From: Thermincola carboxydiphila
GTDB taxonomy: Bacteria > Bacillota > Thermincolia > Thermincolales > UBA2595
Direction: 5' to 3'
Length of the DNA stretch: 64,000 bases
Assembly (NCBI GenBank): GCA_016841045.1
Contig: JAENZX010000016.1
Span: 1-64,000, forward strand
Shown: positions 1 to 64,000 of the stretch, in pieces
How the letters are laid out: each line of letters begins with the position of its first letter
Numbering within the stretch: the first letter of the stretch is position 1
The notes under the pieces: model-generated
Database searches by the model: none
What the model was told of the DNA's origin: nothing
The model's input: only the letters and a program-made list of their open reading frames with translations
Position numbers and translations under genes: made by a program

Positions 1-186
1 ACCGAATCCCAGGATGATAATTTCATAGCACCGGGATTTTTGGACTGCATCACTTACTTCCTTAAATAACTTCTGTGGATGGGGATGAAGCCCCATTGAA
101 ATGAATTCAATGTCTGTATCCGGTATCGGACCCATGGAATTGATTTCCTCTTTAAAAACATCACAGCTGATAAGTTTTCTTTTCAC
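1..186 (-). CDS. DUF1638 family protein, N-terminal fragment (cut by window edge)
   Basis: An open frame reads leftward from a GTG at 186 off the start of the window, giving 62 residues. The N-terminus (KRKLISCDVFKEEI) and the stretch MGLHPHPQKLF followed by EIIILGFG match the opening of DUF1638 proteins as I remember them. That family has no settled function and often sits beside corrinoid or methylamine methyltransferase genes in anaerobes. GTGAGG lies about 8 nt before the GTG and serves as ribosome binding site. Partner genes would lie beyond the left edge and cannot be seen. Family assignment rests on pattern recall only. Confidence 0.6.
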   Translation of the reverse strand, partial: MKRKLISCDVFKEEINSMGPIPDTDIEFISMGLHPHPQKLFKEVSDAVQKSRCYEIIILGFG

Positions 187-311
187 AGCATCAACCTCAC
201 TTAAGGCAGGAGTTGTCAGAATATAATTATTACAATTATAGCATCTTTGGTTCTTCAGGTCAGCACCTTTTTACCGGATAGTCAAAAAAAATCAAAAACA
301 AATACATTCAC

Positions 312-986
312 TTAAAGATACAACTCTGTTATTACAGGCAGGTGATCTGAGGCATCACATTGGCCCACAGAAAGGGCTGTGCACTTAAACTCTTTTGAAA
401 AAAGAATGTAATCAATCCTGTCAACAGGATTGGCAATAGAAAAGGTGGGTGGTGACCCAAAGAGACTTCCGGCATCTGACATTAACCGGTAAAGCGGAGT
501 CAGCTGGTCGGTCCCGCAGTTGAAGTCCCCCATCAGAATAACCGGGTTCTTTTCATCCTCTACCAGCCTCGTAAGTTCGGCTATCTGCTGAAACCGTTCC
601 TGCCTGTTAAGGCCCAGGTGTGTTGTAAACACTGTAATATACCCCCCTGGGACCCGCAGCCGTGCCCGGAGGCAGCACCTGGGTTCACGTCTGCCGGGAA
701 GCCGGAAATTTGTTGATTCATATATTGGATATCTTGACAGGATGGCATTTCCGAAAAAACCGACAGGCCCAAGTCTGATAGCAGGTCCGTAGCGATAAAG
801 CATGTTCCGGGAAGCAGCAAGGCGTTTGGGCTGGTTGACAAAACCGACCCTGGGACTGAAGCTTTCCACTTCATTCAGGCCAACTATCGATGGCCGTTCC
901 GTACTGATAAAATCACATATCCGTTTCAGGCTGTTCCGTTTTTCAACATCTCTGCAGGAATGAACATTATAAGTCATTACCCTCAT
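312..986 (-). CDS. Endonuclease/exonuclease/phosphatase (EEP) family protein
   Basis: This 224-residue protein has the ordered motifs of the EEP fold: TYNVHS near residue 5, the metal-binding Glu in LNEVE (residues 37-41), TTHLG at 121-125, GDFN at 153-156, and the terminal SDH catalytic motif at 213-215. EEP enzymes are metal-dependent phosphodiesterases or phosphatases acting on nucleic acids, lipids or sugar phosphates; the substrate cannot be told from sequence. There is no signal peptide or membrane segment, so it should be cytoplasmic. It stands alone, downstream of the rplT operon terminator and read in the same direction. The upstream region carries a tandem AT-rich repeat. Confidence 0.8.
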   Translation of the reverse strand: MRVMTYNVHSCRDVEKRNSLKRICDFISTERPSIVGLNEVESFSPRVGFVNQPKRLAASRNMLYRYGPAIRLGPVGFFGNAILSRYPIYESTNFRLPGRREPRCCLRARLRVPGGYITVFTTHLGLNRQERFQQIAELTRLVEDEKNPVILMGDFNCGTDQLTPLYRLMSDAGSLFGSPPTFSIANPVDRIDYILFSKEFKCTALSVGQCDASDHLPVITELYL

Positions 987-1011
987 TCCAGGCCCCCGCT
1001 TCTATTTTACA

Positions 1012-1055
1012 AATTTGATATAGTAAGTTTGGTATAGTATAAGTTTGGTATAGTA
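1012..1055. repeat. Three-copy tandem repeat upstream of the EEP gene
   Basis: Three imperfect copies of a 14-16 bp unit, consensus TTTGGTATAGTATAAG on the + strand, run back to back. The EEP gene begins at 986 on the opposite strand, so the repeat occupies its probable promoter region. Read on the minus strand each unit supplies a TATACTATAC box that could act as a -10 element or protein site. No other function is visible. Confidence 0.6.
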
Positions 1056-1112
1056 TTATATTAAACTAAGCCGGCGGAATGTGTACCGATCTGTTGTACC
1101 AGTTAAAATACT

Positions 1113-1145
1113 AACAGGACTGCTTCTTTTGAAAACAGTCCTGTT
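1113..1145 (-). terminator. Terminator of the infC-rpmI-rplT operon
   Basis: A perfect 10-bp inverted repeat (AACAGGACTG / CAGTCCTGTT, 13-nt loop) lies about 30 nt past the rplT stop. On the minus strand it is followed by AGTATTTTAAC, a weak U tract. Confidence 0.6.
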
Positions 1146-1176
1146 AACTGACGTTTTGAGATATCATAATGTACTA

Positions 1177-1536
1177 TTAAGCATTAAGTTTCTGTTTGGC
1201 AACTTCAACCAGCCTGCCAAAAGCCTTTTCATCTTTTACAGCCATATCAGCCAGAATCTTGCGGTTGATATCCACTCCGGCCTGTTTTAACCCGTTGATA
1301 AGTTTGCTGTATGAGATTCCGTTAGTCCTTGCTGCCGCATTAATCCTGGCAATCCAAAGCTTGCGGAAATCCCTCTTCTTGGCTTTACGGTCGCGATAAG
1401 CATATGCAAGGGACTTCAGTACCTGCTCATTGGCCGGCCTGAAAAGCTTGCTCTTGGCGCCAAAATATCCCTTGGCCAGTTTTAAAATCTTCTTATGTCT
1501 TTTACGGGCAGTAACCCCTCTTTTTACCCTGGGCAT
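1177..1536 (-). CDS. rplT: Large ribosomal subunit protein bL20
   Basis: The 119-residue basic protein starts [15 protein letters not shown] and matches bL20 along its full usual length. It binds 23S rRNA early in 50S assembly. In Firmicutes L20 also represses its own operon by binding the mRNA leader. It is the last gene of infC-rpmI-rplT, 49 nt after rpmI, and an inverted-repeat terminator follows. A strong AGGAGG-type site precedes the ATG. Confidence 0.98.
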
Positions 1537-1585
1537 ATCCTAAACCTCCTTAGATACTTGAATTTAATTAGTTGTCAGCCAATTA

Positions 1586-1783
1586 TCAGGAATAAGGCAT
1601 TAAAAGCTTGAGTCTCTTGGTATCAGCTTTGGAAACAATATCAGACTTGCGGAGGTTTCTCTTCCTCTTGGCAGTTTTCTTCTCTAAGATATGGCTTTTA
1701 TATGCTTTAGCCTTTTTTACCTTTCCACTTCCGGTAACTTTGAACCTTTTGGCAGCACCCCTGTGGGTTTTCATTTTGGGCAT
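1586..1783 (-). CDS. rpmI: Large ribosomal subunit protein bL35
   Basis: This 65-residue, Lys/Arg-rich protein begins [13 protein letters not shown], the hallmark bL35 N-terminus, and has the family's normal length. It is a structural protein of the 50S subunit. It sits between infC (16 nt upstream) and rplT, the standard bacterial order, and is co-transcribed with them. AGGAGGAG just before the ATG is a strong ribosome binding site. Confidence 0.98.
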
Positions 1784-1799
1784 GTTTTACTCCTCCTCT

Positions 1800-2312
1800 C
1801 TAGTCCTGTTTTGGTGCCAAAATCATTATCATATTTCTTCCTTCAACCTTTGGCTGTCTTTCAACTGTGGCTACTTCCGCCGTGGCATCAGCAACCCTCT
1901 TCAAAAGCTGTTTGCCTAACTCGGCATGTGCCATTTCACGGCCCCTGAACATAAGGGTTACCTTGACCTTATCCCCGTCTTTCAAAAATTTGAGGGCATT
2001 CTTGGTCTTTACCTCAAGGTCATGGTCCTCGATATTGGGCCTTACTTTTACCTCTTTGACATTAATGATTTTTTGTTTCTTGCGTGCTTCCTTTTCACGC
2101 TTACTCTGTTCATACTTATACTTGCCAAAATCCATAATGCGGCATACCGGGGGCTTGGCATTGGGTGCAATCTCAACCAGGTCAAGTTCCATCTCCTGTG
2201 CCATTTTCAGGGCCTCCCTGACCGGCACAATCCCCAACTGTTCCTGATCCGGACTTATTAACCTGACTTCCTTACCCCTGATTTCCTCATTAATTCGCAT
2301 ATCTTTGCTTAT
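1800..2312 (-). CDS. infC: Translation initiation factor IF-3, probably with an AUA start codon
   Basis: The product is full-length IF-3: the N-terminal domain opens [19 protein letters not shown], and the C-terminal domain ends in [11 protein letters not shown]-3 binds the 30S subunit and rejects non-AUG starts and wrong initiator tRNA. A TTG 15 nt upstream (2327) lies inside the Shine-Dalgarno sequence (GGAGGTGA), so it cannot use it. That site is well spaced for the ATA at 2312, which encodes the Ile where the conserved protein begins. The next ATG would delete conserved ISKD. A non-canonical infC start (AUU in Bacillus and E. coli) is known to make IF-3 autoregulatory; AUA here is inferred from spacing. 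Confidence 0.93.
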
Positions 2313-2327
2313 TGGGGTCACCTCCAA

Positions 2328-2489
2328 ATTTTAATTTCCTGAAAAAACTAAGCGGGTGGATAACCACCCGCAGAAAATCAAATATAAAATACCTGATTTA
2401 AAAAATTCGATAACCTTATCAACAGCCTGAGCGTCATAAGGTGAGAAGCGGATGGCTTCTTCTTTGGATAAAATATCAAATTCTTTATT
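2328..2489 (-). promoter_or_regulatory. Attenuating leader of the infC operon (L20-leader type)
   Basis: About 155 nt of leader separate the promoter from infC. It can fold into AGAAGC/GCTTCT, then ACCTTAT/ATAAGGT, then a perfect terminator. This is the layout of Firmicute L20 leaders, in which bL20 binding favours the terminator. Agreement with the Rfam model was not tested. Confidence 0.65.
2341..2371 (-). terminator. Leader attenuator terminator before infC
   Basis: GCGGGTGG, loop TTAT, CCACCCGC, then TTAGTTTTTT. The perfect 8-bp GC stem with U tract ends about 15 nt before the infC Shine-Dalgarno site, so it must be bypassed for operon expression. Confidence 0.85.
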
Positions 2490-2518
2490 ATTATAGCACC
2501 CGTAAAACCGGTTGTCAA
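2490..2518 (-). promoter_or_regulatory. Sigma-A promoter of the infC operon
   Basis: TTGACA (2518-2513), 17-nt spacer, TATAAT (2495-2490): a consensus sigma-A promoter on the minus strand. It lies between thrS and the infC leader, so infC-rpmI-rplT is transcribed independently of thrS. Confidence 0.85.
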
Positions 2519-2564
2519 ATATATTTCCGCTATTGACGGCACTGAAAACTGCCGGTTTGCATCC

Positions 2565-4475
2565 TTACCTTTTTAGATCAATATCCTTCCTGACTATTCT
2601 CACAAACTCATCAAGGGCAACGGTACCTTGATCTCCTGCGCCGCGTTTGCGCACAGCCACAGCACCGCTGTCAACTTCACGGTCTCCGATTACCAGCATA
2701 TAGGGGACCTTTTCCAGCTGGGCCTCCCTTATCTTATATCCGATTTTTTCGTTTCTGCCGTCAACCTCTGCCCTGATGCCGTTTTCACCAAGGGTCTTCA
2801 GAATTTCTCCCGCAAAGTCCAGCCCCCTGTCGGTAACAGTGAGCACCTTAACCTGCACAGGAGCCAGCCATACCGGGAATGCCCCGGCATAGTGTTCAAT
2901 CAGAATGCCGATAAAACGCTCTATACTCCCGAACACTACCCGGTGAATCATTACCGGCCGGTGTTTCTGTCCATCTTCGCCGACATATGTGAGGTCAAAT
3001 TTTTCGGGCATCTGGAAGTCAAGCTGAATGGTCCCGCACTGCCACGTCCTCCCCAGGCAGTCCCTGAGGTGGAAGTCAATTTTGGGTCCATAGAATGCCC
3101 CGTCACCTTCATTGATTTTGTATTCAAGGCCTTTCTCATCAAGGGCCTGCTTCAGGGCATCTGTCGCCATATCCCATATCTCATCAGAACCCATGGCCTT
3201 TTCCGGTTTAGTACTCAGTTCCACATGATATTCAAAGCCAAACACACTGTAAAACTTGTCAATCAGGTCAATGACACCGATAATCTCCCTGGTCACCTGT
3301 GATGGCAGCATAAATATGTGGGCATCATCCTGGGTAAAACATCGTACTCTCATTAATCCATGTAAGGCACCCGACAGCTCGTGCCTGTGGACCAGGCCCA
3401 GTTCCCCCAGCCTGATGGGCAGGTCCCGGTAACTGTGCAGTTTGGACCTGTAGACCAGGATACCGCCGGGGCAGTTCATCGGTTTTACCGCAAAATCAGT
3501 TTCATCGATACTGGTGAAATACATGTTTTCTTTATAGTTGTCCCAGTGGCCCGACTGCTCCCAGAGACCCCTGTTAAGGATTACCGGAGTGCGGATTTCC
3601 TGATATCCGGCCTTTTTATGCTCTTCCCTCCAGAAGTTTTCCAGTTCATTTCTAAGGACCATTCCCTTGGGGTGAAAGAATGGGAACCCCGGCCCCTCAT
3701 CCTGCATGGAAAACAGTTCAAGTTCTGCGCCCAGCTTGCGGTGGTCGCGTCTTTTGGCTTCTTCTATCCGGAAAATGTGTTCTTCCAGCAGGGACTTTTT
3801 GGGGAATGAAGTCCCATAAATCCTCTGGAGCATTTTGTTTTTCTCGCTTCCCCGCCAGTAAGCCCCGGCCAGGTTCATGAGCTTCACCGACTTTATTTTC
3901 CCCGTTGAAGGCACATGAGGCCCGGCACACAGGTCGATAAAGTCTCCCTGGCGGTAGCAGCTGATGACCGCATCCTCAGGAAGGTCATTTATCAGCTCAA
4001 CCTTATACTTTTCCCCCGCTTCCTCAAACATCCTCAGGGCGTCATCCCTGGATACCTCTATACGCTCAAAGGGGTAATCCTCCCTGATGATCCTCTGCAT
4101 CTCCTTTTCTATCCGGGGCAGGTCTTCAGGGGAAAAATTCTCGGGGACGTCAAAATCATAATAAAACCCTTCCGCAATAGCAGGACCAATCCCAAATTTT
4201 ACTCCAGGGAAGAGGTTTTTCACAGCCTGGGCCATGATATGTGCCGTACTGTGGCGGTAAACCTCCTGCCCCTCTTCGCTGTCCCAGGTAATAATCTCAA
4301 GGGCGCTGTCTTCATCAACAGGAGTACTCAGGTCTACTTTCCTGCCATTTAGTTTTGCTGCCAGGGCATTCCTGGCCAAACCCTGACTAATATCGGCAGC
4401 AACATCGATGACCCGTGTCCCTTTTGGAAATTCCTTAACTGAACCGTCTTTTAAAGAAATCCTGACCATAGACAT
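2565..4475 (-). CDS. thrS: Threonyl-tRNA synthetase
   Basis: This 636-residue class II synthetase charges tRNA-Thr. Its parts in order are the TGS domain (first ~60 residues, ISLKDGSVKEFPKGT), the editing domain with HSTAH, the catalytic core with MNCPGG supplying the zinc-ligand Cys and HELSGALHGLMRVR, motif 3 in IHRVVFGSIERFIG, and the anticodon-binding C-terminus. AAGGAGGT lies 8 nt before the ATG at 4475. A longer in-frame reading from 4532 would run into the T-box terminator region and is unlikely. The upstream T-box leader ties expression to uncharged tRNA-Thr. Confidence 0.97.
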   Translation of the reverse strand: MSMVRISLKDGSVKEFPKGTRVIDVAADISQGLARNALAAKLNGRKVDLSTPVDEDSALEIITWDSEEGQEVYRHSTAHIMAQAVKNLFPGVKFGIGPAIAEGFYYDFDVPENFSPEDLPRIEKEMQRIIREDYPFERIEVSRDDALRMFEEAGEKYKVELINDLPEDAVISCYRQGDFIDLCAGPHVPSTGKIKSVKLMNLAGAYWRGSEKNKMLQRIYGTSFPKKSLLEEHIFRIEEAKRRDHRKLGAELELFSMQDEGPGFPFFHPKGMVLRNELENFWREEHKKAGYQEIRTPVILNRGLWEQSGHWDNYKENMYFTSIDETDFAVKPMNCPGGILVYRSKLHSYRDLPIRLGELGLVHRHELSGALHGLMRVRCFTQDDAHIFMLPSQVTREIIGVIDLIDKFYSVFGFEYHVELSTKPEKAMGSDEIWDMATDALKQALDEKGLEYKINEGDGAFYGPKIDFHLRDCLGRTWQCGTIQLDFQMPEKFDLTYVGEDGQKHRPVMIHRVVFGSIERFIGILIEHYAGAFPVWLAPVQVKVLTVTDRGLDFAGEILKTLGENGIRAEVDGRNEKIGYKIREAQLEKVPYMLVIGDREVDSGAVAVRKRGAGDQGTVALDEFVRIVRKDIDLKR

Positions 4476-4540
4476 GAAAATGTACCTCCTTAATCTTCTG
4501 CTCTTGTACCGGTGCCGCTTATTAGAGCCCATCCATGCAC

Positions 4541-4582
4541 TAAAAAACCCCTCATCCCTGGTAATTCACCAGAGACGAGAGG
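4541..4582 (-). terminator. T-box terminator hairpin
   Basis: CCTCTCGTCTCTGG pairs with CCAGGGATGAGGGG and is followed by TTTTTT. Its 5' arm adjoins the T-box sequence that forms the competing antiterminator. Confidence 0.9.
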
Positions 4583-4843
4583 CTGTTCTCCCGCGGTTCC
4601 ACTCTGTTTCCGGAAAACCGGCTCTTTACCGTCTGTAACGGGACGTACCCGGTCAGGGCTTACTCTGTTCAGCCCGACAACTCCAAGGTGGTTTTTCAGC
4701 TGCCCGTTCCCCGATAAGGCTTCCAGCCCAGGGCCTCATCTCTCTGGCAGGTGAGACAGCCTACTTTTCCTCTTCACAGTTGTTACCTGTAAAATTCACC
4801 TGTAAAACATGAATTCACATGCTTATTTCAATATTATACGAAC
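4541..4843 (-). promoter_or_regulatory. T-box riboswitch, threonine specific
   Basis: The minus-strand leader has the GAAGAGGAAAAGTA entry, an AGAGAG bulge region, the GGCTGGAAGCC apical part of stem I, a specifier ACC (4692-4690) followed by a purine and the conserved CCTTGGAG, and the T-box AGAGTGGAACCGCGG (4605-4591). ACC is a threonine codon, which agrees with thrS downstream. Uncharged tRNA-Thr should stabilise the antiterminator and permit thrS transcription. Confidence 0.93.
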
Positions 4844-4849
4844 GGTTAT

Positions 4850-4879
4850 ATTATATGACTCCCGGAACCCGCTTGTCAA
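4850..4879 (-). promoter_or_regulatory. Sigma-A promoter of thrS
   Basis: TTGACA (4879-4874), 18-nt spacer, TATAAT (4855-4850) on the minus strand. The -35 box overlaps the end of the DUF445 gene (stop at 4876). Predicted transcription starts near 4843, just before the T-box. Confidence 0.75.
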
Positions 4880-5472
4880 GTCCTTGCAACAACCGCCACC
4901 AGCAGCTGCAGGAAGCCGGAAATAATCCCGATCAAAGCTGCTCCGCCCTTAAGATAATAAATCTGCCGGGTCTTTTTAATCTTTTGTTCCAGTTCCGCCA
5001 GGTCATAATTGCGGATTTTTTCTTCAATAAACCGGCAGAGTTCTGCACCGGCTCCCCTGTCCCTGCGGACACTGTATACCAGCTCATCCAGGAACCCGGC
5101 AATCTCTTTCCTGACAATGTCTGTAACAGTGTCAATTATCTTCTGCCTCACTCCCCTTGGCACCAGAAACGGAATCTTGTTCTGAATGTGTTCCTTTATA
5201 GAAGCAATAACAGTATTACTCAGGTTTGTCCTGACCTCATAAGCAGGGCCTGAATCTTCTGTAGCGGCTAACTGTAACTGGGTTTGGATTATTTCCCTGA
5301 TACCTGCCGCAAAGTGTTCCTGTTTTCCGGGCAGTAAGCCCCTGATATACCTGTCAGTAAGAGGGATTCTCACGGGGTGTACAGGGCGGAACAGGACCTT
5401 CAGGGCCAAACCGGCGCTAAACCATCCTGAAAAACCTCCGATAACAGGGATTAAAATTAATATTGGTTCCAT
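4876..5472 (-). CDS. DUF445 family membrane protein
   Basis: This 198-residue protein has an N-terminal membrane segment (ILILIPVIGGFSGWFSAGLALKV) running into VLFRPVHP, the signature opening of DUF445 proteins such as B. subtilis YheB. A long amphipathic helical middle (residues ~50-170) and a C-terminal hydrophobic segment (ALIGIISGFLQLLVAVV) follow. The function of the family is unknown. The start is placed at ATG 5472, where AAAGGA is properly spaced; two upstream in-frame starts are possible. It is shorter than many DUF445 proteins, having one repeat instead of two. Confidence 0.8.
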   Translation of the reverse strand: MEPILILIPVIGGFSGWFSAGLALKVLFRPVHPVRIPLTDRYIRGLLPGKQEHFAAGIREIIQTQLQLAATEDSGPAYEVRTNLSNTVIASIKEHIQNKIPFLVPRGVRQKIIDTVTDIVRKEIAGFLDELVYSVRRDRGAGAELCRFIEEKIRNYDLAELEQKIKKTRQIYYLKGGAALIGIISGFLQLLVAVVART

Positions 5473-5589
5473 TGCAGTCATTCCTTTAACATAGTCTTTT
5501 AACAAAGTCTTTGCTTCCTAAAAATATACCAGAACCTGTTTCAGACTGCAATGGGAAATAAAGGTAAATTTTGCGGCCGGGATAAATGC

Positions 5590-7029
5590 CTATTTGCGCC
5601 AAAAGCTTGGTAAAAACAGTACCAGTACTGTAAAAATCTCCAGCCTGCCCACCAGCATAAAAAAACTCAATAAATACTTGGCAGCATCAGGTAAAAATGC
5701 ATAGTTCTCCATTGGCCCTACCGCTCCAAAACCGGGTCCGATATTGCCCAGGGTAGCCAGGACGGCAGTCAGGGCAGATTTCAGGTCAAGACCGAAACCA
5801 GTCATCAGCATGGTACCTGTAATTACCATAAATATATACAGGAAAAAAAACTGGAAAATCGAAATAATTATATCCTCCGGATAACCTTTGCCCCCCACCT
5901 TAAGAGAGAAAACAGCCCTGGGATGGAAAAATTTCTTCAGCTGTAGTCCGGAATGTTTCAGCAGCACCAGGTAACGGCTCACCTTCATGCCGCCCCCTGT
6001 AGAACCTGCCGAGCCCCCGACAAACATAAGGAGGAACAAAACCCCCTTAGCCAGGCCCGGCCATAAAATATAGTCATCTGTAGCAAACCCGGTAGTTGTG
6101 GTAATTGACACCACCTGAAAAGATGCCAGCCTGACAGCCCTGAAAAAACTGTGTTCCCCGGCCAGGGTCAGCCATATGATCAGGGTTGCCCCCAGGATTA
6201 CAGAAGTATATAACTTGAATTCTTCATTGTTCCAGAATGACTTAAGTGATTTATTCTTCAGTGCTGCATAATAAAGCGAAAAATTGGCCCCTGCTGCATA
6301 CATAAAAATAATTATGATCCACTCAACTGCAGGACTGTCAAATGCACCCACACTCAGGTTGCGGGTAGAAAATCCGCCGGTGGCCATAGTCCCAAAGGTA
6401 TGGGTAAGGGAATCAAACCAGTCCAGTCCGGCTGCCCGCAGCAACAGTGTCTCCAGTACAGTCAGGATAACATAAGTCAGCCACAGTATTTTTGCCGTTT
6501 CACTAATTCTGGGTTTAATCTTTTCGGTAATCGGACCCGGCGCTTCAGCCCGGAACACCTGCATACCCCCGGCGCCAAGCTGGGAGAGCAAGGCCACAAA
6601 CAGGACCATAATTCCCATCCCGCCCAGCCAATGGGTAAGGCTGCGCCAGAACAAAAGGCTCCGGGGCAGGCTTTCTATATCACTGAGAATACTGGATCCT
6701 GTAGTGGAAAACCCGGACATGCTCTCAAAAAAAGCATCTGCGAAGCCGGGAATAGCACCGGTCATCCAAAAGGGCAGAGCCCCAAACAGGGTGGCGGCCA
6801 CCCAGCCAAAAGTAACCATGGCAAAACCTTCCCGGTAACCGATGGTTTCCCGGACCCTTACAGCCAGGAACAAAACAGTCCCCAGGGCTGCTGTCATCAA
6901 AGCAATACCTGTCAGTACCGGTACATATGGCTCTCTGTTAATGACACTTATCATAACAGGTGCTGCCATGGCCAGTCCCACTATAGCGATTATTAATCCC
7001 AGATGTCTTATGACCACAGAAAACTTCAT
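5590..7029 (-). CDS. trkH: TrkH-type potassium uptake channel subunit
   Basis: This 479-residue integral membrane protein has about ten hydrophobic segments and the repeated pore-loop pattern of the Trk/Ktr/HKT superfamily: SMSGFSTTGSS, THTFGTMATGGFSTRN, TTTTGFATDD and ATLGNIGPGFGAVGP, each with the selectivity-filter glycine. It forms the K+ conducting subunit in the cytoplasmic membrane and needs a TrkA-type gating ring, encoded 26 nt upstream by trkA. Length is normal for TrkH. The two genes are read in the same direction and form an operon. Confidence 0.95.
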   Translation of the reverse strand: MKFSVVIRHLGLIIAIVGLAMAAPVMISVINREPYVPVLTGIALMTAALGTVLFLAVRVRETIGYREGFAMVTFGWVAATLFGALPFWMTGAIPGFADAFFESMSGFSTTGSSILSDIESLPRSLLFWRSLTHWLGGMGIMVLFVALLSQLGAGGMQVFRAEAPGPITEKIKPRISETAKILWLTYVILTVLETLLLRAAGLDWFDSLTHTFGTMATGGFSTRNLSVGAFDSPAVEWIIIIFMYAAGANFSLYYAALKNKSLKSFWNNEEFKLYTSVILGATLIIWLTLAGEHSFFRAVRLASFQVVSITTTTGFATDDYILWPGLAKGVLFLLMFVGGSAGSTGGGMKVSRYLVLLKHSGLQLKKFFHPRAVFSLKVGGKGYPEDIIISIFQFFFLYIFMVITGTMLMTGFGLDLKSALTAVLATLGNIGPGFGAVGPMENYAFLPDAAKYLLSFFMLVGRLEIFTVLVLFLPSFWRK

Positions 7030-7055
7030 TTTATATGATTACCTGCCTCATCAAA

Positions 7056-8399
7056 TTACCTGCCTACCTCAAAGAATTCATTGACCCTGGAAACGGCCTC
7101 AGGCAGGGTAAATACCATCACCTTATCTCCGGGCATAAGCACATCATCACCGACCGGGACTATAGCAGTATTGTCCCTCATTATGGACCCCAGGATGGCT
7201 CCCTTGGGAAACCTGAGTTCCTTAAGCTTCTTATAATTTGCCCGGCAGCGTTCCGGGACAATCAATTCCATGGTTTCGGCATCAGCTCCGCCCAGGAAGC
7301 TCACTGATACCACCTCCTGAGGCAGGATAAGTTTCAGGATAGTACTGGTAGTCAGGGAACGCGGGCTGACGACCGTATCTATACCCACTTTCTCCACCAA
7401 AGGGATATAGTCTGAACGTCTTATTACAGTAATGGTGTTTTCAACTCCCAGATGTTTGGCAATCAGGGAGACCAACAGGTTCAGTTTGTCATCACCGGTA
7501 ACGGCAACAAAAAGGTCGACTTCTCCGGCCCCTTCTTCCTGTAACAGGTCAATATCTGTCCCATCCCCGTTGAGTACCAGGCTGTGGTTCAGCTTGCCGG
7601 AAATAACCCGGCACTTTTCCCTGTCCTTTTCGATGATTTTAACATCTTTTTTTTTCTCTTCCAAAAGCCTGGCCAGGTAGTAACCAATGCGCCCACCGCC
7701 GAGAATCATTACCTTTTCTATAGCAGCCCGGCTTTTACCAAGCAGTCTTTCCACATCTATCATTTCCTCGGTTCGGGCCACAATAAAGACGGTATCATTG
7801 ACCTCCAGATGGTCATCCCCGCGAGGAATAATCATTTTTCCGTTACGGGAAACCGCAACTATGAGAGCATTGCCGGCCAGATCAAGGTCTTTGAGCTGTT
7901 TGCCGACCACCACAGCCGATTCCGTGAGCCTGAGCTCCAGGAGCTGTATCTGCCCATCGGCAAAATACTCCACATTTAAAGCTTCCGGGACTTCCATAAG
8001 TTTAATTATTTCTTTTGCCGTTACCTGCTCAGGATTTATCATCAGGTCAATCCCCAGAGAGAATTTCGGAGACTTGTGGCTTGTTTCCACATAGTCCGGG
8101 TCCCGTACCCGGGCCACCGTCTGAAGAACTCCATATTGTTTGGCCATGAGACACGCCACAATATTTAGCTCATCTGTTTCCGTAACCGCCACTACGAGGT
8201 CTGAATTTGTCACCCCGGCTTCTTCCAAAATTACCGGCGAAGACCCGCTGCCCAGAATTGTCTGCACATCGAGGGTTTCCTGAATATAGGACTGCCTTTC
8301 CTCATCTTTTTCGATGACAACCACATCATGACCTTCATATGATAACATCTGTGCTATACTAAAGCCCACCTTGCCGGCACCGATTATTATGGCATGCAC
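7056..8399 (-). CDS. trkA: Trk system potassium uptake protein TrkA
   Basis: This 447-residue cytoplasmic protein has two RCK units. The first has a Rossmann motif GAGKVG at residues 8-13 and EKDEERQ; the second has GGGRIGYY near residue 235. Each is followed by a TrkA-C domain. TrkA binds nucleotides and gates TrkH. Translation starts at GTG (GTGCATGCC) with GGAAAGGGG upstream. It is the first gene of trkA-trkH; a hairpin terminator (8527-8560) isolates it from ytxC. Confidence 0.96.
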   Translation of the reverse strand: MHAIIIGAGKVGFSIAQMLSYEGHDVVVIEKDEERQSYIQETLDVQTILGSGSSPVILEEAGVTNSDLVVAVTETDELNIVACLMAKQYGVLQTVARVRDPDYVETSHKSPKFSLGIDLMINPEQVTAKEIIKLMEVPEALNVEYFADGQIQLLELRLTESAVVVGKQLKDLDLAGNALIVAVSRNGKMIIPRGDDHLEVNDTVFIVARTEEMIDVERLLGKSRAAIEKVMILGGGRIGYYLARLLEEKKKDVKIIEKDREKCRVISGKLNHSLVLNGDGTDIDLLQEEGAGEVDLFVAVTGDDKLNLLVSLIAKHLGVENTITVIRRSDYIPLVEKVGIDTVVSPRSLTTSTILKLILPQEVVSVSFLGGADAETMELIVPERCRANYKKLKELRFPKGAILGSIMRDNTAIVPVGDDVLMPGDKVMVFTLPEAVSRVNEFFEVGR

Positions 8400-8526
8400 C
8401 CGGAAATTCCCCTTTCCACCGAATCATTCATATAGTAACCTAATTCTTCCCTGTTCTGCAAACAAGCATACTTGATATTTCATTCGATTAAATACCGCAA
8501 AAACCTTTTATATCATACCAAAAATT

Positions 8527-8560
8527 AAAACTTCCCGGAACCCTATCCCGGGAAGTTTTT
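8527..8560 (-). terminator. Terminator after ytxC
   Basis: CTTCCCGG/CCGGGAAG stem flanked by A and T runs on both sides, so it could act in both directions. It lies 13 nt past the ytxC stop and ahead of trkA. Confidence 0.85.
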
Positions 8561-8572
8561 GATTCCCCTTTG

Positions 8573-9508
8573 TTACTGTTTTCTTTCCCTGCTGCTCCTG
8601 GCCTTTCTTGTCTTCTCACAGATCTTGCAACCATCACAGAACTTTACCCTGTCCCCAAACACGCTTTTGATGGTTTCTGTAGCCCTGGCGGAACAGGCAT
8701 CACTTTCCTTATAGTGCAAAATTACCGTACTTGGCGCTATTGTAATCAATGCACTAATGAGCAGGTCTTCGTAATTTATCTCGGTATCTCCGGTCTCAAT
8801 CAGAAACCCGTCAAGGTACTCACTGCTGATATTTTTGTTGTCTCCGTCAAGCAGCTTAAAATATCCTGAAGGCTGAGCCAGGACCTGAACGGTTTCCAAA
8901 CGCGGCTCCTGGATTTCCACGAAATACTTCAGGAGTTTGATAAACTCCTTGTATTCCTTTTCCAGCATAAAATCATCCACAGCCTTATCAGCTGCACTGT
9001 ATATTTCCTGGAGATAATCCTTGAGCCGGAAGCGGATGAAACCCTCAATTATCAGTCGGTCACTGGTATGCAGGTATTCAATAAGTTTTTGCAGCACCAG
9101 CGCCTTCCTGCTCAGGTAATGCACAAATGTGTCGTCATCAGGCTCAGCCCCGTGATTAAGATGATTTAAAGCGATATCATAAATTACCTGCTGTTCCTCA
9201 GGCAGAAAATAATAGTAGTTGTGCTTGATTATATCCCTGAGCAGGCCCTTTTCCCAATAATTGATAATAATTTCTGAAACAACATTGGCAATATAGTGTT
9301 TGAATATTGACCGGGTTTCTTCCTCTGAATAGCTTGAGTTTCCATAATCAGCAATATTATACCCTAAAAATGTTAAACCCCCGGTTGGGGGAGACTCTTC
9401 CAGAGATACTTTGATACCGTCGTTCTGCAGCATTGCAAATTCTGTGTCCAGCTTGCTTTTAAGCAGCTCTATGTTCTCCCTGGCACCAATAGAAAAGGAT
9501 GCTTGCAT
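8573..9508 (-). CDS. ytxC: YtxC-like sporulation protein
   Basis: The 311-residue protein resembles B. subtilis YtxC, a putative sporulation protein of unknown biochemical role, whose gene lies next to thrS there too. Recognisable stretches include NVVSEIIINYWEKGLL, YFLPEEQQVIY and LIIEGFIRFRLKDYL. The C-terminal tail carries CDGCKICEKTRKAR, a short Cys cluster that might bind metal. No signal peptide or membrane span is evident. GGGGGTGAAA precedes the ATG. Its presence supports a spore-forming host. Confidence 0.85.
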   Translation of the reverse strand: MQASFSIGARENIELLKSKLDTEFAMLQNDGIKVSLEESPPTGGLTFLGYNIADYGNSSYSEEETRSIFKHYIANVVSEIIINYWEKGLLRDIIKHNYYYFLPEEQQVIYDIALNHLNHGAEPDDDTFVHYLSRKALVLQKLIEYLHTSDRLIIEGFIRFRLKDYLQEIYSAADKAVDDFMLEKEYKEFIKLLKYFVEIQEPRLETVQVLAQPSGYFKLLDGDNKNISSEYLDGFLIETGDTEINYEDLLISALITIAPSTVILHYKESDACSARATETIKSVFGDRVKFCDGCKICEKTRKARSSRERKQ

Positions 9509-9589
9509 TGTTTCACCCCCGTTTGCTAATAGTATATGAGAAATTTTTTTTTTGTATACAATACATTAAAAGGTCTTTAATGCGTAAAC

Positions 9590-9618
9590 AAAAAAGGCTG
9601 ACCGTGTTTTGGTCAACC
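9590..9618 (-). terminator. Terminator after tRNA-Val
   Basis: On the minus strand GGTTGACC, 7-nt loop, GGTCAGCC, then TTTTTTG, about 15 nt past the tRNA 3' end. Confidence 0.9.
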
Positions 9619-9632
9619 TCGTAATTTATATT

Positions 9633-9707
9633 TGGTGGGCGAGAGAAGAATTGAACTTCCGGCCTCTTCCGTGTCAAGGAAGCGTTCTCCCACTGAACTA
9701 CTCGCCC
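9633..9707 (-). tRNA. tRNA-Val (GAC anticodon)
   Basis: The 75-nt cloverleaf is complete. The acceptor GGGCGAG pairs with CTCGCCC, the D arm is GTTC/GAAC, the anticodon stem is CTTCC/GGAAG around loop TTGACAC (anticodon GAC), and the T arm carries TTCAATT. The CCA end is encoded. Its own promoter lies upstream and a terminator downstream. Confidence 0.95.
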
Positions 9708-9739
9708 AAAAAACTATTTAATTAATGCCATGTAATATT

Positions 9740-9767
9740 ATTATATATATTTTATCTCTGTTGTCAA
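9740..9767 (-). promoter_or_regulatory. Promoter of tRNA-Val
   Basis: TTGACA (9767-9762), 16-nt spacer, TATAAT (9745-9740) on the minus strand, about 33 nt from the tRNA 5' end. Confidence 0.7.
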
Positions 9768-9786
9768 GGCCTCTGCTATCCAGGCA

Positions 9787-10989
9787 TCATTCGTACCTTA
9801 AGGCCTGAATGGGGTCCAGCCGTGCTGCCTTTCGTGCAGGATAAATACCGAAAAAGAGTCCGACCAGCAGGGCAAATATAAAGGCAGCAGGGACAGACCA
9901 GGGAGAGATTACCGTGGGCAGGTTGGGGACTACCCGGTCAAGTAAACGGGAGCCGAAAAATCCGGCTGCAATACCCAGAATCCCGCCCAGTGCGCTGATA
10001 AAAACCGATTCCAGTAAAAACTGAAACATTATATCTCTCTTCTTGGCTCCCACAGCCTTCCTGATTCCGATTTCGCGGGTCCTTTCCGTAACTGTCACCA
10101 GCATTATATTCATTATTCCTATTCCGCCAACAATAAGGGACACTCCGGCAATCCCTCCCAGCATCCCTGTGAGTGTTCCCATAATTCCCTGGAAGGTATT
10201 CAGGATATCTTCTTGTTCACTGACCACAAAATCATTTTTTTCATGCCTGCTGCCGATAATCCTTCTGGTTTCTGCAACGGCTGTGCTGACCATATCCGGC
10301 CCGGCAGCCTGGATAAACATCATATTAACCTGATTGGTATCAAGCATTTCTTCGGCTACAGTTATCGGTATAAACACCCTGTCATCATTATCAATCGTCA
10401 GTGTGGGACCCTTTTTGTCCATTACCCCGACTACTTTAAATTCCGTCTTATTTAACATGATGGTCTTACCCACAGGATTTTCCCCGGCAAATATCTTCCG
10501 GCGCACAGTATCCCCGATGACAGCAACATGCCTGTATCCCCGGATATCTCCTATACTGAAAAAACTGCCGGCAGCCAGCGGCGAATTACGGACATCACTG
10601 TAACTTTCTGTAGTCCCGCTTAAAAGAGTAGCTTTTGTTTCTCCCTGATATGAAACATTGGCTCCACTCTCAATCAGGGGGGCCACACTCTTTACCGCTG
10701 CTGAGTTACGTTCCACAGCAAGGGCATCCTCATACGAAAGTTCACTTACCGCTGCCCCCAAAGAACTGGCATTCATGCCCACAGCACCTTTGCCCGGTGT
10801 TACCAGAACCAGATTGGACCCCAGTCCCTGAATCTGGCTGGAAATAGATGATTTCACACCTTCACCTATAGAAACCAGGGTGATTACTGAGCCGACCCCG
10901 ATAATTACACCAAGCATGGTCAGAAGTGACCTCATCTTATTTGATATTAGACCGCGTAAGGCGATCCTTAATGTTTCAAATATTTTCAA
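9787..10989 (-). CDS. MacB-type ABC transporter permease
   Basis: This 400-residue protein has the MacB/FtsX layout: an N-terminal membrane helix (LLTMLGVIIGVGSVITLV, residues ~22-40), a large extracytoplasmic MacB core domain (~45-270), then three membrane helices, with TERTREIGIRKAVGA between the first two and IYPARKAARLDPIQALRYE at the end. Such permeases drive mechanotransmission, exporting peptides, antibiotics or lipoproteins without passing substrate through a classical channel. The start overlaps the ATPase gene by 4 nt. No membrane-fusion partner gene is present, as is common in Gram-positive pairs. Confidence 0.93.
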   Translation of the reverse strand: MKIFETLRIALRGLISNKMRSLLTMLGVIIGVGSVITLVSIGEGVKSSISSQIQGLGSNLVLVTPGKGAVGMNASSLGAAVSELSYEDALAVERNSAAVKSVAPLIESGANVSYQGETKATLLSGTTESYSDVRNSPLAAGSFFSIGDIRGYRHVAVIGDTVRRKIFAGENPVGKTIMLNKTEFKVVGVMDKKGPTLTIDNDDRVFIPITVAEEMLDTNQVNMMFIQAAGPDMVSTAVAETRRIIGSRHEKNDFVVSEQEDILNTFQGIMGTLTGMLGGIAGVSLIVGGIGIMNIMLVTVTERTREIGIRKAVGAKKRDIMFQFLLESVFISALGGILGIAAGFFGSRLLDRVVPNLPTVISPWSVPAAFIFALLVGLFFGIYPARKAARLDPIQALRYE

Positions 10990-11765
10990 AAACTATCCCT
11001 GCCATTCCTTTCATGGGGCCTGCCAAATTCCACTACCCCTTGTTTTGTATCATAAACAAATGTCCTGTTTTCCTTTTTGTTGAGGTTATTACCGGAAACA
11101 TCAGAGACAATCTCTCCATCCCTGAGATAAACTATTCTCCGTGTCTGAATAGCCACATCACTGTCATGGGTAACCACAACAACTGTAACCCCAATACTGT
11201 TCAGGGTATCAAAAAGTTTGATGATTTCAGTCCCGGCCCTGGTATCCAGATTGCCTGTAGGCTCATCTGCCAGCAGTACTGCAGGGTGGTTGACCAGAGC
11301 CCTGGCAATTGCCACCCTTTGTTTCTGCCCTCCTGACAGTTCATTGGGATAGTGGTGCATCCTGTCCTTAAGGCCGACAACCTCAAGGAGTTCCATGGCT
11401 ATATTACGCCTCTTGGCAGCAGGCACTCCGGCATAAACCATAGGCAGCTCAACATTGGCAAGGGCTGTGGACCTCGAAAGCAGATTGAAGTTTTGGAACA
11501 CAAACCCAATATACTGATTACGCAGGACTGCCAGCTGGTTATCATTAAGACGGCTGATGTCCCTCCCTTTAAATTTATAAACCCCCGACGTGGGCCGGTC
11601 CAGACACCCCAGGATATTCATCAGGGTAGACTTGCCTGACCCTGATGGCCCCATGATTGACAATATTTCACCTGCACCTATATCCAGATTAATATTCTGC
11701 AGGGCTGCAACCCGGTTACTTTTCAGACCATAAAATTTATACATATTTGATATTTGAATTACCAT
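10986..11765 (-). CDS. MacB/LolD-type ABC transporter ATP-binding protein
   Basis: This 259-residue ATPase has Walker A GPSGSGKS (residues 39-46), Q-loop FVFQNFNLL, signature LSGGQKQR, Walker B VLLADEPTG and the switch His in VVVTHD. It matches the three-component exporter subfamily that works with MacB-like permeases, encoded immediately downstream with a 4-nt overlap. The C-terminal ~40 residues (NLNKKENRTFVYD onward) extend past the usual domain. The substrate is unknown. A Cys-rich peptide gene with its own terminator lies just upstream. Confidence 0.93.
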   Translation of the reverse strand: MVIQISNMYKFYGLKSNRVAALQNINLDIGAGEILSIMGPSGSGKSTLMNILGCLDRPTSGVYKFKGRDISRLNDNQLAVLRNQYIGFVFQNFNLLSRSTALANVELPMVYAGVPAAKRRNIAMELLEVVGLKDRMHHYPNELSGGQKQRVAIARALVNHPAVLLADEPTGNLDTRAGTEIIKLFDTLNSIGVTVVVVTHDSDVAIQTRRIVYLRDGEIVSDVSGNNLNKKENRTFVYDTKQGVVEFGRPHERNGRDSF

Positions 11766-11809
11766 CTTTTACCCCGGTCAACAGTGATTTTTTATTTAGT
11801 GTTACCCAA

Positions 11810-11843
11810 TAAAAAAACCTTCATCCCTGTTTGGGGATAAAGG
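11810..11843 (-). terminator. Terminator after the Cys-rich peptide gene
   Basis: On the minus strand CCTTTATCCC, short loop, GGGATGAAGG, TTTTTTT. It lies about 18 nt past the small gene and before the ABC transporter genes. Confidence 0.8.
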
Positions 11844-11861
11844 TAAAGGAAAAACAAAAGG

Positions 11862-11993
11862 CTAGCTTACTACTCTCCGGTCTTCAATTATTGGAGTGGG
11901 GCATAGTTTAATATCAAAGCTTCCTGTCTGTCCCTGGCATCCGTTCTTGTACTCCTCACACTGTTCACAGTTAATGCAAGCTTCTTCACACAC
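11862..11993 (-). CDS. Small Cys-rich protein (43 residues)
   Basis: A GTG at 11993 with GGGAGGGG upstream opens a 43-codon frame ending at TAG. The product starts MCEEACINCEQCEEY and contains six Cys, including CEEACINCEQC and two later single Cys (NGCQG, KLCPT). The spacing suggests a metal-binding peptide or small zinc-ribbon/ferredoxin-like protein; the family is not recognised. A clean terminator directly follows, which supports a real transcript. It reads in the same direction as the ABC exporter genes downstream. Confidence 0.6.
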   Translation of the reverse strand: MCEEACINCEQCEEYKNGCQGQTGSFDIKLCPTPIIEDRRVVS

Positions 11994-12129
11994 ATTTAAC
12001 CCCTCCCTTTATTAAAAAAGAACCCCACAAAAAAGGGCTCTCTGGCCTGACAAATATGCGCTTATGAATGTTACCCCTTTCACATTTCATTTTAGTATTT
12101 TTTATTATAAAAGTCAAAACTCCTGACAT

Positions 12130-12152
12130 AAAAAAACCACCCGCCAGGGTGG
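12130..12152 (-). terminator. Terminator after the XRE regulator
   Basis: On the minus strand CCACCC TGGC GGGTGG followed by TTTTTTT. Confidence 0.85.
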
Positions 12153-12256
12153 AATTCAGGGATTTTAGGAGAACGAGATTTCTCCCGCTTATATTATCAC
12201 CATTTTGAGTTAAAATAGTTAGGGACCGTATGAATTTTATAAACAGTCCCGGTTTA

Positions 12257-12586
12257 TTAGTCTTTTTTATTATGTTTTATAAGGGTTTTGGTCACTTCAA
12301 TCACAGTTTTTATTTCTTCTTCTGATTTCTCCCGCACCAGAAACGCAAGTTCATCAACAAGGGATTTAGGGGCGATTTTATAACTATCCGACAATAACTG
12401 GTCCACAGTAACCCCCAGTGAATTAGCAATGTTTACGACTGTTTCCAGGCTTGGTTTTCTCTCGCCCCTCTCTATCTGGCCCAGAAATGAGACAGAAATG
12501 TTGGCATGTTCAGCCAATTTTTCCTGGGTCATTTTGTTAAAAATCCTCTGCCTCCGGATCCGTTCACCCATCATTTTATAATTCAT
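12257..12586 (-). CDS. XRE-family helix-turn-helix regulator
   Basis: This 109-residue protein has an HTH_3 domain at residues ~5-60: ERIRRQRIFNKMTQEKLAEHA, then SVSFLGQIERGERKPS as turn and recognition helix, then LETVVNIANSLGVTVDQLL. A short C-terminal helical tail ends TLIKHNKKD. ATG 12586 has AAGGAG 9 nt upstream, so the longer reading from 12613 is rejected. It is divergent from the small gene at 12793 across ~200 AT-rich nt and may regulate it, itself, or both. The target is unknown. Confidence 0.85.
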   Translation of the reverse strand: MNYKMMGERIRRQRIFNKMTQEKLAEHANISVSFLGQIERGERKPSLETVVNIANSLGVTVDQLLSDSYKIAPKSLVDELAFLVREKSEEEIKTVIEVTKTLIKHNKKD

Positions 12587-12703
12587 GATGTTCAACTCCT
12601 TATCAATCAGCAAAAAAGTGGGGGCCTGCCAGTGACCGGGCTATCGGATAAATACTACCATATCAGGTATTAATATCTTATAATCCCTAAGCGTTTTTTA
12701 TTG

Positions 12704-12732
12704 TTGCCATTAGCATTATTTTGGTGTATTAT
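12704..12732 (+). promoter_or_regulatory. Possible promoter for the gene at 12793
   Basis: TTGCCA (12704-12709), 17-nt spacer, TATTAT (12727-12732). It lies in the divergent intergenic region about 60 nt before the start codon. Confidence 0.4.
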
Positions 12733-12792
12733 AGTGTATATAGATAATTTTGGTATTTTATAATAATTAATCTAAGGAGTTGATGTTAATTT

Positions 12793-13017
12793 ATGCCAAA
12801 AAAGTATACCACCTGGAGAAAACTAAACCTTACAGTTTCCGGTTCTCAGGCAGGGGACTTGCTGGCAGCATATTTTGGCAGCGAAACATACAGAAAATAT
12901 AACAGGCAACCATGGAATTTTACCTATTATAACGGTGACCGGACTCTGCTTAATTTGGACGAGTTTAAGGAATTCTCCCTCAGATTCGATGCTGAAATTA
13001 ATTTCAATATAACATGA
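12793..13017 (+). CDS. Small hypothetical protein (74 residues)
   Basis: The product, starting MPKKYTTWRKLNLTVSGSQ, is not recognised. It is rich in aromatic residues (TYRKYNRQPWNFTYYN) and has no membrane segment or Cys. AAGGAG stands 13 nt before the ATG, a slightly long spacing. Its position divergent from an XRE regulator suggests that regulator may control it. It precedes a DUF1657 gene in the same direction by about 100 nt. Confidence 0.55.
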   Translation: MPKKYTTWRKLNLTVSGSQAGDLLAAYFGSETYRKYNRQPWNFTYYNGDRTLLNLDEFKEFSLRFDAEINFNIT

Positions 13018-13113
13018 TGACTCTGTGTTATTCTTTTTTTACCAGTATTGTGTACAACTTTTAAGGAAAAGATAATACCGTCTCAAAATAATATTTTATC
13101 AGGAGGTTATTTT

Positions 13114-13335
13114 TTGACAGTAGGAGATAAAATGCATCAGACCCTGGCCAGCCTGGAAGGCGCAGCTGCCAACCTGAAAACATTTGCCCTGGAAACCAAT
13201 GACCAGAACGCCAAGCAAATGTTCAATGACCTGAGCGGCCAGGTTGAGACAATCTCCAATTCCCTTAAGGGGCGTGTCAACTATGTTGAGCACCAGGAGC
13301 CACAGTACAAGATCCAGCAGCAGAAGCAACAATAA
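13114..13335 (+). CDS. DUF1657 domain protein
   Basis: The 73-residue protein starts at TTG 13114 behind CAGGAGGT. MTVGDKMHQTLASLEGAAANL and EHQEPQYK match DUF1657 at start and end. These small helical proteins are typical of spore formers and often lie near spoVA-type or DUF421 genes; their role is unknown. An in-frame start at 13048 lacks a ribosome binding site. The tail is Gln/Lys-rich. A terminator follows directly. Confidence 0.85.
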   Translation: MTVGDKMHQTLASLEGAAANLKTFALETNDQNAKQMFNDLSGQVETISNSLKGRVNYVEHQEPQYKIQQQKQQ

Positions 13336-13348
13336 CCGGTAACCTCCC

Positions 13349-13388
13349 AAAGAAGCCTTTGCCTTGTGTGAGGCTTCTTTGTTCTTTC
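13349..13388 (+). terminator. Terminator after the DUF1657 gene
   Basis: AAAGAAGCCT, 12-nt loop, AGGCTTCTTT, then a short T-rich run. Confidence 0.8.
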
Positions 13389-13401
13389 AGTCAAATTAAA
13401 A

Positions 13402-13441
13402 GGACGCGCATCTTTCAGTTCCCGGTGCGCGCGCCTTTTTT
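13402..13441 (+). terminator. Second hairpin terminator
   Basis: GGACGCGCA pairs imperfectly with TGCGCGCGCC, followed by TTTTTT. It is a back-up to the preceding terminator. Confidence 0.65.
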
Positions 13442-13615
13442 AGCCTTTTCCACACTGCGGAGCCGTTACCGCTTCAGCTGTTTTACGACTCCGGCGTATC
13501 CCTTACTGGTAAATGGGGAAATGATATACTTTCTTGAAGTAAAATAAAAGGAATCATCATTTTACCGGCGTATATGTTTAAAAAGGCTGAAAAATTAAGT
13601 TTCGGAGGGATGGCA

Positions 13616-14710
13616 TTGCTGGATAAAACTGAATTCCTGAACATTTTATATAATATGCCGGCACCCGGGTCACTGACTGACCTCCTGGGAGCTGCTGCCA
13701 TTTTAATATTTTCCCTGATACTGAGAAATACCCTGACCAGTATTTTGACCGGAATTTTGACCCGGCTTTCAGGTAAAACCAGGACCGGTTTTGATGACCA
13801 TATAGTTATTTCTTTTGAAAAGCCTCTGCGATGGTTTTGGGTTTTGCTGGGGGTTTACCTGGCCCTAGTCTTTCTTCCTCTAAATCCGGGATACAACCTG
13901 ATTGCGGCAAAAATTTTTCGCTCAGGGCTGATACTCCTGGGTGCCGCCGGCTTTTACAACCTTTCCGGAAGCTATGACCTGCTGCGCGATGACCTGGAAA
14001 AGGTATTTGGACTCCAAATTGATAAAATACTGATGCCCTTTATGTCAAAAGTATTCAGGGTGGTTATCATAGCCCTGGCGCTGACTATGGTGGCCCATGA
14101 ATGGGACTATGATGTCAGCAGTTTTATTGCGGGGCTGGGACTTGGTGGCCTGGCCTTTGCCCTGGCTGCCAAAGATACGGTATCTAACATATTTGGAGGA
14201 ATAGTAATTATCACCGACAAACCCTTCTCTATCGGTGACTGGATCCATACCCCAAGTGTTGAAGGAGTAGTTGAAGACATTAATTTCCGCAGTACCAAGA
14301 TCAGGACATTCGCCCAGGCCCTGGTCACCGTCCCCAATGCAACCCTGGTTAACGAACCCGTGACCAACTGGACGAGAATGGGCATCAGGAGGATCACTTT
14401 CAAACTGGGAGTTACCTACTCAACACCACGTGCCAAACTGGAAGCATGTGTGCAAAAAATCCGTTCCATGCTGGAATCCCACCCCGAAATATATAAGGAT
14501 TTTATCCTGGTTAATTTTGATTCTTTTAATGAAAGCAGCCTGGACATCTTCCTGTACTTCTTTACCAATACAACAAACTGGGCCGAATACCTGAAAATCA
14601 AAGAGGATGTTAACTTTAAGATAATGGAAATCCTGGAGGCAGAAGGGGTCACTGTGGCCTTTCCCAGTACCAGTATCTATTTTGAAACACCTCTGGAAAC
14701 CGTAAAGTAA
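13616..14710 (+). CDS. MscS-family mechanosensitive channel
   Basis: This is a roughly 364-residue membrane protein. Three to four N-terminal helices precede the pore helix region VSSFIAGLGLGGLAFALAAKDT, the Gly/Ala-packed TM3 typical of MscS, then the beta domain (IITDKPFSIGDWI, GVVEDINFRSTKIRT, VPNATL) and the alpha/beta cytoplasmic cage. It releases ions under osmotic stress. TTG at 13616 is chosen because CGGAGGG is well placed for it; the ATG at 13574 has no such site. It is a single-gene unit between terminators. Confidence 0.93.
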   Translation: MLDKTEFLNILYNMPAPGSLTDLLGAAAILIFSLILRNTLTSILTGILTRLSGKTRTGFDDHIVISFEKPLRWFWVLLGVYLALVFLPLNPGYNLIAAKIFRSGLILLGAAGFYNLSGSYDLLRDDLEKVFGLQIDKILMPFMSKVFRVVIIALALTMVAHEWDYDVSSFIAGLGLGGLAFALAAKDTVSNIFGGIVIITDKPFSIGDWIHTPSVEGVVEDINFRSTKIRTFAQALVTVPNATLVNEPVTNWTRMGIRRITFKLGVTYSTPRAKLEACVQKIRSMLESHPEIYKDFILVNFDSFNESSLDIFLYFFTNTTNWAEYLKIKEDVNFKIMEILEAEGVTVAFPSTSIYFETPLETVK

Positions 14711-14756
14711 TGTTAACAGGCAGTGAAGACCTGATTCCGTTTGGTAAAAGTAAAGA

Positions 14757-14783
14757 GTCCCATAATATCTTATCTTATGGGAC
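14757..14783. terminator. Bidirectional hairpin between convergent genes
   Basis: GTCCCATAA and TTATGGGAC form a 9-bp stem between the MscS gene (+) and the ribbon-helix-helix gene (-). T tracts on both sides are weak. Confidence 0.55.
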
Positions 14784-14790
14784 ATTTCCT

Positions 14791-14973
14791 TTAATTATCT
14801 CTATCTTTGTTTTTGACATTTCCTTTCAGTCTTCCGGCTTTTTTGGCTGATTCACGCAGCAAGAATTCGATATGGGCATTTACGCTGCGCAGCTCATCAG
14901 CAGCCCAGTGTTCCAGTGTTTCATAAAGCGCCGGGTCAATGCGGAGCGGAAAACTCTTTTTTTTGCCAGCCAT
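14791..14973 (-). CDS. Arc-like ribbon-helix-helix DNA-binding protein
   Basis: This 60-residue basic protein has [19 protein letters not shown] as the beta strand and first helix, and [18 protein letters not shown] as the second helix, the Arc/MetJ ribbon-helix-helix fold. It should dimerise and bind DNA. It lies 11 nt downstream of an SPFH protein gene, a pairing I recall as common in bacteria, where this small protein may regulate the membrane partner. AAAGGA precedes the ATG. No toxin gene is adjacent. Confidence 0.75.
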
Positions 14974-14984
14974 AAATACGTCCT

Positions 14985-15830
14985 TTAATAAAGGCTTCCC
15001 GTATTGATAACAGGCTGGGCTGCCCTGTCAGAGACGATGGCTACCAGCAGGTTATTGATCATGGCAACTTTCCGCTCTTCATCCAGTTCCACAATATCAT
15101 CCCGGAGCAGTTGTTCTATGGCCATCTGGGCCATCCCAACGGCTCCCTCCACAATTTTTTTCCGGGCTGAAACAACTGCTGAGGCCTGCTGTCTCTGCAG
15201 CATGGCATGAGCAATTTCAGTTGCATAGGCCAGGTGTGTCAGCCGGGCCTCAATAACCTCAACCCCGGCTACCGAAAGACGTGCCTGTAGTTCGGTCCCC
15301 AGTTCGGCAGCGACTTCTTCGGCATTCCCCCGCAGTGAATACCCTCCGTCATCTTCAAATGTGTCATACGGATACCGTGTCGCCACGTGACGCAGTGCTG
15401 TTTCACTCTGAATCTCCACAAATTCCTCATAATCATCAACATCGAACAGGGCTTTTGCCGAATCCACCACTCTGAATACAACAACAGCAGCAATTTCAAT
15501 GGGATTACCTTCAACATCATTCACCTTCAATTTGGCACTGTTGAAATTGCGCACCCTGAGGGATACCTTTTTCCTGAAACAGAGGGGTACTGTCAGCCAC
15601 ATACCGGCATCCCTGACAGAACCAAGATACCTCCCGAAAAAGGTCAGGGCCATTGCCTGGTTTGGCTGGACAACAATTATTCCCGAAGCCAGAATGGAAG
15701 CAACTATCACAAACAAGACACCTGTCACCGGTTTGAAAGCCGTAAATGCCGCAATTCCCCCTGCCATCAGAGCCAAAAAAACCACTGCCCCCAAAAACCC
15801 GTTAATCCGCCATGCCCTGGTCTCATTCAT
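14985..15830 (-). CDS. SPFH (band 7) domain membrane protein
   Basis: In this 281-residue protein an N-terminal pair of hydrophobic segments ([19 protein letters not shown] and [20 protein letters not shown]) is followed by an SPFH domain. [21 protein letters not shown] opens the fold, [21 protein letters not shown] and [14 protein letters not shown] lie in the middle, and an oligomerising coiled coil contains [26 protein letters not shown] proteins form large membrane rings marking microdomains. The coupled ribbon-helix-helix gene downstream probably shares its mRNA. Confidence 0.9.
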
Positions 15831-15910
15831 TAAACCTGCCCCCTGTCACTTCAAATATTTATAATATAATTATGATATCACTTTGATATAGCTTTTGTCA
15901 ACAGGCAGGA

Positions 15911-16837
15911 TTATAAAACCAGTCTGAGACCCAGTTCCCTGGCGTAATTTAACGACTCCCGGTATTCCTCCGGAGTCAGTTTCCGGGATAGTTCCCTGTA
16001 TTCAAATGCCCGGTGGGCCGGATAGTATTGCTCCATAAGGTTCACCATACAGTCAGGTGACAGTTCCTCACTAATAAATTTAAGTACTTCCCTGGTATCA
16101 CCGGTTCCCCCGGGCATCATCAGGTGCCTGATGATAAGACCGCGCCAGGCAATGCCTGCTGAATCTGTCTGCACCCCTCCAACCTGGCGGTCCATTTCCC
16201 TAAGGGTCTCCCTGACCTTTTCCGGATAGTCCCTGACACCGGAATACTTCTCAGCCCTCTCCTGCATGGTGTACTTAAAATCCGGCATATAAATGTCAAC
16301 TACCCTGTCAAGGAGCAGGAGGGTCTCTTTCTTCTCATAACCTCCGCAGTTATATACCAGTGGCAGTTTCAGGCCCTTTTCCCTTGCCAGGGCCAATGCC
16401 GCCAGAATACTGGGCACAAAGTGTGTGGGGGTTACCAGGTTTATATTATGACACCTGTAATCTTCCTGGAGGGTAAGCATGATATCGGCCAGTTCACCCT
16501 CAGGGACAACCTCTCCCTCACCCCCGAAACTGAGCTCACAGTTTTGACAGAAAACACACCTCATATTGCAGTACGCAAAAAAAATGGTCCCTGACCCGTT
16601 TCTACCTACAAGTACCGGTTCTTCTCCAAAATGGGGGCCATAACTGGAAACAACTGCCTGGTCAGGAGCCCGGCAGAACCCGGCTTCTTTTTTCCGGTTA
16701 ACCCCGCACTCATGGGGACAAAGGCGGCAGTCCGTCAGGTGGGTACGGGCCTTTCTTATTCTTTCTTCCAGCTCACTATCCGGTAAGTTGAGATAACCTG
16801 GTGCCATTTTGCTACTCATGAATGCTTTTTCCTCCAT
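15911..16837 (-). CDS. Radical SAM protein, PflA/PflX-like
   Basis: This is a 308-residue [4Fe-4S]-SAM enzyme with the CxxxCxxC motif at Cys90, Cys94 and Cys97 (AYCNMRCVFC). A Cys-rich lead-in, CRLCPHECGVNRKKEAGFC at residues 37-55, precedes it, a pattern of the COG1313/PflX group related to pyruvate formate-lyase activating enzyme. The natural substrate of this group is not settled. ATG 16837 and ATG 16819 are both possible starts; GGAGG lies between them and favours 16819. No glycyl radical enzyme gene is in the window. Confidence 0.82.
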   Translation of the reverse strand: MEEKAFMSSKMAPGYLNLPDSELEERIRKARTHLTDCRLCPHECGVNRKKEAGFCRAPDQAVVSSYGPHFGEEPVLVGRNGSGTIFFAYCNMRCVFCQNCELSFGGEGEVVPEGELADIMLTLQEDYRCHNINLVTPTHFVPSILAALALAREKGLKLPLVYNCGGYEKKETLLLLDRVVDIYMPDFKYTMQERAEKYSGVRDYPEKVRETLREMDRQVGGVQTDSAGIAWRGLIIRHLMMPGGTGDTREVLKFISEELSPDCMVNLMEQYYPAHRAFEYRELSRKLTPEEYRESLNYARELGLRLVL

Positions 16838-17095
16838 CCTGTTTACCTGGTTGTTTACCTGGTTGTCTGCCTGAATTCTCTGCAGCTGACTTCACCGTAT
16901 CGGTTTCTGTCATGCCCGCTCCCCAGGCAGCGACTTGTCCTGGAACTGCCTGAAAACGAACCCGGAAGGTTGTTCCACCCGGACCTGTGTCAAAATCAAT
17001 CCTGGCATTTTCCGGCATCTGCAGTACGTCTGGTTATCTGCAGTGGAAAAAGCCTCGCAAGGAATCCGGTTAATCTCATGGACACACCCCACCCC
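16812..17095 (-). pseudogene. Probable remnant of a sensor histidine kinase
   Basis: One minus-strand frame reads GCVHEINRIPCEAFST (around 17090-17050), which looks like an H-box (HEIN-P-EA-ST). In another frame, with only about 10 residues between, PENARIDFDTGPGGTTFRVRF (around 17018-16955) looks like the end of an ATPase domain with the G2 box. Most of the kinase between these two motifs is absent, and one frameshift separates them. No intact start is seen. The reading rests on short motifs and could be coincidence. Confidence 0.4.
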
Positions 17096-17111
17096 TGATA
17101 ATAGTAATTAC

Positions 17112-17143
17112 AAAAAACGACCTTTTTTATTATAAGGTCGTTT
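17112..17143 (-). terminator. Terminator after the amidohydrolase operon
   Basis: AACGACCTT and AAGGTCGTT form a stem followed on the minus strand by TTTTTTG. It lies about 80 nt past the amidohydrolase stop. Confidence 0.85.
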
Positions 17144-17221
17144 AGTGATAAAAGTCCTGAAAACAGTGTCGATTGGGAGTGTGGATTAATGTCGACAATG
17201 AGAGAAACATCTGAATTAATG

Positions 17222-17983
17222 TTATTTAATGCCCAGCAGGGCCCGTATATTCCCGCCAAGGATCTTTTCCCGGTCACTGTCAGGCAGTTTAAGAAGTAAA
17301 ATCTTCTCCAGCTCGGCTTTGGGGTGGCTTAACGGAAATTCTGAACCAAACACGATTTTTCCTGCCCCGGCCCGCCTTACCGATTCCGTAAGGTGCAGAA
17401 AATTTCCTGTTGAGGTTTCCAGGTAAAAATTATCAAGGGCTGCAGCAGCATCCAGACCTTCGGTATCAGCCGGTCCAAAGCCCATATGGCCCAGGATGAA
17501 GTTGGTCCGGGGAAACTGCCTGGCCAGGGTGACAAACCTTGATGTGGAAGCCCCCGGGCTGTATACCACATGGGTATATACCGGGAAACCGTACTCCCCG
17601 CAGCAGGCTGCCAGCTCGGCTGCCACCCTGCCGGCAAAGGAAAACTGGTGACTCATGGGTGACAATTTAAGTCCCCTGTATCCCGATTTGAAACCATTCT
17701 CGAGTTTGATCAGGGCATCGTCATCATGGGGGTCCACACAAATCATGGGCCAGAGCACCTCCGGGCGGGCCTTACAGGACTCCTCCACATACAAATTGTC
17801 CGGGACCGGGTTTTCAGGCAGTGCCCGGCCGGTAATATAGTCAGTCATCTTCCGTACATCAAGCATTCCCCCGGGGACAACTACACCTTGCGCAATCCCG
17901 GCTTCTTTCATCTGTTCAAGGTAAAGGTCCACATTTCCGTATATGGTATTCGAAATATGGGCATGAGCGTCAGTAATTTTCAT
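17222..17983 (-). CDS. Amidohydrolase-superfamily (Amidohydro_2) protein with altered metal site
   Basis: This 253-residue TIM-barrel protein has DAHAH at residues 5-9, Lys106 in RGLKLSP, His138 in PVYTHVV, and His166 in LGHMG. The C-terminal metal-binding Asp, normally in a GSDFP motif, is Glu215 here (FGSEFP). The family includes hydrolases and decarboxylases. Some amidohydrolase-type enzymes act as cyclases on aminohydroxybenzoate-derived intermediates, which fits the genes across the divergent promoter region. ATG 17983 sits one base after the TPR gene stop (TAA) and uses GGAAGG inside that gene, so the two are translationally coupled. Longer in-frame starts inside the TPR gene are unlikely. 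Substrate unknown. Confidence 0.8.
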   Translation of the reverse strand: MKITDAHAHISNTIYGNVDLYLEQMKEAGIAQGVVVPGGMLDVRKMTDYITGRALPENPVPDNLYVEESCKARPEVLWPMICVDPHDDDALIKLENGFKSGYRGLKLSPMSHQFSFAGRVAAELAACCGEYGFPVYTHVVYSPGASTSRFVTLARQFPRTNFILGHMGFGPADTEGLDAAAALDNFYLETSTGNFLHLTESVRRAGAGKIVFGSEFPLSHPKAELEKILLLKLPDSDREKILGGNIRALLGIK

Positions 17984-17984
17984 T

Positions 17985-19739
17985 TTAATCATCCTTCCCG
18001 GCTTTCCCGTCAAGTGACCCCCACACCTTCCGGGCCCGTTTAGTATCACCAATTCTCTGGTAGGCCGCTCCCAGGTCATAAACAACCTGGCGGTAGAATT
18101 CTTCGGAAAAAATATTCTTATCTTTTTTGTATGCCTCAATTAAAAACCTGAAGTCCTTGATGGCCAATTCTGTCATATGGAAGAAGTTTTCCGGCAGATT
18201 ATAAGCCAGGTAGCCGCGCAAAATCCGCAGCTGAGGGTTGTTGGGGTCACGTTCAGCTGCCTCCTTGACCAGCTTAAAACCCTTGATGCCGTTACCGAAC
18301 ATGTCCCCGGGATTTGGTGAATGCCATCCCGTTAAGGCCAGGCTGCTGCCATAGTAAGCCTTGGCCAGGGAGTTCCCCGGTTTGGCTTTGTATACCCCTT
18401 CCAGCAGGGCTTTGGCTATCCTGGCAGCTTTTTTATTACCTGCCACCCCAAGGTTGTGAAACCTAATCCCTTCCTGCAGGACCTGTTTCCAGTTCATGCC
18501 TTTTACTTTTTCGGCATCAAAATCAACTTCCTCCGGGCGCTGTTTAAGCAGGTATTTTTCTTCACCGGTAAGGTCATAGAGTTTTTTCCAGGCCGATTTG
18601 GCTTCTTCCTTCATCTCCAGCCGCTCATAGACTTCACCCAGGTTTTCCTGAATTTTGAGCCAGGTTTTTTGGTCAAAGAGAGTATTATCCTCCTGGTAAC
18701 GCTGCAGCAGATATTCATAGTCACCCATGGCTGTGGCCGACCGCCTGAAAAACTGTTCAGGGAGCCGGTAACTGTGGCTGGCCCGCAACAGTCTGATTTC
18801 TATGTTATCCGGGTCCCCGTTTACAGCTTTGTCAAGGTCTATCAGGGCTTTAATGGCATTACCGAACAACAGGGCATGGTCCCCGGATTCACGCCCCACC
18901 ATTGACAGGCAGTCTGCATGGTAAGCCTGCAACAGGTTATTGTGAGGATCTTCCCTGAGGGCTTTTTCAAAATATGCAAAAGCCTCTGTTACTTCTTCTT
19001 TACCCCCGGTCACCGCGCGCCGGTGAATTTTCCGGGCTTCTTCCAACTGTTCTGTGTTTTCTGCCGGCTCCGGGTTTCCCGGCCTTTGTCCCGGCCTTGC
19101 TCCCAATCCCGGTCTCTGTCTTGAATACGGTCCCGGCCTTGGCCCCGGCCATGGCCTGAAACCTGTCATCCATTGGGGAACATGAATACCTTCCTGTCTA
19201 AGCCTGTTCAGGTATTTAGGGTCCCTGGTCTGGAAGAGGATTTTTTGCCACACTGTTTCAGCTTCCTGACTGCGCCCCAGCTGCTTATATGCCGATCCCA
19301 GGTTAAATAGGGTTTCAATATAAAACTCTTTGGAAAAAGCCCTTTTGTTGCGCCGGTAGCCGGAGATGATAAACTCAAAGTCTTCAACCGCAGTGGACAG
19401 CCGGTGGAAGTACATCTCAGGAAGGTTGAAGCATACATGCCCCCGCAGAATACGGATTTCAATATTTTTTTCATCCTTGGCTGCTGCGGAATCCAGTAAT
19501 TTCAACCCTTCAACAGCCAGGCGGAACTTTTCATCAAGGTTTGGGTGGTCTCTGCCCAGCAGCGCCGTGGCGCTCCCCAGATAAGCTTCTGCCAGGTGAT
19601 TATCCGGATTCTCAGACCATATTTCCGTAAACATCCGGTGAGCCTTTTGCACCGCTTCCTGGTCCCCCTTAACCCCGAGGTCATGAAGGTTTACAGCTGC
19701 CGTAAAAAGCTCACCCGGAGCTTTGCCAGTATCGGTCAT
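17985..19739 (-). CDS. TPR-type protein with three ~190-residue repeats
   Basis: This 584-residue protein consists of three copies of one long unit. Each starts LHDLGV-G or LHNLGVAG and continues through a helix pair ending AEAYLGSATALLGRD or LAKAYYGSSLALTG. Then come a block IEIRILRGHVCFNLPEMYFHR and a final pair LFNLGSAYKQLGR-EAE-W. Units two and three diverge. A Pro/Gly/Arg-rich linker (RPWPGPRPGPYSRQRPG) joins the first two. No signal peptide or membrane span is present. TPR folds usually mount partner proteins. The gene lies between a one-unit paralogue and the amidohydrolase. Function unknown. Confidence 0.75.
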   Translation of the reverse strand: MTDTGKAPGELFTAAVNLHDLGVKGDQEAVQKAHRMFTEIWSENPDNHLAEAYLGSATALLGRDHPNLDEKFRLAVEGLKLLDSAAAKDEKNIEIRILRGHVCFNLPEMYFHRLSTAVEDFEFIISGYRRNKRAFSKEFYIETLFNLGSAYKQLGRSQEAETVWQKILFQTRDPKYLNRLRQEGIHVPQWMTGFRPWPGPRPGPYSRQRPGLGARPGQRPGNPEPAENTEQLEEARKIHRRAVTGGKEEVTEAFAYFEKALREDPHNNLLQAYHADCLSMVGRESGDHALLFGNAIKALIDLDKAVNGDPDNIEIRLLRASHSYRLPEQFFRRSATAMGDYEYLLQRYQEDNTLFDQKTWLKIQENLGEVYERLEMKEEAKSAWKKLYDLTGEEKYLLKQRPEEVDFDAEKVKGMNWKQVLQEGIRFHNLGVAGNKKAARIAKALLEGVYKAKPGNSLAKAYYGSSLALTGWHSPNPGDMFGNGIKGFKLVKEAAERDPNNPQLRILRGYLAYNLPENFFHMTELAIKDFRFLIEAYKKDKNIFSEEFYRQVVYDLGAAYQRIGDTKRARKVWGSLDGKAGKDD

Positions 19740-19781
19740 TGTATCTGCCTCCCTCTCAAAATTATCAGTCCCATTGTCCTG

Positions 19782-20399
19782 CTATCTCCGTCGAAAGCCC
19801 ATAAATCCTGGCCTGCTCCGGGTTTCAGTGCCGACATCAAACCCCTCCTGCTGCAGCAGCTCAAAATACCTGGAGTCATCTGTAACAGATAAGAGTTTTT
19901 TCCAGGCTGCATGTGCTTCCTCAATGCGGTCCAGTCCCTTATAATCAAGGCCCAGCTCAAAGAGAAGTTTACAGTAGAAATCACGGGTCAATAGTCTTCT
20001 GTTTCTTTCATACCTGGAGATGACATAAGTAAAGTCTTCCACAGCAGTGCTCAAACGGTGGAAATACATTTCCGGCAGCCTGTGACAGACAAAGCCCCTT
20101 AAGATACGAATTTCTATGTTGTCCGGCTCTCTGGCAACAGCCCGGTCCAGTATTTTCAGGCCGTCAAGGGCCAGTTTGAATCTTTTGTTTGGCTCTATCT
20201 CATCACGCCCCAGTAAGGCCGTAGTACTTCCCAAGTATGCTTCGGCCAAACAGTCTCCGGGATTTTCAGCACATATTTTCTTAAACAGCTTATGGGCTTT
20301 TTTTACCGCGTCCTTATCCCCGTCAACACCACTGTTATGCAGGTTTACCGCTTCGGCAAAAATATCTGCCTGAGGTCGTTGGTCGTGTTTTTTACCCAC
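19782..20399 (-). CDS. TPR-type protein with one copy of the same unit
   Basis: This 205-residue protein is a single unit closely matching the first repeat of the downstream 584-residue protein: LHNSGVDGDKDAVKKAHKLF, AEAYLGSTTALLGRDE, then NIEIRILRGFVCHRLPEMY. It ends in an Arg/Gly-rich tail (TRSRPGFMGFRRR) similar to the linker in the larger protein. GTG start, with GGAGGAGGC upstream. It is the first gene of the three-gene leftward operon that diverges from the dehydroquinate-synthase-II operon. Confidence 0.75.
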   Translation of the reverse strand: MGKKHDQRPQADIFAEAVNLHNSGVDGDKDAVKKAHKLFKKICAENPGDCLAEAYLGSTTALLGRDEIEPNKRFKLALDGLKILDRAVAREPDNIEIRILRGFVCHRLPEMYFHRLSTAVEDFTYVISRYERNRRLLTRDFYCKLLFELGLDYKGLDRIEEAHAAWKKLLSVTDDSRYFELLQQEGFDVGTETRSRPGFMGFRRR

Positions 20400-20470
20400 T
20401 GTTCTGCCTCCTCCGTCAGATTTACAATACTTTCATCCTAATATAATAACTATTCCTTAACATAAGAAAT

Positions 20471-20527
20471 GGTGAAAGCCCATGGTCACAGGAGGACTTT
20501 CACCGGGCCGAACGAAGCCTGGGGCTT
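20471..20527 (+). other. Paired inverted repeats in the divergent promoter region
   Basis: GGTGAAAG (20471-20478) can pair with CTTTCACC (20497-20504), and AAGCC (20515-20519) with GGCTT (20523-20527). Both lie about 130-180 nt before the dehydroquinate synthase II homologue. They could form a leader RNA or protein sites. No known riboswitch class is recognised. The rest of 20400-20651 shows no gene. Confidence 0.45.
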
Positions 20528-20651
20528 AACAGCAAGGACAGAGATAATTTTTGAATCACGAAAAATAATAAAATGAATAAAATATTATGGAAAGTTACCA
20601 TAAACATTTTGGCAGGCTTTCACCAAACAACATTTTACGGAGATGATACCA

Positions 20652-21773
20652 TTGACAGATAAAAACGAGGAGACAGGTTTACGGCAGATATGGTTTGATG
20701 GCCGCACAGTTCCCCCGGAACGACAGGACATTTGGAGCCTGATAAATAACTCCCCCATCCAAAAGATAGTTGTCAACAGTGAACAACGCCGTTCCCAAAG
20801 ATATCCCCTGAAGACAGAACTGATAACAGAAATCACGACCCAGGAAGATTTAAGTGCAGTCAACAGCGGGGAAACAGTGTTTTCTGCTGACCAGAGCCTG
20901 TTGGACCTGGCCAGGGCCCGGGGCTGCCGAACCTGTATTTTTATCTCTGTTTCCGGCAGGGAAGCCCTGGAACAGTCATGGCAGGATGCCCTGAAATATG
21001 ATTATCTTGTGGTGGATTTTGACCTTCCCACCAATATCCCCCTGGAACTCATAATAGCCCGGCTTCAAGACAGCAATACTGTTCTCCTGAAACAGGTAAC
21101 CACCTTTAGTGAAGCCGAAGTAGTTTTCGGTGTTCTGGAAAAAGGCAGTGACGGGGTCCTCTTTACCAATACCGACATTGCCGAAATCATGAAGGTAAGT
21201 ACATTCCTGGCCGGTCAGGATACCGGCATGGTTGACCTCCACCCACTGACAGTCAGTGAAATCCGCAATATCGGCATGGGCTTAAGGGCCTGTATCGATA
21301 CTACCGGAATAATGGGCCGGGATGAAGGTATGCTGGTAGGCTCAACCTCCCAGGGAGGGATCTTTGTCTGTTCTGAAACCCATTACCTGCCATACATGAA
21401 CCTGCGCCCTTTCAGGGTTAACGCCGGAGCCATCCACTCCTATATCTGGATGCCCGGAAATACCGCCGAATACCTCAGTGACCTGGCCGCCGGAAGCAAG
21501 GTCCTGTGTGTGGATACAGAGGGAAGGTGCCGCACCCTGACTGTGGGCAGGGTCAAAATGGAGGTCAGGCCGCTCCTGTTGATTAAAGGGACTGCTGCTG
21601 ATAAAGAACTCAATGTAATCGTTCAGGACGACTGGCACATCAGGGTCATGGGCGCTGACGGCACCCCGGTAAATGCCAGCCTAATCCGGCCGGGTGACAG
21701 GCTTCTGGCCTATGTATGTGAACCGGGCCGTCATGTAGGGATCAAGGTGAGTGAAACTATTATTGAAAAGTAA
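20652..21773 (+). CDS. 3-dehydroquinate synthase II / GriH-like enzyme
   Basis: This ~373-residue protein belongs to the archaeal DHQ synthase II family (MJ1249 type), unrelated to classical AroB. The C-terminal half carries its typical blocks: GRDEGMLVGSTSQGGIFVCSE, LRPFRVNAGAIHSYIWMPG and YLSDLAAGSKVLCVD. In methanogens it oxidatively deaminates and cyclises an amino-ketoheptulosonate to 3-dehydroquinate. The Streptomyces homologue GriH instead forms 3-amino-4-hydroxybenzoate. TTG 20652 is preferred because GGAG is 8 nt upstream; ATG 20643 overlaps that site. The gene for the preceding pathway step follows 21 nt later. Confidence 0.88.
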   Translation: MTDKNEETGLRQIWFDGRTVPPERQDIWSLINNSPIQKIVVNSEQRRSQRYPLKTELITEITTQEDLSAVNSGETVFSADQSLLDLARARGCRTCIFISVSGREALEQSWQDALKYDYLVVDFDLPTNIPLELIIARLQDSNTVLLKQVTTFSEAEVVFGVLEKGSDGVLFTNTDIAEIMKVSTFLAGQDTGMVDLHPLTVSEIRNIGMGLRACIDTTGIMGRDEGMLVGSTSQGGIFVCSETHYLPYMNLRPFRVNAGAIHSYIWMPGNTAEYLSDLAAGSKVLCVDTEGRCRTLTVGRVKMEVRPLLLIKGTAADKELNVIVQDDWHIRVMGADGTPVNASLIRPGDRLLAYVCEPGRHVGIKVSETIIEK

Positions 21774-21794
21774 CTCCTAGGAGGTAGTTTTATT

Positions 21795-22595
21795 ATGACC
21801 GGAAAACAAATCCGCCTGAAACGCCTGTTCAGGCATTCGGACCGCCTGTTTATTGCACCCATGGACCATGGTGTCACCGTGGGTCCGGTGCCCGGTTTAA
21901 CCGATATGCCCTTGATTACCGGTCTTATCCGAGCCGGGAGGGCCGATGCCGTCATAGTCCATAAGGGCCTGGTGGGCCAGATAACCGAATGCCTGGGAGC
22001 AGACGGATGTGAATTAATTGTACACCTTTCAGCCTCAACGTCCCTGGCCCCGGACCCCAACCGCAAAGAACTGGTATCCTCGGTAGAGCATGCCATCCGC
22101 CTAGGGGCGACAGCAGTTTCGGTCCATGTTAACCTGGGGAGCGCCGGTGAACCGGCAATGCTCAAAGACCTTGGCATGATAGCTGACAGCTGTGCCTCGT
22201 GGGGTATGCCGCTGTTGGCCATGATGTATGTACGGGACGGCACTACGGAAAGCGAATACGATCCCGGCAAAATCAAGCATGCTGCCCGGTTAGCCGAAGA
22301 AGTCGGAGCCGATATTGTGAAGGTTAATTATACCGGGTCGGTGGAAACTTTTGCCGAAGTTACCGGTGCAGTGAAAATCCCTGTGGTGGTAGCCGGAGGA
22401 CCCAAAATGTCATCAGTTAATGAACTCCTGGATATGATCGAAGAATCAGTTGCCGCCGGAGCCAGGGGTGTGGCTATCGGCCGCAACCTGTTCCAGCATC
22501 CCGAACCGGCCCGTTTAGCCCGGATAATCCGGCAAATCCTGGATCAAAGACCCCTAAAACAGGGTAACGGAAAAATTGCGATTATCAATTTCTGA
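21795..22595 (+). CDS. 2-amino-3,7-dideoxy-D-threo-hept-6-ulosonate synthase / GriI-like aldolase
   Basis: This 266-residue class I aldolase of the MJ0400/GriI family has PMDHG at residues 22-26 and the Schiff-base Lys176 in ADIVKVNYTG. GGPK and GVAIGRNLFQHPEP form the phosphate site. MJ0400 condenses aspartate semialdehyde with a ketosugar phosphate to the C7 precursor of dehydroquinate. GriI condenses aspartate semialdehyde with dihydroxyacetone phosphate on the way to 3-amino-4-hydroxybenzoate. Sequence inspection alone cannot separate the two. CCTAGGAGGT precedes the ATG. It is paired with the dehydroquinate synthase II homologue upstream. Confidence 0.88.
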   Translation: MTGKQIRLKRLFRHSDRLFIAPMDHGVTVGPVPGLTDMPLITGLIRAGRADAVIVHKGLVGQITECLGADGCELIVHLSASTSLAPDPNRKELVSSVEHAIRLGATAVSVHVNLGSAGEPAMLKDLGMIADSCASWGMPLLAMMYVRDGTTESEYDPGKIKHAARLAEEVGADIVKVNYTGSVETFAEVTGAVKIPVVVAGGPKMSSVNELLDMIEESVAAGARGVAIGRNLFQHPEPARLARIIRQILDQRPLKQGNGKIAIINF

Positions 22596-22623
22596 TTACA
22601 GTGAAAGGAAGTGTATCAGGCAG

Positions 22624-23844
22624 ATGTTACCTTATTTCCGAGAAGGCCGGTTCCTGAAAGCCGGCGCATTAGCTGCCACTGTTCTCCTGGCAGTTACACT
22701 ATTCGCCGGATGCGGCAGTAATTATCAGTCCAATACCGGCACTGCCAAACCGGTTAAGGTAGGCCTGCTGGTTCCCTATACCGGAGTTTTCGCCAGCTGT
22801 GGCGAAAATATAACCCGCGGGGCAGAACTGTATCTGGACCAGGTCGGATGGCAGGCTGCCGGCCGGGAGATCAGGCTCCTTAAAAAAGATACTGAAATGA
22901 ACGGCCAGGTGGGACTGCAAAAAGCCCGCAGGCTCGTGGAAAGTGACCGGGCCGACATCCTGACAGGGATTGTCAGCAGCACTGTAGCCTATGCCCTCAG
23001 GGATTATGTGGTCAGCAAAGAAATCCCTCTTATCCTGGCAAATGCCGGGGCTGCAGATCTAACCCGCGAGAAGGGCAGCCCGTATATCTTCAGGGTTTCC
23101 TTTGCCAATGGACAGTATGAATACCCCGAGGGAATATACGCCTATGATAAGCTGAACTTCAGAAAAATCGTGGTCATGGCTCCTGACTATGCTGCAGGAC
23201 ACGAAAAAGCCAATGGGTTCATGGCCGGTTTTAAAGCCGCCGGAGGGGAAATTGTCCAGGAAATCTATCCCGGACTCGGGACTTCTGATTATGGCCCGTT
23301 CCTGACCCGGATCAAAGATGCAGATGCTGTTTGGGCTCACTTTTCCGGAAATGATTCCATAGCATTTGTCAAGCAGTATGATGAGTACGGCCTGAAAGGA
23401 ACAATACCCTTACTGACTTCAGGGGACTGTGTTGACGAATCTTCACTTCCGGCCCAGGGTGATGCCGCAGTCGGGATTATCTCTGCCCTGCACTACAGTG
23501 CAGCCCTGGATACCCGGGAAAACAGAGAATTTGTCAGCGCTTACACTGACAAATATGGTGAAGAACCCAACATGTTTGCTGAACAGGGCTATGTTGCCGC
23601 AAAATTAATAGTTACCGCTCTGGAGGCTGTTAATGGAGATTTGACAGATACAGACAGACTGATGTCAGAAATAAAGAGAGTAGAATTTACCGCTCCCCGG
23701 GGGCCTTTTAAATTCGATCCCCGGACACAAAACGTAATCTTTAACACCTATATCCGCCGGGTTGAAAAAAAGGACGGCAAAATTATCAATTCAGTCATCG
23801 AAACAATACCCGATACCAGCGACCAGTGGACACCGGCCAGGTAG
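22624..23844 (+). CDS. ABC transporter substrate-binding lipoprotein, branched-chain amino acid type
   Basis: This ~406-residue periplasmic-binding-protein-like lipoprotein has a signal peptide (GALAATVLLAVTLFAGC) ending in a lipobox with Cys30. The mature part starts VKVGLLVPYTGVFASCGENITRGAEL, the Peripla_BP_6 (LivJ/LivK) pattern. It captures a ligand outside the cell for the LivHMGF-type transporter downstream. Ligands of this class range from Leu/Ile/Val to urea, amides and aromatic acids, and here the neighbours suggest an aromatic compound. ATG 22624 is chosen; an in-frame ATG at 22576 overlaps the previous gene. Confidence 0.88.
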   Translation: MLPYFREGRFLKAGALAATVLLAVTLFAGCGSNYQSNTGTAKPVKVGLLVPYTGVFASCGENITRGAELYLDQVGWQAAGREIRLLKKDTEMNGQVGLQKARRLVESDRADILTGIVSSTVAYALRDYVVSKEIPLILANAGAADLTREKGSPYIFRVSFANGQYEYPEGIYAYDKLNFRKIVVMAPDYAAGHEKANGFMAGFKAAGGEIVQEIYPGLGTSDYGPFLTRIKDADAVWAHFSGNDSIAFVKQYDEYGLKGTIPLLTSGDCVDESSLPAQGDAAVGIISALHYSAALDTRENREFVSAYTDKYGEEPNMFAEQGYVAAKLIVTALEAVNGDLTDTDRLMSEIKRVEFTAPRGPFKFDPRTQNVIFNTYIRRVEKKDGKIINSVIETIPDTSDQWTPAR

Positions 23845-23869
23845 TTAGCCAAGCGGGGAGGTTAAGGGG

Positions 23870-24739
23870 ATGGAAGGCTCACAACTATTCATTCTCGCCT
23901 TAAACGGGTTATCATACGGACTCTTACTGTTCCTGTCAGCCGTCGGCCTCTCCCTTATCTTCGGTCTGATGGGTGTTGTCAACATGGCCCATGGTTCTTA
24001 CTACATGCTCGGAGCCTATATCGGGACAACTTTATTCCAATTTACGGGGAGTTTTTGCTTAAGCATTTTGGGAGCCTCCCTGACAGTTGCCTTAATTGGT
24101 GTGTTGACGGAATATGTCTTTTTCCGCAGATTTTATCAGCAGGAACTGGAACAGGTCCTCCTGAGTTTTGGTTTTGCCTACATTTTTATGGACCTGTCCA
24201 AATGGCTCTGGGGAGGCTTCCCCCTTTCCCTCCCCAAGCCAGCCTTATTCCAGGATTCGATAACTATCCTGGGCCAGGCTTTTCCCTCCTACCGCCTTCT
24301 GGTAATCCTGATGGGATTGGTAACAGCCCTGTCCCTTTGGCTGTTCCTGGAACGGACCCGTACCGGGACCATCATCAGGGCCGGTGTGGATGACAAAGAA
24401 ATGGTTACCGGCATGGGAATAAACATTAAGCTGTATTTCACCCTGACTTTTGCCCTTGGAGCTTTTCTGGCCGCTTTTGGCGGTGTTGCCGGAGGGCCGA
24501 TCATTGGCGCTTATCAGGGCCTGGACTTTGATATCCTGGCATTGGCCCTGGCAATTGTGGTTGTGGGTGGACTGGGGACCCTTAAGGGGGCTTTCTGGGG
24601 CAGCATCCTGATCGGCTTTATGGAGACCTTTGGCAAGGCTTTATTCCCCAATTATGCCATTTTTGTCATCTATGTTGTCATGGTCCTGATATTAATTTTC
24701 AAACCTGCGGGATTGATGGGAAGGGGAAAACCATCATGA
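23870..24739 (+). CDS. LivH-type ABC transporter permease
   Basis: This 289-residue membrane protein has about eight hydrophobic segments. LSAVGLSLIFGLMGVVNMAHGSYYMLGAY at residues ~22-50 is the classic LivH start, and the EAA-like loop is RTGTIIRAGVDDKEMVTGMGIN. It forms half of the translocation channel with the LivM homologue, whose ATG overlaps its stop (ATGA). GGGGAGG precedes the start. The end, VVGGLGTLKGAFWGSILIG, is also typical of the family. Confidence 0.9.
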   Translation: MEGSQLFILALNGLSYGLLLFLSAVGLSLIFGLMGVVNMAHGSYYMLGAYIGTTLFQFTGSFCLSILGASLTVALIGVLTEYVFFRRFYQQELEQVLLSFGFAYIFMDLSKWLWGGFPLSLPKPALFQDSITILGQAFPSYRLLVILMGLVTALSLWLFLERTRTGTIIRAGVDDKEMVTGMGINIKLYFTLTFALGAFLAAFGGVAGGPIIGAYQGLDFDILALALAIVVVGGLGTLKGAFWGSILIGFMETFGKALFPNYAIFVIYVVMVLILIFKPAGLMGRGKPS

Positions 24740-25719
24740 AATTAACTGAAAAAATTGACTTTTATCAAAAACCCCGGGATTTTTGGCGGGGTTTAATAAC
24801 CCTCATCTTAATACTGACACCCCTGGGCATAAATTCTTATGGTCTCAGTCTCCTGACCCAGGTACTCATTTTCGGAATACTGGCCATGAGCCTTGATATT
24901 TTAATAGGCTATACCGGTTTGGTCTCCTTTAATCACGCCACCTTTTTTGGGGTCAGTGCATACACGACCGGAATCCTGTTCTACTGCGGCTGGAAAAATT
25001 TTTGGCTGACCCTGGGGGCCGGTATCGCTGTTTCCACAGCCCTGGCCATATTACTTGGATTGGTGGTCCTAAGGAGCAGCGGTCCGTATTTCCTGATGAT
25101 TACCCTGGCATTCGGGCAGATGATTTTTGCCCTGGCCTGGCGCTGGCGCAGCCTGACAGGCGGCGATGACGGTTTACCGGGCATCTCCAGGCCGGACCTG
25201 GGGCTGCCGGTTTCCATGGAGAACAATATCTCTTTTTATTACCTGGTACTAGTTTTTTTCCTGGCAACTCTCTTTGCCCTGTGGAAGTTTGTCCACTCTC
25301 CGCTGGGCATGTCTGTCGTGGGAGTCAGGGAAAGTGAGTCCAGAATGCAGGCCCTTGGTTATAATACCTTTGGCCTGAAACTGGCGGCCTATGCACTGGC
25401 AGCGGCGGTCTCAGGCCTGGCAGGAGTCCTCTATGTTTATTTTACAGGCTTTATCAGCCCCCAGGAACTTAATTGGACCATGTCGGGCCTGATAATCCTG
25501 ATGGTCATCATCGGGGGCGCCGGGACGCTGGTGGGTCCGGTAATTGGCGCTGCAGTTATCCTGGTACTCCAGAACCTGATCAGCTCATATACTGACCGAT
25601 GGCCCCTTTTTATGGGGATATTGTTTATCCTCTGTGTGATGTATGCCAGGAACGGTATCCTGGGGTATTTTCTGAAACTCTTTAAAGGTGGCAAAAACCA
25701 TGAAGGCATTGGAAGTTAA
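24736..25719 (+). CDS. LivM-type ABC transporter permease
   Basis: This 327-residue protein has LAMSLDILIGYTGLVSFNHATFFGVSAYT (residues ~50-80), the LivM counterpart of the LivH signature, about nine membrane segments, and the cytoplasmic loop SPLGMSVVGVRESESRMQALGYN that contacts the ATPases. It pairs with the LivH homologue (4-nt overlap). The C-terminus overlaps the start region of the LivG gene, showing tight translational coupling within the five-gene transporter set. Confidence 0.9.
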   Translation: MKLTEKIDFYQKPRDFWRGLITLILILTPLGINSYGLSLLTQVLIFGILAMSLDILIGYTGLVSFNHATFFGVSAYTTGILFYCGWKNFWLTLGAGIAVSTALAILLGLVVLRSSGPYFLMITLAFGQMIFALAWRWRSLTGGDDGLPGISRPDLGLPVSMENNISFYYLVLVFFLATLFALWKFVHSPLGMSVVGVRESESRMQALGYNTFGLKLAAYALAAAVSGLAGVLYVYFTGFISPQELNWTMSGLIILMVIIGGAGTLVGPVIGAAVILVLQNLISSYTDRWPLFMGILFILCVMYARNGILGYFLKLFKGGKNHEGIGS

Positions 25720-26410
25720 GGATATTACCAAAAAGTATGGCGGCCTGAAGGTTCTGCGCCATTTATCCCTTTCCGTAGCCCCCGGGGAAAGGAGAGCAAT
25801 TATCGGACCTAACGGCGCCGGTAAAACAACTCTTTTCAACACCATTACCGGACTATCAAAACCGGATTCCGGAAAAATTTATATCTTTGGCAAAAACGTA
25901 ACCCGGCTGTCAGCTTATCACAGGGCCAGACTGGGCCTGTCCAGGACCTTTCAGAGAAATAACCTTTTTTTTAACCTGACCCTGCTGGATAATATCAACC
26001 TCGCCCTGCATGTTAACCGTTCCCCGCAAAAGGCAAGGGATTTTTTGCAGCATTGGGGCCTGTACCACAGGAAGAATGTTAAAGTTAAAGAGCTTTCGTA
26101 CGGAGAGCAAAGGCAGGTTGAATTACTGCTGGCCCTGGTCCAGTCTCCCAGGTTGATGCTGCTGGATGAACCAACTGCCGGAATTTCTCAGGGAGAATCC
26201 CGCGTTATTACCCGGATGATTCAAGGGCTTCCCCGGGAAGTTACAGTAATCATAATTGAACATGATATGGAAGTTGTCTTTAACCTCGCTGACAGGATTA
26301 CCGTCCTCAACCGCGGCCAGATCCTGTATGAAGGAACCGCAGCAGAAGTAAGGACTCATCCTGCAGTAAAGGAAATCTACCTGGGCTCAGCCGGTGAGGA
26401 GGGTCCCTGA
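25700..26410 (+). CDS. LivG-type ABC transporter ATP-binding protein
   Basis: This 236-residue ATPase has Walker A IGPNGAGKTT, the LivG-type Q-loop GLSRTFQRNN, a signature LSYGEQRQ instead of LSGGQ (normal for this subfamily), Walker B LMLLDEPTAGIS and switch His in IIEHDM. It works with the LivF homologue as the motor of the transporter. The ATG at 25700 is taken as start with AAAGGTG upstream; a GTG at 25688 is also in frame. Its stop overlaps the next start by one base. Confidence 0.92.
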   Translation: MKALEVKDITKKYGGLKVLRHLSLSVAPGERRAIIGPNGAGKTTLFNTITGLSKPDSGKIYIFGKNVTRLSAYHRARLGLSRTFQRNNLFFNLTLLDNINLALHVNRSPQKARDFLQHWGLYHRKNVKVKELSYGEQRQVELLLALVQSPRLMLLDEPTAGISQGESRVITRMIQGLPREVTVIIIEHDMEVVFNLADRITVLNRGQILYEGTAAEVRTHPAVKEIYLGSAGEEGP

Positions 26411-27108
26411 TGCTGCAGTTATGTGATGTCCATACCTACTATGGCGAAAGCCATGTCCTCCAGGGTGTTTCAATGGAAGTAAAAAAAGGCGGTATTGTGG
26501 CTTTACTGGGACGGAACGGGATGGGAAAAACCACCACGATTAATACAATTATCGGTTTTAAGCAGCCTGCTTCCGGCAGCATAATCTTTAAAGGCCGGCA
26601 TATAGAAACCCTGCCGGCTTATGAAATTGCCCGGATGGGTATGGCCCTTGTGCCGCAGGGCAGGAGGGTCTTTCCTTCCCTGACAGTTAAAGAAAACCTA
26701 ACCATTGGATGGCGTCATGTATCCGGGTCTGCAGACAGCTACAACTTAGACAAAATTTTTGACCTCTTCCCCTTATTGAAGAATCGCAGCAAACACCTCG
26801 GAAACCAGTTAAGCGGCGGTGAGCAGCAAATGCTTGCCATTGGCCGCTGCCTGATGACCAACCCCGATTTTCTTCTTCTGGATGAACCATTTGAAGGGCT
26901 GGCCCCTGCAGTTGTTAAAGAAATCAGCTTTAAGATAAACGAACTTAAGAACTCAGGACTTTCCATTCTGTTGGTGGAACAGAATGTACGTATCGCCTGC
27001 CGGCTGGCTGATTTTATTTATGTCATGAACAAGGGAAAAATCATCTTCGGGGGCAATGCTGCGGAGCCTCAGGTTGAGGAAAATATAAAAGAATTGATTG
27101 CACTTTAA
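26410..27108 (+). CDS. LivF-type ABC transporter ATP-binding protein
   Basis: This 232-residue ATPase has Walker A LGRNGMGKTT, the typical LivF stretch ALVPQGRRVFPSLTVKENL, signature LSGGEQQM, Walker B FLLLDEPFEGLAP and LLVEQN in place of the switch His, which is normal for LivF. It is the last gene of the transporter set. A ~120-nt gap with inverted repeats follows before two small unknown genes. Confidence 0.92.
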   Translation: MLQLCDVHTYYGESHVLQGVSMEVKKGGIVALLGRNGMGKTTTINTIIGFKQPASGSIIFKGRHIETLPAYEIARMGMALVPQGRRVFPSLTVKENLTIGWRHVSGSADSYNLDKIFDLFPLLKNRSKHLGNQLSGGEQQMLAIGRCLMTNPDFLLLDEPFEGLAPAVVKEISFKINELKNSGLSILLVEQNVRIACRLADFIYVMNKGKIIFGGNAAEPQVEENIKELIAL

Positions 27109-27134
27109 AATCACAATTTTTAAGGTTCGTTAAT

Positions 27135-27189
27135 ATTATGTAACATAATTATGTAATGCGAATATTTCATTATGTGTACATGAAATTCG
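27135..27189. promoter_or_regulatory. Palindrome and inverted repeat before the 183-residue protein gene
   Basis: ATTATG TAA CATAAT (27135-27149) is a perfect palindrome. CGA-ATATTTCAT / ATGAAAT-TCG (about 27159-27189) forms a second inverted repeat. Both are in the gap between the transporter genes and the next start, as expected of operators or a small hairpin. Confidence 0.45.
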
Positions 27190-27231
27190 GCATACACCAT
27201 GGCAGAAATTGTTTGAAAGGAGAAATTCAGA

Positions 27232-27783
27232 ATGCCGAAAAAGAAAAAGCCGGACTTCCCCATACCTAACCCAGGTGAATGGCAAACCATGTTTACCGGA
27301 ATGAATATGCCGAAAAACGGCAGGAAGTATTTCAAACCTACCAAGGATGGCTGGAGTAAAATTTTCGGTGACATTGACCTTGCTTCCTCAGATAACGATA
27401 CAGATAAAGTTGAGACAGAAGGTGTCAGGAAAAACTATTTAGCCCGCTTCCTGTCTCCTATGTCAGGAGTGATGCAGACAGTTGAAACAGACATTCAGCC
27501 GGGCCAAAGGTATGAAGTCAGCTATAAAGCGTCCACCAATTCCGCAGCAGGGTTCCTGGCGACAACAGTAACCTTCCTGAACAACAATAATGTGCCCCTG
27601 GGAATCCCCTCATCAGGAGGGGTAAAATTAAGCACCCTGGAACAGGGTTCATATGTTCCGGTGTCCTTTGCAACAGGCCCGGCGCCCGAGGCGGCTGTCA
27701 AAGCCCAGCTTGCTTTTGTAGTCTTTGGTGCAGAACAGGATAAGTTTGTGGACTTGGATCAAGTCTCATTTAAGAGTATCTAA
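27232..27783 (+). CDS. Hypothetical protein, beta-rich C-terminal domain (183 residues)
   Basis: No family is recognised. A Lys/Pro-rich N-terminus (MPKKKKPDFPIPNPGEW) is followed by a region rich in Phe/Lys and then a likely beta-sandwich from residue ~85: DIQPGQRYEVSYKAST, TVTFLNNNNVPLG, YVPVSFATGP, AQLAFVVFG, FVDLDQVSF. The pattern resembles carbohydrate-binding or exosporium-type jelly rolls. There is no signal peptide. GAAAGGAG lies just before the ATG. It sits between the ABC transporter and the adenylating enzymes, followed by another small unknown gene, so it probably belongs to the same locus. Confidence 0.6.
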   Translation: MPKKKKPDFPIPNPGEWQTMFTGMNMPKNGRKYFKPTKDGWSKIFGDIDLASSDNDTDKVETEGVRKNYLARFLSPMSGVMQTVETDIQPGQRYEVSYKASTNSAAGFLATTVTFLNNNNVPLGIPSSGGVKLSTLEQGSYVPVSFATGPAPEAAVKAQLAFVVFGAEQDKFVDLDQVSFKSI

Positions 27784-27834
27784 AGAATTTTAAATTTCCG
27801 GGAAATTTCTTAGAACGAAAGGAGGTATTTCAAA

Positions 27835-28188
27835 ATGAGGGCAATGTTTTACATTAATTCAAATGAAGCCGACGCCTTGGAAGCAGAAAAACTGAAAGAC
27901 AGGATTATAGGCCTTTTCAATGAATTTGAGCTGGAAGGAACTGTTCAGGGGGATAAATATCCTTCAGGCGCTTCTTACAGCTGCAATTTCAAAAAACGTA
28001 AAAAGAAGAAGTCTGGTAAACCTAAATATGATCCTAATTACGATCCCGGTCAATATTATAAAGGACCATGGGACGGAAAAAAAGATGACAGAAAAGATGA
28101 CAAAAAAGATGACAGAAAAGACGGCAGAAAAGACGGCAGAAAAGATGATAAAAAAGATGATAAAAAAGAAAACCATAATGCCGATTAG
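27835..28188 (+). CDS. Hypothetical protein with Asp/Lys repeat tail (117 residues)
   Basis: An ordered N-terminal part (MRAMFYINSNEADALEAEKLKDRIIGLFNEF) of ~50 residues precedes a charged spacer (KKRKKKKSGKPKYDPNYDPGQYY). From residue ~80 a tail of repeated DDRK/DDKK/DGRK tetrapeptides runs to KENHNAD. The tail comes from a 12-bp DNA repeat and is likely to be disordered. GAAAGGAGGT precedes the ATG. No family is recognised. A good terminator follows directly, closing the transcript. Confidence 0.6.
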   Translation: MRAMFYINSNEADALEAEKLKDRIIGLFNEFELEGTVQGDKYPSGASYSCNFKKRKKKKSGKPKYDPNYDPGQYYKGPWDGKKDDRKDDKKDDRKDGRKDGRKDDKKDDKKENHNAD

Positions 28189-28198
28189 CTGTAATACC

Positions 28199-28229
28199 AA
28201 AGCCCCTGCCTCTGGTTAGGGGCTTTTTA
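28199..28229 (+). terminator. Terminator between the transporter segment and the ligase genes
   Basis: AAAGCCCCT, loop GCCTCTGGTT, AGGGGCTTTTT. Confidence 0.9.
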
Positions 28230-28281
28230 CAAGTATTTAACCTTTGGAACATACCGGTATAACCTAAGGGGTGAATATAAA

Positions 28282-29610
28282 TTGACTTCTGATTTTGAAA
28301 AAAGGCTCAGTGAAGAGTCCTTATCACCTGTGATAAGGCATTACTTTTCCAAAACCTTATATCCGGACCATATGCCGCCACAAAGGCTGGGCAAATTCCA
28401 GAAAGAAGCGTTACGGGAAGCAGTGACCAGGGCCTATGAAAAATCGCCTTTTTACCGGCAAAAAATGTCTGATGCCGGAGTTAAACCCCAGGACTTCAAC
28501 AACCTGAGTGATTTAGCGAAAATGCCTTTTACCACCAGGGACGAATTGCGTAAAGACCCTTGGGCGCTGCTGGCCTGTGATAAAAAAGATATCAGTGTGA
28601 TCCATGTTTCCACAGGTACCACCGGAGGTCAGCCCATCTACACAATTCAGTCCTGGAAGGAATATTACCTTACCACATCTGTTAATTATCCCCGGCTGCA
28701 GCCAATCGAACAGGAAGATTTATGTTTCGTGGCCCTGCCCTACGAAATGAGTGCAGCCGGACTGGACTTCCATACCAGGTTCCTGGCCGGCCACCAGGCG
28801 GCTGTTGTCGCAGCCGGTAAAGGCGGAGCTTATTCGACACCCGAAAAGACCATTAAACTGATACGGGATCTGAGACCCACTATTGTAGTCACCTCTCCTT
28901 CTCATGCCATTACCCTGGCCGAGGCGGCTGATGCGGCATCTTTCGACCTCACCGGTCTGGGCCTGAAAAAGATGTGGCTGGCAGGTGAAGGTTGTTCCCC
29001 CGCATTCCGGAACAGGATCCAAAAAACATGGGGAGCGCCGGTAAACTTTAATTACGGAGCCACTGAATGCGGCATTATCGGTATCGAATGTGATACCCAT
29101 CATGGTTACCACATTGCCCAGGGGCATGTCCTGGTGGAAATAGTTGACCCCAAAACCGGGCAGGTACTGAAACCGGGAGAGGTTGGTGAACTCGTGATTA
29201 CCTGTTTACTGCGGTTTGACACACCTTTAATCCGCTACCGAACTCAGGATTTGGGTTGTCTCGAACCCCGGCCCTGCCCCTGTGGAGTACCTCTGGAACG
29301 CTTCCACTTAAAGGGAAGGCTGACTGACCAAATAGTCCTGCAGGGGACATCATATTCGCCGGTGTACCTGGAAAATTTCCTCATGCAGCTTCCGGAAGTG
29401 GGCAACTGGTATGAATTTGTCGTCAGGCCTGATGATAACCAACAGTTAAAAATTCGCACCGAACCCGCTCCCGGAATCAAGGCCACTCCGGAACTGGCAA
29501 AAAAACTTGCTGCTAAAATGGGAGCTGCTGTCAAAGTCCCCTGTGAGTTTGAATTGGTCAGTAAACTGCCCCGGCCGACCAGAAAAGCCGTCCGGGTTGT
29601 TTATGAGTGA
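28282..29610 (+). CDS. PaaK-like adenylate-forming enzyme (first of three)
   Basis: This 442-residue ANL-superfamily enzyme is closest to phenylacetate-CoA ligases. The ATP loop is STGTTGG at residues 110-116, followed by FNYGATECG (YG-TE motif), IRYRTQDLG, a CPCG Cys pair and a C-terminal Lys in PRPTRKAVRVV that can serve as the adenylation Lys. It should activate a carboxylic acid, probably aromatic, as acyl-AMP and then CoA ester or amide. TTG start at 28282 with AAGGGGTG upstream. The stop overlaps the reading of the second ligase gene, so the two are coupled. Substrate is inferred only. Confidence 0.87.
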   Translation: MTSDFEKRLSEESLSPVIRHYFSKTLYPDHMPPQRLGKFQKEALREAVTRAYEKSPFYRQKMSDAGVKPQDFNNLSDLAKMPFTTRDELRKDPWALLACDKKDISVIHVSTGTTGGQPIYTIQSWKEYYLTTSVNYPRLQPIEQEDLCFVALPYEMSAAGLDFHTRFLAGHQAAVVAAGKGGAYSTPEKTIKLIRDLRPTIVVTSPSHAITLAEAADAASFDLTGLGLKKMWLAGEGCSPAFRNRIQKTWGAPVNFNYGATECGIIGIECDTHHGYHIAQGHVLVEIVDPKTGQVLKPGEVGELVITCLLRFDTPLIRYRTQDLGCLEPRPCPCGVPLERFHLKGRLTDQIVLQGTSYSPVYLENFLMQLPEVGNWYEFVVRPDDNQQLKIRTEPAPGIKATPELAKKLAAKMGAAVKVPCEFELVSKLPRPTRKAVRVVYE

Positions 29611-29624
29611 ATGGAGGGAAAGGT

Positions 29625-30950
29625 ATGGAAATTCTATTTCAAAAACAGCTGCAACATTCCAGTCAGGAGCCCGTCCTGAAACGCTTTGCCTCACTTACCG
29701 AAGAAAACCTGTCCCTGGCAGCCATGACTGAATTTCAGACAGAGGCTTTACGGGCAATCACAGCCAGGGCTTACAAGCACAATGCCTTTTATCGTGATAA
29801 GATGCTTCAGGCCGGGGTTAAACCAGATGACATTAAGAGCCTGGCTGACCTGACCAGACTGCCTTTTACCACTAAAGATGAATTGCGCGGCAAACCCTGG
29901 GCGCTTCTGGCGGCAGATAAAAAGGATGTCAGCCTGATTAATGTTTCTACCGGGACTACCGGAGGCGAGGAAATCTATATCATGCAAACCTGGCGCGACC
30001 ACTTCCTCAACGAATTCTCGGCCGGGTACCGGAAACTGGTTGATGTTGAGGATGGTGATATTGTTATTAATGCCCTGCCTTATGAGATGAGTTCAGCCGG
30101 TCTTGCCTTTCACAAGGTATTTATGGACTCCTCCCACGCAACGGTAGTCAATGTCGGTAAAGGCGGCGCTTATTCAACACCGGAAAAAACCGCCGTAGTC
30201 ATCCGCGATTTACAGCCAACCGTGGTTATAACTACCCCTTCCTATGCAATCACTATTGCCGAAGCTGCTGCCCAAATGAACTTGGACCTGACCGGCCTTC
30301 CCCTGAAAAAGATGTTTCTCACCGGTGAAGGCTGCTCTCCTGCCTTCCGCCAGCGGGTAGAGAAAATCTGGGGAACCAGAGCCAATTTTTACTACGGTTC
30401 CTTGGAGTGCGGCCCACTTGGCATCGAGTGTAATGCCCACAATGGTTACCATATCCCCATGGGGCATGTGGCCTTTGAAATAGTCGACCCCAGGACGGGA
30501 GAAGCCCTGGAGCCGGGAGAAATTGGCGAAGTAGTCGCTACTACCCTGACACGTTTTGACAGTCCCCTGTTCCGCTACCGTACCCAGGATTTGGGCTATA
30601 TTGACCCTGATCCCTGCAAATGCGGCAATATCTTCCCCCGGTTTTTTATGCGGGGACGACTGGTAGACCATATTACCATTATGGGAGTCGATTTTTCTCC
30701 CTTCTATCTTGAGGAATTCCTGATGCGGTTGCCGGAAGTGGGCAACTGGTATCAATTCGTGGCCGCCCCTGACAACAATGAGAGTTTGAAAATCCGCACT
30801 GAACTGGCGCCAGGCGTTAAACCCACTGCAGAACTGGCCGAAAAGCTGGCCAGCAAGATGGAATTTGCCATCGGGATTCCCTGTGCATTTGAATTCGTAA
30901 CCGGACTGCCGCGGCCCGGCTCCAAAACCGTCCGGGTTGTCCGTGAATAG
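29625..30950 (+). CDS. PaaK-like adenylate-forming enzyme (second of three, close paralogue)
   Basis: This 441-residue protein is colinear with the enzyme just upstream and shares long blocks such as VSTGTTGGE, STPEKTAVVIRDLQPTVVITTPS, TGEGCSPAFRQRVEKIWG and LPEVGNWYQFV, so the pair arose by tandem duplication. The YG-TE motif is changed to YYGSLECG: the Thr is Leu while Glu is kept. CKCG gives the Cys pair. C-terminal Lys is kept in PRPGSKTVRVV. GGAGGGAAAG precedes ATG 29625. The altered motif may reflect a different acyl substrate. Confidence 0.87.
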   Translation: MEILFQKQLQHSSQEPVLKRFASLTEENLSLAAMTEFQTEALRAITARAYKHNAFYRDKMLQAGVKPDDIKSLADLTRLPFTTKDELRGKPWALLAADKKDVSLINVSTGTTGGEEIYIMQTWRDHFLNEFSAGYRKLVDVEDGDIVINALPYEMSSAGLAFHKVFMDSSHATVVNVGKGGAYSTPEKTAVVIRDLQPTVVITTPSYAITIAEAAAQMNLDLTGLPLKKMFLTGEGCSPAFRQRVEKIWGTRANFYYGSLECGPLGIECNAHNGYHIPMGHVAFEIVDPRTGEALEPGEIGEVVATTLTRFDSPLFRYRTQDLGYIDPDPCKCGNIFPRFFMRGRLVDHITIMGVDFSPFYLEEFLMRLPEVGNWYQFVAAPDNNESLKIRTELAPGVKPTAELAEKLASKMEFAIGIPCAFEFVTGLPRPGSKTVRVVRE

Positions 30951-31002
30951 GCTGAAAATAGAATCTGAATAATACTTAATATTTAAATAAGAGGGAATTA
31001 CA

Positions 31003-32331
31003 ATGGTGAATCTGCAAAACATGTATCTCAGTACCGGGCAGTTAAAGGAATTACAGCTCGGGCGCCTGAACAGGACATTACAGAAATGCCGGGAGTCAAT
31101 ACTTTACCGGGAGAAACACGCCGGGTACCCTTTAAAAATAGAGGATCTCAGGGATATAAGCCAATTTCCTGTAACAACCAAAGAAGAACTCAGGGAATGT
31201 GCTCCCCTGGGCACTCTGGCTGTTCCAAGGGAACAGGTTGTGGAATATCACGAGTCATTCGGGACAACGGGAGAACCGATTTCCGTTTGGCTGACAGCTG
31301 CCGACTTTGCCCGGTGGACCCAGCAGATCGAACACTGTGCCATAGATTTCAACCCCGGGGATACTGTGCTGGTCCGCTTCCCTTATGCCATTTCGGACCC
31401 GGCACATATTGTCCAGTCTGCTGCCAAAAAAAGCGGGGCCTGTGTGGTCCCCGTCAGCAGCCGTACTGTAGTCAGCCCGCATTCCAGGGTAATCAGGCTC
31501 CTGCGTAAACTCAGAGCTACGGTGATAGGCTGCCTGCCCCTGGAAGCGATCCTGCTGGCAGAAACCGCCAAACTCATGGGATATGACCCAGCCACAGATT
31601 TCCCTCACCTGCGGGGTTTTTGTGTCGCCGGAGAAATGCTGACAGGCTCCCGCAAAAAACTGATTGAGGAGATGTGGCATGCCAGGGTTTATAATATGTA
31701 TGGAACAACCGAAAACGGCAATATTGCTGCCGACTGTTCCGCAGGCCGTCTTCACGCCGCCGAAGACCATTTTCTGCTGGAGGTTTTGCATCCGAAGTCA
31801 TTCGAACCTGTGCCCCCGGGAGAAAGAGGAATCCTGGCGGTAACCACCCTGACCCTGGAGGCCTGTCCCCTGGTACGTTACGTGACCGGAGATATTGTCA
31901 CTCTCAATCCCGCAGCCTCCTGTTCCTGCGGCCGTAACGGTCAGGTACTGGAACACCTGGGGCGTTACAGTGACCGGTTGGATATTAACGGCACCACTAT
32001 AATTCCGGGAGACCTGCATGAAGCTGTCCTGCAAACTCCGGGGAACCTTATTTCAGCCCTGTGGATGACAGGGGTCAGTGAAAACGGCCTGATTGTCAGG
32101 GCGGAAAGTGAATTCCCGGAGGCCGGTACTTCCTCTGTCCGGGCCTTTTTGTCCAAGAGGCTTGGAGTCCCGGTAAAACTTGAACTGGTCCCCATCGGGG
32201 GGATGTTTGACCGGAATAAATTATTGGAGGTATCACCGGTCATCAAACCGAGGTATGTGGCCAACTGGGCTGCAGATAACCGGTATCCCAGGACACTGGA
32301 CCGTCTGCTCAGCGGATACCACACCTTTTAG
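31003..32331 (+). CDS. PaaK-like adenylate-forming enzyme (third of three, divergent)
   Basis: This 442-residue ANL protein is more distant from the other two. It has SFGTTGEP as ATP loop, YNMYGTTENGN, VRYVTGDIVTLN with the motif Asp, CSCG and GRYSDRLDINGTTIIPGDL. The N-terminus starts directly with the helical PaaK-like part. The C-terminus lacks the clear LPR-K pattern and ends IKPRYVANW with an extra ~20 residues, so the adenylation Lys is uncertain. GAGGGAAT precedes the ATG. It ends 4 nt inside the convergent CPBP gene. The substrate may be a second acid joined to the first. Confidence 0.82.
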   Translation: MVNLQNMYLSTGQLKELQLGRLNRTLQKCRESILYREKHAGYPLKIEDLRDISQFPVTTKEELRECAPLGTLAVPREQVVEYHESFGTTGEPISVWLTAADFARWTQQIEHCAIDFNPGDTVLVRFPYAISDPAHIVQSAAKKSGACVVPVSSRTVVSPHSRVIRLLRKLRATVIGCLPLEAILLAETAKLMGYDPATDFPHLRGFCVAGEMLTGSRKKLIEEMWHARVYNMYGTTENGNIAADCSAGRLHAAEDHFLLEVLHPKSFEPVPPGERGILAVTTLTLEACPLVRYVTGDIVTLNPAASCSCGRNGQVLEHLGRYSDRLDINGTTIIPGDLHEAVLQTPGNLISALWMTGVSENGLIVRAESEFPEAGTSSVRAFLSKRLGVPVKLELVPIGGMFDRNKLLEVSPVIKPRYVANWAADNRYPRTLDRLLSGYHTF

Positions 32332-33056
32332 CCGCCGGGGTTTTGTCTTCGTGATTTGAGCCATGCCCGGACAAGGATCAGGATAATAAAAACAGACAGG
32401 TATATGAAGCGAATCCCGGGATACATTATTGTTGACACTTCCCCGGACTGGATGAGTACATTATATGATGCCCCAACCCCCCAAAAAAACGGATAGATCA
32501 ACAAAAAACTGCTGCCGGCCCGGTAAACCAGAGCATACATTATGCCCACAAAAAAGAGCAGCAAAAATTCGGGCTGAAAACCAACATGGTGAAAGGAATA
32601 AAACATCGCAGTCAATAATATTGCGGGAATGACGCCAAATGCCCTTTCCAGCAGGGTTCGCAAAAAACCGTAAAAGAAGATAACCTCAAAAACACCGGTA
32701 CACAAAATCACCATCATGGTCAGCGCCCTGTTACTGTCAAACCGGAAGCCCTCCGGAGGGACCCAATAGACAAATATGCACAGCAGAAACACTCCCAGGA
32801 TGAGGTTAATGGGAAGAAATATACGCCAACGCCGCAAAGTCAGGCCAAATTGGGTAAAACCAAGGCCTGACCTTTGTATGTACAACACGGGAAACAGGAT
32901 ACCGGCCAGACAAACCATGACGATATCGTGAATGATGATACGGATCCAGCTGTCTGTACTGAAAGGAAGCATCAACAGAGACAAAAAAATAACCGCCAGT
33001 CCTGCCGTAACCGCGACAAGGGTTTCCTTTGCAGGCTGCCATTGAAATAGCTGCAT
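32328..33056 (-). CDS. CPBP-type intramembrane protease family protein with altered motif
   Basis: This 242-residue protein has about seven to eight hydrophobic segments. The usual CPBP/Rce1 first motif EExxxR is degraded to FEVIFFYGFLR (second Glu is Val, Arg of the FRG box is Tyr), while the second motif FYSFHHVG keeps the FxxxH pattern. CPBP enzymes cleave membrane-embedded substrates or process peptides; this copy may be inactive or have changed specificity. The stop overlaps the end of the third ligase by 4 nt, convergently. It is last of the TetR-led group. Confidence 0.7.
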   Translation of the reverse strand: MQLFQWQPAKETLVAVTAGLAVIFLSLLMLPFSTDSWIRIIIHDIVMVCLAGILFPVLYIQRSGLGFTQFGLTLRRWRIFLPINLILGVFLLCIFVYWVPPEGFRFDSNRALTMMVILCTGVFEVIFFYGFLRTLLERAFGVIPAILLTAMFYSFHHVGFQPEFLLLFFVGIMYALVYRAGSSFLLIYPFFWGVGASYNVLIQSGEVSTIMYPGIRFIYLSVFIILILVRAWLKSRRQNPGG

Positions 33057-33150
33057 ATACTCACCTCCCTGAAAAAGCCCAACTTAAGGTTATATATGAA
33101 TATATGCAGCACAAGCGGCAAAAGTCACTTATTTAAGCCGGTTTTGGCAA

Positions 33151-33510
33151 TTAACATTTTTTCTGACCGGCAATGTCATCCACCGTTGCGTAAGGGTGAG
33201 AATACCGTCCATTTGTATCAGTGTAAAATTTAATAAAACGGCCTGATTTCATCTGCACCGATTGTGATGGACAGAAATTAAGACAGGCTTCACAGGAAAA
33301 ACACCTGACCGTCTTCTGCCACACCGGTTTCTTATCAATCATTTTGATCTTTTGAGATAAGCAAACCCTCTCACAGACTCCACAGCCGGAACAATTCTCA
33401 TCAGCATAAAACGCCTTTCCACCATCACCCGAGAATTCTATAAGAAAAGCTCCCAAAAGTTCAACCGCACCATTGACCGGGTGTGTGACAGAGGTTATTT
33501 CGGTACTCAC
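33151..33510 (-). CDS. 4Fe-4S ferredoxin-type protein, EFR1 C-terminal half
   Basis: This 119-residue protein binds two [4Fe-4S] clusters by pattern: CSGCGVCERVC (residues ~40-50) and CFSCEACLNFCP (~70-81). The sequence matches the C-terminal half of EFR1-type proteins, which normally have an N-terminal flavodoxin domain. Here that domain is missing, and a separate FMN-binding protein gene sits 79 nt upstream. It starts at GTG with GGGGAGG upstream. It probably passes electrons to or from the flavodoxin; the partner reaction is unknown. Confidence 0.8.
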   Translation of the reverse strand: MSTEITSVTHPVNGAVELLGAFLIEFSGDGGKAFYADENCSGCGVCERVCLSQKIKMIDKKPVWQKTVRCFSCEACLNFCPSQSVQMKSGRFIKFYTDTNGRYSHPYATVDDIAGQKKC

Positions 33511-33589
33511 AGGAACAACCTCCCCTTACCCCTCTACAGCCTTCAGGTCAGCATAAAAATGTGCCAATTCTGCATTCTCATTCAATCCA

Positions 33590-34393
33590 CTATCCCCTTT
33601 CAGTCAGGATACCTTGTTCTTTTACGGCTTTTTCGCCTTGTTTGACAGCCTGCCTGTCGGCCCACCATCCGATGGCCTTCTTTACCAAGCCAAGTCTGGT
33701 TTCATAGAAATAGTCCGATTCCAGCCAGCCATTTGCTTTAAAATACTCATAATCCCGGGGCAGACCGGCACCGCTTTTGTATGAAGAACGTACAAACCTG
33801 AAAATCATAAGGCCCTTTAGGCCCGGCACCGGACTGTTGGGATTCATAAGCGCTTCATAAAAACGTTTCACCGCTTTGGAGGTTTCCAGGTCAATTTTTT
33901 GCTGCTGGGCGGCAGTGGGCTCACCTCTTAATGGTGTAGTCAGCCCTACTCCCCGGCACAACCTGAAACCCCAAAAAAACGCTACAGATTCCAGGTATTT
34001 GAGGACGTCTTTGGCGCCATATACTCCCTGGGTCACAATCGGGATAAAGGTTTTATGGAAAAAGCAGGGGCGGTGGAACACATAAGCCATCCGATCCAGC
34101 AGGATTTTCATCTGTGCAGGTACCTGCAGGGAGTAAACCGGTGCAGCGAAGATTACCCCATCTGATTCCAGCAGTATTTTTGCGACTCCTTTAAAATCAT
34201 CATCCAGAGGGCAGTACTCCTCCCCTCTCTCAAGGCATACTCCGCACCCCCGGCACAGCTTCAGGTTTAGCTCATTTAAAAATAAATATTTAAAATCTGC
34301 TTCCTGATACTCTTTCAATTTTTCTTCAAAGGCCTTAACTACCCGGTATGTCTGGCCTTTATGAGGGCTCCCCATTACAGCTGTAATCTTCAT
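33590..34393 (-). CDS. Flavodoxin-family NAD(P)H-dependent FMN reductase
   Basis: This 267-residue protein has MKITAVMGSPHKGQTYRVV, a flavodoxin-like FMN phosphate loop, then a Cys-rich insert CRGCGVCLERGEEYCPLDDD (residues ~50-70) typical of iron-sulfur flavoprotein-like reductases, and DGVIFAAPVYSLQVPAQMK with the FMN-contacting PVY. Such enzymes reduce quinones or act as electron carriers. ATG 34393 has AAGGTGAT upstream. The adjoining ferredoxin gene suggests that they form one electron-transfer unit. Confidence 0.85.
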   Translation of the reverse strand: MKITAVMGSPHKGQTYRVVKAFEEKLKEYQEADFKYLFLNELNLKLCRGCGVCLERGEEYCPLDDDFKGVAKILLESDGVIFAAPVYSLQVPAQMKILLDRMAYVFHRPCFFHKTFIPIVTQGVYGAKDVLKYLESVAFFWGFRLCRGVGLTTPLRGEPTAAQQQKIDLETSKAVKRFYEALMNPNSPVPGLKGLMIFRFVRSSYKSGAGLPRDYEYFKANGWLESDYFYETRLGLVKKAIGWWADRQAVKQGEKAVKEQGILTERG

Positions 34394-34516
34394 TATGTTG
34401 ATCACCTTTCTTATAAGACGTAGGAAAAAGCGGCCCAACCGTTATGGTTCGACGTTTTACCCGGGAACCCTTCATATTAACCTTATTCCAAAAAATATTT
34501 AAAGATGCCGGCTGTT

Positions 34517-35449
34517 TCACTGTAATCCGCATCCTTCCAGCCTTTGTCTGATAAATGTGCAAATATCACTCATAGCTTTCTTGGCCTCAGGAAAAAGAGG
34601 TGACAAAATTGGGAATGCGTGGACCATGCCTTCCCAGACCGATAACGTTATTGCAGTGCCCTGTTTTTCAGCTTTTTGGGCAAAGTTAACTGTATCATCC
34701 AGGTGTATTTCATGGGTCCCAACACATAATAAAATTGGAGGCAAATTATCAAGACTGGCTTTTTGCGGCGATAACCACGGTAAATGCGGGTCATTATCAG
34801 CTATGTAGTATTGAGTCCAAACGGACCATGAGTTTAATGGGGCAATATCATTCTTATAATTTGTTGTAAATGACTGGGCACTGCAAGTAAGGTCCGTAAC
34901 CGGCGAAATGGACACCCCGCCGCTTGGTAAGCAAATATCCTGGTCTTTCAATGCTATAAGTGTTGCCAAAGTCAATGTGCCTCCCGCAGATTCGCCGCAT
35001 ATAACTATGTTGGATGGCAAATATCCTTGTTCCAACAGCCAGAGATATGCAGCCACACAGTCATTTACTGCTGCCGGGTAAGGGTGCTCGGGTGCGAGCC
35101 GGTAATCAAACAACAATGCTTTTATCCTGCTGCCCAGTGCAAATTTGGAAACATGTGCCCGATGTGTTAAACATGACCCCGAAATAAATCCACCACCATG
35201 AATGTACAGAATGACCTTTTCCTCAGGTGCATCTTTGGGTATGATCCATTCTGCATACATGGTGCTGACCTCAGTGGGTTCAATTCTGATATCTTTAGGT
35301 AGTTTAATCCTGCCAGATGCCTTATCAACACTCCTGCGGAATTCCTCAACTGAGAAATTTTCGTCAACCACTTCAGGTTTCATTTTCATCTTAAATAAGT
35401 GACGATTTTTTATAAGGCCGATAATCAAGCGGCTTCTTAAACTCTGCAT
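34517..35449 (-). CDS. Alpha/beta hydrolase (HSL family esterase)
   Basis: This 310-residue esterase has the HSL-family oxyanion motif YIHGGGF (residues ~82-88), nucleophile GESAGG (~152-157), acid Asp near ILLCVGTHEIHLDD and the catalytic His in MVHAFPIL. It is cytoplasmic. It hydrolyses short acyl or carbamoyl esters in general; the natural substrate is unknown. The start overlaps the TetR gene by 13 nt, so the regulator and enzyme are co-translated, which suggests that the hydrolase acts on, or detoxifies, the TetR ligand. Confidence 0.9.
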   Translation of the reverse strand: MQSLRSRLIIGLIKNRHLFKMKMKPEVVDENFSVEEFRRSVDKASGRIKLPKDIRIEPTEVSTMYAEWIIPKDAPEEKVILYIHGGGFISGSCLTHRAHVSKFALGSRIKALLFDYRLAPEHPYPAAVNDCVAAYLWLLEQGYLPSNIVICGESAGGTLTLATLIALKDQDICLPSGGVSISPVTDLTCSAQSFTTNYKNDIAPLNSWSVWTQYYIADNDPHLPWLSPQKASLDNLPPILLCVGTHEIHLDDTVNFAQKAEKQGTAITLSVWEGMVHAFPILSPLFPEAKKAMSDICTFIRQRLEGCGLQ

Positions 35450-36066
35450 GATTTTTCTCCTGTCCTTTCCATAAACATATTTATCAATATCCGGGCATCA
35501 GGAATTGCCGTACTGTCCTGGCGGGTAGCTTTGTAAATGGCCAGACCGTTGATAGATGTCCAAAATACTATTGCCAACTCATTTGGATCAGCCTCAATAA
35601 TAGTACCTTCTTCCTGGCCCTGGGCCATGATTTTGGCAACTTCCTGATATGGTAAGTCCCGCTTTTCCTGAATCAGTTTTTTAGCTTCCTCAGGTATTGC
35701 TGTTGAACTTGTCGCATGAGCAATCAAACGGCATGTCTGTATGAAATCATCACTGGTATCAATTGTCTTAAGTAACTGTTCTATGGCCAGCCTGATTTTT
35801 TCATGAGGCGGCAGTGACATTTCTTTTAGGGAAATCACAGCTTCATTCATTTTATTCAGGGCATTTTTTATCAGTTCCACATAAATTTCATCCTTGGATT
35901 TGTAGTAGTGGTATACTAATCCCTGTGCCATACCTACGGCGTCTGCAATGTCCTTTATTTTTGTTGCAAAAAGACCCTTGGTTGCAAATTGACGGAGTGC
36001 ACCCGACCTAATCTGCTGTTTTCGCTCTTCCCGCATCTTTTCGTTTTGTTCTTTGTTTCGTGCCAT
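35437..36066 (-). CDS. TetR-family transcriptional regulator
   Basis: The 209-residue protein has the TetR HTH in the first ~60 residues (QIRSGALRQFATKGLFATKIKDIADAVGMAQGLVYHYYKSKDEIY) and a helical ligand domain. The N-terminus (MARNKEQNEKMREERKQQ) is strongly charged. It resembles the fatty-acid-response (FadR/YxaF) group by domain style only. It is the first gene of a group with the hydrolase and FMN protein. Its promoter overlaps a perfect TGAATG/CATTCA palindrome, so it probably represses itself. Confidence 0.92.
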   Translation of the reverse strand: MARNKEQNEKMREERKQQIRSGALRQFATKGLFATKIKDIADAVGMAQGLVYHYYKSKDEIYVELIKNALNKMNEAVISLKEMSLPPHEKIRLAIEQLLKTIDTSDDFIQTCRLIAHATSSTAIPEEAKKLIQEKRDLPYQEVAKIMAQGQEEGTIIEADPNELAIVFWTSINGLAIYKATRQDSTAIPDARILINMFMERTGEKSCRV

Positions 36067-36094
36067 ATATCATCCACCTTTAGCATTTTTTGAT

Positions 36095-36139
36095 TGAATG
36101 TTCATTCAGTATATTATTATATTATTGCCTTTTTGTCAA
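36095..36139 (-). promoter_or_regulatory. TetR promoter and operator
   Basis: TTGACA (36139-36134), 17-nt spacer, TAATAT (36116-36111), then the perfect palindrome TGAATG TT CATTCA (36095-36108) at the expected transcription start. The palindrome matches the usual form of TetR operators, so binding would block initiation. Confidence 0.75.
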
Positions 36140-36484
36140 TTATATTACAGGAATAAGTTCCTCACTGATTCTTTTTTCAGGAAGGATTATTGAGTATAAT
36201 GACGAAAACTGTGATTCTAAGTGGGAATGACCTCTGCACTTAGGAGGGAAGTTTATGGATAAGGTGACACTATCCTATTTATATAAACCGGTATGGAGAT
36301 GTAGTTGTTATCATAATTAGTTTCCGGAATAATCCGGTCAGGGTTTACGGAAGCAGCTATTTTAATTTCACCCTTTGCCGCTAGTCCATGAATATTTCCT
36401 TCAATGCTTTAAGCCTGTCCCTGCTTCTTCCCTTGTGGTCTTTGGTCATTGTGGCTGCCTTCTGTAAAAGCTCAACCTTAGCTG
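36140..36484. other. Gene-poor stretch between the TetR promoter and the SLOG-SLATT gene
   Basis: Two weak coding signs are present. A 21-codon + strand frame (36255-36320, MDKVTLSYLYKPVW...) has TAGGAGGG 6 nt before its ATG. On the minus strand, a frame running from inside the SLOG-SLATT gene end to TAG near 36387 reads VELLQKAATMTKDHKGRSRD and LKALKEIFMD but has no good start. Neither is called as a gene. Confidence 0.4.
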
Positions 36485-38272
36485 TCAGCCTGGCAACTGC
36501 AACGGCCTTGCCTGAAACATTATCCGCCAGTCAAGGACTTCGGTTATCATGACATCAGCCGTTGTCTTGGCAATATTACTTAGGTCTGCATAAGAACAGT
36601 CTTTCATTTCTTCCAGGTTGCTTTTCAGTTCCTGAAGTCTTTTTGCCATAGCTGTAGAGCGCTGCTCCAGCCGGTGGAACTCCCCCTGAAAAAGGATACC
36701 GGCAATCCCCGCGCCTAAGGCAGGAAGTACTGCAGATAGCAGGGTCAGCCAGGTATTGTAAGAACCATGATAAAAAATATGTATGAAACAGGAAACAAAT
36801 GTCCCTCCAAAAAAGAATAACCCCAGCCTGTGAAGCCGATGTGTAATTCTCCGGTAATGCTGCATATTGCCTTGATGAAACTTAATCTGTCCCTCAATTT
36901 CCTGTTTCATCAGATATTGTTTGTATGATTCCAGATAATCCACATCACATTTTACACTAAGCAGCCCAAGTTCTCTGACCAGTGCCCTAAACTGCCAGTT
37001 TACCCACGAATTTCTGATATCATTATGCATCTGATGGGCGGGTATTCTAAAGGAATTATTAACCCGGCCCAATGGCGCAAGAAATTTCATGTGCCTGAGG
37101 AGTTCTGCCAACAGGCGGTAATCAATCCATTTCCCATGCCATCTTGATTTATTCCCGTACACCGTTATGATAATAATGTACAAAATAATTATCAGTTCAA
37201 TAAACGTTGGAACCCATTGGTAATGGTAAAACCTGCTGCTTTCATCGCCCCATCCCAAAGCAAAAGAAAATAATGCAAAAAAAACAGCTAACCCACCCAG
37301 GATGTAGTTTGTAATAAAAGAATTCCTGTATAATGCGGCGTAGTAATTTGCCAGGTCGTCTGCCCATTTGAAGTGGCAATTCAGGACAGTATCAATCCTT
37401 TTGCTTATGTTATCAGGCAGTGTAATTTCCTGGATTTGTTCATTCATTTCCTTGTCCCGGATACAGCCAGATAAAGTGGTACCCAATATCTTTCGGAACA
37501 ATTTGTACGCTACCCCCCTGTAGCTATGTTCTGTTTCCCTATGGTATTCAGAGAGATAATTGGTGCTGTCTTCAGTCCTGGTGTCTTCCTTTGGGACCGG
37601 CAACAGGAAAAGATATGTCATCTGTTCGCTGAGATATTCGTCCCATCCTTTTGTGTCATCAGCAGAGATTCCAAGAATTGTGATATCATGAGGCTGCCGG
37701 GAATTTATCCATATCACCGGGATCATATGTTCAACTGCTTCAGCAACAATCTGGCCTGTACCTCCGCTGCCCCGGGGCTGGAATCCGTCCCATACAGCTA
37801 CCAGGACATCTGACTGTTCAAGTACCAGTCGCCCTACTGATAAATACGGGCTGTCCCCTGCCAAGCGGCTGCCGTCCATTTCAAAAACAGAAGTAGCCTG
37901 TTCCAGTAAGGAATCAAAATCCTCACAGGATGCCCCTGCAGAGAAGTCCTTTTTATACTCATTGCGTTCATAGGGAAGCGGACACTGGAGTTCATAGCCC
38001 AAGTCAATGGCCTCATGTGCCACTATCCTGTCACTGCCCTCAGCAAGGGGGGATACAAGCCGTAAAACAGGTCCCGAACCACTGTAAGGGCTATTGGGCT
38101 CACAAGACATTTCCTCTGCCTTTACTTTGATTTCCTGAAGAACCTGTCTGACTCTTTCCTTAAGAATCCCTGAATCGGCTTCCCCGAGACCTCCCGGGCG
38201 GTGACCGGTCACCCCTACCCTTACAGTAAGTTTCGCCCGTGGGGGATGGTTACCACAGTTTGTATTGTTCAT
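36485..38272 (-). CDS. SLOG-SLATT membrane protein (predicted nucleotide sensor and pore effector)
   Basis: This 595-residue protein fuses two modules. Residues ~15-190 are a SLOG Rossmann-like domain: VGVTGHRP (19-26), LVSPLAEGSDRIVAHEA (72-88) and DVLVAVWDG with GGTGQIVAEA (154-180), the nucleotide pocket pattern. Residues ~305-580 have four membrane helices (about 319-341, 356-373, 484-501, 508-528) around RWHGKWIDYRLLAELLRHM, the signature of SLATT domains. SLATT proteins are predicted to disrupt membranes when a partner senses a nucleotide signal. GGGAGG precedes the ATG. It is 57 nt from the TrkA-RyR gene. Function is family-based prediction. Confidence 0.8.
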   Translation of the reverse strand: MNNTNCGNHPPRAKLTVRVGVTGHRPGGLGEADSGILKERVRQVLQEIKVKAEEMSCEPNSPYSGSGPVLRLVSPLAEGSDRIVAHEAIDLGYELQCPLPYERNEYKKDFSAGASCEDFDSLLEQATSVFEMDGSRLAGDSPYLSVGRLVLEQSDVLVAVWDGFQPRGSGGTGQIVAEAVEHMIPVIWINSRQPHDITILGISADDTKGWDEYLSEQMTYLFLLPVPKEDTRTEDSTNYLSEYHRETEHSYRGVAYKLFRKILGTTLSGCIRDKEMNEQIQEITLPDNISKRIDTVLNCHFKWADDLANYYAALYRNSFITNYILGGLAVFFALFSFALGWGDESSRFYHYQWVPTFIELIIILYIIIITVYGNKSRWHGKWIDYRLLAELLRHMKFLAPLGRVNNSFRIPAHQMHNDIRNSWVNWQFRALVRELGLLSVKCDVDYLESYKQYLMKQEIEGQIKFHQGNMQHYRRITHRLHRLGLFFFGGTFVSCFIHIFYHGSYNTWLTLLSAVLPALGAGIAGILFQGEFHRLEQRSTAMAKRLQELKSNLEEMKDCSYADLSNIAKTTADVMITEVLDWRIMFQARPLQLPG

Positions 38273-38329
38273 AAGACCTCCCGGTTTTGGGCATTACACC
38301 CAACACCCCCGTAAAAATCAGATTTGCAT

Positions 38330-40111
38330 TCAATTGTTGCCGCACTTGACCCGGTATATGCGAAAACCCACTTCTTCAAGGAGTTCAGGTAATCTGTTGA
38401 TCATGTCAATATTATACTCTTTGCTCTCATCCGGCAGGTCCGCCCAGGGTAAAAGCATATTATTCATCTTACGCGCTTCATCCCGTTCCTCACCATATTT
38501 CCATCCTTCATCAATGCGGTGATTATACCACCGTTCATGTTCAAGTTCAGCCATTTTTTCCGCCTCTTCCGGAGTAAACTGAAAATGTTTTTCCTTCAGT
38601 TCCGTCAGGAGTATGAGTTCACAGGATACCTCTTTGAGTAACTTCCCCACATAATTGGCTTCACGCCTGCTTTGTTCCTTATGACTTTCATCCAGTTGCA
38701 CCCAGGGGACCAGGGCAGCCTTTTTCTTTGGGTCATTTTTATTTTGTTCAACATACAAATTATGCATTGCCATAGCAAGGGTTTCATGGGTCCCGTGTAA
38801 CAGTTCCTCAACCCGGCATGTCATGTCCAGCAGTCCAAAGGCATGCAGTCTGTTATACTTGTCGTCATCAGCCAGGGACCCGTCATTGGGGTCTGCGCTC
38901 CGAAGGAGTCCGGGAATCCCTCCGGTATTCATCATGCAAAGGATAATCAGGGTATTACGGTTTTTATTCAATAAAGACAAAGCAGTCTTCAACCCGGTTA
39001 ATTCATCACTACTCTGAATAAATACTGCATCACAGTCACCCTGCCCCAAATCCCCGACACGGAAGTGTATTTCACAGTAATCTTCTGTCAGGGGATATCT
39101 TTTAATGAAATCATTAATTTTGGCCTGCACATTTTCATCTATTACCGTGAACCTGAGTTTTTTCCCATATAAGTTAAATACTTTCCTCCAGCTTTTGACC
39201 GCATATAACATGAGACATTCTCCCAGACTGTCAAACCCTACTAATGCAACATCCGTCAGAGGAGGATTCTTATCGTCTTTATTACTTTGAATGTCAGGAC
39301 AACCCTCGTAAAAGTTAAAGTATTTATTTGCCAAAATCCGGGCACTGCTGTTATAAATATTAAAAAACTCCAGCAAAAAAGAGTCGTCTTGCCCTCCCGT
39401 TATTTCCCGTTCTTTAAGTAAGTTACACAATTGGACATCACTGACATGTACATAACATGTCAGTGTTTTTCCTTTTCTTTGTCGAACCATTTTTCTAACG
39501 TTCACGGCAATTTCTGCATTAACACCGTCCTGCCCGCAGGTGGCCACAATGCACATGGCTTTCGTTACTTTGGCCTTGTACAGCATGTCCGTGTCAGCCG
39601 CATTTCCTGTGAGGACGATTGCCCCATGCTCCCTGCACTGATCGATCATGTCATTTTCTTTATCAAGCTCAATTACAACAACCCGGTAGCCATTCCGGCA
39701 AAAATCAGCCGCCAGGAACAATCCTTTTGTTCCAAGTCCGCAAATAACAACATGTTCTTTGTAAAACAGCCTTAAATAGATCAGGGAAAATTGTTTGTGT
39801 AAGATTTCTGCCAGCGCTTTGCCGGCAGTATATAAAAACAGAAGAGGCGCCAAAAATCTGCCCAGTTCCAGTTCGATTGGTACAGGTCCGTTGCCGGGAT
39901 TAAAATTTGTAAAAAATAACTGGAATGCCTGGTAAACAATGGACGGCGCATATAAAGGTTTCCCCTGGGCAGCGTAATTTTTTGCATAACCGATACAGCC
40001 GAGGGCTAAAAAGAAGAAAAAGAGCAGGACTATTATAAGCCATTCATAATCCCTAAAAAATTGAACAGCAGGACTTCGTTTTCCAGCCCTGACTGAGGAA
40101 GTAAATTTCAT
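38330..40111 (-). CDS. 2TM-TrkA-N-RyR protein (predicted channel-like conflict protein)
   Basis: In this 593-residue protein, TM1 (~24-43) and TM2 (~84-104) flank a pore-loop-sized segment without a K+ filter (TNFNPGNGPVP). A TrkA-N/RCK Rossmann domain begins EHVVICGLGTKG (119-130), and a second Rossmann-like part has DVALVGFDSLGE (~280). The C-terminus (~515-593) is an RyR domain: AELEHERWYNHRIDEGWKYG and LLPWADLPDE. RyR domains are linked to nucleotide-centred conflict systems. ATG 40111 is favoured by AAAAGGGG; it also overlaps by four bases (ATGA) the stop of a short upstream frame. Confidence 0.8.
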   Translation of the reverse strand: MKFTSSVRAGKRSPAVQFFRDYEWLIIVLLFFFFLALGCIGYAKNYAAQGKPLYAPSIVYQAFQLFFTNFNPGNGPVPIELELGRFLAPLLFLYTAGKALAEILHKQFSLIYLRLFYKEHVVICGLGTKGLFLAADFCRNGYRVVVIELDKENDMIDQCREHGAIVLTGNAADTDMLYKAKVTKAMCIVATCGQDGVNAEIAVNVRKMVRQRKGKTLTCYVHVSDVQLCNLLKEREITGGQDDSFLLEFFNIYNSSARILANKYFNFYEGCPDIQSNKDDKNPPLTDVALVGFDSLGECLMLYAVKSWRKVFNLYGKKLRFTVIDENVQAKINDFIKRYPLTEDYCEIHFRVGDLGQGDCDAVFIQSSDELTGLKTALSLLNKNRNTLIILCMMNTGGIPGLLRSADPNDGSLADDDKYNRLHAFGLLDMTCRVEELLHGTHETLAMAMHNLYVEQNKNDPKKKAALVPWVQLDESHKEQSRREANYVGKLLKEVSCELILLTELKEKHFQFTPEEAEKMAELEHERWYNHRIDEGWKYGEERDEARKMNNMLLPWADLPDESKEYNIDMINRLPELLEEVGFRIYRVKCGNN

Positions 40112-40233
40112 AACAGGCCCCTTTTCCATGCAGTGACCCGGGGATTATAGCCGAACTTTTCGAGTTCTCTCGCTACTGCCTTTACAATCGTGTAATTGCC
40201 TCCCCAGGCAATAAATAGGATACTTCGATAATT
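40108..40233 (-). pseudogene. TIR-like N-terminal fragment coupled to the TrkA-RyR gene
   Basis: A 41-codon frame ends in a TGA overlapping the ATG of the TrkA-RyR gene (ATGA). It reads YRSILFIAWGGNYTIVKAVA then RELEKFGYNPRVTAW, which looks like the first strand, helix and second strand of a TIR-like nucleotide-binding domain (FI-G----VK-VA--LEK-GY). No ATG, GTG or TTG start is available and a stop lies 9 nt before it. The coding look and stop/start overlap suggest a truncated ancestral gene. This is inference from a short sequence. Confidence 0.45.
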
Positions 40234-40309
40234 TAAAGATTAAATCCTTTATTCTTTCGATCTAATTTGACAAAAACAAACCTCACGAGGTTCACAAATC
40301 CGGATTGTA

Positions 40310-43300
40310 TTAAGGCTTCAGTTGAGGAATGATCAGCAGCTCCGACTCGTTATTGTGTGATAGATAAAGCAGCGATGGGAGTTTTCCTGAATAATTCAAA
40401 TTAAGTACGATTTCGATCTCAGCCTTCTCTGCAGCAGCAGCTAAAAGATAATCGATAATTGTGATATCAAAACCCTTAGTTTGGCGGATTTCATATGCAG
40501 TTAATAAATATCTTCCGGCTGCCTCTCTTAAGTTACTGTTTATGCAGCGTATCCCAAGACAAACATAGATAAAATAGGAATCTATGGAATTTTTGTGATA
40601 GGAGTTGTTCAATAATTGAATTCCCTTTTCATATAGTGCAATTGCTGTGTTTGTATCCTGAGTCAAAGTTGCCATATTAACGATAGTGTTTACAGTATAA
40701 GGATGGTTATCACCATGGTGTTTCAGTTTGTAATTATAAGTGATTTCAAGTTGCTGCCTGGCCTTTTCTGTATCACCCTTAAGGAAGTATACATTGGCCA
40801 GGTTATTATAGGTTGTTAGGGAATAAACATGCGGCCGTTTACCCGGCTCCAGGACAGCGTCGTTCATTTCTATAGAATCATTGTAATATTTGACAGCCTC
40901 ATCATAATTCCCATAAACCGTTAACATATTGGCATAATTAGTTAACGCCCATGCCAATTCCAAACCTGTGCCATTAAAATAATGGCTGTAAATCTTTTTA
41001 GCTTCTGTCACAGTCGACATTGCTTCTTCTATTTTAAAATCAGCATACAGGTTTGGCCAATAATAGCAGTATTCCCACGCCACTTCCGGTGAAAATTCCC
41101 CAAAAATACGGACACGTGTATTAATTGCATCTATAAAAAGAGGTTCTCCCTTACTTTGGAATCCAATAGCGTAATAGCAGTTGGCCAGGTTACCCATTGC
41201 CCAGGAAGAAAGCATATCACTTACACCATTATCTTTATATGTTTTAACAACCTGTTCATAGATTCCAATGGCCTTATCTATTTCACCCCTTGATGAACAG
41301 ACGATTGCATACTTAAATAAATGTTCACATAAACCGGTTTCGTCTTCAGGATATGTCACCGAGTATTTATTAATCAGTGACTCGTAGCACTTTGCTGCCG
41401 TATAATAACCATCAAGATTTAATTTATACTCTGACCTGGCAATATCCGAGAGAATCGATATCTCCTTTACCGGTGAATCAATATGTTCAAGAAGGAGATT
41501 GCCGATTTTAATGCATGCCTGAAAACATCCGGATTGGCAAAGAATTGAGGAAAATCGTACTGAAAGAGAATTTTTTTCTATATCTTTGATATTCGAAATA
41601 ATCAGTTCAATCAGGTGTTCCTGATGTGCTTGTACACTATTGAAATATGTTATTAAGGTGTAGAATTCATTTTCGTACAAATACTTGAATACTGGTGGCC
41701 TTAATATAAACGTGATCAATCGTTCATAGTCTTTGTTAAAATAGTATTGGTGTGTTAATTCGACTGCTTCACGGCTTATATCATCAACACTCTCAAAATA
41801 GGAAATAATTGCATTCCTTGCCCACTTGATATAACTCGGACCGTTTTCTCCTGAAACCAGGATCTTATCCATTTCATCCCTGACAAGATCATGATTTAAG
41901 CTTAAAATTCCATTGGTTTCAAACAGGAAACGTTCAAGGGAAGAAAAAATAACAACCCATATTATTGGCGGCATTTTTGTGATAGAAAATATTTCACTTT
42001 CACTAATGCCATTTTTTGTGCAGAGTAATAGGGCAAATACCTGATAGACATACTTAGTATCGTAATTATTTGTATCCAAAAAATCATATAGTCTGTTAAA
42101 TATTATGTTAAATAATTTTCCCAAAGAGTCTATTGTCACAACAGCATCAAAAAAATCATTAAATTTCTCGTATGCCCCATATACGCGAAGCTCGTTAATT
42201 AGAATGGACAGGAATAACGGGTTATGACACAGTGGATTGTCAAACATCACCTGAATTTTATGGTGTTCTATTATCTTCCCGTACTGGCGAAATTGTGTTT
42301 CCACAATAGCCTGAATCTGGTCATTTGTAAGATCAGGCATTTCCACTATTTTTTCAAAACCAAATTTCCTATCATCTGTACACGAACAAATGACTCTGAC
42401 ATCAGGGTTTATATCACTGAGATTGCCTATCTGCACCAAATAATTTCGGTTACCTGCCAATTTATCAATAGCATCAACAAAAATATACAATGTCCGCGGG
42501 AGTTTAATATTAGACAGAATCTCCAGAATCTGTGTTTCAGAAATATTCTCTGAATGATTTAACTTCAACTCATACTGGTAATTAAGAAAAAGGAATAACC
42601 GGTAGTATAATTTTTGGATAGTATTGTTGTCTCCACCCAGTGAAGTGTAATGAAAGAATACATCCTCGTCTTCATCAACCCCAAAACTTTTAATAAGAAA
42701 TGACATTGTTGATGTCTTCCCAATGCCCTTTCTACCATATAACACAACCTGAGAATAATCATTGACTGCATCAATTAGTTCATAGGTAAAAGCAGGTTCG
42801 GGCATGTATTTGGCATAGTGGTCTTTTAAAAGATTAAGATGTGAATAATAGTCAGTATCATTGAATGGACTTTCGTATTCCTCAGGAAAAATACTATTGA
42901 TATATATCAACACAGATTGGTAAACCTGTTGCTCCAGTTCATCCAACGTGTCATACTGAAACTGTTTGCACCTGCGGAATTTTTTTATCCTGTCAAGTAA
43001 ATCCTGCATTTTTTCAGGATTATCAGTTGTTGCCGGGTCTATGCCATTTCTTAAATGCAGAGACGCATATACTTTTGACGCCGGAACAAAAACACCGGCT
43101 CTGATTTCCAATTCAGTTATGCTTATCCCGGTTAACCTGCCGGCACCCAACGACTTTCGCAGTTCTAGTGAAAGCTTCTCAATATCTGATTCTTCAGGAA
43201 TATAGCCATAACGGTTTCCAAGCATTCCGACAAAAAACGGATTACATTTGATAACCTCGCCAAGACAGATTTCTAAAATTCTTCCATCATCACTGATAGA

Positions 43301-43483
43301 ATCAGGGATTCCCCATCTCAAATCAATGTCGCATATCTCAATCATGCGTTCCTTTAGTTCCTTCCGCAAGCGGGGAAAAACCTTATTGACAATTACCTCC
43401 CTTTCGAGGTGCATATCATGAAAAGTCGATGAAATAAAAACTCTGATCTTCCTGTTAGTAATTTCGTCATACTTCTCTATCAT
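40310..43483 (-). CDS. DUF4062-STAND ATPase-TPR protein (predicted sensor)
   Basis: This 1057-residue protein has DUF4062 in residues ~12-130 (KIRVFISSTFHDMHLEREV, LRWGI, GNRYGYIP), a domain common at the front of STAND NTPases. Walker A is GRKGIGKT (250-257), Walker B LYIFVDAID (332-340), followed by a winged-helix part. From ~640 on it is helical TPR with kinesin-light-chain-type repeats (LTNYANMLTVYGNYDEAVKYYND, LANVYFLKGDTEKARQQLE). STAND proteins sense ligands with the repeat end and oligomerise with ATP. ATG 43483 overlaps the radical SAM stop by 4 nt (ATGA), so the two are coupled. Confidence 0.85.
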   Translation of the reverse strand: MIEKYDEITNRKIRVFISSTFHDMHLEREVIVNKVFPRLRKELKERMIEICDIDLRWGIPDSISDDGRILEICLGEVIKCNPFFVGMLGNRYGYIPEESDIEKLSLELRKSLGAGRLTGISITELEIRAGVFVPASKVYASLHLRNGIDPATTDNPEKMQDLLDRIKKFRRCKQFQYDTLDELEQQVYQSVLIYINSIFPEEYESPFNDTDYYSHLNLLKDHYAKYMPEPAFTYELIDAVNDYSQVVLYGRKGIGKTSTMSFLIKSFGVDEDEDVFFHYTSLGGDNNTIQKLYYRLFLFLNYQYELKLNHSENISETQILEILSNIKLPRTLYIFVDAIDKLAGNRNYLVQIGNLSDINPDVRVICSCTDDRKFGFEKIVEMPDLTNDQIQAIVETQFRQYGKIIEHHKIQVMFDNPLCHNPLFLSILINELRVYGAYEKFNDFFDAVVTIDSLGKLFNIIFNRLYDFLDTNNYDTKYVYQVFALLLCTKNGISESEIFSITKMPPIIWVVIFSSLERFLFETNGILSLNHDLVRDEMDKILVSGENGPSYIKWARNAIISYFESVDDISREAVELTHQYYFNKDYERLITFILRPPVFKYLYENEFYTLITYFNSVQAHQEHLIELIISNIKDIEKNSLSVRFSSILCQSGCFQACIKIGNLLLEHIDSPVKEISILSDIARSEYKLNLDGYYTAAKCYESLINKYSVTYPEDETGLCEHLFKYAIVCSSRGEIDKAIGIYEQVVKTYKDNGVSDMLSSWAMGNLANCYYAIGFQSKGEPLFIDAINTRVRIFGEFSPEVAWEYCYYWPNLYADFKIEEAMSTVTEAKKIYSHYFNGTGLELAWALTNYANMLTVYGNYDEAVKYYNDSIEMNDAVLEPGKRPHVYSLTTYNNLANVYFLKGDTEKARQQLEITYNYKLKHHGDNHPYTVNTIVNMATLTQDTNTAIALYEKGIQLLNNSYHKNSIDSYFIYVCLGIRCINSNLREAAGRYLLTAYEIRQTKGFDITIIDYLLAAAAEKAEIEIVLNLNYSGKLPSLLYLSHNNESELLIIPQLKP

Positions 43484-44394
43484 ATTGTTTTCTCCCAAAA
43501 AATTCCCTGATGCCAATTGTTTTCATCGAGAATTTTATCTATGGTTTGTATGATCCGACTCTTTTGCTTGTTCCACTCAGGAGCGACCAAAAGACCCGGA
43601 GGACAGTCACCTGTTACCCTGTGGATGACGAATTCCGGAGAAAGATGCGTAATAGCATAAACTGCCCAGTCAACATACTCTTTTTCTGTAATAGGTGTAA
43701 ACTCACCATTCCGATACATGACCGCAAGCTGGGTCCCTTCCATCACATAAAGAGAATGAATTTTTACCCCCGCAAGTTTATGCCGGTTTAAAAAAGCAAC
43801 CGTTTGTTTTATGTCATCCAATGTTTCGTTAGGCAGTCCTATAATCATATGTGCAATAACATCTATTCCGTAAAGGTTTAGCAATTCAACAGCCCTGGTA
43901 AAATAGTCTCCGGTGTATCCGCGATTAATTAATGACGCAGTATTATCATTCGCTGTCTGAAGCCCAAGTTCAACCCAGACGTCACACCTGTCTTTATAAG
44001 ATGCCAATAACTCAACAATTTCCTTGTCGATGCAATCAGGACGTGTTCCTACGGAAAGAACCACGATACGGTCATCAATTAAAGCAGCATCGTATTTTTT
44101 CTTTAATGATGTTACTGAGTCATAAGTATTAGTGAAGTTTTGGAAGTAAACTATGAATTTGTTTGCTGTTGGTCTTATCTTCTGAGCCTCCAGATACGAC
44201 CTGACCTGCTCGTAAATGGATTGTGATGCATCGATATGCTCACCGGCACCACGCTCACCACAGAAAATACAGCCACCGTATCCAGAGCGGCCATCCCTGT
44301 TTGGACACGTAAATCCACCATCAATGCATATTTTCACAACGCTTTCTCCATATTTTTGTTTCAGATATTCCTTTAGAGTGTTATATTTCCTCAT
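43480..44394 (-). CDS. TIGR01212-type radical SAM protein (YhcC-like)
   Basis: This 304-residue enzyme has the distinctive spacing of COG1242/TIGR01212: CIDGGFTCPNRDGRSGYGGC followed by IFCGERGAGEH, with the SAM cluster Cys in CPNRDG and GGCIFC. FIVYFQNFTNTY, VELGLQTAND and VIAHMIIGLPNET follow. The family's substrate is unknown (a relation to Elp3 is often noted). GATGGAGG precedes the ATG. Its ATGA overlap with the STAND gene is unusual for what is normally a free-standing gene. It heads the transcript leading into the STAND gene. Confidence 0.9.
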   Translation of the reverse strand: MRKYNTLKEYLKQKYGESVVKICIDGGFTCPNRDGRSGYGGCIFCGERGAGEHIDASQSIYEQVRSYLEAQKIRPTANKFIVYFQNFTNTYDSVTSLKKKYDAALIDDRIVVLSVGTRPDCIDKEIVELLASYKDRCDVWVELGLQTANDNTASLINRGYTGDYFTRAVELLNLYGIDVIAHMIIGLPNETLDDIKQTVAFLNRHKLAGVKIHSLYVMEGTQLAVMYRNGEFTPITEKEYVDWAVYAITHLSPEFVIHRVTGDCPPGLLVAPEWNKQKSRIIQTIDKILDENNWHQGIFWEKTI

Positions 44395-44511
44395 ATAATG
44401 ACCTCCATCTGCACTGCACCTCTTAGATAAAATTCTAAGCTTAATTTTAACTTTTTCATTATACTAATGCAAGGAAACTTATCTAAATTAATACAACCTC
44501 AAAAAAGGACA

Positions 44512-44537
44512 AAATAAAAAGGCCTTCATGCGGCCTT
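44512..44537 (-). terminator. Terminator beyond the McrC-like gene
   Basis: On the minus strand AAGGCC GCATGAA GGCCTT then TTTATTTTG. Confidence 0.65.
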
Positions 44538-44570
44538 ATGAGTTGCAGAAACCCTTGATTTTAAGTGGTG

Positions 44571-44594
44571 CCGATACCGGGATTGGTCAGAAAT
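44571..44594. repeat. Decayed copy of the tRNA-Leu 3' end
   Basis: AAGTGGTGCC-GATACCGGGATTG matches AAGTGGTGCCCGAGACCGGAATCG at the 3' end of the tRNA-Leu-like gene at 49822 in about 20 of 24 positions, in the same orientation. The two sites enclose exactly the McrBC-like pair. It may be an old attachment-site copy; chance similarity is not excluded. Confidence 0.4.
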
Positions 44595-44705
44595 GTGATG
44601 TTGCTTATAAGAGATGTACCCACCTTTCGAGGTGGGTATTGTTTTTCTTTGTTTTAGACTGTATAAATGATAACATGCAATTATAAGATAACCGCAAAAG
44701 AAACC

Positions 44706-47264
44706 TTACCACTCTTCCATGAAAAACTCTTTTATCTCTCTGAATACCTTAATTCTATTTCTACGCAACTCCTTTATTGACCAATCTCTTATGTCGCCTG
44801 GCTTCTTAGCAATTAAATAGTCACCAGCAAACTTGATGCTGGTTCTGGGGCGAATAAAAATGTCCTTTAGCTGAGCTTTATCCATTACTATATCATTCGC
44901 ATTAACGTTAATTTCGGGCAGAATTCTCCGGAGCTCCTTCCATAGCCTCAGCTCTTCCTCAGTCTGTAAACTAAGCTCTGGTAACTCTTTGGCCATTAAC
45001 AAGAGTGGCAGGGTAGTAAATAACCGGTCATAGACTCCATATTGTAAAGGAATAATTCTCCTGGGTAATTCCAGCCATTTTTCAATTTCAAAGCGTACAT
45101 ACAGCCCTTTTCTATCACTTTTTATTTCCGTTATCTTCTCTCTTGGTAGTACCCTAAAACTTTTTATTTTACCATAATGTATAATGCCATTATCATTTTT
45201 AAATAGTTCTTTGCGCCTGTAAACAGCAACATATTCTAACTTGCCTAATTCCCTTAGGACATTTTTCAATGGTGTATGGTAGAAATTCAATTTATAGTTT
45301 GTATTCCACTGTTCCTTGTTTCTAAGAGACCCTATAAAGACATTCTTCTTTAAAAACTTGTTATAATAATATTCCTCGGTGCCTTCGTGAACAAGGGCCT
45401 TTTCTGCCGCTGTTTCCGGGGTATCTAAAATAAGTTCGTCCAATAATTCCTCGACCAATCTTGTATGCCCTGGTAGAAAGGGGAGCCCCCCGATATTCAC
45501 ATGTTTAATGCTTTCATAAAAAGTATGGGGTGAACCATCAGTCCTACCAGAGTAATAGTCTTCTTGACTGTAAGGAAATAAGACAAAAGCACCAAATACA
45601 GACCTCTCGAACCCATCATTTCTACTTCCGTATACTATGGCATCCCGGTACCGATGCATAATATTAATATCATCTTCCTCAGGGCCAGGTTTCTTGTGCT
45701 TTTTGAAATAGTTTTCATCTACTGCTGGATTTACTCGGTACTTGGCATCAAAAACATACTTATACGAAATGTTGGATCCTTCTTTACTCAAAGACAGAAC
45801 ATTGTCAGGAATCTGCGCCAAAGTAGGTCCCTTCATCATGTCTTGATAAGAAAGCGAGAATTTTTCTCCACATTTATTTTCATAGTGAATAACAGCTCTT
45901 TTATCCTTTCGCAGGGTTATTGCTAATCCTCTATTATTAACCTTAATTAAATCATTCTTTTTAAGTTGATATTTTTTCTTAAGAACTTTATTCAGGCTTA
46001 AGAAACACCAATATTCATAAAGTGTTGCCAAATCCTTAATAGATAAGTGGAAAACATCAGATTGAATTGATAGTCCTTTTAAAATCATTAAATAGTATTT
46101 ATAAACATCTCTGTAGCCTGAAGCCATTTGCAATACTAGAGACATGTTGTTTAACTGGTGAATTTCGGCAGCTTTGGATAAAAATTGCATCCTGGAAAAA
46201 TTCCGCAGTCGTTCTGCCATACCGCGCAGTTTTTTATCCAATTGAGGGTCAAAACGTGCTTTGTCGTTAGAATACATTCTCAAGTATTCCTGATGAAAAT
46301 GACTCAACTTTTGAATAATATTCTTCAATACTAGCTTTAAAAACCGGTTTTCAAAAGTATCATATGTAATTTCCTTTTTACTCTCCCGCATTTTTAAAGG
46401 AATATAGGTTTGGGGAACAAGAGTTTGAGTTCCGATTCCTATACCACGACCATTGCCAGTTGGTTTTAAAACCTCCGGATGCTTACAAAGCCACTTTGTA
46501 CTCTGATAATCAAATCTCTTTATTTTTTCGATGCGATTTATGTGGTTAACTCTTACAATCTTATGATGAGGATTATCCTTTATAAGTTCTAAGGACTTTA
46601 AAAGCTTCTCAGAAATAAGGCTGATAATACTAAAAAATTCTGTCAGACTAGGCTTAATATTTGAATTTACCTTTGCTCCAAAATAAGTCCTTTTTATAAA
46701 ATCATATGCTAAGTTATAGAGCTCTTCATTAACATCTTTAAGTAGTTCCTGAAAATCCCTCCGATAATCAATCTTTGAAGGAAATACTTCTAACTTGATT
46801 TTTAAAACTGGTTCACCTGATGATAGAATTTGCATTTCCGAAAACCCAATATCGCTTTTGAAGTTGATATTCCCTGAATAGATGTCTTCAGTAAAAGGTG
46901 TAATAGCATCCCGAATATTTTTATTTTCATGGTAGAACTGTAGTTCCTTGCCCTCTAGTGATTTAATCTGAATATTGTAGCTTTGCTGTTCATAGAAGAA
47001 TGGGAAAACCATTGAACCGGGTTTATATTCAGTTAAACCATCTTTATCACTATCCTCAAAAGGGTTGAAGACCCAAGCTGAATAATTGCCCTTAAAAGAC
47101 ACGATCTCCAAAGTAGCCTTTTCCCATCCTCCCCTATCATTACGGTGTAAATATAAATGGTCTACAGTTGGGTGGATTGGCCTCCCTTTAATGACGATAA
47201 AAAGATTATCAGTTTTAATTTTTACTAAGTCTCTCTCCTTAAAGCCAGAAAGAGGTAAAACCAT
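44706..47264 (-). CDS. DUF2357 restriction endonuclease-like protein (McrC-type partner)
   Basis: This 852-residue protein resembles DUF2357 nucleases that replace McrC beside McrB-type GTPases. The helical middle has LATLYEYWCFLSLNKVL (413-429), and the PD-(D/E)xK core is YKYVFDAKYRVNP, with the catalytic D-x-K at Asp506 and Lys508. It should cut DNA when driven by the McrB homologue. ATG 47264 has GGGAGG upstream; the frame overlaps mcrB by 26 nt, so the two are translated together. Long residues 520-852 include a second beta-rich part not recognised. Nuclease target is unknown. Confidence 0.82.
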   Translation of the reverse strand: MVLPLSGFKERDLVKIKTDNLFIVIKGRPIHPTVDHLYLHRNDRGGWEKATLEIVSFKGNYSAWVFNPFEDSDKDGLTEYKPGSMVFPFFYEQQSYNIQIKSLEGKELQFYHENKNIRDAITPFTEDIYSGNINFKSDIGFSEMQILSSGEPVLKIKLEVFPSKIDYRRDFQELLKDVNEELYNLAYDFIKRTYFGAKVNSNIKPSLTEFFSIISLISEKLLKSLELIKDNPHHKIVRVNHINRIEKIKRFDYQSTKWLCKHPEVLKPTGNGRGIGIGTQTLVPQTYIPLKMRESKKEITYDTFENRFLKLVLKNIIQKLSHFHQEYLRMYSNDKARFDPQLDKKLRGMAERLRNFSRMQFLSKAAEIHQLNNMSLVLQMASGYRDVYKYYLMILKGLSIQSDVFHLSIKDLATLYEYWCFLSLNKVLKKKYQLKKNDLIKVNNRGLAITLRKDKRAVIHYENKCGEKFSLSYQDMMKGPTLAQIPDNVLSLSKEGSNISYKYVFDAKYRVNPAVDENYFKKHKKPGPEEDDINIMHRYRDAIVYGSRNDGFERSVFGAFVLFPYSQEDYYSGRTDGSPHTFYESIKHVNIGGLPFLPGHTRLVEELLDELILDTPETAAEKALVHEGTEEYYYNKFLKKNVFIGSLRNKEQWNTNYKLNFYHTPLKNVLRELGKLEYVAVYRRKELFKNDNGIIHYGKIKSFRVLPREKITEIKSDRKGLYVRFEIEKWLELPRRIIPLQYGVYDRLFTTLPLLLMAKELPELSLQTEEELRLWKELRRILPEINVNANDIVMDKAQLKDIFIRPRTSIKFAGDYLIAKKPGDIRDWSIKELRRNRIKVFREIKEFFMEEW

Positions 47265-49623
47265 CTTCAAACCTCCCTAACATGGTGGCGATTTTACGTG
47301 CACTTCTAGGGTACGGTTTAACCTCAGTATTATTTTGAACATATTTTAATGCTAAATCTGCTACATTACCATCCTCATTGGCATAGTTCTGACCTGTAGC
47401 AATTCTGAAAAGGTCGATAAGAACGGTAAATATCTGATTACTGCTGCCTTGTATCCTGGGAAGAATCTTTTGCATAATTTCAAAATCAAAGGCATCATTT
47501 TCATCCAGTAAGTTGAACTTCTTGTTATAGGTCATATAAAAACATATCTCATCCCGAACCCTGTATCCAATTTGCAAGTTAGCCTTAGTCAAAATCTTAT
47601 TCATCTGGTTTAAGCTTTTGTTAATGCTATTTATATACTCAACGTCTTCTAAGCAGTCTTTTAAATAAAGGTACTCTGTCTCAAAAAACCGGGTATCTAA
47701 GTTTAATGATTCTATTGGCTGTAAATCTTTTAACGGCATTAAAGTAAAATCTACTTCAGAGAACTCTAAAGTGTTTGCTCTGTCTAAAACCTTTTTGCTA
47801 AAAGGAAAGGTGGTTTCATCCATATTGACGGTTCCGATAACATAAAGGTTGGGAGGAATTCTTAATTGCCCGAATCTATCAAGGTCCTCTTGTCTAACAA
47901 AAAACTCATCATAAAAGAGGCGCTCAGAATACGACTCATTTCCAGGCTTCTTCTTGGTTTCCATTAAACTTAGAAAATCACTGAAATAGTATTCAACTCT
48001 GGATAGGTTCATTTCATCAAGACAAATAAAGTATGGTTTGTCTAAGTTGTTATTTGCCTTTTCGATAATCCTAGTCAGGGGACCAGGTTGGAATTGCCCA
48101 TGAATGTCCTTAAAGCCTAATAGGTCTGAGCTGTCGTTCCAATCCGGGCGGACAGGTATTATAGTATACTGCCCATTTTCACAAGTAGCTCCAACTGCAT
48201 CAGCAAAAAGTTCAACTAGTTTACTCTTACCGGTTCCTGAAATACCTGCAAGTATTACAAATGGTTTAGTCTTAAGACAGAGGAAAAAGTTCTTTATCAA
48301 TCTGGGGTCATAAATAAAACCCTTGCTAAGAATATATCCACATATATTGTCTATAAGTTCACCATGATCAATGGATTCGGGAGTGCTTTCTGTATGTATT
48401 TCTATGATATTAAACCCACGTTTCTGCAAATATGATTTAGACTGTTCACCGCCACTAAACTGACTTACAGGAATTCCTGTTGCCATACTTATTATTTGTT
48501 TGGGAGGATAGAGGCCATTTTCATATGAAATGGCATATTTTTGGCTCGTTTTATCTTCCCAATCAAACCACTCAGATGTCTGTCGCAAATCATCATCAAA
48601 TTGTTTAATAGCTTGAAGCAACTCATCTCTACTTACATTCGGCAAACCCACTGAAGGCACCTCACCATCCGTGAAACTATCTTTGAGTACAAATTCTGGC
48701 CATATAACTTCCGGTTTTGCTTGCTTAATTATATTGAAGGCATCTGAATTGAACCTAAATAAATACCCTTGTTTAACACTTCCGTTAACATCAATGGGAC
48801 CTTGTTGTATATTTAAGTCTAATAAACCTTTTGAAAAGGTGTTTAATTCAATATTCGGCTCTAAGGGATAATACTTTGTACGAATCAAGCGGCCCATATC
48901 TTGCCAATTGTTATTTGCTAAAGACGTGGGTTTTGGAGCCTCTATAGCTGAGGAAATGACTTCACTTATAAACCTTAAAGCACCATTTGCATAGTGTAAT
49001 ATAGCATCCCCCGGTCTTACTTCTGCCAAGGTATCCCAGTGGTATAGTTTTTGCCCGCTTTTTGATTTTAATGGCGCCCAGAGAATTCCTTCTTTTCGTT
49101 CAAAACCTATGGTTGTTCCCTGGTTAACCCACCAAATGTTCTTGTTTTTACTCTTGTTATTTACATTTACCAATTTTACAGCATATTGAAAAGGAATATC
49201 AGTTTTATAAAATTCAATATATTCTGCTTCAGTTTCCGGAACAACAGTATAACTTCTATCACCTTTTAGTACTTTTTTCTCTCTTTCCCTTTGAATGTAT
49301 TCAAAGCTGCTTTTAAACTCATGTCTTAGCAAACTTCGCAATTCTTTATTTGCTTCATATCTAATTTGCAGAGTGTCGACAGATACGCCCTTACGATCAA
49401 CGTTAGTTAGAATGGCACTATAACTAATATCATTAATTATGAGTTCGATTTCATGCTTCTCTCCGCGCTTTAGATGAACTCCCCCATTAGCGTTCTTAAA
49501 ACTCTCATGAAAATCAAGAGGCACATGAGTGCCATTCTCAAATATAGACCAATCCACTTTTTTCCGACCTATCAAATCTTGTTTTCCCTCCAGATGGGAC
49601 CAGCTATATTTTTCGTTGCCCAT
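47239..49623 (-). CDS. McrB-type AAA+ GTPase with EVE-like modified-base reader
   Basis: This is a 794-residue protein. Residues ~163-300 look like an EVE/PUA domain (NIWWVNQG, WAPLKSKSG, VRPGDAILHYANGALRFISEV) that would read modified DNA bases. Residues ~330-405 match the head domain seen in many modification-dependent restriction proteins (YPPKQIISMATG, GGEQSKSYLQKRGFNI). The AAA+ core has Walker A GISGTGKS (460-467), Walker B FICLDEMN (533-540) and the McrB signature TVNMDETTFPF (598-608). It would translocate DNA by GTP hydrolysis with the DUF2357 nuclease. AGGAGG precedes the ATG. Confidence 0.87.
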   Translation of the reverse strand: MGNEKYSWSHLEGKQDLIGRKKVDWSIFENGTHVPLDFHESFKNANGGVHLKRGEKHEIELIINDISYSAILTNVDRKGVSVDTLQIRYEANKELRSLLRHEFKSSFEYIQREREKKVLKGDRSYTVVPETEAEYIEFYKTDIPFQYAVKLVNVNNKSKNKNIWWVNQGTTIGFERKEGILWAPLKSKSGQKLYHWDTLAEVRPGDAILHYANGALRFISEVISSAIEAPKPTSLANNNWQDMGRLIRTKYYPLEPNIELNTFSKGLLDLNIQQGPIDVNGSVKQGYLFRFNSDAFNIIKQAKPEVIWPEFVLKDSFTDGEVPSVGLPNVSRDELLQAIKQFDDDLRQTSEWFDWEDKTSQKYAISYENGLYPPKQIISMATGIPVSQFSGGEQSKSYLQKRGFNIIEIHTESTPESIDHGELIDNICGYILSKGFIYDPRLIKNFFLCLKTKPFVILAGISGTGKSKLVELFADAVGATCENGQYTIIPVRPDWNDSSDLLGFKDIHGQFQPGPLTRIIEKANNNLDKPYFICLDEMNLSRVEYYFSDFLSLMETKKKPGNESYSERLFYDEFFVRQEDLDRFGQLRIPPNLYVIGTVNMDETTFPFSKKVLDRANTLEFSEVDFTLMPLKDLQPIESLNLDTRFFETEYLYLKDCLEDVEYINSINKSLNQMNKILTKANLQIGYRVRDEICFYMTYNKKFNLLDENDAFDFEIMQKILPRIQGSSNQIFTVLIDLFRIATGQNYANEDGNVADLALKYVQNNTEVKPYPRSARKIATMLGRFEDGFTSFWL

Positions 49624-50080
49624 ATGAACCTCCTGTTAATATTTTCTTCAAGGATTGTCCCTGTTTCATCTAATATCTTCTTGAAAATATTATTAAGACA
49701 TTTTTCGGCATAATAGTAATATTTTCCTGCAAAATTAGATACAAAAAGACCGTTTGGATTAAACAAGAAAAAGGCTTATGTCGGTTTTTTAAAAAACCAC
49801 ATAAACCTTACTCTCTATAAGTGGTGCCCGAGACCGGAATCGAACCGGTACGGGGGGTGAGCCCCGCAGGATTTTAAGTCCTGTGCGTCTGCCAGTTCCG
49901 CCACTTCCTTGATATGATGCGGTTTAGCCTTAATGATGTGCTTTTAGATTAGCAGGATTATCAACAATAAATTCCCTTTTTAAGATTAATCCTGTTATTT
50001 AAATTATACAGTCTTTTATCCATAATTTAAAACATAATAATATCGGGTATTTTTTTCACCCTAAGTAATAAGAAATTGTT
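49624..50080. other. Stretch holding the chimeric tRNA-Leu, otherwise gene-poor
   Basis: Besides the tRNA-like gene, a minus-strand frame starting with TTG near 49766 reads NPNGLFVSNFAGKYYYYAEK and KILDETGTILEENINRR into the mcrB start in another frame. It has no ribosome binding site and may be a gene remnant. The stretch 49911-50080 shows no gene. Confidence 0.4.
49822..49910 (-). tRNA. tRNA-Leu (TAA anticodon), acceptor stem mismatched, probable pseudo-tRNA
   Basis: D arm (GCGGAACTGGCAGACGC), anticodon stem CAGGA/TCCTG with loop CTTAAAA, a long variable arm, T arm ACCGG/CCGGT, the 3' acceptor CTCGGGC, discriminator A and encoded CCA are all intact. The 5' acceptor, however, reads AAGGAAG, where GCCCGAG is needed; only two of seven pairs form. 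Its last five bases match the other common tRNA-Leu type (GCGGAAG), so the gene looks chimeric. It is probably not functional. Confidence 0.75.
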
Positions 50081-50719
50081 TTAGCTTCCTGACGTTACTC
50101 TTAGATATGTTTTGTTCGTAAATCCTTCCATAATTAAATTAAATACTTCATGCATTAATTCTATAACTGTAAAACTCATTTCGGAAATCAAATGTTTATC
50201 TACGGGAACGCTAGATTCCCCATGGGCAATCTTATTTCTAAATAGTAAGAGCTTATCAAGTCTTTTCTTATGAGGCTTTTCGGGTAGAATACTTAAATTA
50301 AATCTTTGAAGTATGGTGTTTATTACTTTATAGTTAACATTGGAATTAGTTGGAATTTGGGGTAGAATCCGCACATCTTTAAAATAATATTTATAAATTT
50401 CATTTACTAGTCGTTGTTTTTTACCGAAATCACTTCTTCCGTTTGTCAAATTAACCTCTATATCTATTGCATGTGTTAGTATGCAATCACTCATTCGTTC
50501 ATAATTTAATTTTAAGCTGTTTAGCTCTCTGGTATAAATTGTAAAGGCTGCAACAATAAATCCTTCCCATAAAGAATAGAGTGCTGGAATACTATATCTT
50601 TCTATTGTATTTCTCTGCTTATCACTTAGAGAAAACAAATATGGAACAGTTTTTAAAATTGAAATTTCATTGATTCTCCAATCAATTTCATAAACCAATT
50701 CTTCTTCTATATTAAACAT
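50081..50719 (-). CDS. MAE_28990-type HEPN protein
   Basis: This 212-residue, mostly helical protein has the HEPN catalytic pattern RNKIAH at residues 161-166 (R-x4-H), preceded by SLWEGFIVAAFTIYTREL, typical of the MAE_28990/MAE_18760 subgroup. HEPN proteins are RNases that act in defence and toxin modules. ATG 50719 follows the DUF262 gene stop by one base, with AAGGTGG upstream, so the pair is coupled. The combination DUF262 plus HEPN is a recurring predicted defence pair, but its activity is not known to me. Confidence 0.82.
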   Translation of the reverse strand: MFNIEEELVYEIDWRINEISILKTVPYLFSLSDKQRNTIERYSIPALYSLWEGFIVAAFTIYTRELNSLKLNYERMSDCILTHAIDIEVNLTNGRSDFGKKQRLVNEIYKYYFKDVRILPQIPTNSNVNYKVINTILQRFNLSILPEKPHKKRLDKLLLFRNKIAHGESSVPVDKHLISEMSFTVIELMHEVFNLIMEGFTNKTYLRVTSGS

Positions 50720-50720
50720 A

Positions 50721-51776
50721 TTAATCCACCTTAAATATTTCCTTAGCAATATTTATTCTACTTTTAACCCTCGATTTACTATTAGCTGCTGACCCAGTGT
50801 ATTTTCTAAATTCATCACTTTGTTTTAGTTCGTCTATTTTTTCAAGTAAGGTCTTACTTCCTAGTTTTTCATAAGCCTCTATGTTATTCGCAACTCCTAT
50901 CGTTATGGCATCATATAAACTAGTAGAAAAAACTCCATTACCAAACCTAAAAATATCCTTTCCAAGAGGCAATAATACACTAATTGTTCTAGTAATCAAA
51001 TCTTCAATGTTATAGTCGAAGGAGTCATTTACTATAACCTCCTTCATATATCTAGTCATGTGTGCTGATACGATTTCTTTTATGTCACCATCACAGTTAA
51101 ATAACGAAACAAAACGCAGAATTAACTCTTCAGGATATAATTCTGAAATTTGCTTTTCGGTTGGCTCAATAAGTTTTATAAATTCAGAATTTGCCGCAAT
51201 TCTCTTAAGAAAGTTGTTGAAGTCAGATGAAACACCCCGAAATATGCAATTTCTAACCTCTTGCTCAGTTAAAGGAGTCCCTCCAGTATTTAATCTATTA
51301 AACAATTCATATCTCATATCTATTTTACTATTCCACTTGATTATTTCTATACGACAAACCGCTCTCTTAATGTTTAGTTGAAATTTCATTGGTAAACTTT
51401 TAATGTCATATCCTTCTAAGGAGGAAATTAAATCTCCTTTGCACAATACCCAGTTATTTTTTTCAGTGTTATTCTTAAGTAGTCCGAAAAATGCTAAAAC
51501 CGTTGATACCCGCTGTAATCCATCTACAAGCTCCCATTTACCATTACAGTCTTCGGCAACAAATATTGGTGGAATAGGAATACCAAGTAACAATGATTCA
51601 ATAAACCTGGTTTGCTGATAAATTGACCACCTAAAAAGCCGCTGAAACTCAGGGTCAATGATAATTTCATCTCGTTCATACATACTCATTATTTCTCCAA
51701 AAGACATATCCAATCTATCCGTGGTTAAGCTGTTTTTGGTTTCTAATATTTGTTTTTCTAAAACTTCAGTATCCAT
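50721..51776 (-). CDS. DUF262 domain protein (ParB-like, GmrS/BrxR-related fold)
   Basis: This 351-residue protein has DPEFQRLFRW at residues 41-50 and WELVDGLQRVSTVL (81-94), the DUF262 core with a DGQQR-like motif (here DGLQR). LFNRLNTGGTPLTEQEVRNCI follows. DUF262 is related to ParB/Srx nucleases and forms the nucleotide-dependent half of type IV GmrSD enzymes; here there is no DUF1524 HNH partner domain, and a HEPN gene takes that place. AAAGGAG precedes the ATG. Confidence 0.87.
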   Translation of the reverse strand: MDTEVLEKQILETKNSLTTDRLDMSFGEIMSMYERDEIIIDPEFQRLFRWSIYQQTRFIESLLLGIPIPPIFVAEDCNGKWELVDGLQRVSTVLAFFGLLKNNTEKNNWVLCKGDLISSLEGYDIKSLPMKFQLNIKRAVCRIEIIKWNSKIDMRYELFNRLNTGGTPLTEQEVRNCIFRGVSSDFNNFLKRIAANSEFIKLIEPTEKQISELYPEELILRFVSLFNCDGDIKEIVSAHMTRYMKEVIVNDSFDYNIEDLITRTISVLLPLGKDIFRFGNGVFSTSLYDAITIGVANNIEAYEKLGSKTLLEKIDELKQSDEFRKYTGSAANSKSRVKSRINIAKEIFKVD

Positions 51777-51842
51777 TTTTTATAACTCCTTTAACTAATC
51801 TTCTTGTTTTGTTAATTATCGGTTAATAAAAATGCAACAAGT

Positions 51843-52040
51843 CTAAATTATACCATTCCCCATAAATCTTTGGTTCCCTTCTTTTCCTTTATCCATTAAC
51901 TGACAGTCTCCAAACAATAATAAGGGTTTTGTCTCAACCTTAAAGGATTTCATTGAATCTAGCATCCTTAGAGCCTTAGGTAATATACCCAAATTTTTCT
52001 TTATTTCGAAAACCTTTTTAAAATACTCTTTTAACTTCAA
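51843..52040 (-). CDS. Small hypothetical frame (65 residues), doubtful
   Basis: The frame (MKLKEYFKKVFEIKKNLGIL...) starts at a TTG inside the end of the preceding small gene and ends QRFMGNGII. It has no clear ribosome binding site. The sequence looks protein-like in the first half only. It could be a remnant left when this island was assembled. No family is recognised. Confidence 0.25.
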   Translation of the reverse strand: MKLKEYFKKVFEIKKNLGILPKALRMLDSMKSFKVETKPLLLFGDCQLMDKGKEGNQRFMGNGII

Positions 52041-52164
52041 CCATCACAATTTTACCACTCTTAATATTCCTTACCTCAACGTTAATTTCATGATACCATG
52101 TTGGTGGATTAGATGCTAATTCCTTAAATAAATCGTTATTTACATCAAGTCTATTGAATGGCAT
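52018..52164 (-). CDS. Small hypothetical protein downstream of GIY-YIG gene (48 residues)
   Basis: ATG 52164 has CTAGGAGGACAAGG directly upstream. The product starts MPFNRLDVNNDLFKEL and ends KSGKIVMVEVKRVF, with a likely beta hairpin at the C-terminus. No family is recognised. It starts 10 nt after the GIY-YIG stop and is probably co-translated with it, which suggests a partner or inhibitor role; that is inference only. Confidence 0.5.
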   Translation of the reverse strand: MPFNRLDVNNDLFKELASNPPTWYHEINVEVRNIKSGKIVMVEVKRVF

Positions 52165-52174
52165 CCTTGTCCTC

Positions 52175-52615
52175 CTAGAGTGGTTTACTCCTTCTAAATG
52201 TTTCAAAGATTGGAGTATATAAGCTTGTTAGCATTCTTTCCATTACTATTCTTCCGTCTTCATCATTTACTTCCTTCCAACATACACATAATCTACCTGT
52301 ATAGCTAGAAAAGAACCTATGCCAAAGTTTATCTTTTGTATCCCCTGAGACTTCTTCAAATGATTCTCTGTAATGGCTTTGAAGTCTATATTTTAATGGT
52401 TTTCCTTTACCAATGTATAAAATTTCTCCATCAAGCTTCTGATATATGTAAATGCCACTTGCCGATTTTACGCTCTTAGAAATATAATCGTTAATTCTTT
52501 TCCGTTCTTCTATGCCGTTAGGCTTGATATGAATTATCTCAAACTTATTCCAGTTCTCACTATTTAACGGAAGAAAGCCGAGGCTAGATAAAAACTCATT
52601 AAAAATCTCTTTCAC
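52175..52615 (-). CDS. GIY-YIG nuclease domain protein
   Basis: This 146-residue protein has GIY at residues 54-56 and YIG at 67-69, Arg77 in LKYRLQSHY, and the catalytic Glu in RIVMERMLTSLYTPIF. GIY-YIG enzymes cut DNA or RNA one strand at a time. The N-terminal ~50 residues (FNEFLSSLGFLPL, FEIIHIKPNGIEERKRI) are not recognised. GTG start with GAGGGGG upstream. It lies between a KAP NTPase gene and a small unknown gene in a defence-rich region, so an antiviral or mobile-element role is possible. Confidence 0.8.
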   Translation of the reverse strand: MKEIFNEFLSSLGFLPLNSENWNKFEIIHIKPNGIEERKRINDYISKSVKSASGIYIYQKLDGEILYIGKGKPLKYRLQSHYRESFEEVSGDTKDKLWHRFFSSYTGRLCVCWKEVNDEDGRIVMERMLTSLYTPIFETFRRSKPL

Positions 52616-52670
52616 TATTTAACCCCCTCAGCAAAGGTAAATAATGCCGTGTAATTAAAGCCCCTGTAAC

Positions 52671-54038
52671 TCAGTTAGCACCAAGCATATTAAAATCATC
52701 TATAAATTCTAGCTTTTTAATGAGGCTACATTCATTGTTGTTATCCCAGAAAGCTCTACTTAAGTTAAAAGAGTATGCATCACTATCTGGTTGACCAACA
52801 ACAAAATCGCGAGCGTTATCTACGGTTTTCATCTTATTCCTTGTTAAAAATTGAGAAATAGTCTGTTTGAAAATTTGCTTAATTAGCTCGTTATCGTATT
52901 CGTAAAAATCAATATCAATCTTAGAAACTTTCATTTCATTCAGTATAACATCTCTATTATCGTAATCCCCCATAAGTATTCTACTGTATAACTGAGGGTC
53001 TTTAATTTTTAGGGTTATTAGTAACGAATATAAGACACCAATTGCCATTAGATATACCTCTTTATAACTTTGTTGTTTTTCAAAAAACTGAGTTGTTGGC
53101 AACAATAAACTTAAGTAATAGAAAAGTTTGTCTAAATCACGCAAACTAAAATCGTAAATTTCTATAAACTCATTAAGAAATAGCCAAAACCACTTCGCTG
53201 CTCTCGATTCGAATCCATAATTATCTTTTAACATTGTCACGTATTTGTTCTTGTCAGGCAAGGGCAAAGAATAAACTAAGTCTATAAATCGTCTTAGATA
53301 ACCTAAAGAATCCATATCTGTACCATACATTGTAGAAACTGAACAAGATAACTGTTTTTTATCTAATGCTAAAACGAAAATATAGTCATTGATGTCAAAA
53401 AGATGCTTAATTTTTTCCAAAGTTTCAATTGCAAATACGGGTCTACATCTGTCTAATTCATCAATAAAGAATATAATTTTTGTATCGTTTTTCTTTTGAA
53501 ACTCCTCTAGGGCGTTCTTAAAATTTTCCTTAGCTTGTTTACACTCAATAAATTGTTGATACTCTAGTTCGCCCAATTTTCCTACAAAATTAGTAATTTC
53601 TACTTCATTAAATTTTCCTAAATCAACTTTGTCCAAATCAATAATGCCATTCGTTGCCAACCTTAATGCAGTAGGCAGGACTTTTTTAAATAACGGTTTG
53701 CCAAATTTCTTTATCTTGTCAATTGCTTTTCCGTCATTCTCATTTAAAATTCCTTCCATACCCCCAATGATTGCTAATAAAGGGTCATCAAAATCATCGT
53801 TTTCCCAAGCATTAAAGTATATTGTTTTATACTTATCACTTTTATCAAGTTTTGCTTTCCACATTTTAATGAAAGTCGTTTTACCTGTCCCCCAAGAAGA
53901 ATCTATTGCTAATACAAAATTCCCTTGAATATTGTCAATAATTTTTGTTAGATTATCTGCAATTGATTCCCTCCCAAGTATATCGTTCTTGAATGGCTCT
54001 TCAGATGGTATTTCTACATACTCGCTTCTTACAATCAC
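52671..54038 (-). CDS. KAP family P-loop NTPase
   Basis: This 455-residue protein has Walker A DSSWGTGKTTF (46-56), YFNAWENDDFDDPLLAII as the KAP-specific block (~74-91), Walker B IIFFIDELDRCRP (188-200) and YIFVLALDKKQL with the sensor region. KAP proteins often carry membrane helices inside the NTPase domain; none is evident here. Bacterial KAP genes are common in mobile and defence loci. GTG start with AAGGAGGG upstream. It reads in the same direction as GIY-YIG, 55 nt apart. Confidence 0.87.
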   Translation of the reverse strand: MIVRSEYVEIPSEEPFKNDILGRESIADNLTKIIDNIQGNFVLAIDSSWGTGKTTFIKMWKAKLDKSDKYKTIYFNAWENDDFDDPLLAIIGGMEGILNENDGKAIDKIKKFGKPLFKKVLPTALRLATNGIIDLDKVDLGKFNEVEITNFVGKLGELEYQQFIECKQAKENFKNALEEFQKKNDTKIIFFIDELDRCRPVFAIETLEKIKHLFDINDYIFVLALDKKQLSCSVSTMYGTDMDSLGYLRRFIDLVYSLPLPDKNKYVTMLKDNYGFESRAAKWFWLFLNEFIEIYDFSLRDLDKLFYYLSLLLPTTQFFEKQQSYKEVYLMAIGVLYSLLITLKIKDPQLYSRILMGDYDNRDVILNEMKVSKIDIDFYEYDNELIKQIFKQTISQFLTRNKMKTVDNARDFVVGQPDSDAYSFNLSRAFWDNNNECSLIKKLEFIDDFNMLGAN

Positions 54039-54187
54039 TAATTACCCTCCTTTTTCGGAACACACACGAGCTGCTCATATAAATTCATTAGTTCGACATT
54101 AGTTTATTTACTTCCTCTTATTTCTTGCCAAATAGTGGGAGTTGAACTACTACCCCAGTCTTGCGGTCTTAATTCATTTCTTTGGTT

Positions 54188-54233
54188 TAAACTATCCCCC
54201 TCGCAATAAAAAGAACTGGCTCATCACCAGTTC
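54188..54233. repeat. Direct repeat copy A
   Basis: TAAACTATCCCCCT, an 8-nt variable part, then AAAAGAACTGGCTCATCA and CCAGTTC. The copy at 56960 differs by a few bases and a 3-nt gap. The pair encloses the two envelope-protein genes; copy B overlaps the integrase end. Confidence 0.8.
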
Positions 54234-54242
54234 TTTTTATTG
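54204..54242 (-). terminator. Terminator after the ankyrin-repeat gene
   Basis: A perfect 16-bp stem, CAATAAAAAGAACTGG with CCAGTTCTTTTTATTG, 7-nt loop. T-rich on both strands, so it may work both ways. Confidence 0.85.
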
Positions 54243-54253
54243 ACATAATGCAA

Positions 54254-55927
54254 TCAGTCTAAATCATAGCCGAAACCTTCGTCACTAATTCCAATAATAT
54301 TCAGTGCTGACTTAACATTCATAAAACTCTGCGAATCATCTTTATAAAAATCATCAAGTTTAGTAATGAACCAATCAGTATCCTTGATGTTAATTTTACC
54401 CTCATTTTTCCAAACCTCTTTCATCTCATTGACCAAAACTTCCTTTTGTTCAGTTGTAAGAATAACCCAGTCATAGCCTGTTGTTTCACTTGCACTTTTT
54501 ATCCAATCTGTATCCCGAATCTCATCTTGTGTTTTTTCATTACTATCTATAACTGACCCTATTGAATCATTCTCTCTGACAAAATCATAATCATCATTGC
54601 TACCATACCAATGAAAACCTGTTATTTTTGAATCTTCGTAATCACCATAATAAGGTTCATAATTAGTCCACGTAAGAAAGCGTATTGACTCATACCCTAC
54701 CTTTAAATGGGGATATTTATAAAAACCACTGTAAAATGCTCCTTCTATTTTTTTATCAGGTAATGCCTGAAACGCAACACTGGCTATCTCCTTTTGCAAT
54801 TGAGTTAGTATTTCCATTGTCTTAATTCTATCCTCATCACTAATTTTAATAGAATATTTTAATTCATATGGGTCTAAGCCCTGTACAGGATTCCAATCAA
54901 TATACAAGTAGTAATCAGTTGTAAATATACTACTATCATTTTCTGTTATGTTGAAAGTGAGTAACCACGTTCCAGCGGGAGTTTCAATTCTTGAATAATT
55001 CTCCTGCAAATAACTAAGTAATTCACTTACTCCTGAAACACCATTAATCTTTTCAAACACACCTTTATCGGAATCTATTGTAGAAGGTTCTTTTGGAGTG
55101 TTTGACATAGCTTCCTCTATAAGTTGTATAATTCTTTCATTCTTTATCCTGTATTCAGGAGAAAGCTGAGCCAAAGAATCTTCCTCAGCTTGCTGTAAAG
55201 CAGTTTTACCATTTTTATCTTTTATTGTTAGGTCTGCTCCTGCATTAATTAACAATTCTGCTACATCATCCCTACCATATGTTATTGCTATCATAAGAGG
55301 AGTAGCACCATTTCGGTTCTTACTATTTATGTCTGCTCCACCATTAATCAACGCACTAATCGTTTGAATTTCGTGAATCGGAACAGCCCACTCCAAAGCT
55401 GACCTGTTGTTTTTAACATAATTAGGATTCGCTCCCTTTGCCAATAAGTCCTTGATTTTATTTACATCGTCATCAAATACTGCACTTATTAATTGATTAT
55501 CCAGACTGTACCTTATATGAATTGTTCTCGTTTTCTCGTACCAATCTACTCTTGCACCACTCGCTTCTCCAACGAATCTTAATGGAACAAGGGTACGACT
55601 ATTTAATATCCTCGGGGCAAGCAATAATTCCTTCTGCACACCATTAACATACGCTACTGTGCTTCCAATTTGCAATTGAATCTTTAAATCCTCTTTCTCT
55701 CCTGTAACTGTCTGACTAGTCGCATCCCACCCCACTTTTAAACCTAACTTTTCAAATATAAGCCGGAATTCTACTAGAGTAGTACCGTTCTCAATTATTG
55801 GGTCATTAGTAAAGTTTAGTTGAACATCATCTATGTATACTGGAATCGGTTGGGCAAAAGCCTGCGAAAAAAAAATACATATAAACACAGTGGTTAAAAT
55901 AAATATTCCTGCTAACCGTTTCAACAT
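54254..55927 (-). CDS. Secreted protein with copper-amine-oxidase-like and ankyrin repeats
   Basis: This 557-residue protein has a signal peptide (LAGIFILTTVFICIFFSQAFA), then a copper amine oxidase N-terminal-like domain (residues ~26-140: PIPVYIDDVQLNF, RTLVPLRFVGEASGARVDW), a cell-surface module common in Firmicutes. About three to four ankyrin repeats follow (ALINGGADINSKNRNGATPLMIA, LLINAGADLTIKDKNGKTAL), then an unknown C-terminal domain of ~290 residues. It is likely exported and binds partner proteins. AGAGGAG precedes ATG 55927. It overlaps or abuts the gene upstream. Confidence 0.8.
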   Translation of the reverse strand: MLKRLAGIFILTTVFICIFFSQAFAQPIPVYIDDVQLNFTNDPIIENGTTLVEFRLIFEKLGLKVGWDATSQTVTGEKEDLKIQLQIGSTVAYVNGVQKELLLAPRILNSRTLVPLRFVGEASGARVDWYEKTRTIHIRYSLDNQLISAVFDDDVNKIKDLLAKGANPNYVKNNRSALEWAVPIHEIQTISALINGGADINSKNRNGATPLMIAITYGRDDVAELLINAGADLTIKDKNGKTALQQAEEDSLAQLSPEYRIKNERIIQLIEEAMSNTPKEPSTIDSDKGVFEKINGVSGVSELLSYLQENYSRIETPAGTWLLTFNITENDSSIFTTDYYLYIDWNPVQGLDPYELKYSIKISDEDRIKTMEILTQLQKEIASVAFQALPDKKIEGAFYSGFYKYPHLKVGYESIRFLTWTNYEPYYGDYEDSKITGFHWYGSNDDYDFVRENDSIGSVIDSNEKTQDEIRDTDWIKSASETTGYDWVILTTEQKEVLVNEMKEVWKNEGKINIKDTDWFITKLDDFYKDDSQSFMNVKSALNIIGISDEGFGYDLD

Positions 55928-55941
55928 TACATTCTCTCCTC

Positions 55942-56736
55942 TCAATTAAAAGAATTAAAATTTTCTACTACATAGGTGTTTTCACTCGTTTTCCTAATGG
56001 TGACCGAAAAATAAGTTCTAATTTTGGCTCCAAAACTGTTTTCAGCATCAACATAAGAATTTACAACAAACCGGTTGTATCCTATTTCTTTTATATCCTG
56101 ACCATTATAACTGAATGGGAAATCCGCTGTAGAAGGTGCTTTAAGCCTTTCCTCCACTGTATCAATTGCAGCAGCCCAGACAAATCCTTTGTCCTCACTA
56201 CTAGGTTCCCTAGGTGAAACGTATTCGTTATTAGGCTCCTCAGATAAAACATGCCCGCTTGTAGAATAGGTTTCGTTGTTTTGACTCATTGTAAAATAAT
56301 ATTTGGAACCGTTTTTTTCTAAAATGTTCTCATTTGACCCTATTTCGTATTTATCCTTGTTTGAAACCACGCTTGAATATATTAAATAATCAGTCCCATA
56401 GACCCAAATATCGTCTAATGCTTTTATGAAATCGTATTTTTTATGGTCAACTAAATTTTGAAACTCTGGACTGTTAACAACCAAGCTATATTGTCTATGA
56501 CCATAAGACTTGCCCTTGTATTTAATGTGGATATTAGCATCCTTCAAATTATATGTTAACGCTAACGCCTTAGCTCTGGAAATATACTCATCTTCATATG
56601 ATTTTTGCTGTAAATACATTGAAATTAAAATGGGTAATATAATTGCTATTGTTCCGATAATTATCAAAAACCACTTTTTCCTCGTATTATTCTTTTGTTT
56701 ATTCTCTTCAGTGGAAGAAAACAAATTACTATGCAT
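55942..56736 (-). CDS. Hypothetical single-pass membrane protein (264 residues)
   Basis: One membrane helix (WFLIIIGTIAIILPILISMYL, residues ~22-42) follows a short charged cytoplasmic tail. The rest is extracytoplasmic. The last ~100 residues (AAIDTVEERLKAPSTADFPF, FVVNSYVDAENSFGAKIRT) match a domain I recall in many small Firmicute lipoproteins and zinc-ribbon proteins, with no known function. GAGGGGG precedes the ATG. It lies 14 nt before the secreted ankyrin protein, so both are probably co-expressed at the envelope. Confidence 0.65.
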   Translation of the reverse strand: MHSNLFSSTEENKQKNNTRKKWFLIIIGTIAIILPILISMYLQQKSYEDEYISRAKALALTYNLKDANIHIKYKGKSYGHRQYSLVVNSPEFQNLVDHKKYDFIKALDDIWVYGTDYLIYSSVVSNKDKYEIGSNENILEKNGSKYYFTMSQNNETYSTSGHVLSEEPNNEYVSPREPSSEDKGFVWAAAIDTVEERLKAPSTADFPFSYNGQDIKEIGYNRFVVNSYVDAENSFGAKIRTYFSVTIRKTSENTYVVENFNSFN

Positions 56737-56959
56737 TTACTAACCCCCTCAAAATGTTTTTTTTACACATAAACTTGTAGCAAATGATTGAATCAATTTC
56801 TTGTGATAATAATTATTTACTCTATTCTTTTTTATTCTATATTTGTATTTATTGTCCTTTATAAAATACATTTTTTCCCTCGTTTGTGTTTTTACAATTT
56901 TCTAGTTCGGAAATTGGAGTACCCTACCTAGCCAATCAGAAATCTGCCCCTTGAAGGTG

Positions 56960-57002
56960 TAAACTATCCCCCTACAAAAAAGAACTGGCTCGTCACCAGT
57001 TC
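56960..57002. repeat. Direct repeat copy B (at the integrase 3' end)
   Basis: TAAACTATCCCCCT, then ACAAAAAAGAACTGGCTCGT and CACCAGTTC. The integrase stop codon lies inside it. See copy A at 54188. Confidence 0.8.
56970..57002 (-). terminator. Terminator overlapping the integrase stop
   Basis: GAACTGG/CCAGTTC stem followed on the minus strand by TTTTTTG. The TGA stop of the integrase is within the hairpin. Confidence 0.7.
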
Positions 57003-57853
57003 AGATTCTCTAAATCCTCATCCATTCTCTTCTGAGTAGTCTTTGTATAAATAGCAGTAGTTTCTAACCTCTCGTGTCCTAAAATCCCTTGTACAGTTGT
57101 TATATCACTTCCTGATTCAAGTAAATATCTAGCCAGACTATGCCTCAAACAATGTGGTGAAACCTCAATCCCTACCCTGTCAGCATATTTCTTTAAGGTC
57201 TTAAAGACTCCATTCCTAGTCAATTGCCCACGCTGCCCTATTAATAAAAACTCACTATCTGTTTTAGGTCTGACCTTCATAAAATCCTCAAAGGCATCTC
57301 TGACATTCTTATTTAAAGCCACAACCCTTTGCTTCATCCCTTTACCAACAATAGATAATTGACCTTTACGTTCCGAAACCTCAATATCCCTGAGTTTGAT
57401 ATTGCAGAGTTCGCTTACCCTGATTCCTGTGTTAATCAATATCTCAAAAATTAGAATATCTCTTTTATTGCCATTCCTGTGAATTTCTTTTCGCAGGGAT
57501 TTAAGGTCTTTAGGTTCTAACCCTTTAAATTGTTGTTGAGAGGTTTGCTTTATTTGTTTGAGTTTGAATTGCTTCTCCAGATACCCTTCAACATTAAGCC
57601 ATTCAACAAACTTATTGATACTAGCAATCTTCCTGTTTACTGTTGCCACTTTTGCCCCATTGGTGACTAAGAAACTTCGGTAATCTTTCAAATCAAGTGC
57701 AATTAACTTTTCAATACCTTCATTAGTTGATTCCTGATACCACTTTATAAAGGCTTTAATATCCAACAAGTAAGATGAAATAGTATTATCCGATTTGTCC
57801 TGCCTAATTAGTTCATCTTGATACTCTTTGATTAATTCTTCTATAGATTTCAT
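56993..57853 (-). CDS. Tyrosine recombinase / integrase (XerC/D-like)
   Basis: This 286-residue recombinase has an N-terminal SAM-like core-binding domain (~1-95) and a catalytic domain with all expected residues: Arg145 in NTGIRVSEL, His234 and Arg237 in SPHCLRHS, His260 in LGHERLET and nucleophile Tyr269 in AIYTK. Size and order match small phage- or island-type integrases and XerC/D. It lies beside a ~45-bp direct repeat, as integrases lie beside their attachment sites. GGAGGT precedes the ATG. Confidence 0.92.
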   Translation of the reverse strand: MKSIEELIKEYQDELIRQDKSDNTISSYLLDIKAFIKWYQESTNEGIEKLIALDLKDYRSFLVTNGAKVATVNRKIASINKFVEWLNVEGYLEKQFKLKQIKQTSQQQFKGLEPKDLKSLRKEIHRNGNKRDILIFEILINTGIRVSELCNIKLRDIEVSERKGQLSIVGKGMKQRVVALNKNVRDAFEDFMKVRPKTDSEFLLIGQRGQLTRNGVFKTLKKYADRVGIEVSPHCLRHSLARYLLESGSDITTVQGILGHERLETTAIYTKTTQKRMDEDLENLNW

Positions 57854-58373
57854 TATGCTGACCTCCTTGGAAACTATTGGTACAAGTTAATTGTACAACT
57901 CTCAAAAGAAACTGTCAACATAATGTTTACTCATAACTATCATTATGGATAGAGTTTCAATTGATTTGAAACAAAAAAGGAGCATAAACTGCCCCTTTAT
58001 CTCAAAAAATCTATATCCATAATAATTTCAAGTTATATTATTATGATTTTTGACTTAAACAAGTATCGCAAACTTACCGTGCAACAGTTGATAAGTTCCT
58101 ATATAAATCTCTTAAATATTATAGAACCTGCCAACTATCATTCAAATAGGCAACTCCTCTTACCTTCGGAAAACCCTTTCAAGCTTCGTAATAACCACTT
58201 TGCACCTGAAATTCGGCTCCTTATTACCTATAATGGTTATTTAACTAGGTTTATTCGAGTATAAGTCGAATAATGCTTCTGATTTCATGTTCTTACTGTC
58301 AAAGACATGTTATTATAAGATTTCATGTTTTCGGTCGGTATAATTAACAATAAATTATCTTCTGATTTGATAT
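57854..58373. other. AT-rich stretch without a convincing gene
   Basis: It contains a hairpin (AAAGG-GCA / TGC-CCTTT, 57972-57996) that may end transcription, and a 73-codon + frame (58043-58264, MIFDLNKYRKLTVQQLI...) with no ribosome binding site and a Leu/Ile/Asn-rich composition. The rest is AT-rich with no recognisable signal. Confidence 0.5.
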
Positions 58374-59261
58374 TTATAAAATTTCTACTGCAATTCCTTC
58401 CCCGTAATTATTAAGTGTTAATTCAATGTTATCTCCTTCGCTAACTGCATTAAATACATCATTATTAACTTTGTAAACCACAATAGCATCATTGGTATCG
58501 ATTTTAATATAATAATCAAACCCTGAAACAAATTTATCTAATACCAATCCAGTAATCGTTGATTGATTGTCGGAATGTTCTAGAACCTCAACATTAACAA
58601 CATAATCCCTATCGTCAAGACTTAATTTTACAGTATCTCCTATGCTCAAATCCTGAATAAAGTCGCCACTCAGTAAATCGTAATAATACTTAATGACTCC
58701 ATTCTGATTTTCTATAGATATAGTACCTCTGGCTGAGGAATAATCTACTGCTGCTCCCTTAAAAATCCCAATATCTGTGGCATTATCTATTTCCTCTCCT
58801 AACACTCTCAGTGAAACTACTTCATTGCTGCTATTAATACTTATATTTACCAACTGACCTCTCATAATTTCAGAGGAGCTACTATCCCATGGATAATAAA
58901 ACCTTGCAATATCATTCAATCTAATACAGGGTTTTCCATCAAGGTAATATAAATCCGTAATTTCTCCAGTAACATCTAATAAATCATTTGGTTCTTTCAA
59001 TTCAGAAATTTGTTCCTGCTGATTTTGAACCACATCTTGCAGTTCTTCAATTTTATATATTTGATTTGCAACCGTAGATTCTAACTCTGAGACCCCACTT
59101 GAAATAAGTCCCATTTCTTGAAATAGTGAAGTAATTTGTTGTTGTATGTTTTTAATCTTTCCGACAACTCCATTGTCATCTTTTGCTTGTACACTCGTTA
59201 CATTAGCAAAAATACTCATGACTAATAATGTGATAGCAATAATAACCCAAGTTCTTTTCAC
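58374..59261 (-). CDS. Secreted or membrane-anchored hypothetical protein with coiled coil
   Basis: The ~295-residue protein has a signal peptide or anchor (WVIIAITLLVMSIFANVTSVQA), a helical coiled-coil stretch (residues ~35-95: IKNIQQQITSLFQEMG, QIYKIEELQDVVQNQQEQI), and then beta-rich repeats, each like DVTGEITDLYYLDG or TVKLSLDDRDYVVNV, perhaps OB-like. No family is recognised. GTG 59261 with GGGAGG upstream is the best start; an ATG at 59330 lies near the IS66 end. The IS66 insertion is 128 nt upstream and may have removed its promoter. Confidence 0.65.
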   Translation of the reverse strand: MKRTWVIIAITLLVMSIFANVTSVQAKDDNGVVGKIKNIQQQITSLFQEMGLISSGVSELESTVANQIYKIEELQDVVQNQQEQISELKEPNDLLDVTGEITDLYYLDGKPCIRLNDIARFYYPWDSSSSEIMRGQLVNISINSSNEVVSLRVLGEEIDNATDIGIFKGAAVDYSSARGTISIENQNGVIKYYYDLLSGDFIQDLSIGDTVKLSLDDRDYVVNVEVLEHSDNQSTITGLVLDKFVSGFDYYIKIDTNDAIVVYKVNNDVFNAVSEGDNIELTLNNYGEGIAVEIL

Positions 59262-59505
59262 TTTAGCCTTCCTCCCTATAGTAATTTCTTTATTTAAACC
59301 TTCTTTATTTTTTAATAATTTCCTTGCCAAAAATTACTACAAACTTCGACACAATTGCAAACTATGCTTTATCAAGAGGTAGTTTAATGTAATCGTCAAA
59401 TAAGACAGTGTATGGAAACTTCCCTAAGTCTGTGAGACAATTCTCTAAATTAGACTTTGTAGAGTTTTTCGACTAGGTCGAAAAACTCCAAAAGGAGGTT
59501 TAGAG

Positions 59506-59868
59506 TTGAATACCAGGGAAGTCACCCACCAGTATCGACTAAAGCAGTGGATGGAGATCATCCGGGAATGCCGCAGCAGTGGCCAGACCGTCTTGGCATG
59601 GTGTGCTGAACATGACATCAATCCAAAAAGCTATTACTATTGGTTAAAACGTGTTCGCATGGCAGCCTGCGAGGCATTGCCATCACTTACCGGTAATAAC
59701 CCGATTGTGCCGGTAAATATGCCGTTGCCCTCAGCCGGTGGTCCTAAGCTTCAAGAATCATCGTCAGATATTGTTTTGCGTTTTGGTGCTGTCACACTGG
59801 AGATTCACAACAGTGCATCCGCAGGGTTGATCGAGAGTATCCTGAGGGCTATGCAAAATGTTAGGTGA
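59506..59868 (+). CDS. tnpA: IS66 family accessory protein TnpA
   Basis: This 120-residue protein has a helix-turn-helix near the N-terminus (RLKQWMEIIRECRSSGQTVLAW and HDINPKSYYYWLKR), the standard IS66 OrfA pattern that binds element DNA. It starts at TTG with AAAAGGAGGT upstream and overlaps the next start by 11 nt, so the three IS66 genes are translated in a coupled way. Length is normal for the family. Confidence 0.88.
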   Translation: MNTREVTHQYRLKQWMEIIRECRSSGQTVLAWCAEHDINPKSYYYWLKRVRMAACEALPSLTGNNPIVPVNMPLPSAGGPKLQESSSDIVLRFGAVTLEIHNSASAGLIESILRAMQNVR

Positions 59869-60214
59869 TATCTCAAAAGCAGAAAAAATATATATCGCTT
59901 GTGGGTATACTGACATGCGTAAGTCCATTGATGGCCTGGCCGCTATCGTCCAGCAGAACTTTCAGTTGAACCCATTCCAAAACAGCCTGTTTCTGTTCTG
60001 TGGCCGGCGGCGTAACCGGATGAAAGCACTGTATTGGGAAGGAGATGGTTTTGTCCTTCTATACAAGCGTCTCGAATCCGGAAGTTTTCAATGGCCAAGG
60101 ACTGCCGAAGCTGTTCGCTCTATCACCAACCAGGAATTTCGTTGGCTTCTGGAAGGCCTATCTATAGATCAACCCAAGGCTGTAAAAAAGCTAAAAATCA
60201 AGGCTTGTATTTGA
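59858..60214 (+). CDS. tnpB: IS66 family accessory protein TnpB (Orf2)
   Basis: This 118-residue protein has YIACGYTDMRKSIDGLAAIV, NSLFLFCGRRRNRMKALYWEG and GFVLLYKRLESGSFQWP, the signature stretches of the IS66 Orf2 (PF05717) family, needed for transposition by an unknown mechanism. It appears complete. Confidence 0.93.
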   Translation: MLGDISKAEKIYIACGYTDMRKSIDGLAAIVQQNFQLNPFQNSLFLFCGRRRNRMKALYWEGDGFVLLYKRLESGSFQWPRTAEAVRSITNQEFRWLLEGLSIDQPKAVKKLKIKACI

Positions 60215-60311
60215 CTGCAAAAATTGCCGAAAACCCGCATAATTACTGGCTTTTTGGGCATTTTTATGTTATAATGGATACAGTTAGAAAAACACAAAAG
60301 GAACTGTATTC

Positions 60312-61845
60312 ATGACCGCAGTTGAGAAGGTAAAATCCCTTGAAAAACGCATATCCGATTTGGAGCAGGAGAACAAACGGCTGCACGATACCGTTGAGTA
60401 TTTGACACGTAAACTGTTCGGTAGAAGTACTGAGAAGACATCGTCCCTTGCTTTGGGGCAGATGTCTCTTTTTGATGAAGCAGAAATCATGGCAGACCCC
60501 AAGGCTCCGGAGCCTGACCTTAAGCAGGCTGAGAACTTTCATCGTAAGAAATTCAAAGGCCAACGGAAGGATCTATTAAAGAATATCCCCCGCATCAAGC
60601 GTCTATGTACGCTTCCCGAAGACGACCGCTTTTGCGAAGCTTGTAATACCACGCTCGTACCGGTCGGTGAGGAGTTTATTCGTACGGAAATTGAATACAT
60701 TCCTGCTAAAGTCACAGTCATCGATATTTACCGTGAAACCTTTGAGTGCCGCACTTGTCGTAAGAGCGGGGAACCCTATATGGAGAAAGCCCCGGTGCCA
60801 TACCCGGTAATTCAGCACTCTATGGCGTCTCCCTCAACAGTGGCATGGGTCATGCATCAGAAGTTCGTCAATGCCCTTCCCCTTTACCGGCAGGAAAAAG
60901 AGTGGAAGACACTGGGTGTGAACCTAAGCCGAGCAACCATGGCTAATTGGATTATGGCTGCATCCCGGGACTGGCTAATGCCATTGGTGAATCTAATGCA
61001 CCAGAAGCTCCTAGAGGAAAAATATCTGCATGCAGATGAAACCACCGTCCAGGTTATGAATGAAGAAGGCCGGAAGAATACAACCGATTCTTACATGTGG
61101 GTATACAGCTCAGGCCAGCACTGTAGACATCCCATCCGGATCTTCGAATATCAACCCGGAAGGAGTGGTACATACCCTCAGAAATTCCTCAAAGGATTCA
61201 AAGGCTACCTCCACACGGATGCATATGCGGGATACAACAAGGTTCCGGAAATCACCAGATGTATGTGCTGGACACATCTTCGGAGAAACTTTGTGGATGC
61301 TCTTCCCAAGGATATCAATAGTCCGGAAGCCACCCTTCCAAGCCAGGGCATTGCATACTGTAACAAACTTTTTGAAATTGAAAAAACTCTTGAAAACCTT
61401 TCTGATAATCAGCGTAAATCGGAGCGTCTGAAACAGGAAAAACCTGTTTTAGAGGCCTTTTGGGCGTGGGTCGATTCCGTTAGGGACAAGGTTCTACCAA
61501 AATCTAAATTGGGTGAAGCCTTGACCTACTCCACGAACCACAAGAAAGAGCTCATGAATTACCTTAAAGACGGAAACTGCTCTATATCCAACAACCTGGC
61601 TGAAAACAGCATCCGCCCGTTCACCATCGGGCGCAAGAACTGGCTCTTCAGTGGTAGCCCTAAAGGAGCTGCAGCGAGTGCTGCTATTTACACCATAATT
61701 GAAACTGCTAAGGCCAGGCCTGAACCCGTATAAATATCTTAATTTCGTCTTCAACGATATGCCAGGTGTACAGTTTGGACAATACCCGGAATTCCTGGAA
61801 GATTACCTTCCATGGAGTCCGGATGCACAAACAAGATGCAGATAG
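60312..61845 (+). pseudogene. tnpC: IS66 transposase TnpC, frameshifted near the C-terminus
   Basis: The frame from 60312 encodes coiled coil, zinc-finger part (CEACNTTLVPVG, CRTCRKSG), and DDE domain (HADETTVQVMN, HTDAYAGYNKV, CMCWTHLRRNFVD, NNLAENSIRPF) up to ETAKA, then stops at 61733. About 2 nt are missing near 61715-61720: in another frame the normal IS66 ending follows (GLNPYKYLNFVFNDMPG, EFLEDYLPWSPDA) up to a TAG at 61843. The truncated protein lacks ~43 residues; it is probably inactive or weakly active. Confidence 0.85.
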
Positions 61846-61941
61846 GGCAGAAACTTTAGTTTACACGAGTTTTTGCCTTTTTTCTATCCACCGGGTTATT
61901 TGACGCTTACAAAACAACTAAATTATTCTCGGTTATTATGC

Positions 61942-61968
61942 AAAAAAAATAACCCTATGTGGGGTTTT
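61942..61968 (-). terminator. Terminator after the 580-residue protein gene
   Basis: On the minus strand AACCCCACATAGGGTT followed by TTTTTTTT; the 5-bp stem is flanked by extra A-T pairs. Confidence 0.7.
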
Positions 61969-62016
61969 ATATCAATTCTATAAAAAATGAAGGAGTTTGG
62001 ATTATTATTTAATTCC

Positions 62017-63759
62017 TTAGCTGTCATTGCAAAGGTCATACATCGCTTCTAATCTATCATTTAAATCACTTCCAAAGCTTTCTATCATATTCTTTGCCCA
62101 GAAATCATAGTCTTTTGATTCGCTTAATAGAGCTTCTCCAGCGACTACCCACTTTAATGTCTTTCCTTCCATCAAATAAACCAATAGCCAACATTTATCA
62201 TACTCATCAGAATCCAAAGACTCAATTTTATCTATAAGATTCAACTCTGCCTTTGCGATATCATGTAAATCCCACTGACTAATTTCAAAAATATAATCAT
62301 CGCAAATGTTCATAAACTTAAGCAATTCCTTATGGTCAACCTTGACTCCTTGAAGAAAAAACCTATCAGTTAACGCCTTTCTAGGATACTGAGCCACTGA
62401 GGACAAAAAGACTAACGGTTGCCCCCATTGAGAGTTCCATTTGCTTTCCGACTGCATTGAAAAACTAATTTTGCTATAATTTAAATTTGGCATAAAACTT
62501 CCCTTTGTGGCTTCGCTTAGTCTGTTCTTTAAATCATTTAATATTTCATCTATTATTTCAGAAGGCAAAGTCTGCCCTGGATTAAACTCCTCATATTGAG
62601 CATTTGCATCCTTTGTAACTCTTACACGGTGACTCTTTACATAGGCATCTACATTTCCTCGTAAAAGTTCAGTTAATCTGTGCTGTGCCTGCTGATTAAT
62701 CCGTTCTAATTCTGCCTCAAATAAGGGCATAACCCTTTCAGGCATCCATCGCTGTCCATCCCCTAAAGAATAACTCATTTGATTTAAAATTCTTCGTCCA
62801 GCAGACTTCTTATTTTCCAAATCCTTTAGAACCGTTTCATCAATAACAGATATACGGTATCCGACTTTACGGGAAATAGAACCTACTTTTCTTAAACTTT
62901 CCACGCCAAACCACGCCGGCTTCATTGGAGCATCTAAAGGTCTAATACGGCTTAATTTATTAAACTGTACTTGAACACCAATTTCGTATAACTGACTGAG
63001 TCTTTCAATCATTGGTTCTGCCGCTTTAATAGATAATTCTTCACTAGGCTTCTTGTTTTGTATACTGTCAGACACTACCACGATTTGTCCTTTATTCAAA
63101 TCCGGGGTCACTTTAGTACCAGTTTCTTGACTCCTTACTAATACGGAAGGTTGATCATAACATTTCTCAATATACTGACACCATATATTAGATGCCTCCT
63201 TTGATCCTCCCGCTGGTACTAAATGTGGGATATCAACCGTAAATTCATTTAAGGGGAAAGCTTTAGGCCATAAGTAATCGAACCAATCAACCCACTTATT
63301 AATTAACAAAGAGTTATCCCTAAAAATAAAACTGCACTCGCTTGGCTCAGAACTTGCCTGGTCAAAGACCGATTGAGACCCTATAAGAAAGTGTGGTTTA
63401 TCATCAATCGTAAAACAAAGACAATTTGACGCGCCCGTTGTTGAATGACTTAATTTAAATTTAACCCTTGGAGCAAGGGCATCCTGAAGCCTCATTATTT
63501 CAGTGAGAACCCTTTTGTTGCTCCTACAAGCAGGATAGACGAATACAATTAAACGCGAATTAAGCTGAGGATTTTGCTCAAAAAGCCCCTCTAGTGTTTG
63601 AACACTCTCGTAAGTAATGTCATTGACTATTCCCATCAAAGCAGACGATTCTTTCAATAGTTGCCACAGGCAATTATCAAGACCTTCATCAATAATTTCC
63701 TCCTCAACACTTAGTGATGGCCAAACTGAAGGCACACAACATATTTTCCCCTTTTTCAT
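62017..63759 (-). CDS. Large hypothetical protein, possibly PLD-like N-terminal domain (580 residues)
   Basis: The N-terminal ~170 residues resemble a phospholipase-D-like fold: ALMGIVNDITYESVQTLEGL and LIVFVYPACRSNKRVLTEI form strand-helix pairs, then FKLSHSTTGASNCLCFTIDD and KPHFLIGSQSVFDQAS resemble the region holding the PLD His and Asn-like motif. A true HxK is not seen, so it may be inactive. The rest (~200-580) is helical and not recognised. AAGGTGG precedes ATG 63759. It sits at the right end of the defence-rich region with the Cys-motif gene upstream. Confidence 0.55.
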   Translation of the reverse strand: MKKGKICCVPSVWPSLSVEEEIIDEGLDNCLWQLLKESSALMGIVNDITYESVQTLEGLFEQNPQLNSRLIVFVYPACRSNKRVLTEIMRLQDALAPRVKFKLSHSTTGASNCLCFTIDDKPHFLIGSQSVFDQASSEPSECSFIFRDNSLLINKWVDWFDYLWPKAFPLNEFTVDIPHLVPAGGSKEASNIWCQYIEKCYDQPSVLVRSQETGTKVTPDLNKGQIVVVSDSIQNKKPSEELSIKAAEPMIERLSQLYEIGVQVQFNKLSRIRPLDAPMKPAWFGVESLRKVGSISRKVGYRISVIDETVLKDLENKKSAGRRILNQMSYSLGDGQRWMPERVMPLFEAELERINQQAQHRLTELLRGNVDAYVKSHRVRVTKDANAQYEEFNPGQTLPSEIIDEILNDLKNRLSEATKGSFMPNLNYSKISFSMQSESKWNSQWGQPLVFLSSVAQYPRKALTDRFFLQGVKVDHKELLKFMNICDDYIFEISQWDLHDIAKAELNLIDKIESLDSDEYDKCWLLVYLMEGKTLKWVVAGEALLSESKDYDFWAKNMIESFGSDLNDRLEAMYDLCNDS

Positions 63760-63826
63760 AAAGCACTCCACCTTAAACAATTCATAATTCGTAAACTCTA
63801 ATAAAAGAATTCTCCGGAAATAAAAA

Positions 63827-64000
63827 TTAGTATAATTCGTCTATCCTCTTCTTTCGACTAAAGTTGGGGCAGTAATTAGTTTGGCGGTCATAACTGCCCA
63901 AACCGGTATTAGGTCCAGTACATTCATCTGTTCCAAATTTTCTACAGTCCAAGCACTTAGCTATGGGTTTAAAAGGCACCTTTGGCTTTGCGGGAGGTGC
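63827..64000 (-). CDS. Cys-motif protein, C-terminal fragment (cut by window edge)
   Basis: The last 57 residues of a leftward gene whose start is beyond the right edge. After a Pro/Lys-rich APPAKPKVPFKP stretch it has CLDCRKFGTDECTGPNTG and NYCPNF, a four-Cys set that could bind zinc or iron. The family is not recognised. It ends 67 nt before the start of the 580-residue protein gene, in the same direction, so both may form one operon. Confidence 0.55.
   Translation of the reverse strand, partial: APPAKPKVPFKPIAKCLDCRKFGTDECTGPNTGLGSYDRQTNYCPNFSRKKRIDELY

Follow-up and report, generated by a model that had tools for sequence, protein, structure and literature searches.

The window analyzed here covers positions 1 to 64,000 of contig C13 (72,694 bases), which belongs to a genome of 4.16 Mb and 75 contigs. 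It contains two neighboring genes on the minus strand that encode a McrBC-type restriction pair. The first gene (47239..49623) encodes a McrB-like protein of 794 aa with an EVE reader (residues 162-294) and an AAA+ domain, and the second (44706..47270) encodes a McrC-like protein of 854 aa with a DUF2357 domain (E 5e-66) and a PD-(D/E)XK nuclease domain (PDDEXK_7, E 3e-45). The AAA_5 domain of McrB carries the Walker A motif GISGTGKS and the signature GTVNMDE, and lacks the canonical NxxD GTPase signature. Because GTVNMDE is an NxD variant, we assigned the pair to the NxD branch of McrBC and not to canonical McrBC. This variant has been described for a large McrBC branch, which is kept within the McrBC family (PMC11090510). 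In McrC, VFDAKY is conserved in four homologues. The pair was compared with the CoCoNuT systems of the NxD branch, which are marked by a coiled-coil fusion on McrB and, where McrC has lost its nuclease, by a HEPN partner. The N-terminal part of McrB holds the EVE reader and the nuclease motif of McrC is intact; no HEPN gene was found in the McrBC operon.

The EVE reader of McrB matches the EVE domain of VcaM4I with an E of 1.2e-12. In this EVE-HNH endonuclease (PDB 6yex), P24, W82, Q128 and Y130 hold or replace the flipped base (PMC7897488), and all four of these pocket or intercalating residues are conserved in McrB, as P184, W240, Q285 and Y287. Because the EVE reader keeps the residues of the base-flipping pocket, the pair most likely carries out modified-cytosine-dependent restriction of DNA. 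The EVE domain would flip the base out, the ring of AAA+ McrB would serve as the motor and the PD-(D/E)XK domain of McrC would cut. The arrangement differs from VcaM4I, where reader and HNH nuclease form one protein; here the reader belongs to a McrB motor, with a separate nuclease. The pair shares with the type IV McrBC systems of a published census (PMC11090510) the combination of an AAA+ McrB and a DUF2357/PD-(D/E)XK McrC, encoded in overlapping frames of a single operon, but has NxD in place of the NxxD GTPase motif and an EVE reader in place of the reader domain of the E. coli system. The sequence that precedes the GTPase domain in McrB is not shared by the adjoining part of the homologues in two compared genomes (G001 and G009), a divergence in line with the swapping of reader modules.

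The McrBC genes have a GC content of 35.7%, the 20.2-kb island next to them 36.9% and the backbone 47.7%. Two att sites flank the McrBC segment (44562-49905), an intact core at 49818-49905 and a decayed site at 44562-44583 that is orthologous to scars in related genomes. Within the segment there are two ORFs of at least 100 aa, McrB and McrC; neither matches an integrase model, and the segment has no integrase or transfer genes. A remnant of an older element's integrase was expected at 49.6-49.8 kb, and none was there.

Two scars of the tRNA-Leu(TAA) 3' end

The sequence at 49.8 kb had been described in an earlier note on this DNA as a chimeric tRNA-Leu(TAA), with seven first bases that cannot pair with the 3' half and resemble another tRNA-Leu type. 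The spoiled acceptor is real: ARAGORN called no tRNA at 49820-49905 (minus strand), and the Rfam tRNA model matches positions 6-65 only, with 36.1 bits, whereas the intact copy scores 57.4 bits. In the acceptor, the 5' strand (AAGGAAG, facing the 3' CUCGGGC) pairs at positions 6-7 only, and the inability to pair thus applies to positions 1-5 but not to positions 6-7. A search for an intact tRNA-Leu(TAA) elsewhere in the genome, as the note had proposed, found a stretch of 88 bp with 100% identity on the same strand at C13:70067-70154, 6 kb past the end of the window. There, ARAGORN calls an intact tRNA-Leu(TAA) (C13:70071-70159) beside a tRNA-Cys gene and a gene that, by its sequence, we named as an nrdJ-like ribonucleotide reductase. 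The identity extends from tRNA position 6 to four bases beyond the CCA, so that the copy at 49818..49905 (minus strand) comprises tRNA positions 6-89 followed by CTTA. Because the identity begins exactly at position 6, bases 1-5 of this copy are sequence of the neighboring element and do not come from another type of tRNA-Leu. Gene conversion between tRNA-Leu types was ruled out as the origin of the chimera for the same reason. Behind the copy lies a terminator (49766..49821, minus strand), with a hairpin of -21.5 kcal/mol (z -6.3) and then a T-rich tail, that was probably the tRNA's own before the island arrived.

The 88-bp repeat bounds a low-GC defence island of 20.2 kb (49906-70066), of which 49906..64000 lies in the window. 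The intact tRNA stands at one end and the copy of the tRNA 3' end stands in direct orientation at the other. A tyrosine integrase gene (about C13:68.8-70.0 kb, including a Phage_integrase fragment at C13:69411-69989) abuts the 3' end of the intact tRNA, and an excisionase-like (xis) HTH_17 gene lies nearby at C13:68495-68725. The integrase frame is broken, with its parts in different frames, a frameshift and internal stops (as read in the multi-contig assembly), and therefore the island is probably stuck. This is a textbook tRNA-targeted island, apparently immobile now. Homologues of its integrase in 150 genomes are at most 41% identical, and no tRNA-Leu comparison was gained from them. A second tyrosine recombinase in the island (56993-57853) is intact, and the cargo includes a helicase-nuclease resembling PDC-S37. 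The island also holds, on the minus strand, a HEPN (MAE_28990-like) gene paired with a GmrSD_N/DUF262 gene (50081-51776), resembling the PD-T4-2 / NsnA (Nsn) defence system, and a KAP-family NTPase (52671-54038) that matches the candidate defence family PDC-S20 (E 9e-109). An IS66-type transposase set occupies 59506-61733.

The 49.8-kb copy is an integration scar, as the earlier note had suspected, although it represents the distal att of a separate island, which does not include the McrBC pair, and not the tRNA of this locus with a damaged 5' end. The note had also suggested that no integrase is left, which is true within the pair, but a broken one lies nearby, outside the window (C13 68.5-70.2 kb), and belongs to the 20.2-kb island.

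The other scar lies past the McrB/DUF2357 genes, at 44562-44583 (minus strand), where ATCCCGGTATC-GGCACCACTTA aligns to ATTCCGGTCTCGGGCACCACTTA of the tRNA 3' end with a local score of 29. Shuffled controls scored lower: the best of 12 sequences of 64 kb, searched on both strands, reached 25, and the best of 150 stretches of 5.8 kb reached 22. When the tRNAs called in the loci retrieved from the genome were compared, the same tRNA-Leu(TAA) with its CTTA flank ranked first (31), followed by the other tRNA-Leu(TAA) (23) and then by a score of 20. An origin from a different tRNA was ruled out on this ranking (20 for the best match other than tRNA-Leu(TAA), compared to 31). Orthologous scars with their flanks occur in two same-family genomes, in G004 with 88% identity over 51 bp (E 2e-9) and in G007, where the scar was found by alignment. 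The three orthologous scars have decayed at different bases (GGTCTAGGATACCACTT, GGTCTCGGGCATCACTT and, in this genome, GGTATC-GGCACCACTT), and a majority consensus of the three restores the tRNA 3' end exactly. Behind the scar, G004 and G007 have a terminator of the same kind as the one behind their intact tRNA-Leu.

Because the similarity is unmatched by shuffles, is orthologous in two genomes and has decayed at different bases, we consider this scar to be old and real; a chance match was ruled out by the shuffles and the orthologous scars together. It looks like the tRNA's original 3' end, displaced by insertions. The decayed copy that the earlier note had placed here, and its proposal that both copies were left by integration, are thus borne out. 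A terminator-like hairpin behind the old scar (44519..44537, minus strand) came from a pattern scan; its flank is similar to that of a G001 scar, and its fold is only slightly more stable than those of shuffled sequences (z -1.2). The plus strand has a strong terminator (z -4.6) at 44616-44639, between McrC and the old scar, with a close likeness to the terminator behind the G001 tRNA-Leu. ATCAAGG motifs, possible arm-type integrase sites, occur near several scars and coincide with terminator stems.

The same tRNA site elsewhere in the genome and in relatives

The genome has a second nrdJ-tRNA-Cys-tRNA-Leu(TAA) locus, on contig C75 (L107:3099-3187 and L111, C75:246099-281000). The island at this locus, about 29 kb long, is a different one, and the integrase beside the tRNA is also frameshifted. 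The distal scar of that island lies at C75:275032-275096, and a second McrBC pair follows 1.2 kb behind it. The layout is the same at both loci (tRNA, island, scar, McrBC), and at both McrBC is the layer under the younger island. The two McrC proteins are 81% identical and the NrdJ proteins of the two loci are 68% identical, so the two McrBC pairs probably diverged more recently than the loci that carry them. The islands themselves share an IS66 stretch only. About 530 bp at the start of the IS66-type set in the C13 island are 85% identical to the copy in the C75 island. Behind the C75 McrBC pair (C75:280988-281023) there is an internal tRNA-like fragment with a score of 27, weakly above chance (0.1 expected per 57 kb).

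We compared the locus with the same-family genomes G004 and G007, as well as with G001, G002 and G009. The DNA at C13:28.4-33.1 kb lies 37 kb downstream of the intact tRNA-Leu here; its syntenic counterpart in G004 and G007 is about 8-10 kb from their intact tRNA-Leu, also downstream. By this backbone synteny the insert measures 37 kb in this genome, 9.9 kb in G004 and 8.2 kb in G007. The slot between tRNA and scar in G004 and G007 contains other small genes and not McrBC; one of them is read as a DUF4065-type antitoxin from its sequence. Extra copies of the tRNA-Leu 3' end were found in G001 (three), in G002 (three), in G004 and G007, and on contig C17 of this genome. As a control, we searched for the 3' end of tRNA-Cys and found only the intact genes at the locus, plus a few unlinked matches with two mismatches. 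Because extra copies of the tRNA-Leu(TAA) 3' end occur and the tRNA-Cys control yields none at the locus, we regard this 3' end as an integration hot spot in this bacterial family. None of the relatives compared showed a completely empty tRNA-Leu site.

The stretch from the backbone edge to the old scar (36485-44394) encodes a DUF4231/SLATT-like protein, a TrkA_N-RyR protein, a DUF4062-STAND-TPR protein and a divergent radical SAM protein. These genes are without a DNA match at the corresponding place in G004 and G007. An empty-site search that started from the radical SAM gene (43480-44394) found best homologues in the relatives that are about 40% identical and unlinked.

Proposed serial integration and alternative explanations

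We propose that elements integrated site-specifically one after another (serial or tandem integration) at the tRNA-Leu(TAA) 3' end, which lies downstream of nrdJ-tRNA-Cys, and we assign this explanation a probability of roughly 0.85. An old element would have integrated first, displacing the tRNA's original 3' end and its terminator, which would now be the worn scar at 44562-44583. This old layer would then have decayed to the McrBC pair without an integrase, a remnant resembling a CIME. The 20.2-kb defence island would later have integrated at the tRNA thus restored, so that it came to lie between this gene and McrBC; it would have left the 88-bp distal att with five acceptor bases from the element and rebuilt the intact tRNA at 70071-70159. 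Because the 49818 copy closes the island on its other side and 44562-44583 is an older scar, we infer that McrBC is an integrase-less remnant between an old and a young scar. The earlier view of the pair as a small island with worn ends that had lost its integrase therefore holds insofar as the pair lies between two scars and has no integrase, but the pair is not a self-standing island and its two ends do not match each other.

McrBC could instead be chromosomal, or could have been brought by ordinary recombination at a variable site, with the scars of other elements merely bracketing it. The pair has no integrase remnant of its own, as this explanation would have it, and two of the four close homologues (in G001:C2 and G009:C37) sit away from tRNA genes and scars. 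The same two homologues indicate that the McrBC pair is not tied to tRNA integration, and McrBC as a tRNA-Leu-specific element was unsupported. Yet the low GC of the pair, the different cargo in the same slot of relatives and the same position of McrBC at the paralogous C75 locus all speak against a chromosomal origin or ordinary recombination, which we consider rather unlikely.

The presence of McrBC behind the island's distal scar at both loci would also fit co-transfer, in which McrBC and the 20-kb island arrived as one composite of 25.5 kb that ends at the intact tRNA and at the 44571 scar, with 49818 as an internal att; movement of such tandems of a CIME and an element has been described (PMC5704250). 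However, the two ends differ in age: the 49818 scar shows full identity to the intact tRNA, whereas that at 44571 is worn and occurs in G004 and G007 as well. The islands of the two loci, moreover, have nothing but the IS66 stretch in common. A single composite arrival is thus improbable. We give hardly any credence to the idea that 44571 resembles the tRNA by chance and that the 49820 tRNA is a decayed duplicate produced by homologous recombination. Although the match is short (23 columns with one gap) and tRNA-Leu loci are duplicated in this genome, no shuffle reached the score, two genomes have orthologous scars and an integrase stands beside the intact copy.

Precedents and further observations

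Tandem accretion at a tRNA gene is already known, and this locus is a clear example of the process. The published sequence of events has three steps: an element integrates at the 3' end of a gene, it decays to an att-flanked CIME without an integrase, and a further element then enters at the end thus restored (PMC5704250). Serial integration at our locus would share this three-step anatomy with the ICEs and IMEs at the tRNA-Lys gene of S. thermophilus and S. agalactiae (Pavlovic 2004, reviewed in PMC5704250). The hosts and the tRNA are different, however, and here the remnant consists of a type IV restriction pair only and its outer att is badly worn, which makes mobilisation of the remnant in cis unlikely. 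The ssrA islands of Dehalococcoides (PMC3146451) are likewise serial, with short direct repeats of the RNA gene's 3' end and with some islands that have no integration module; they use a serine recombinase and a tmRNA target, whereas the island described here has a tyrosine integrase and targets tRNA-Leu(TAA).

With this reading, a puzzling chimeric tRNA becomes an insertion layer with a relative age, and the order in which defence genes arrived at a single tRNA can be read from how worn the scars are. Broken tRNA-like genes in annotations can also signal an intact gene and an integrase beyond the view. The locus offers a clear example from a bacterial family that has received little study, and the hot spot lends itself to checks in related genomes. 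It is conceivable, though doubtful, that the tRNA-Leu(TAA) 3' end in this family serves as a serial slot for small defence cassettes without integrases (McrBC here, other small genes in G004 and G007) that are moved in trans by the integrases of passing islands, and that McrBC moved between the two tRNA-Leu loci in this way.

The copy on contig C17 (C17:47799-47815, L135) is an orphan scar of the tRNA-Leu(TAA) 3' end; its terminator flank resembles the flanks of the G001 scars, and the surrounding 19 kb contain no tRNA gene. Upstream of nrdJ, at the contig end (L041:12300-12694), there is a perfect tandem repeat of 170 bp in 2.3 copies.
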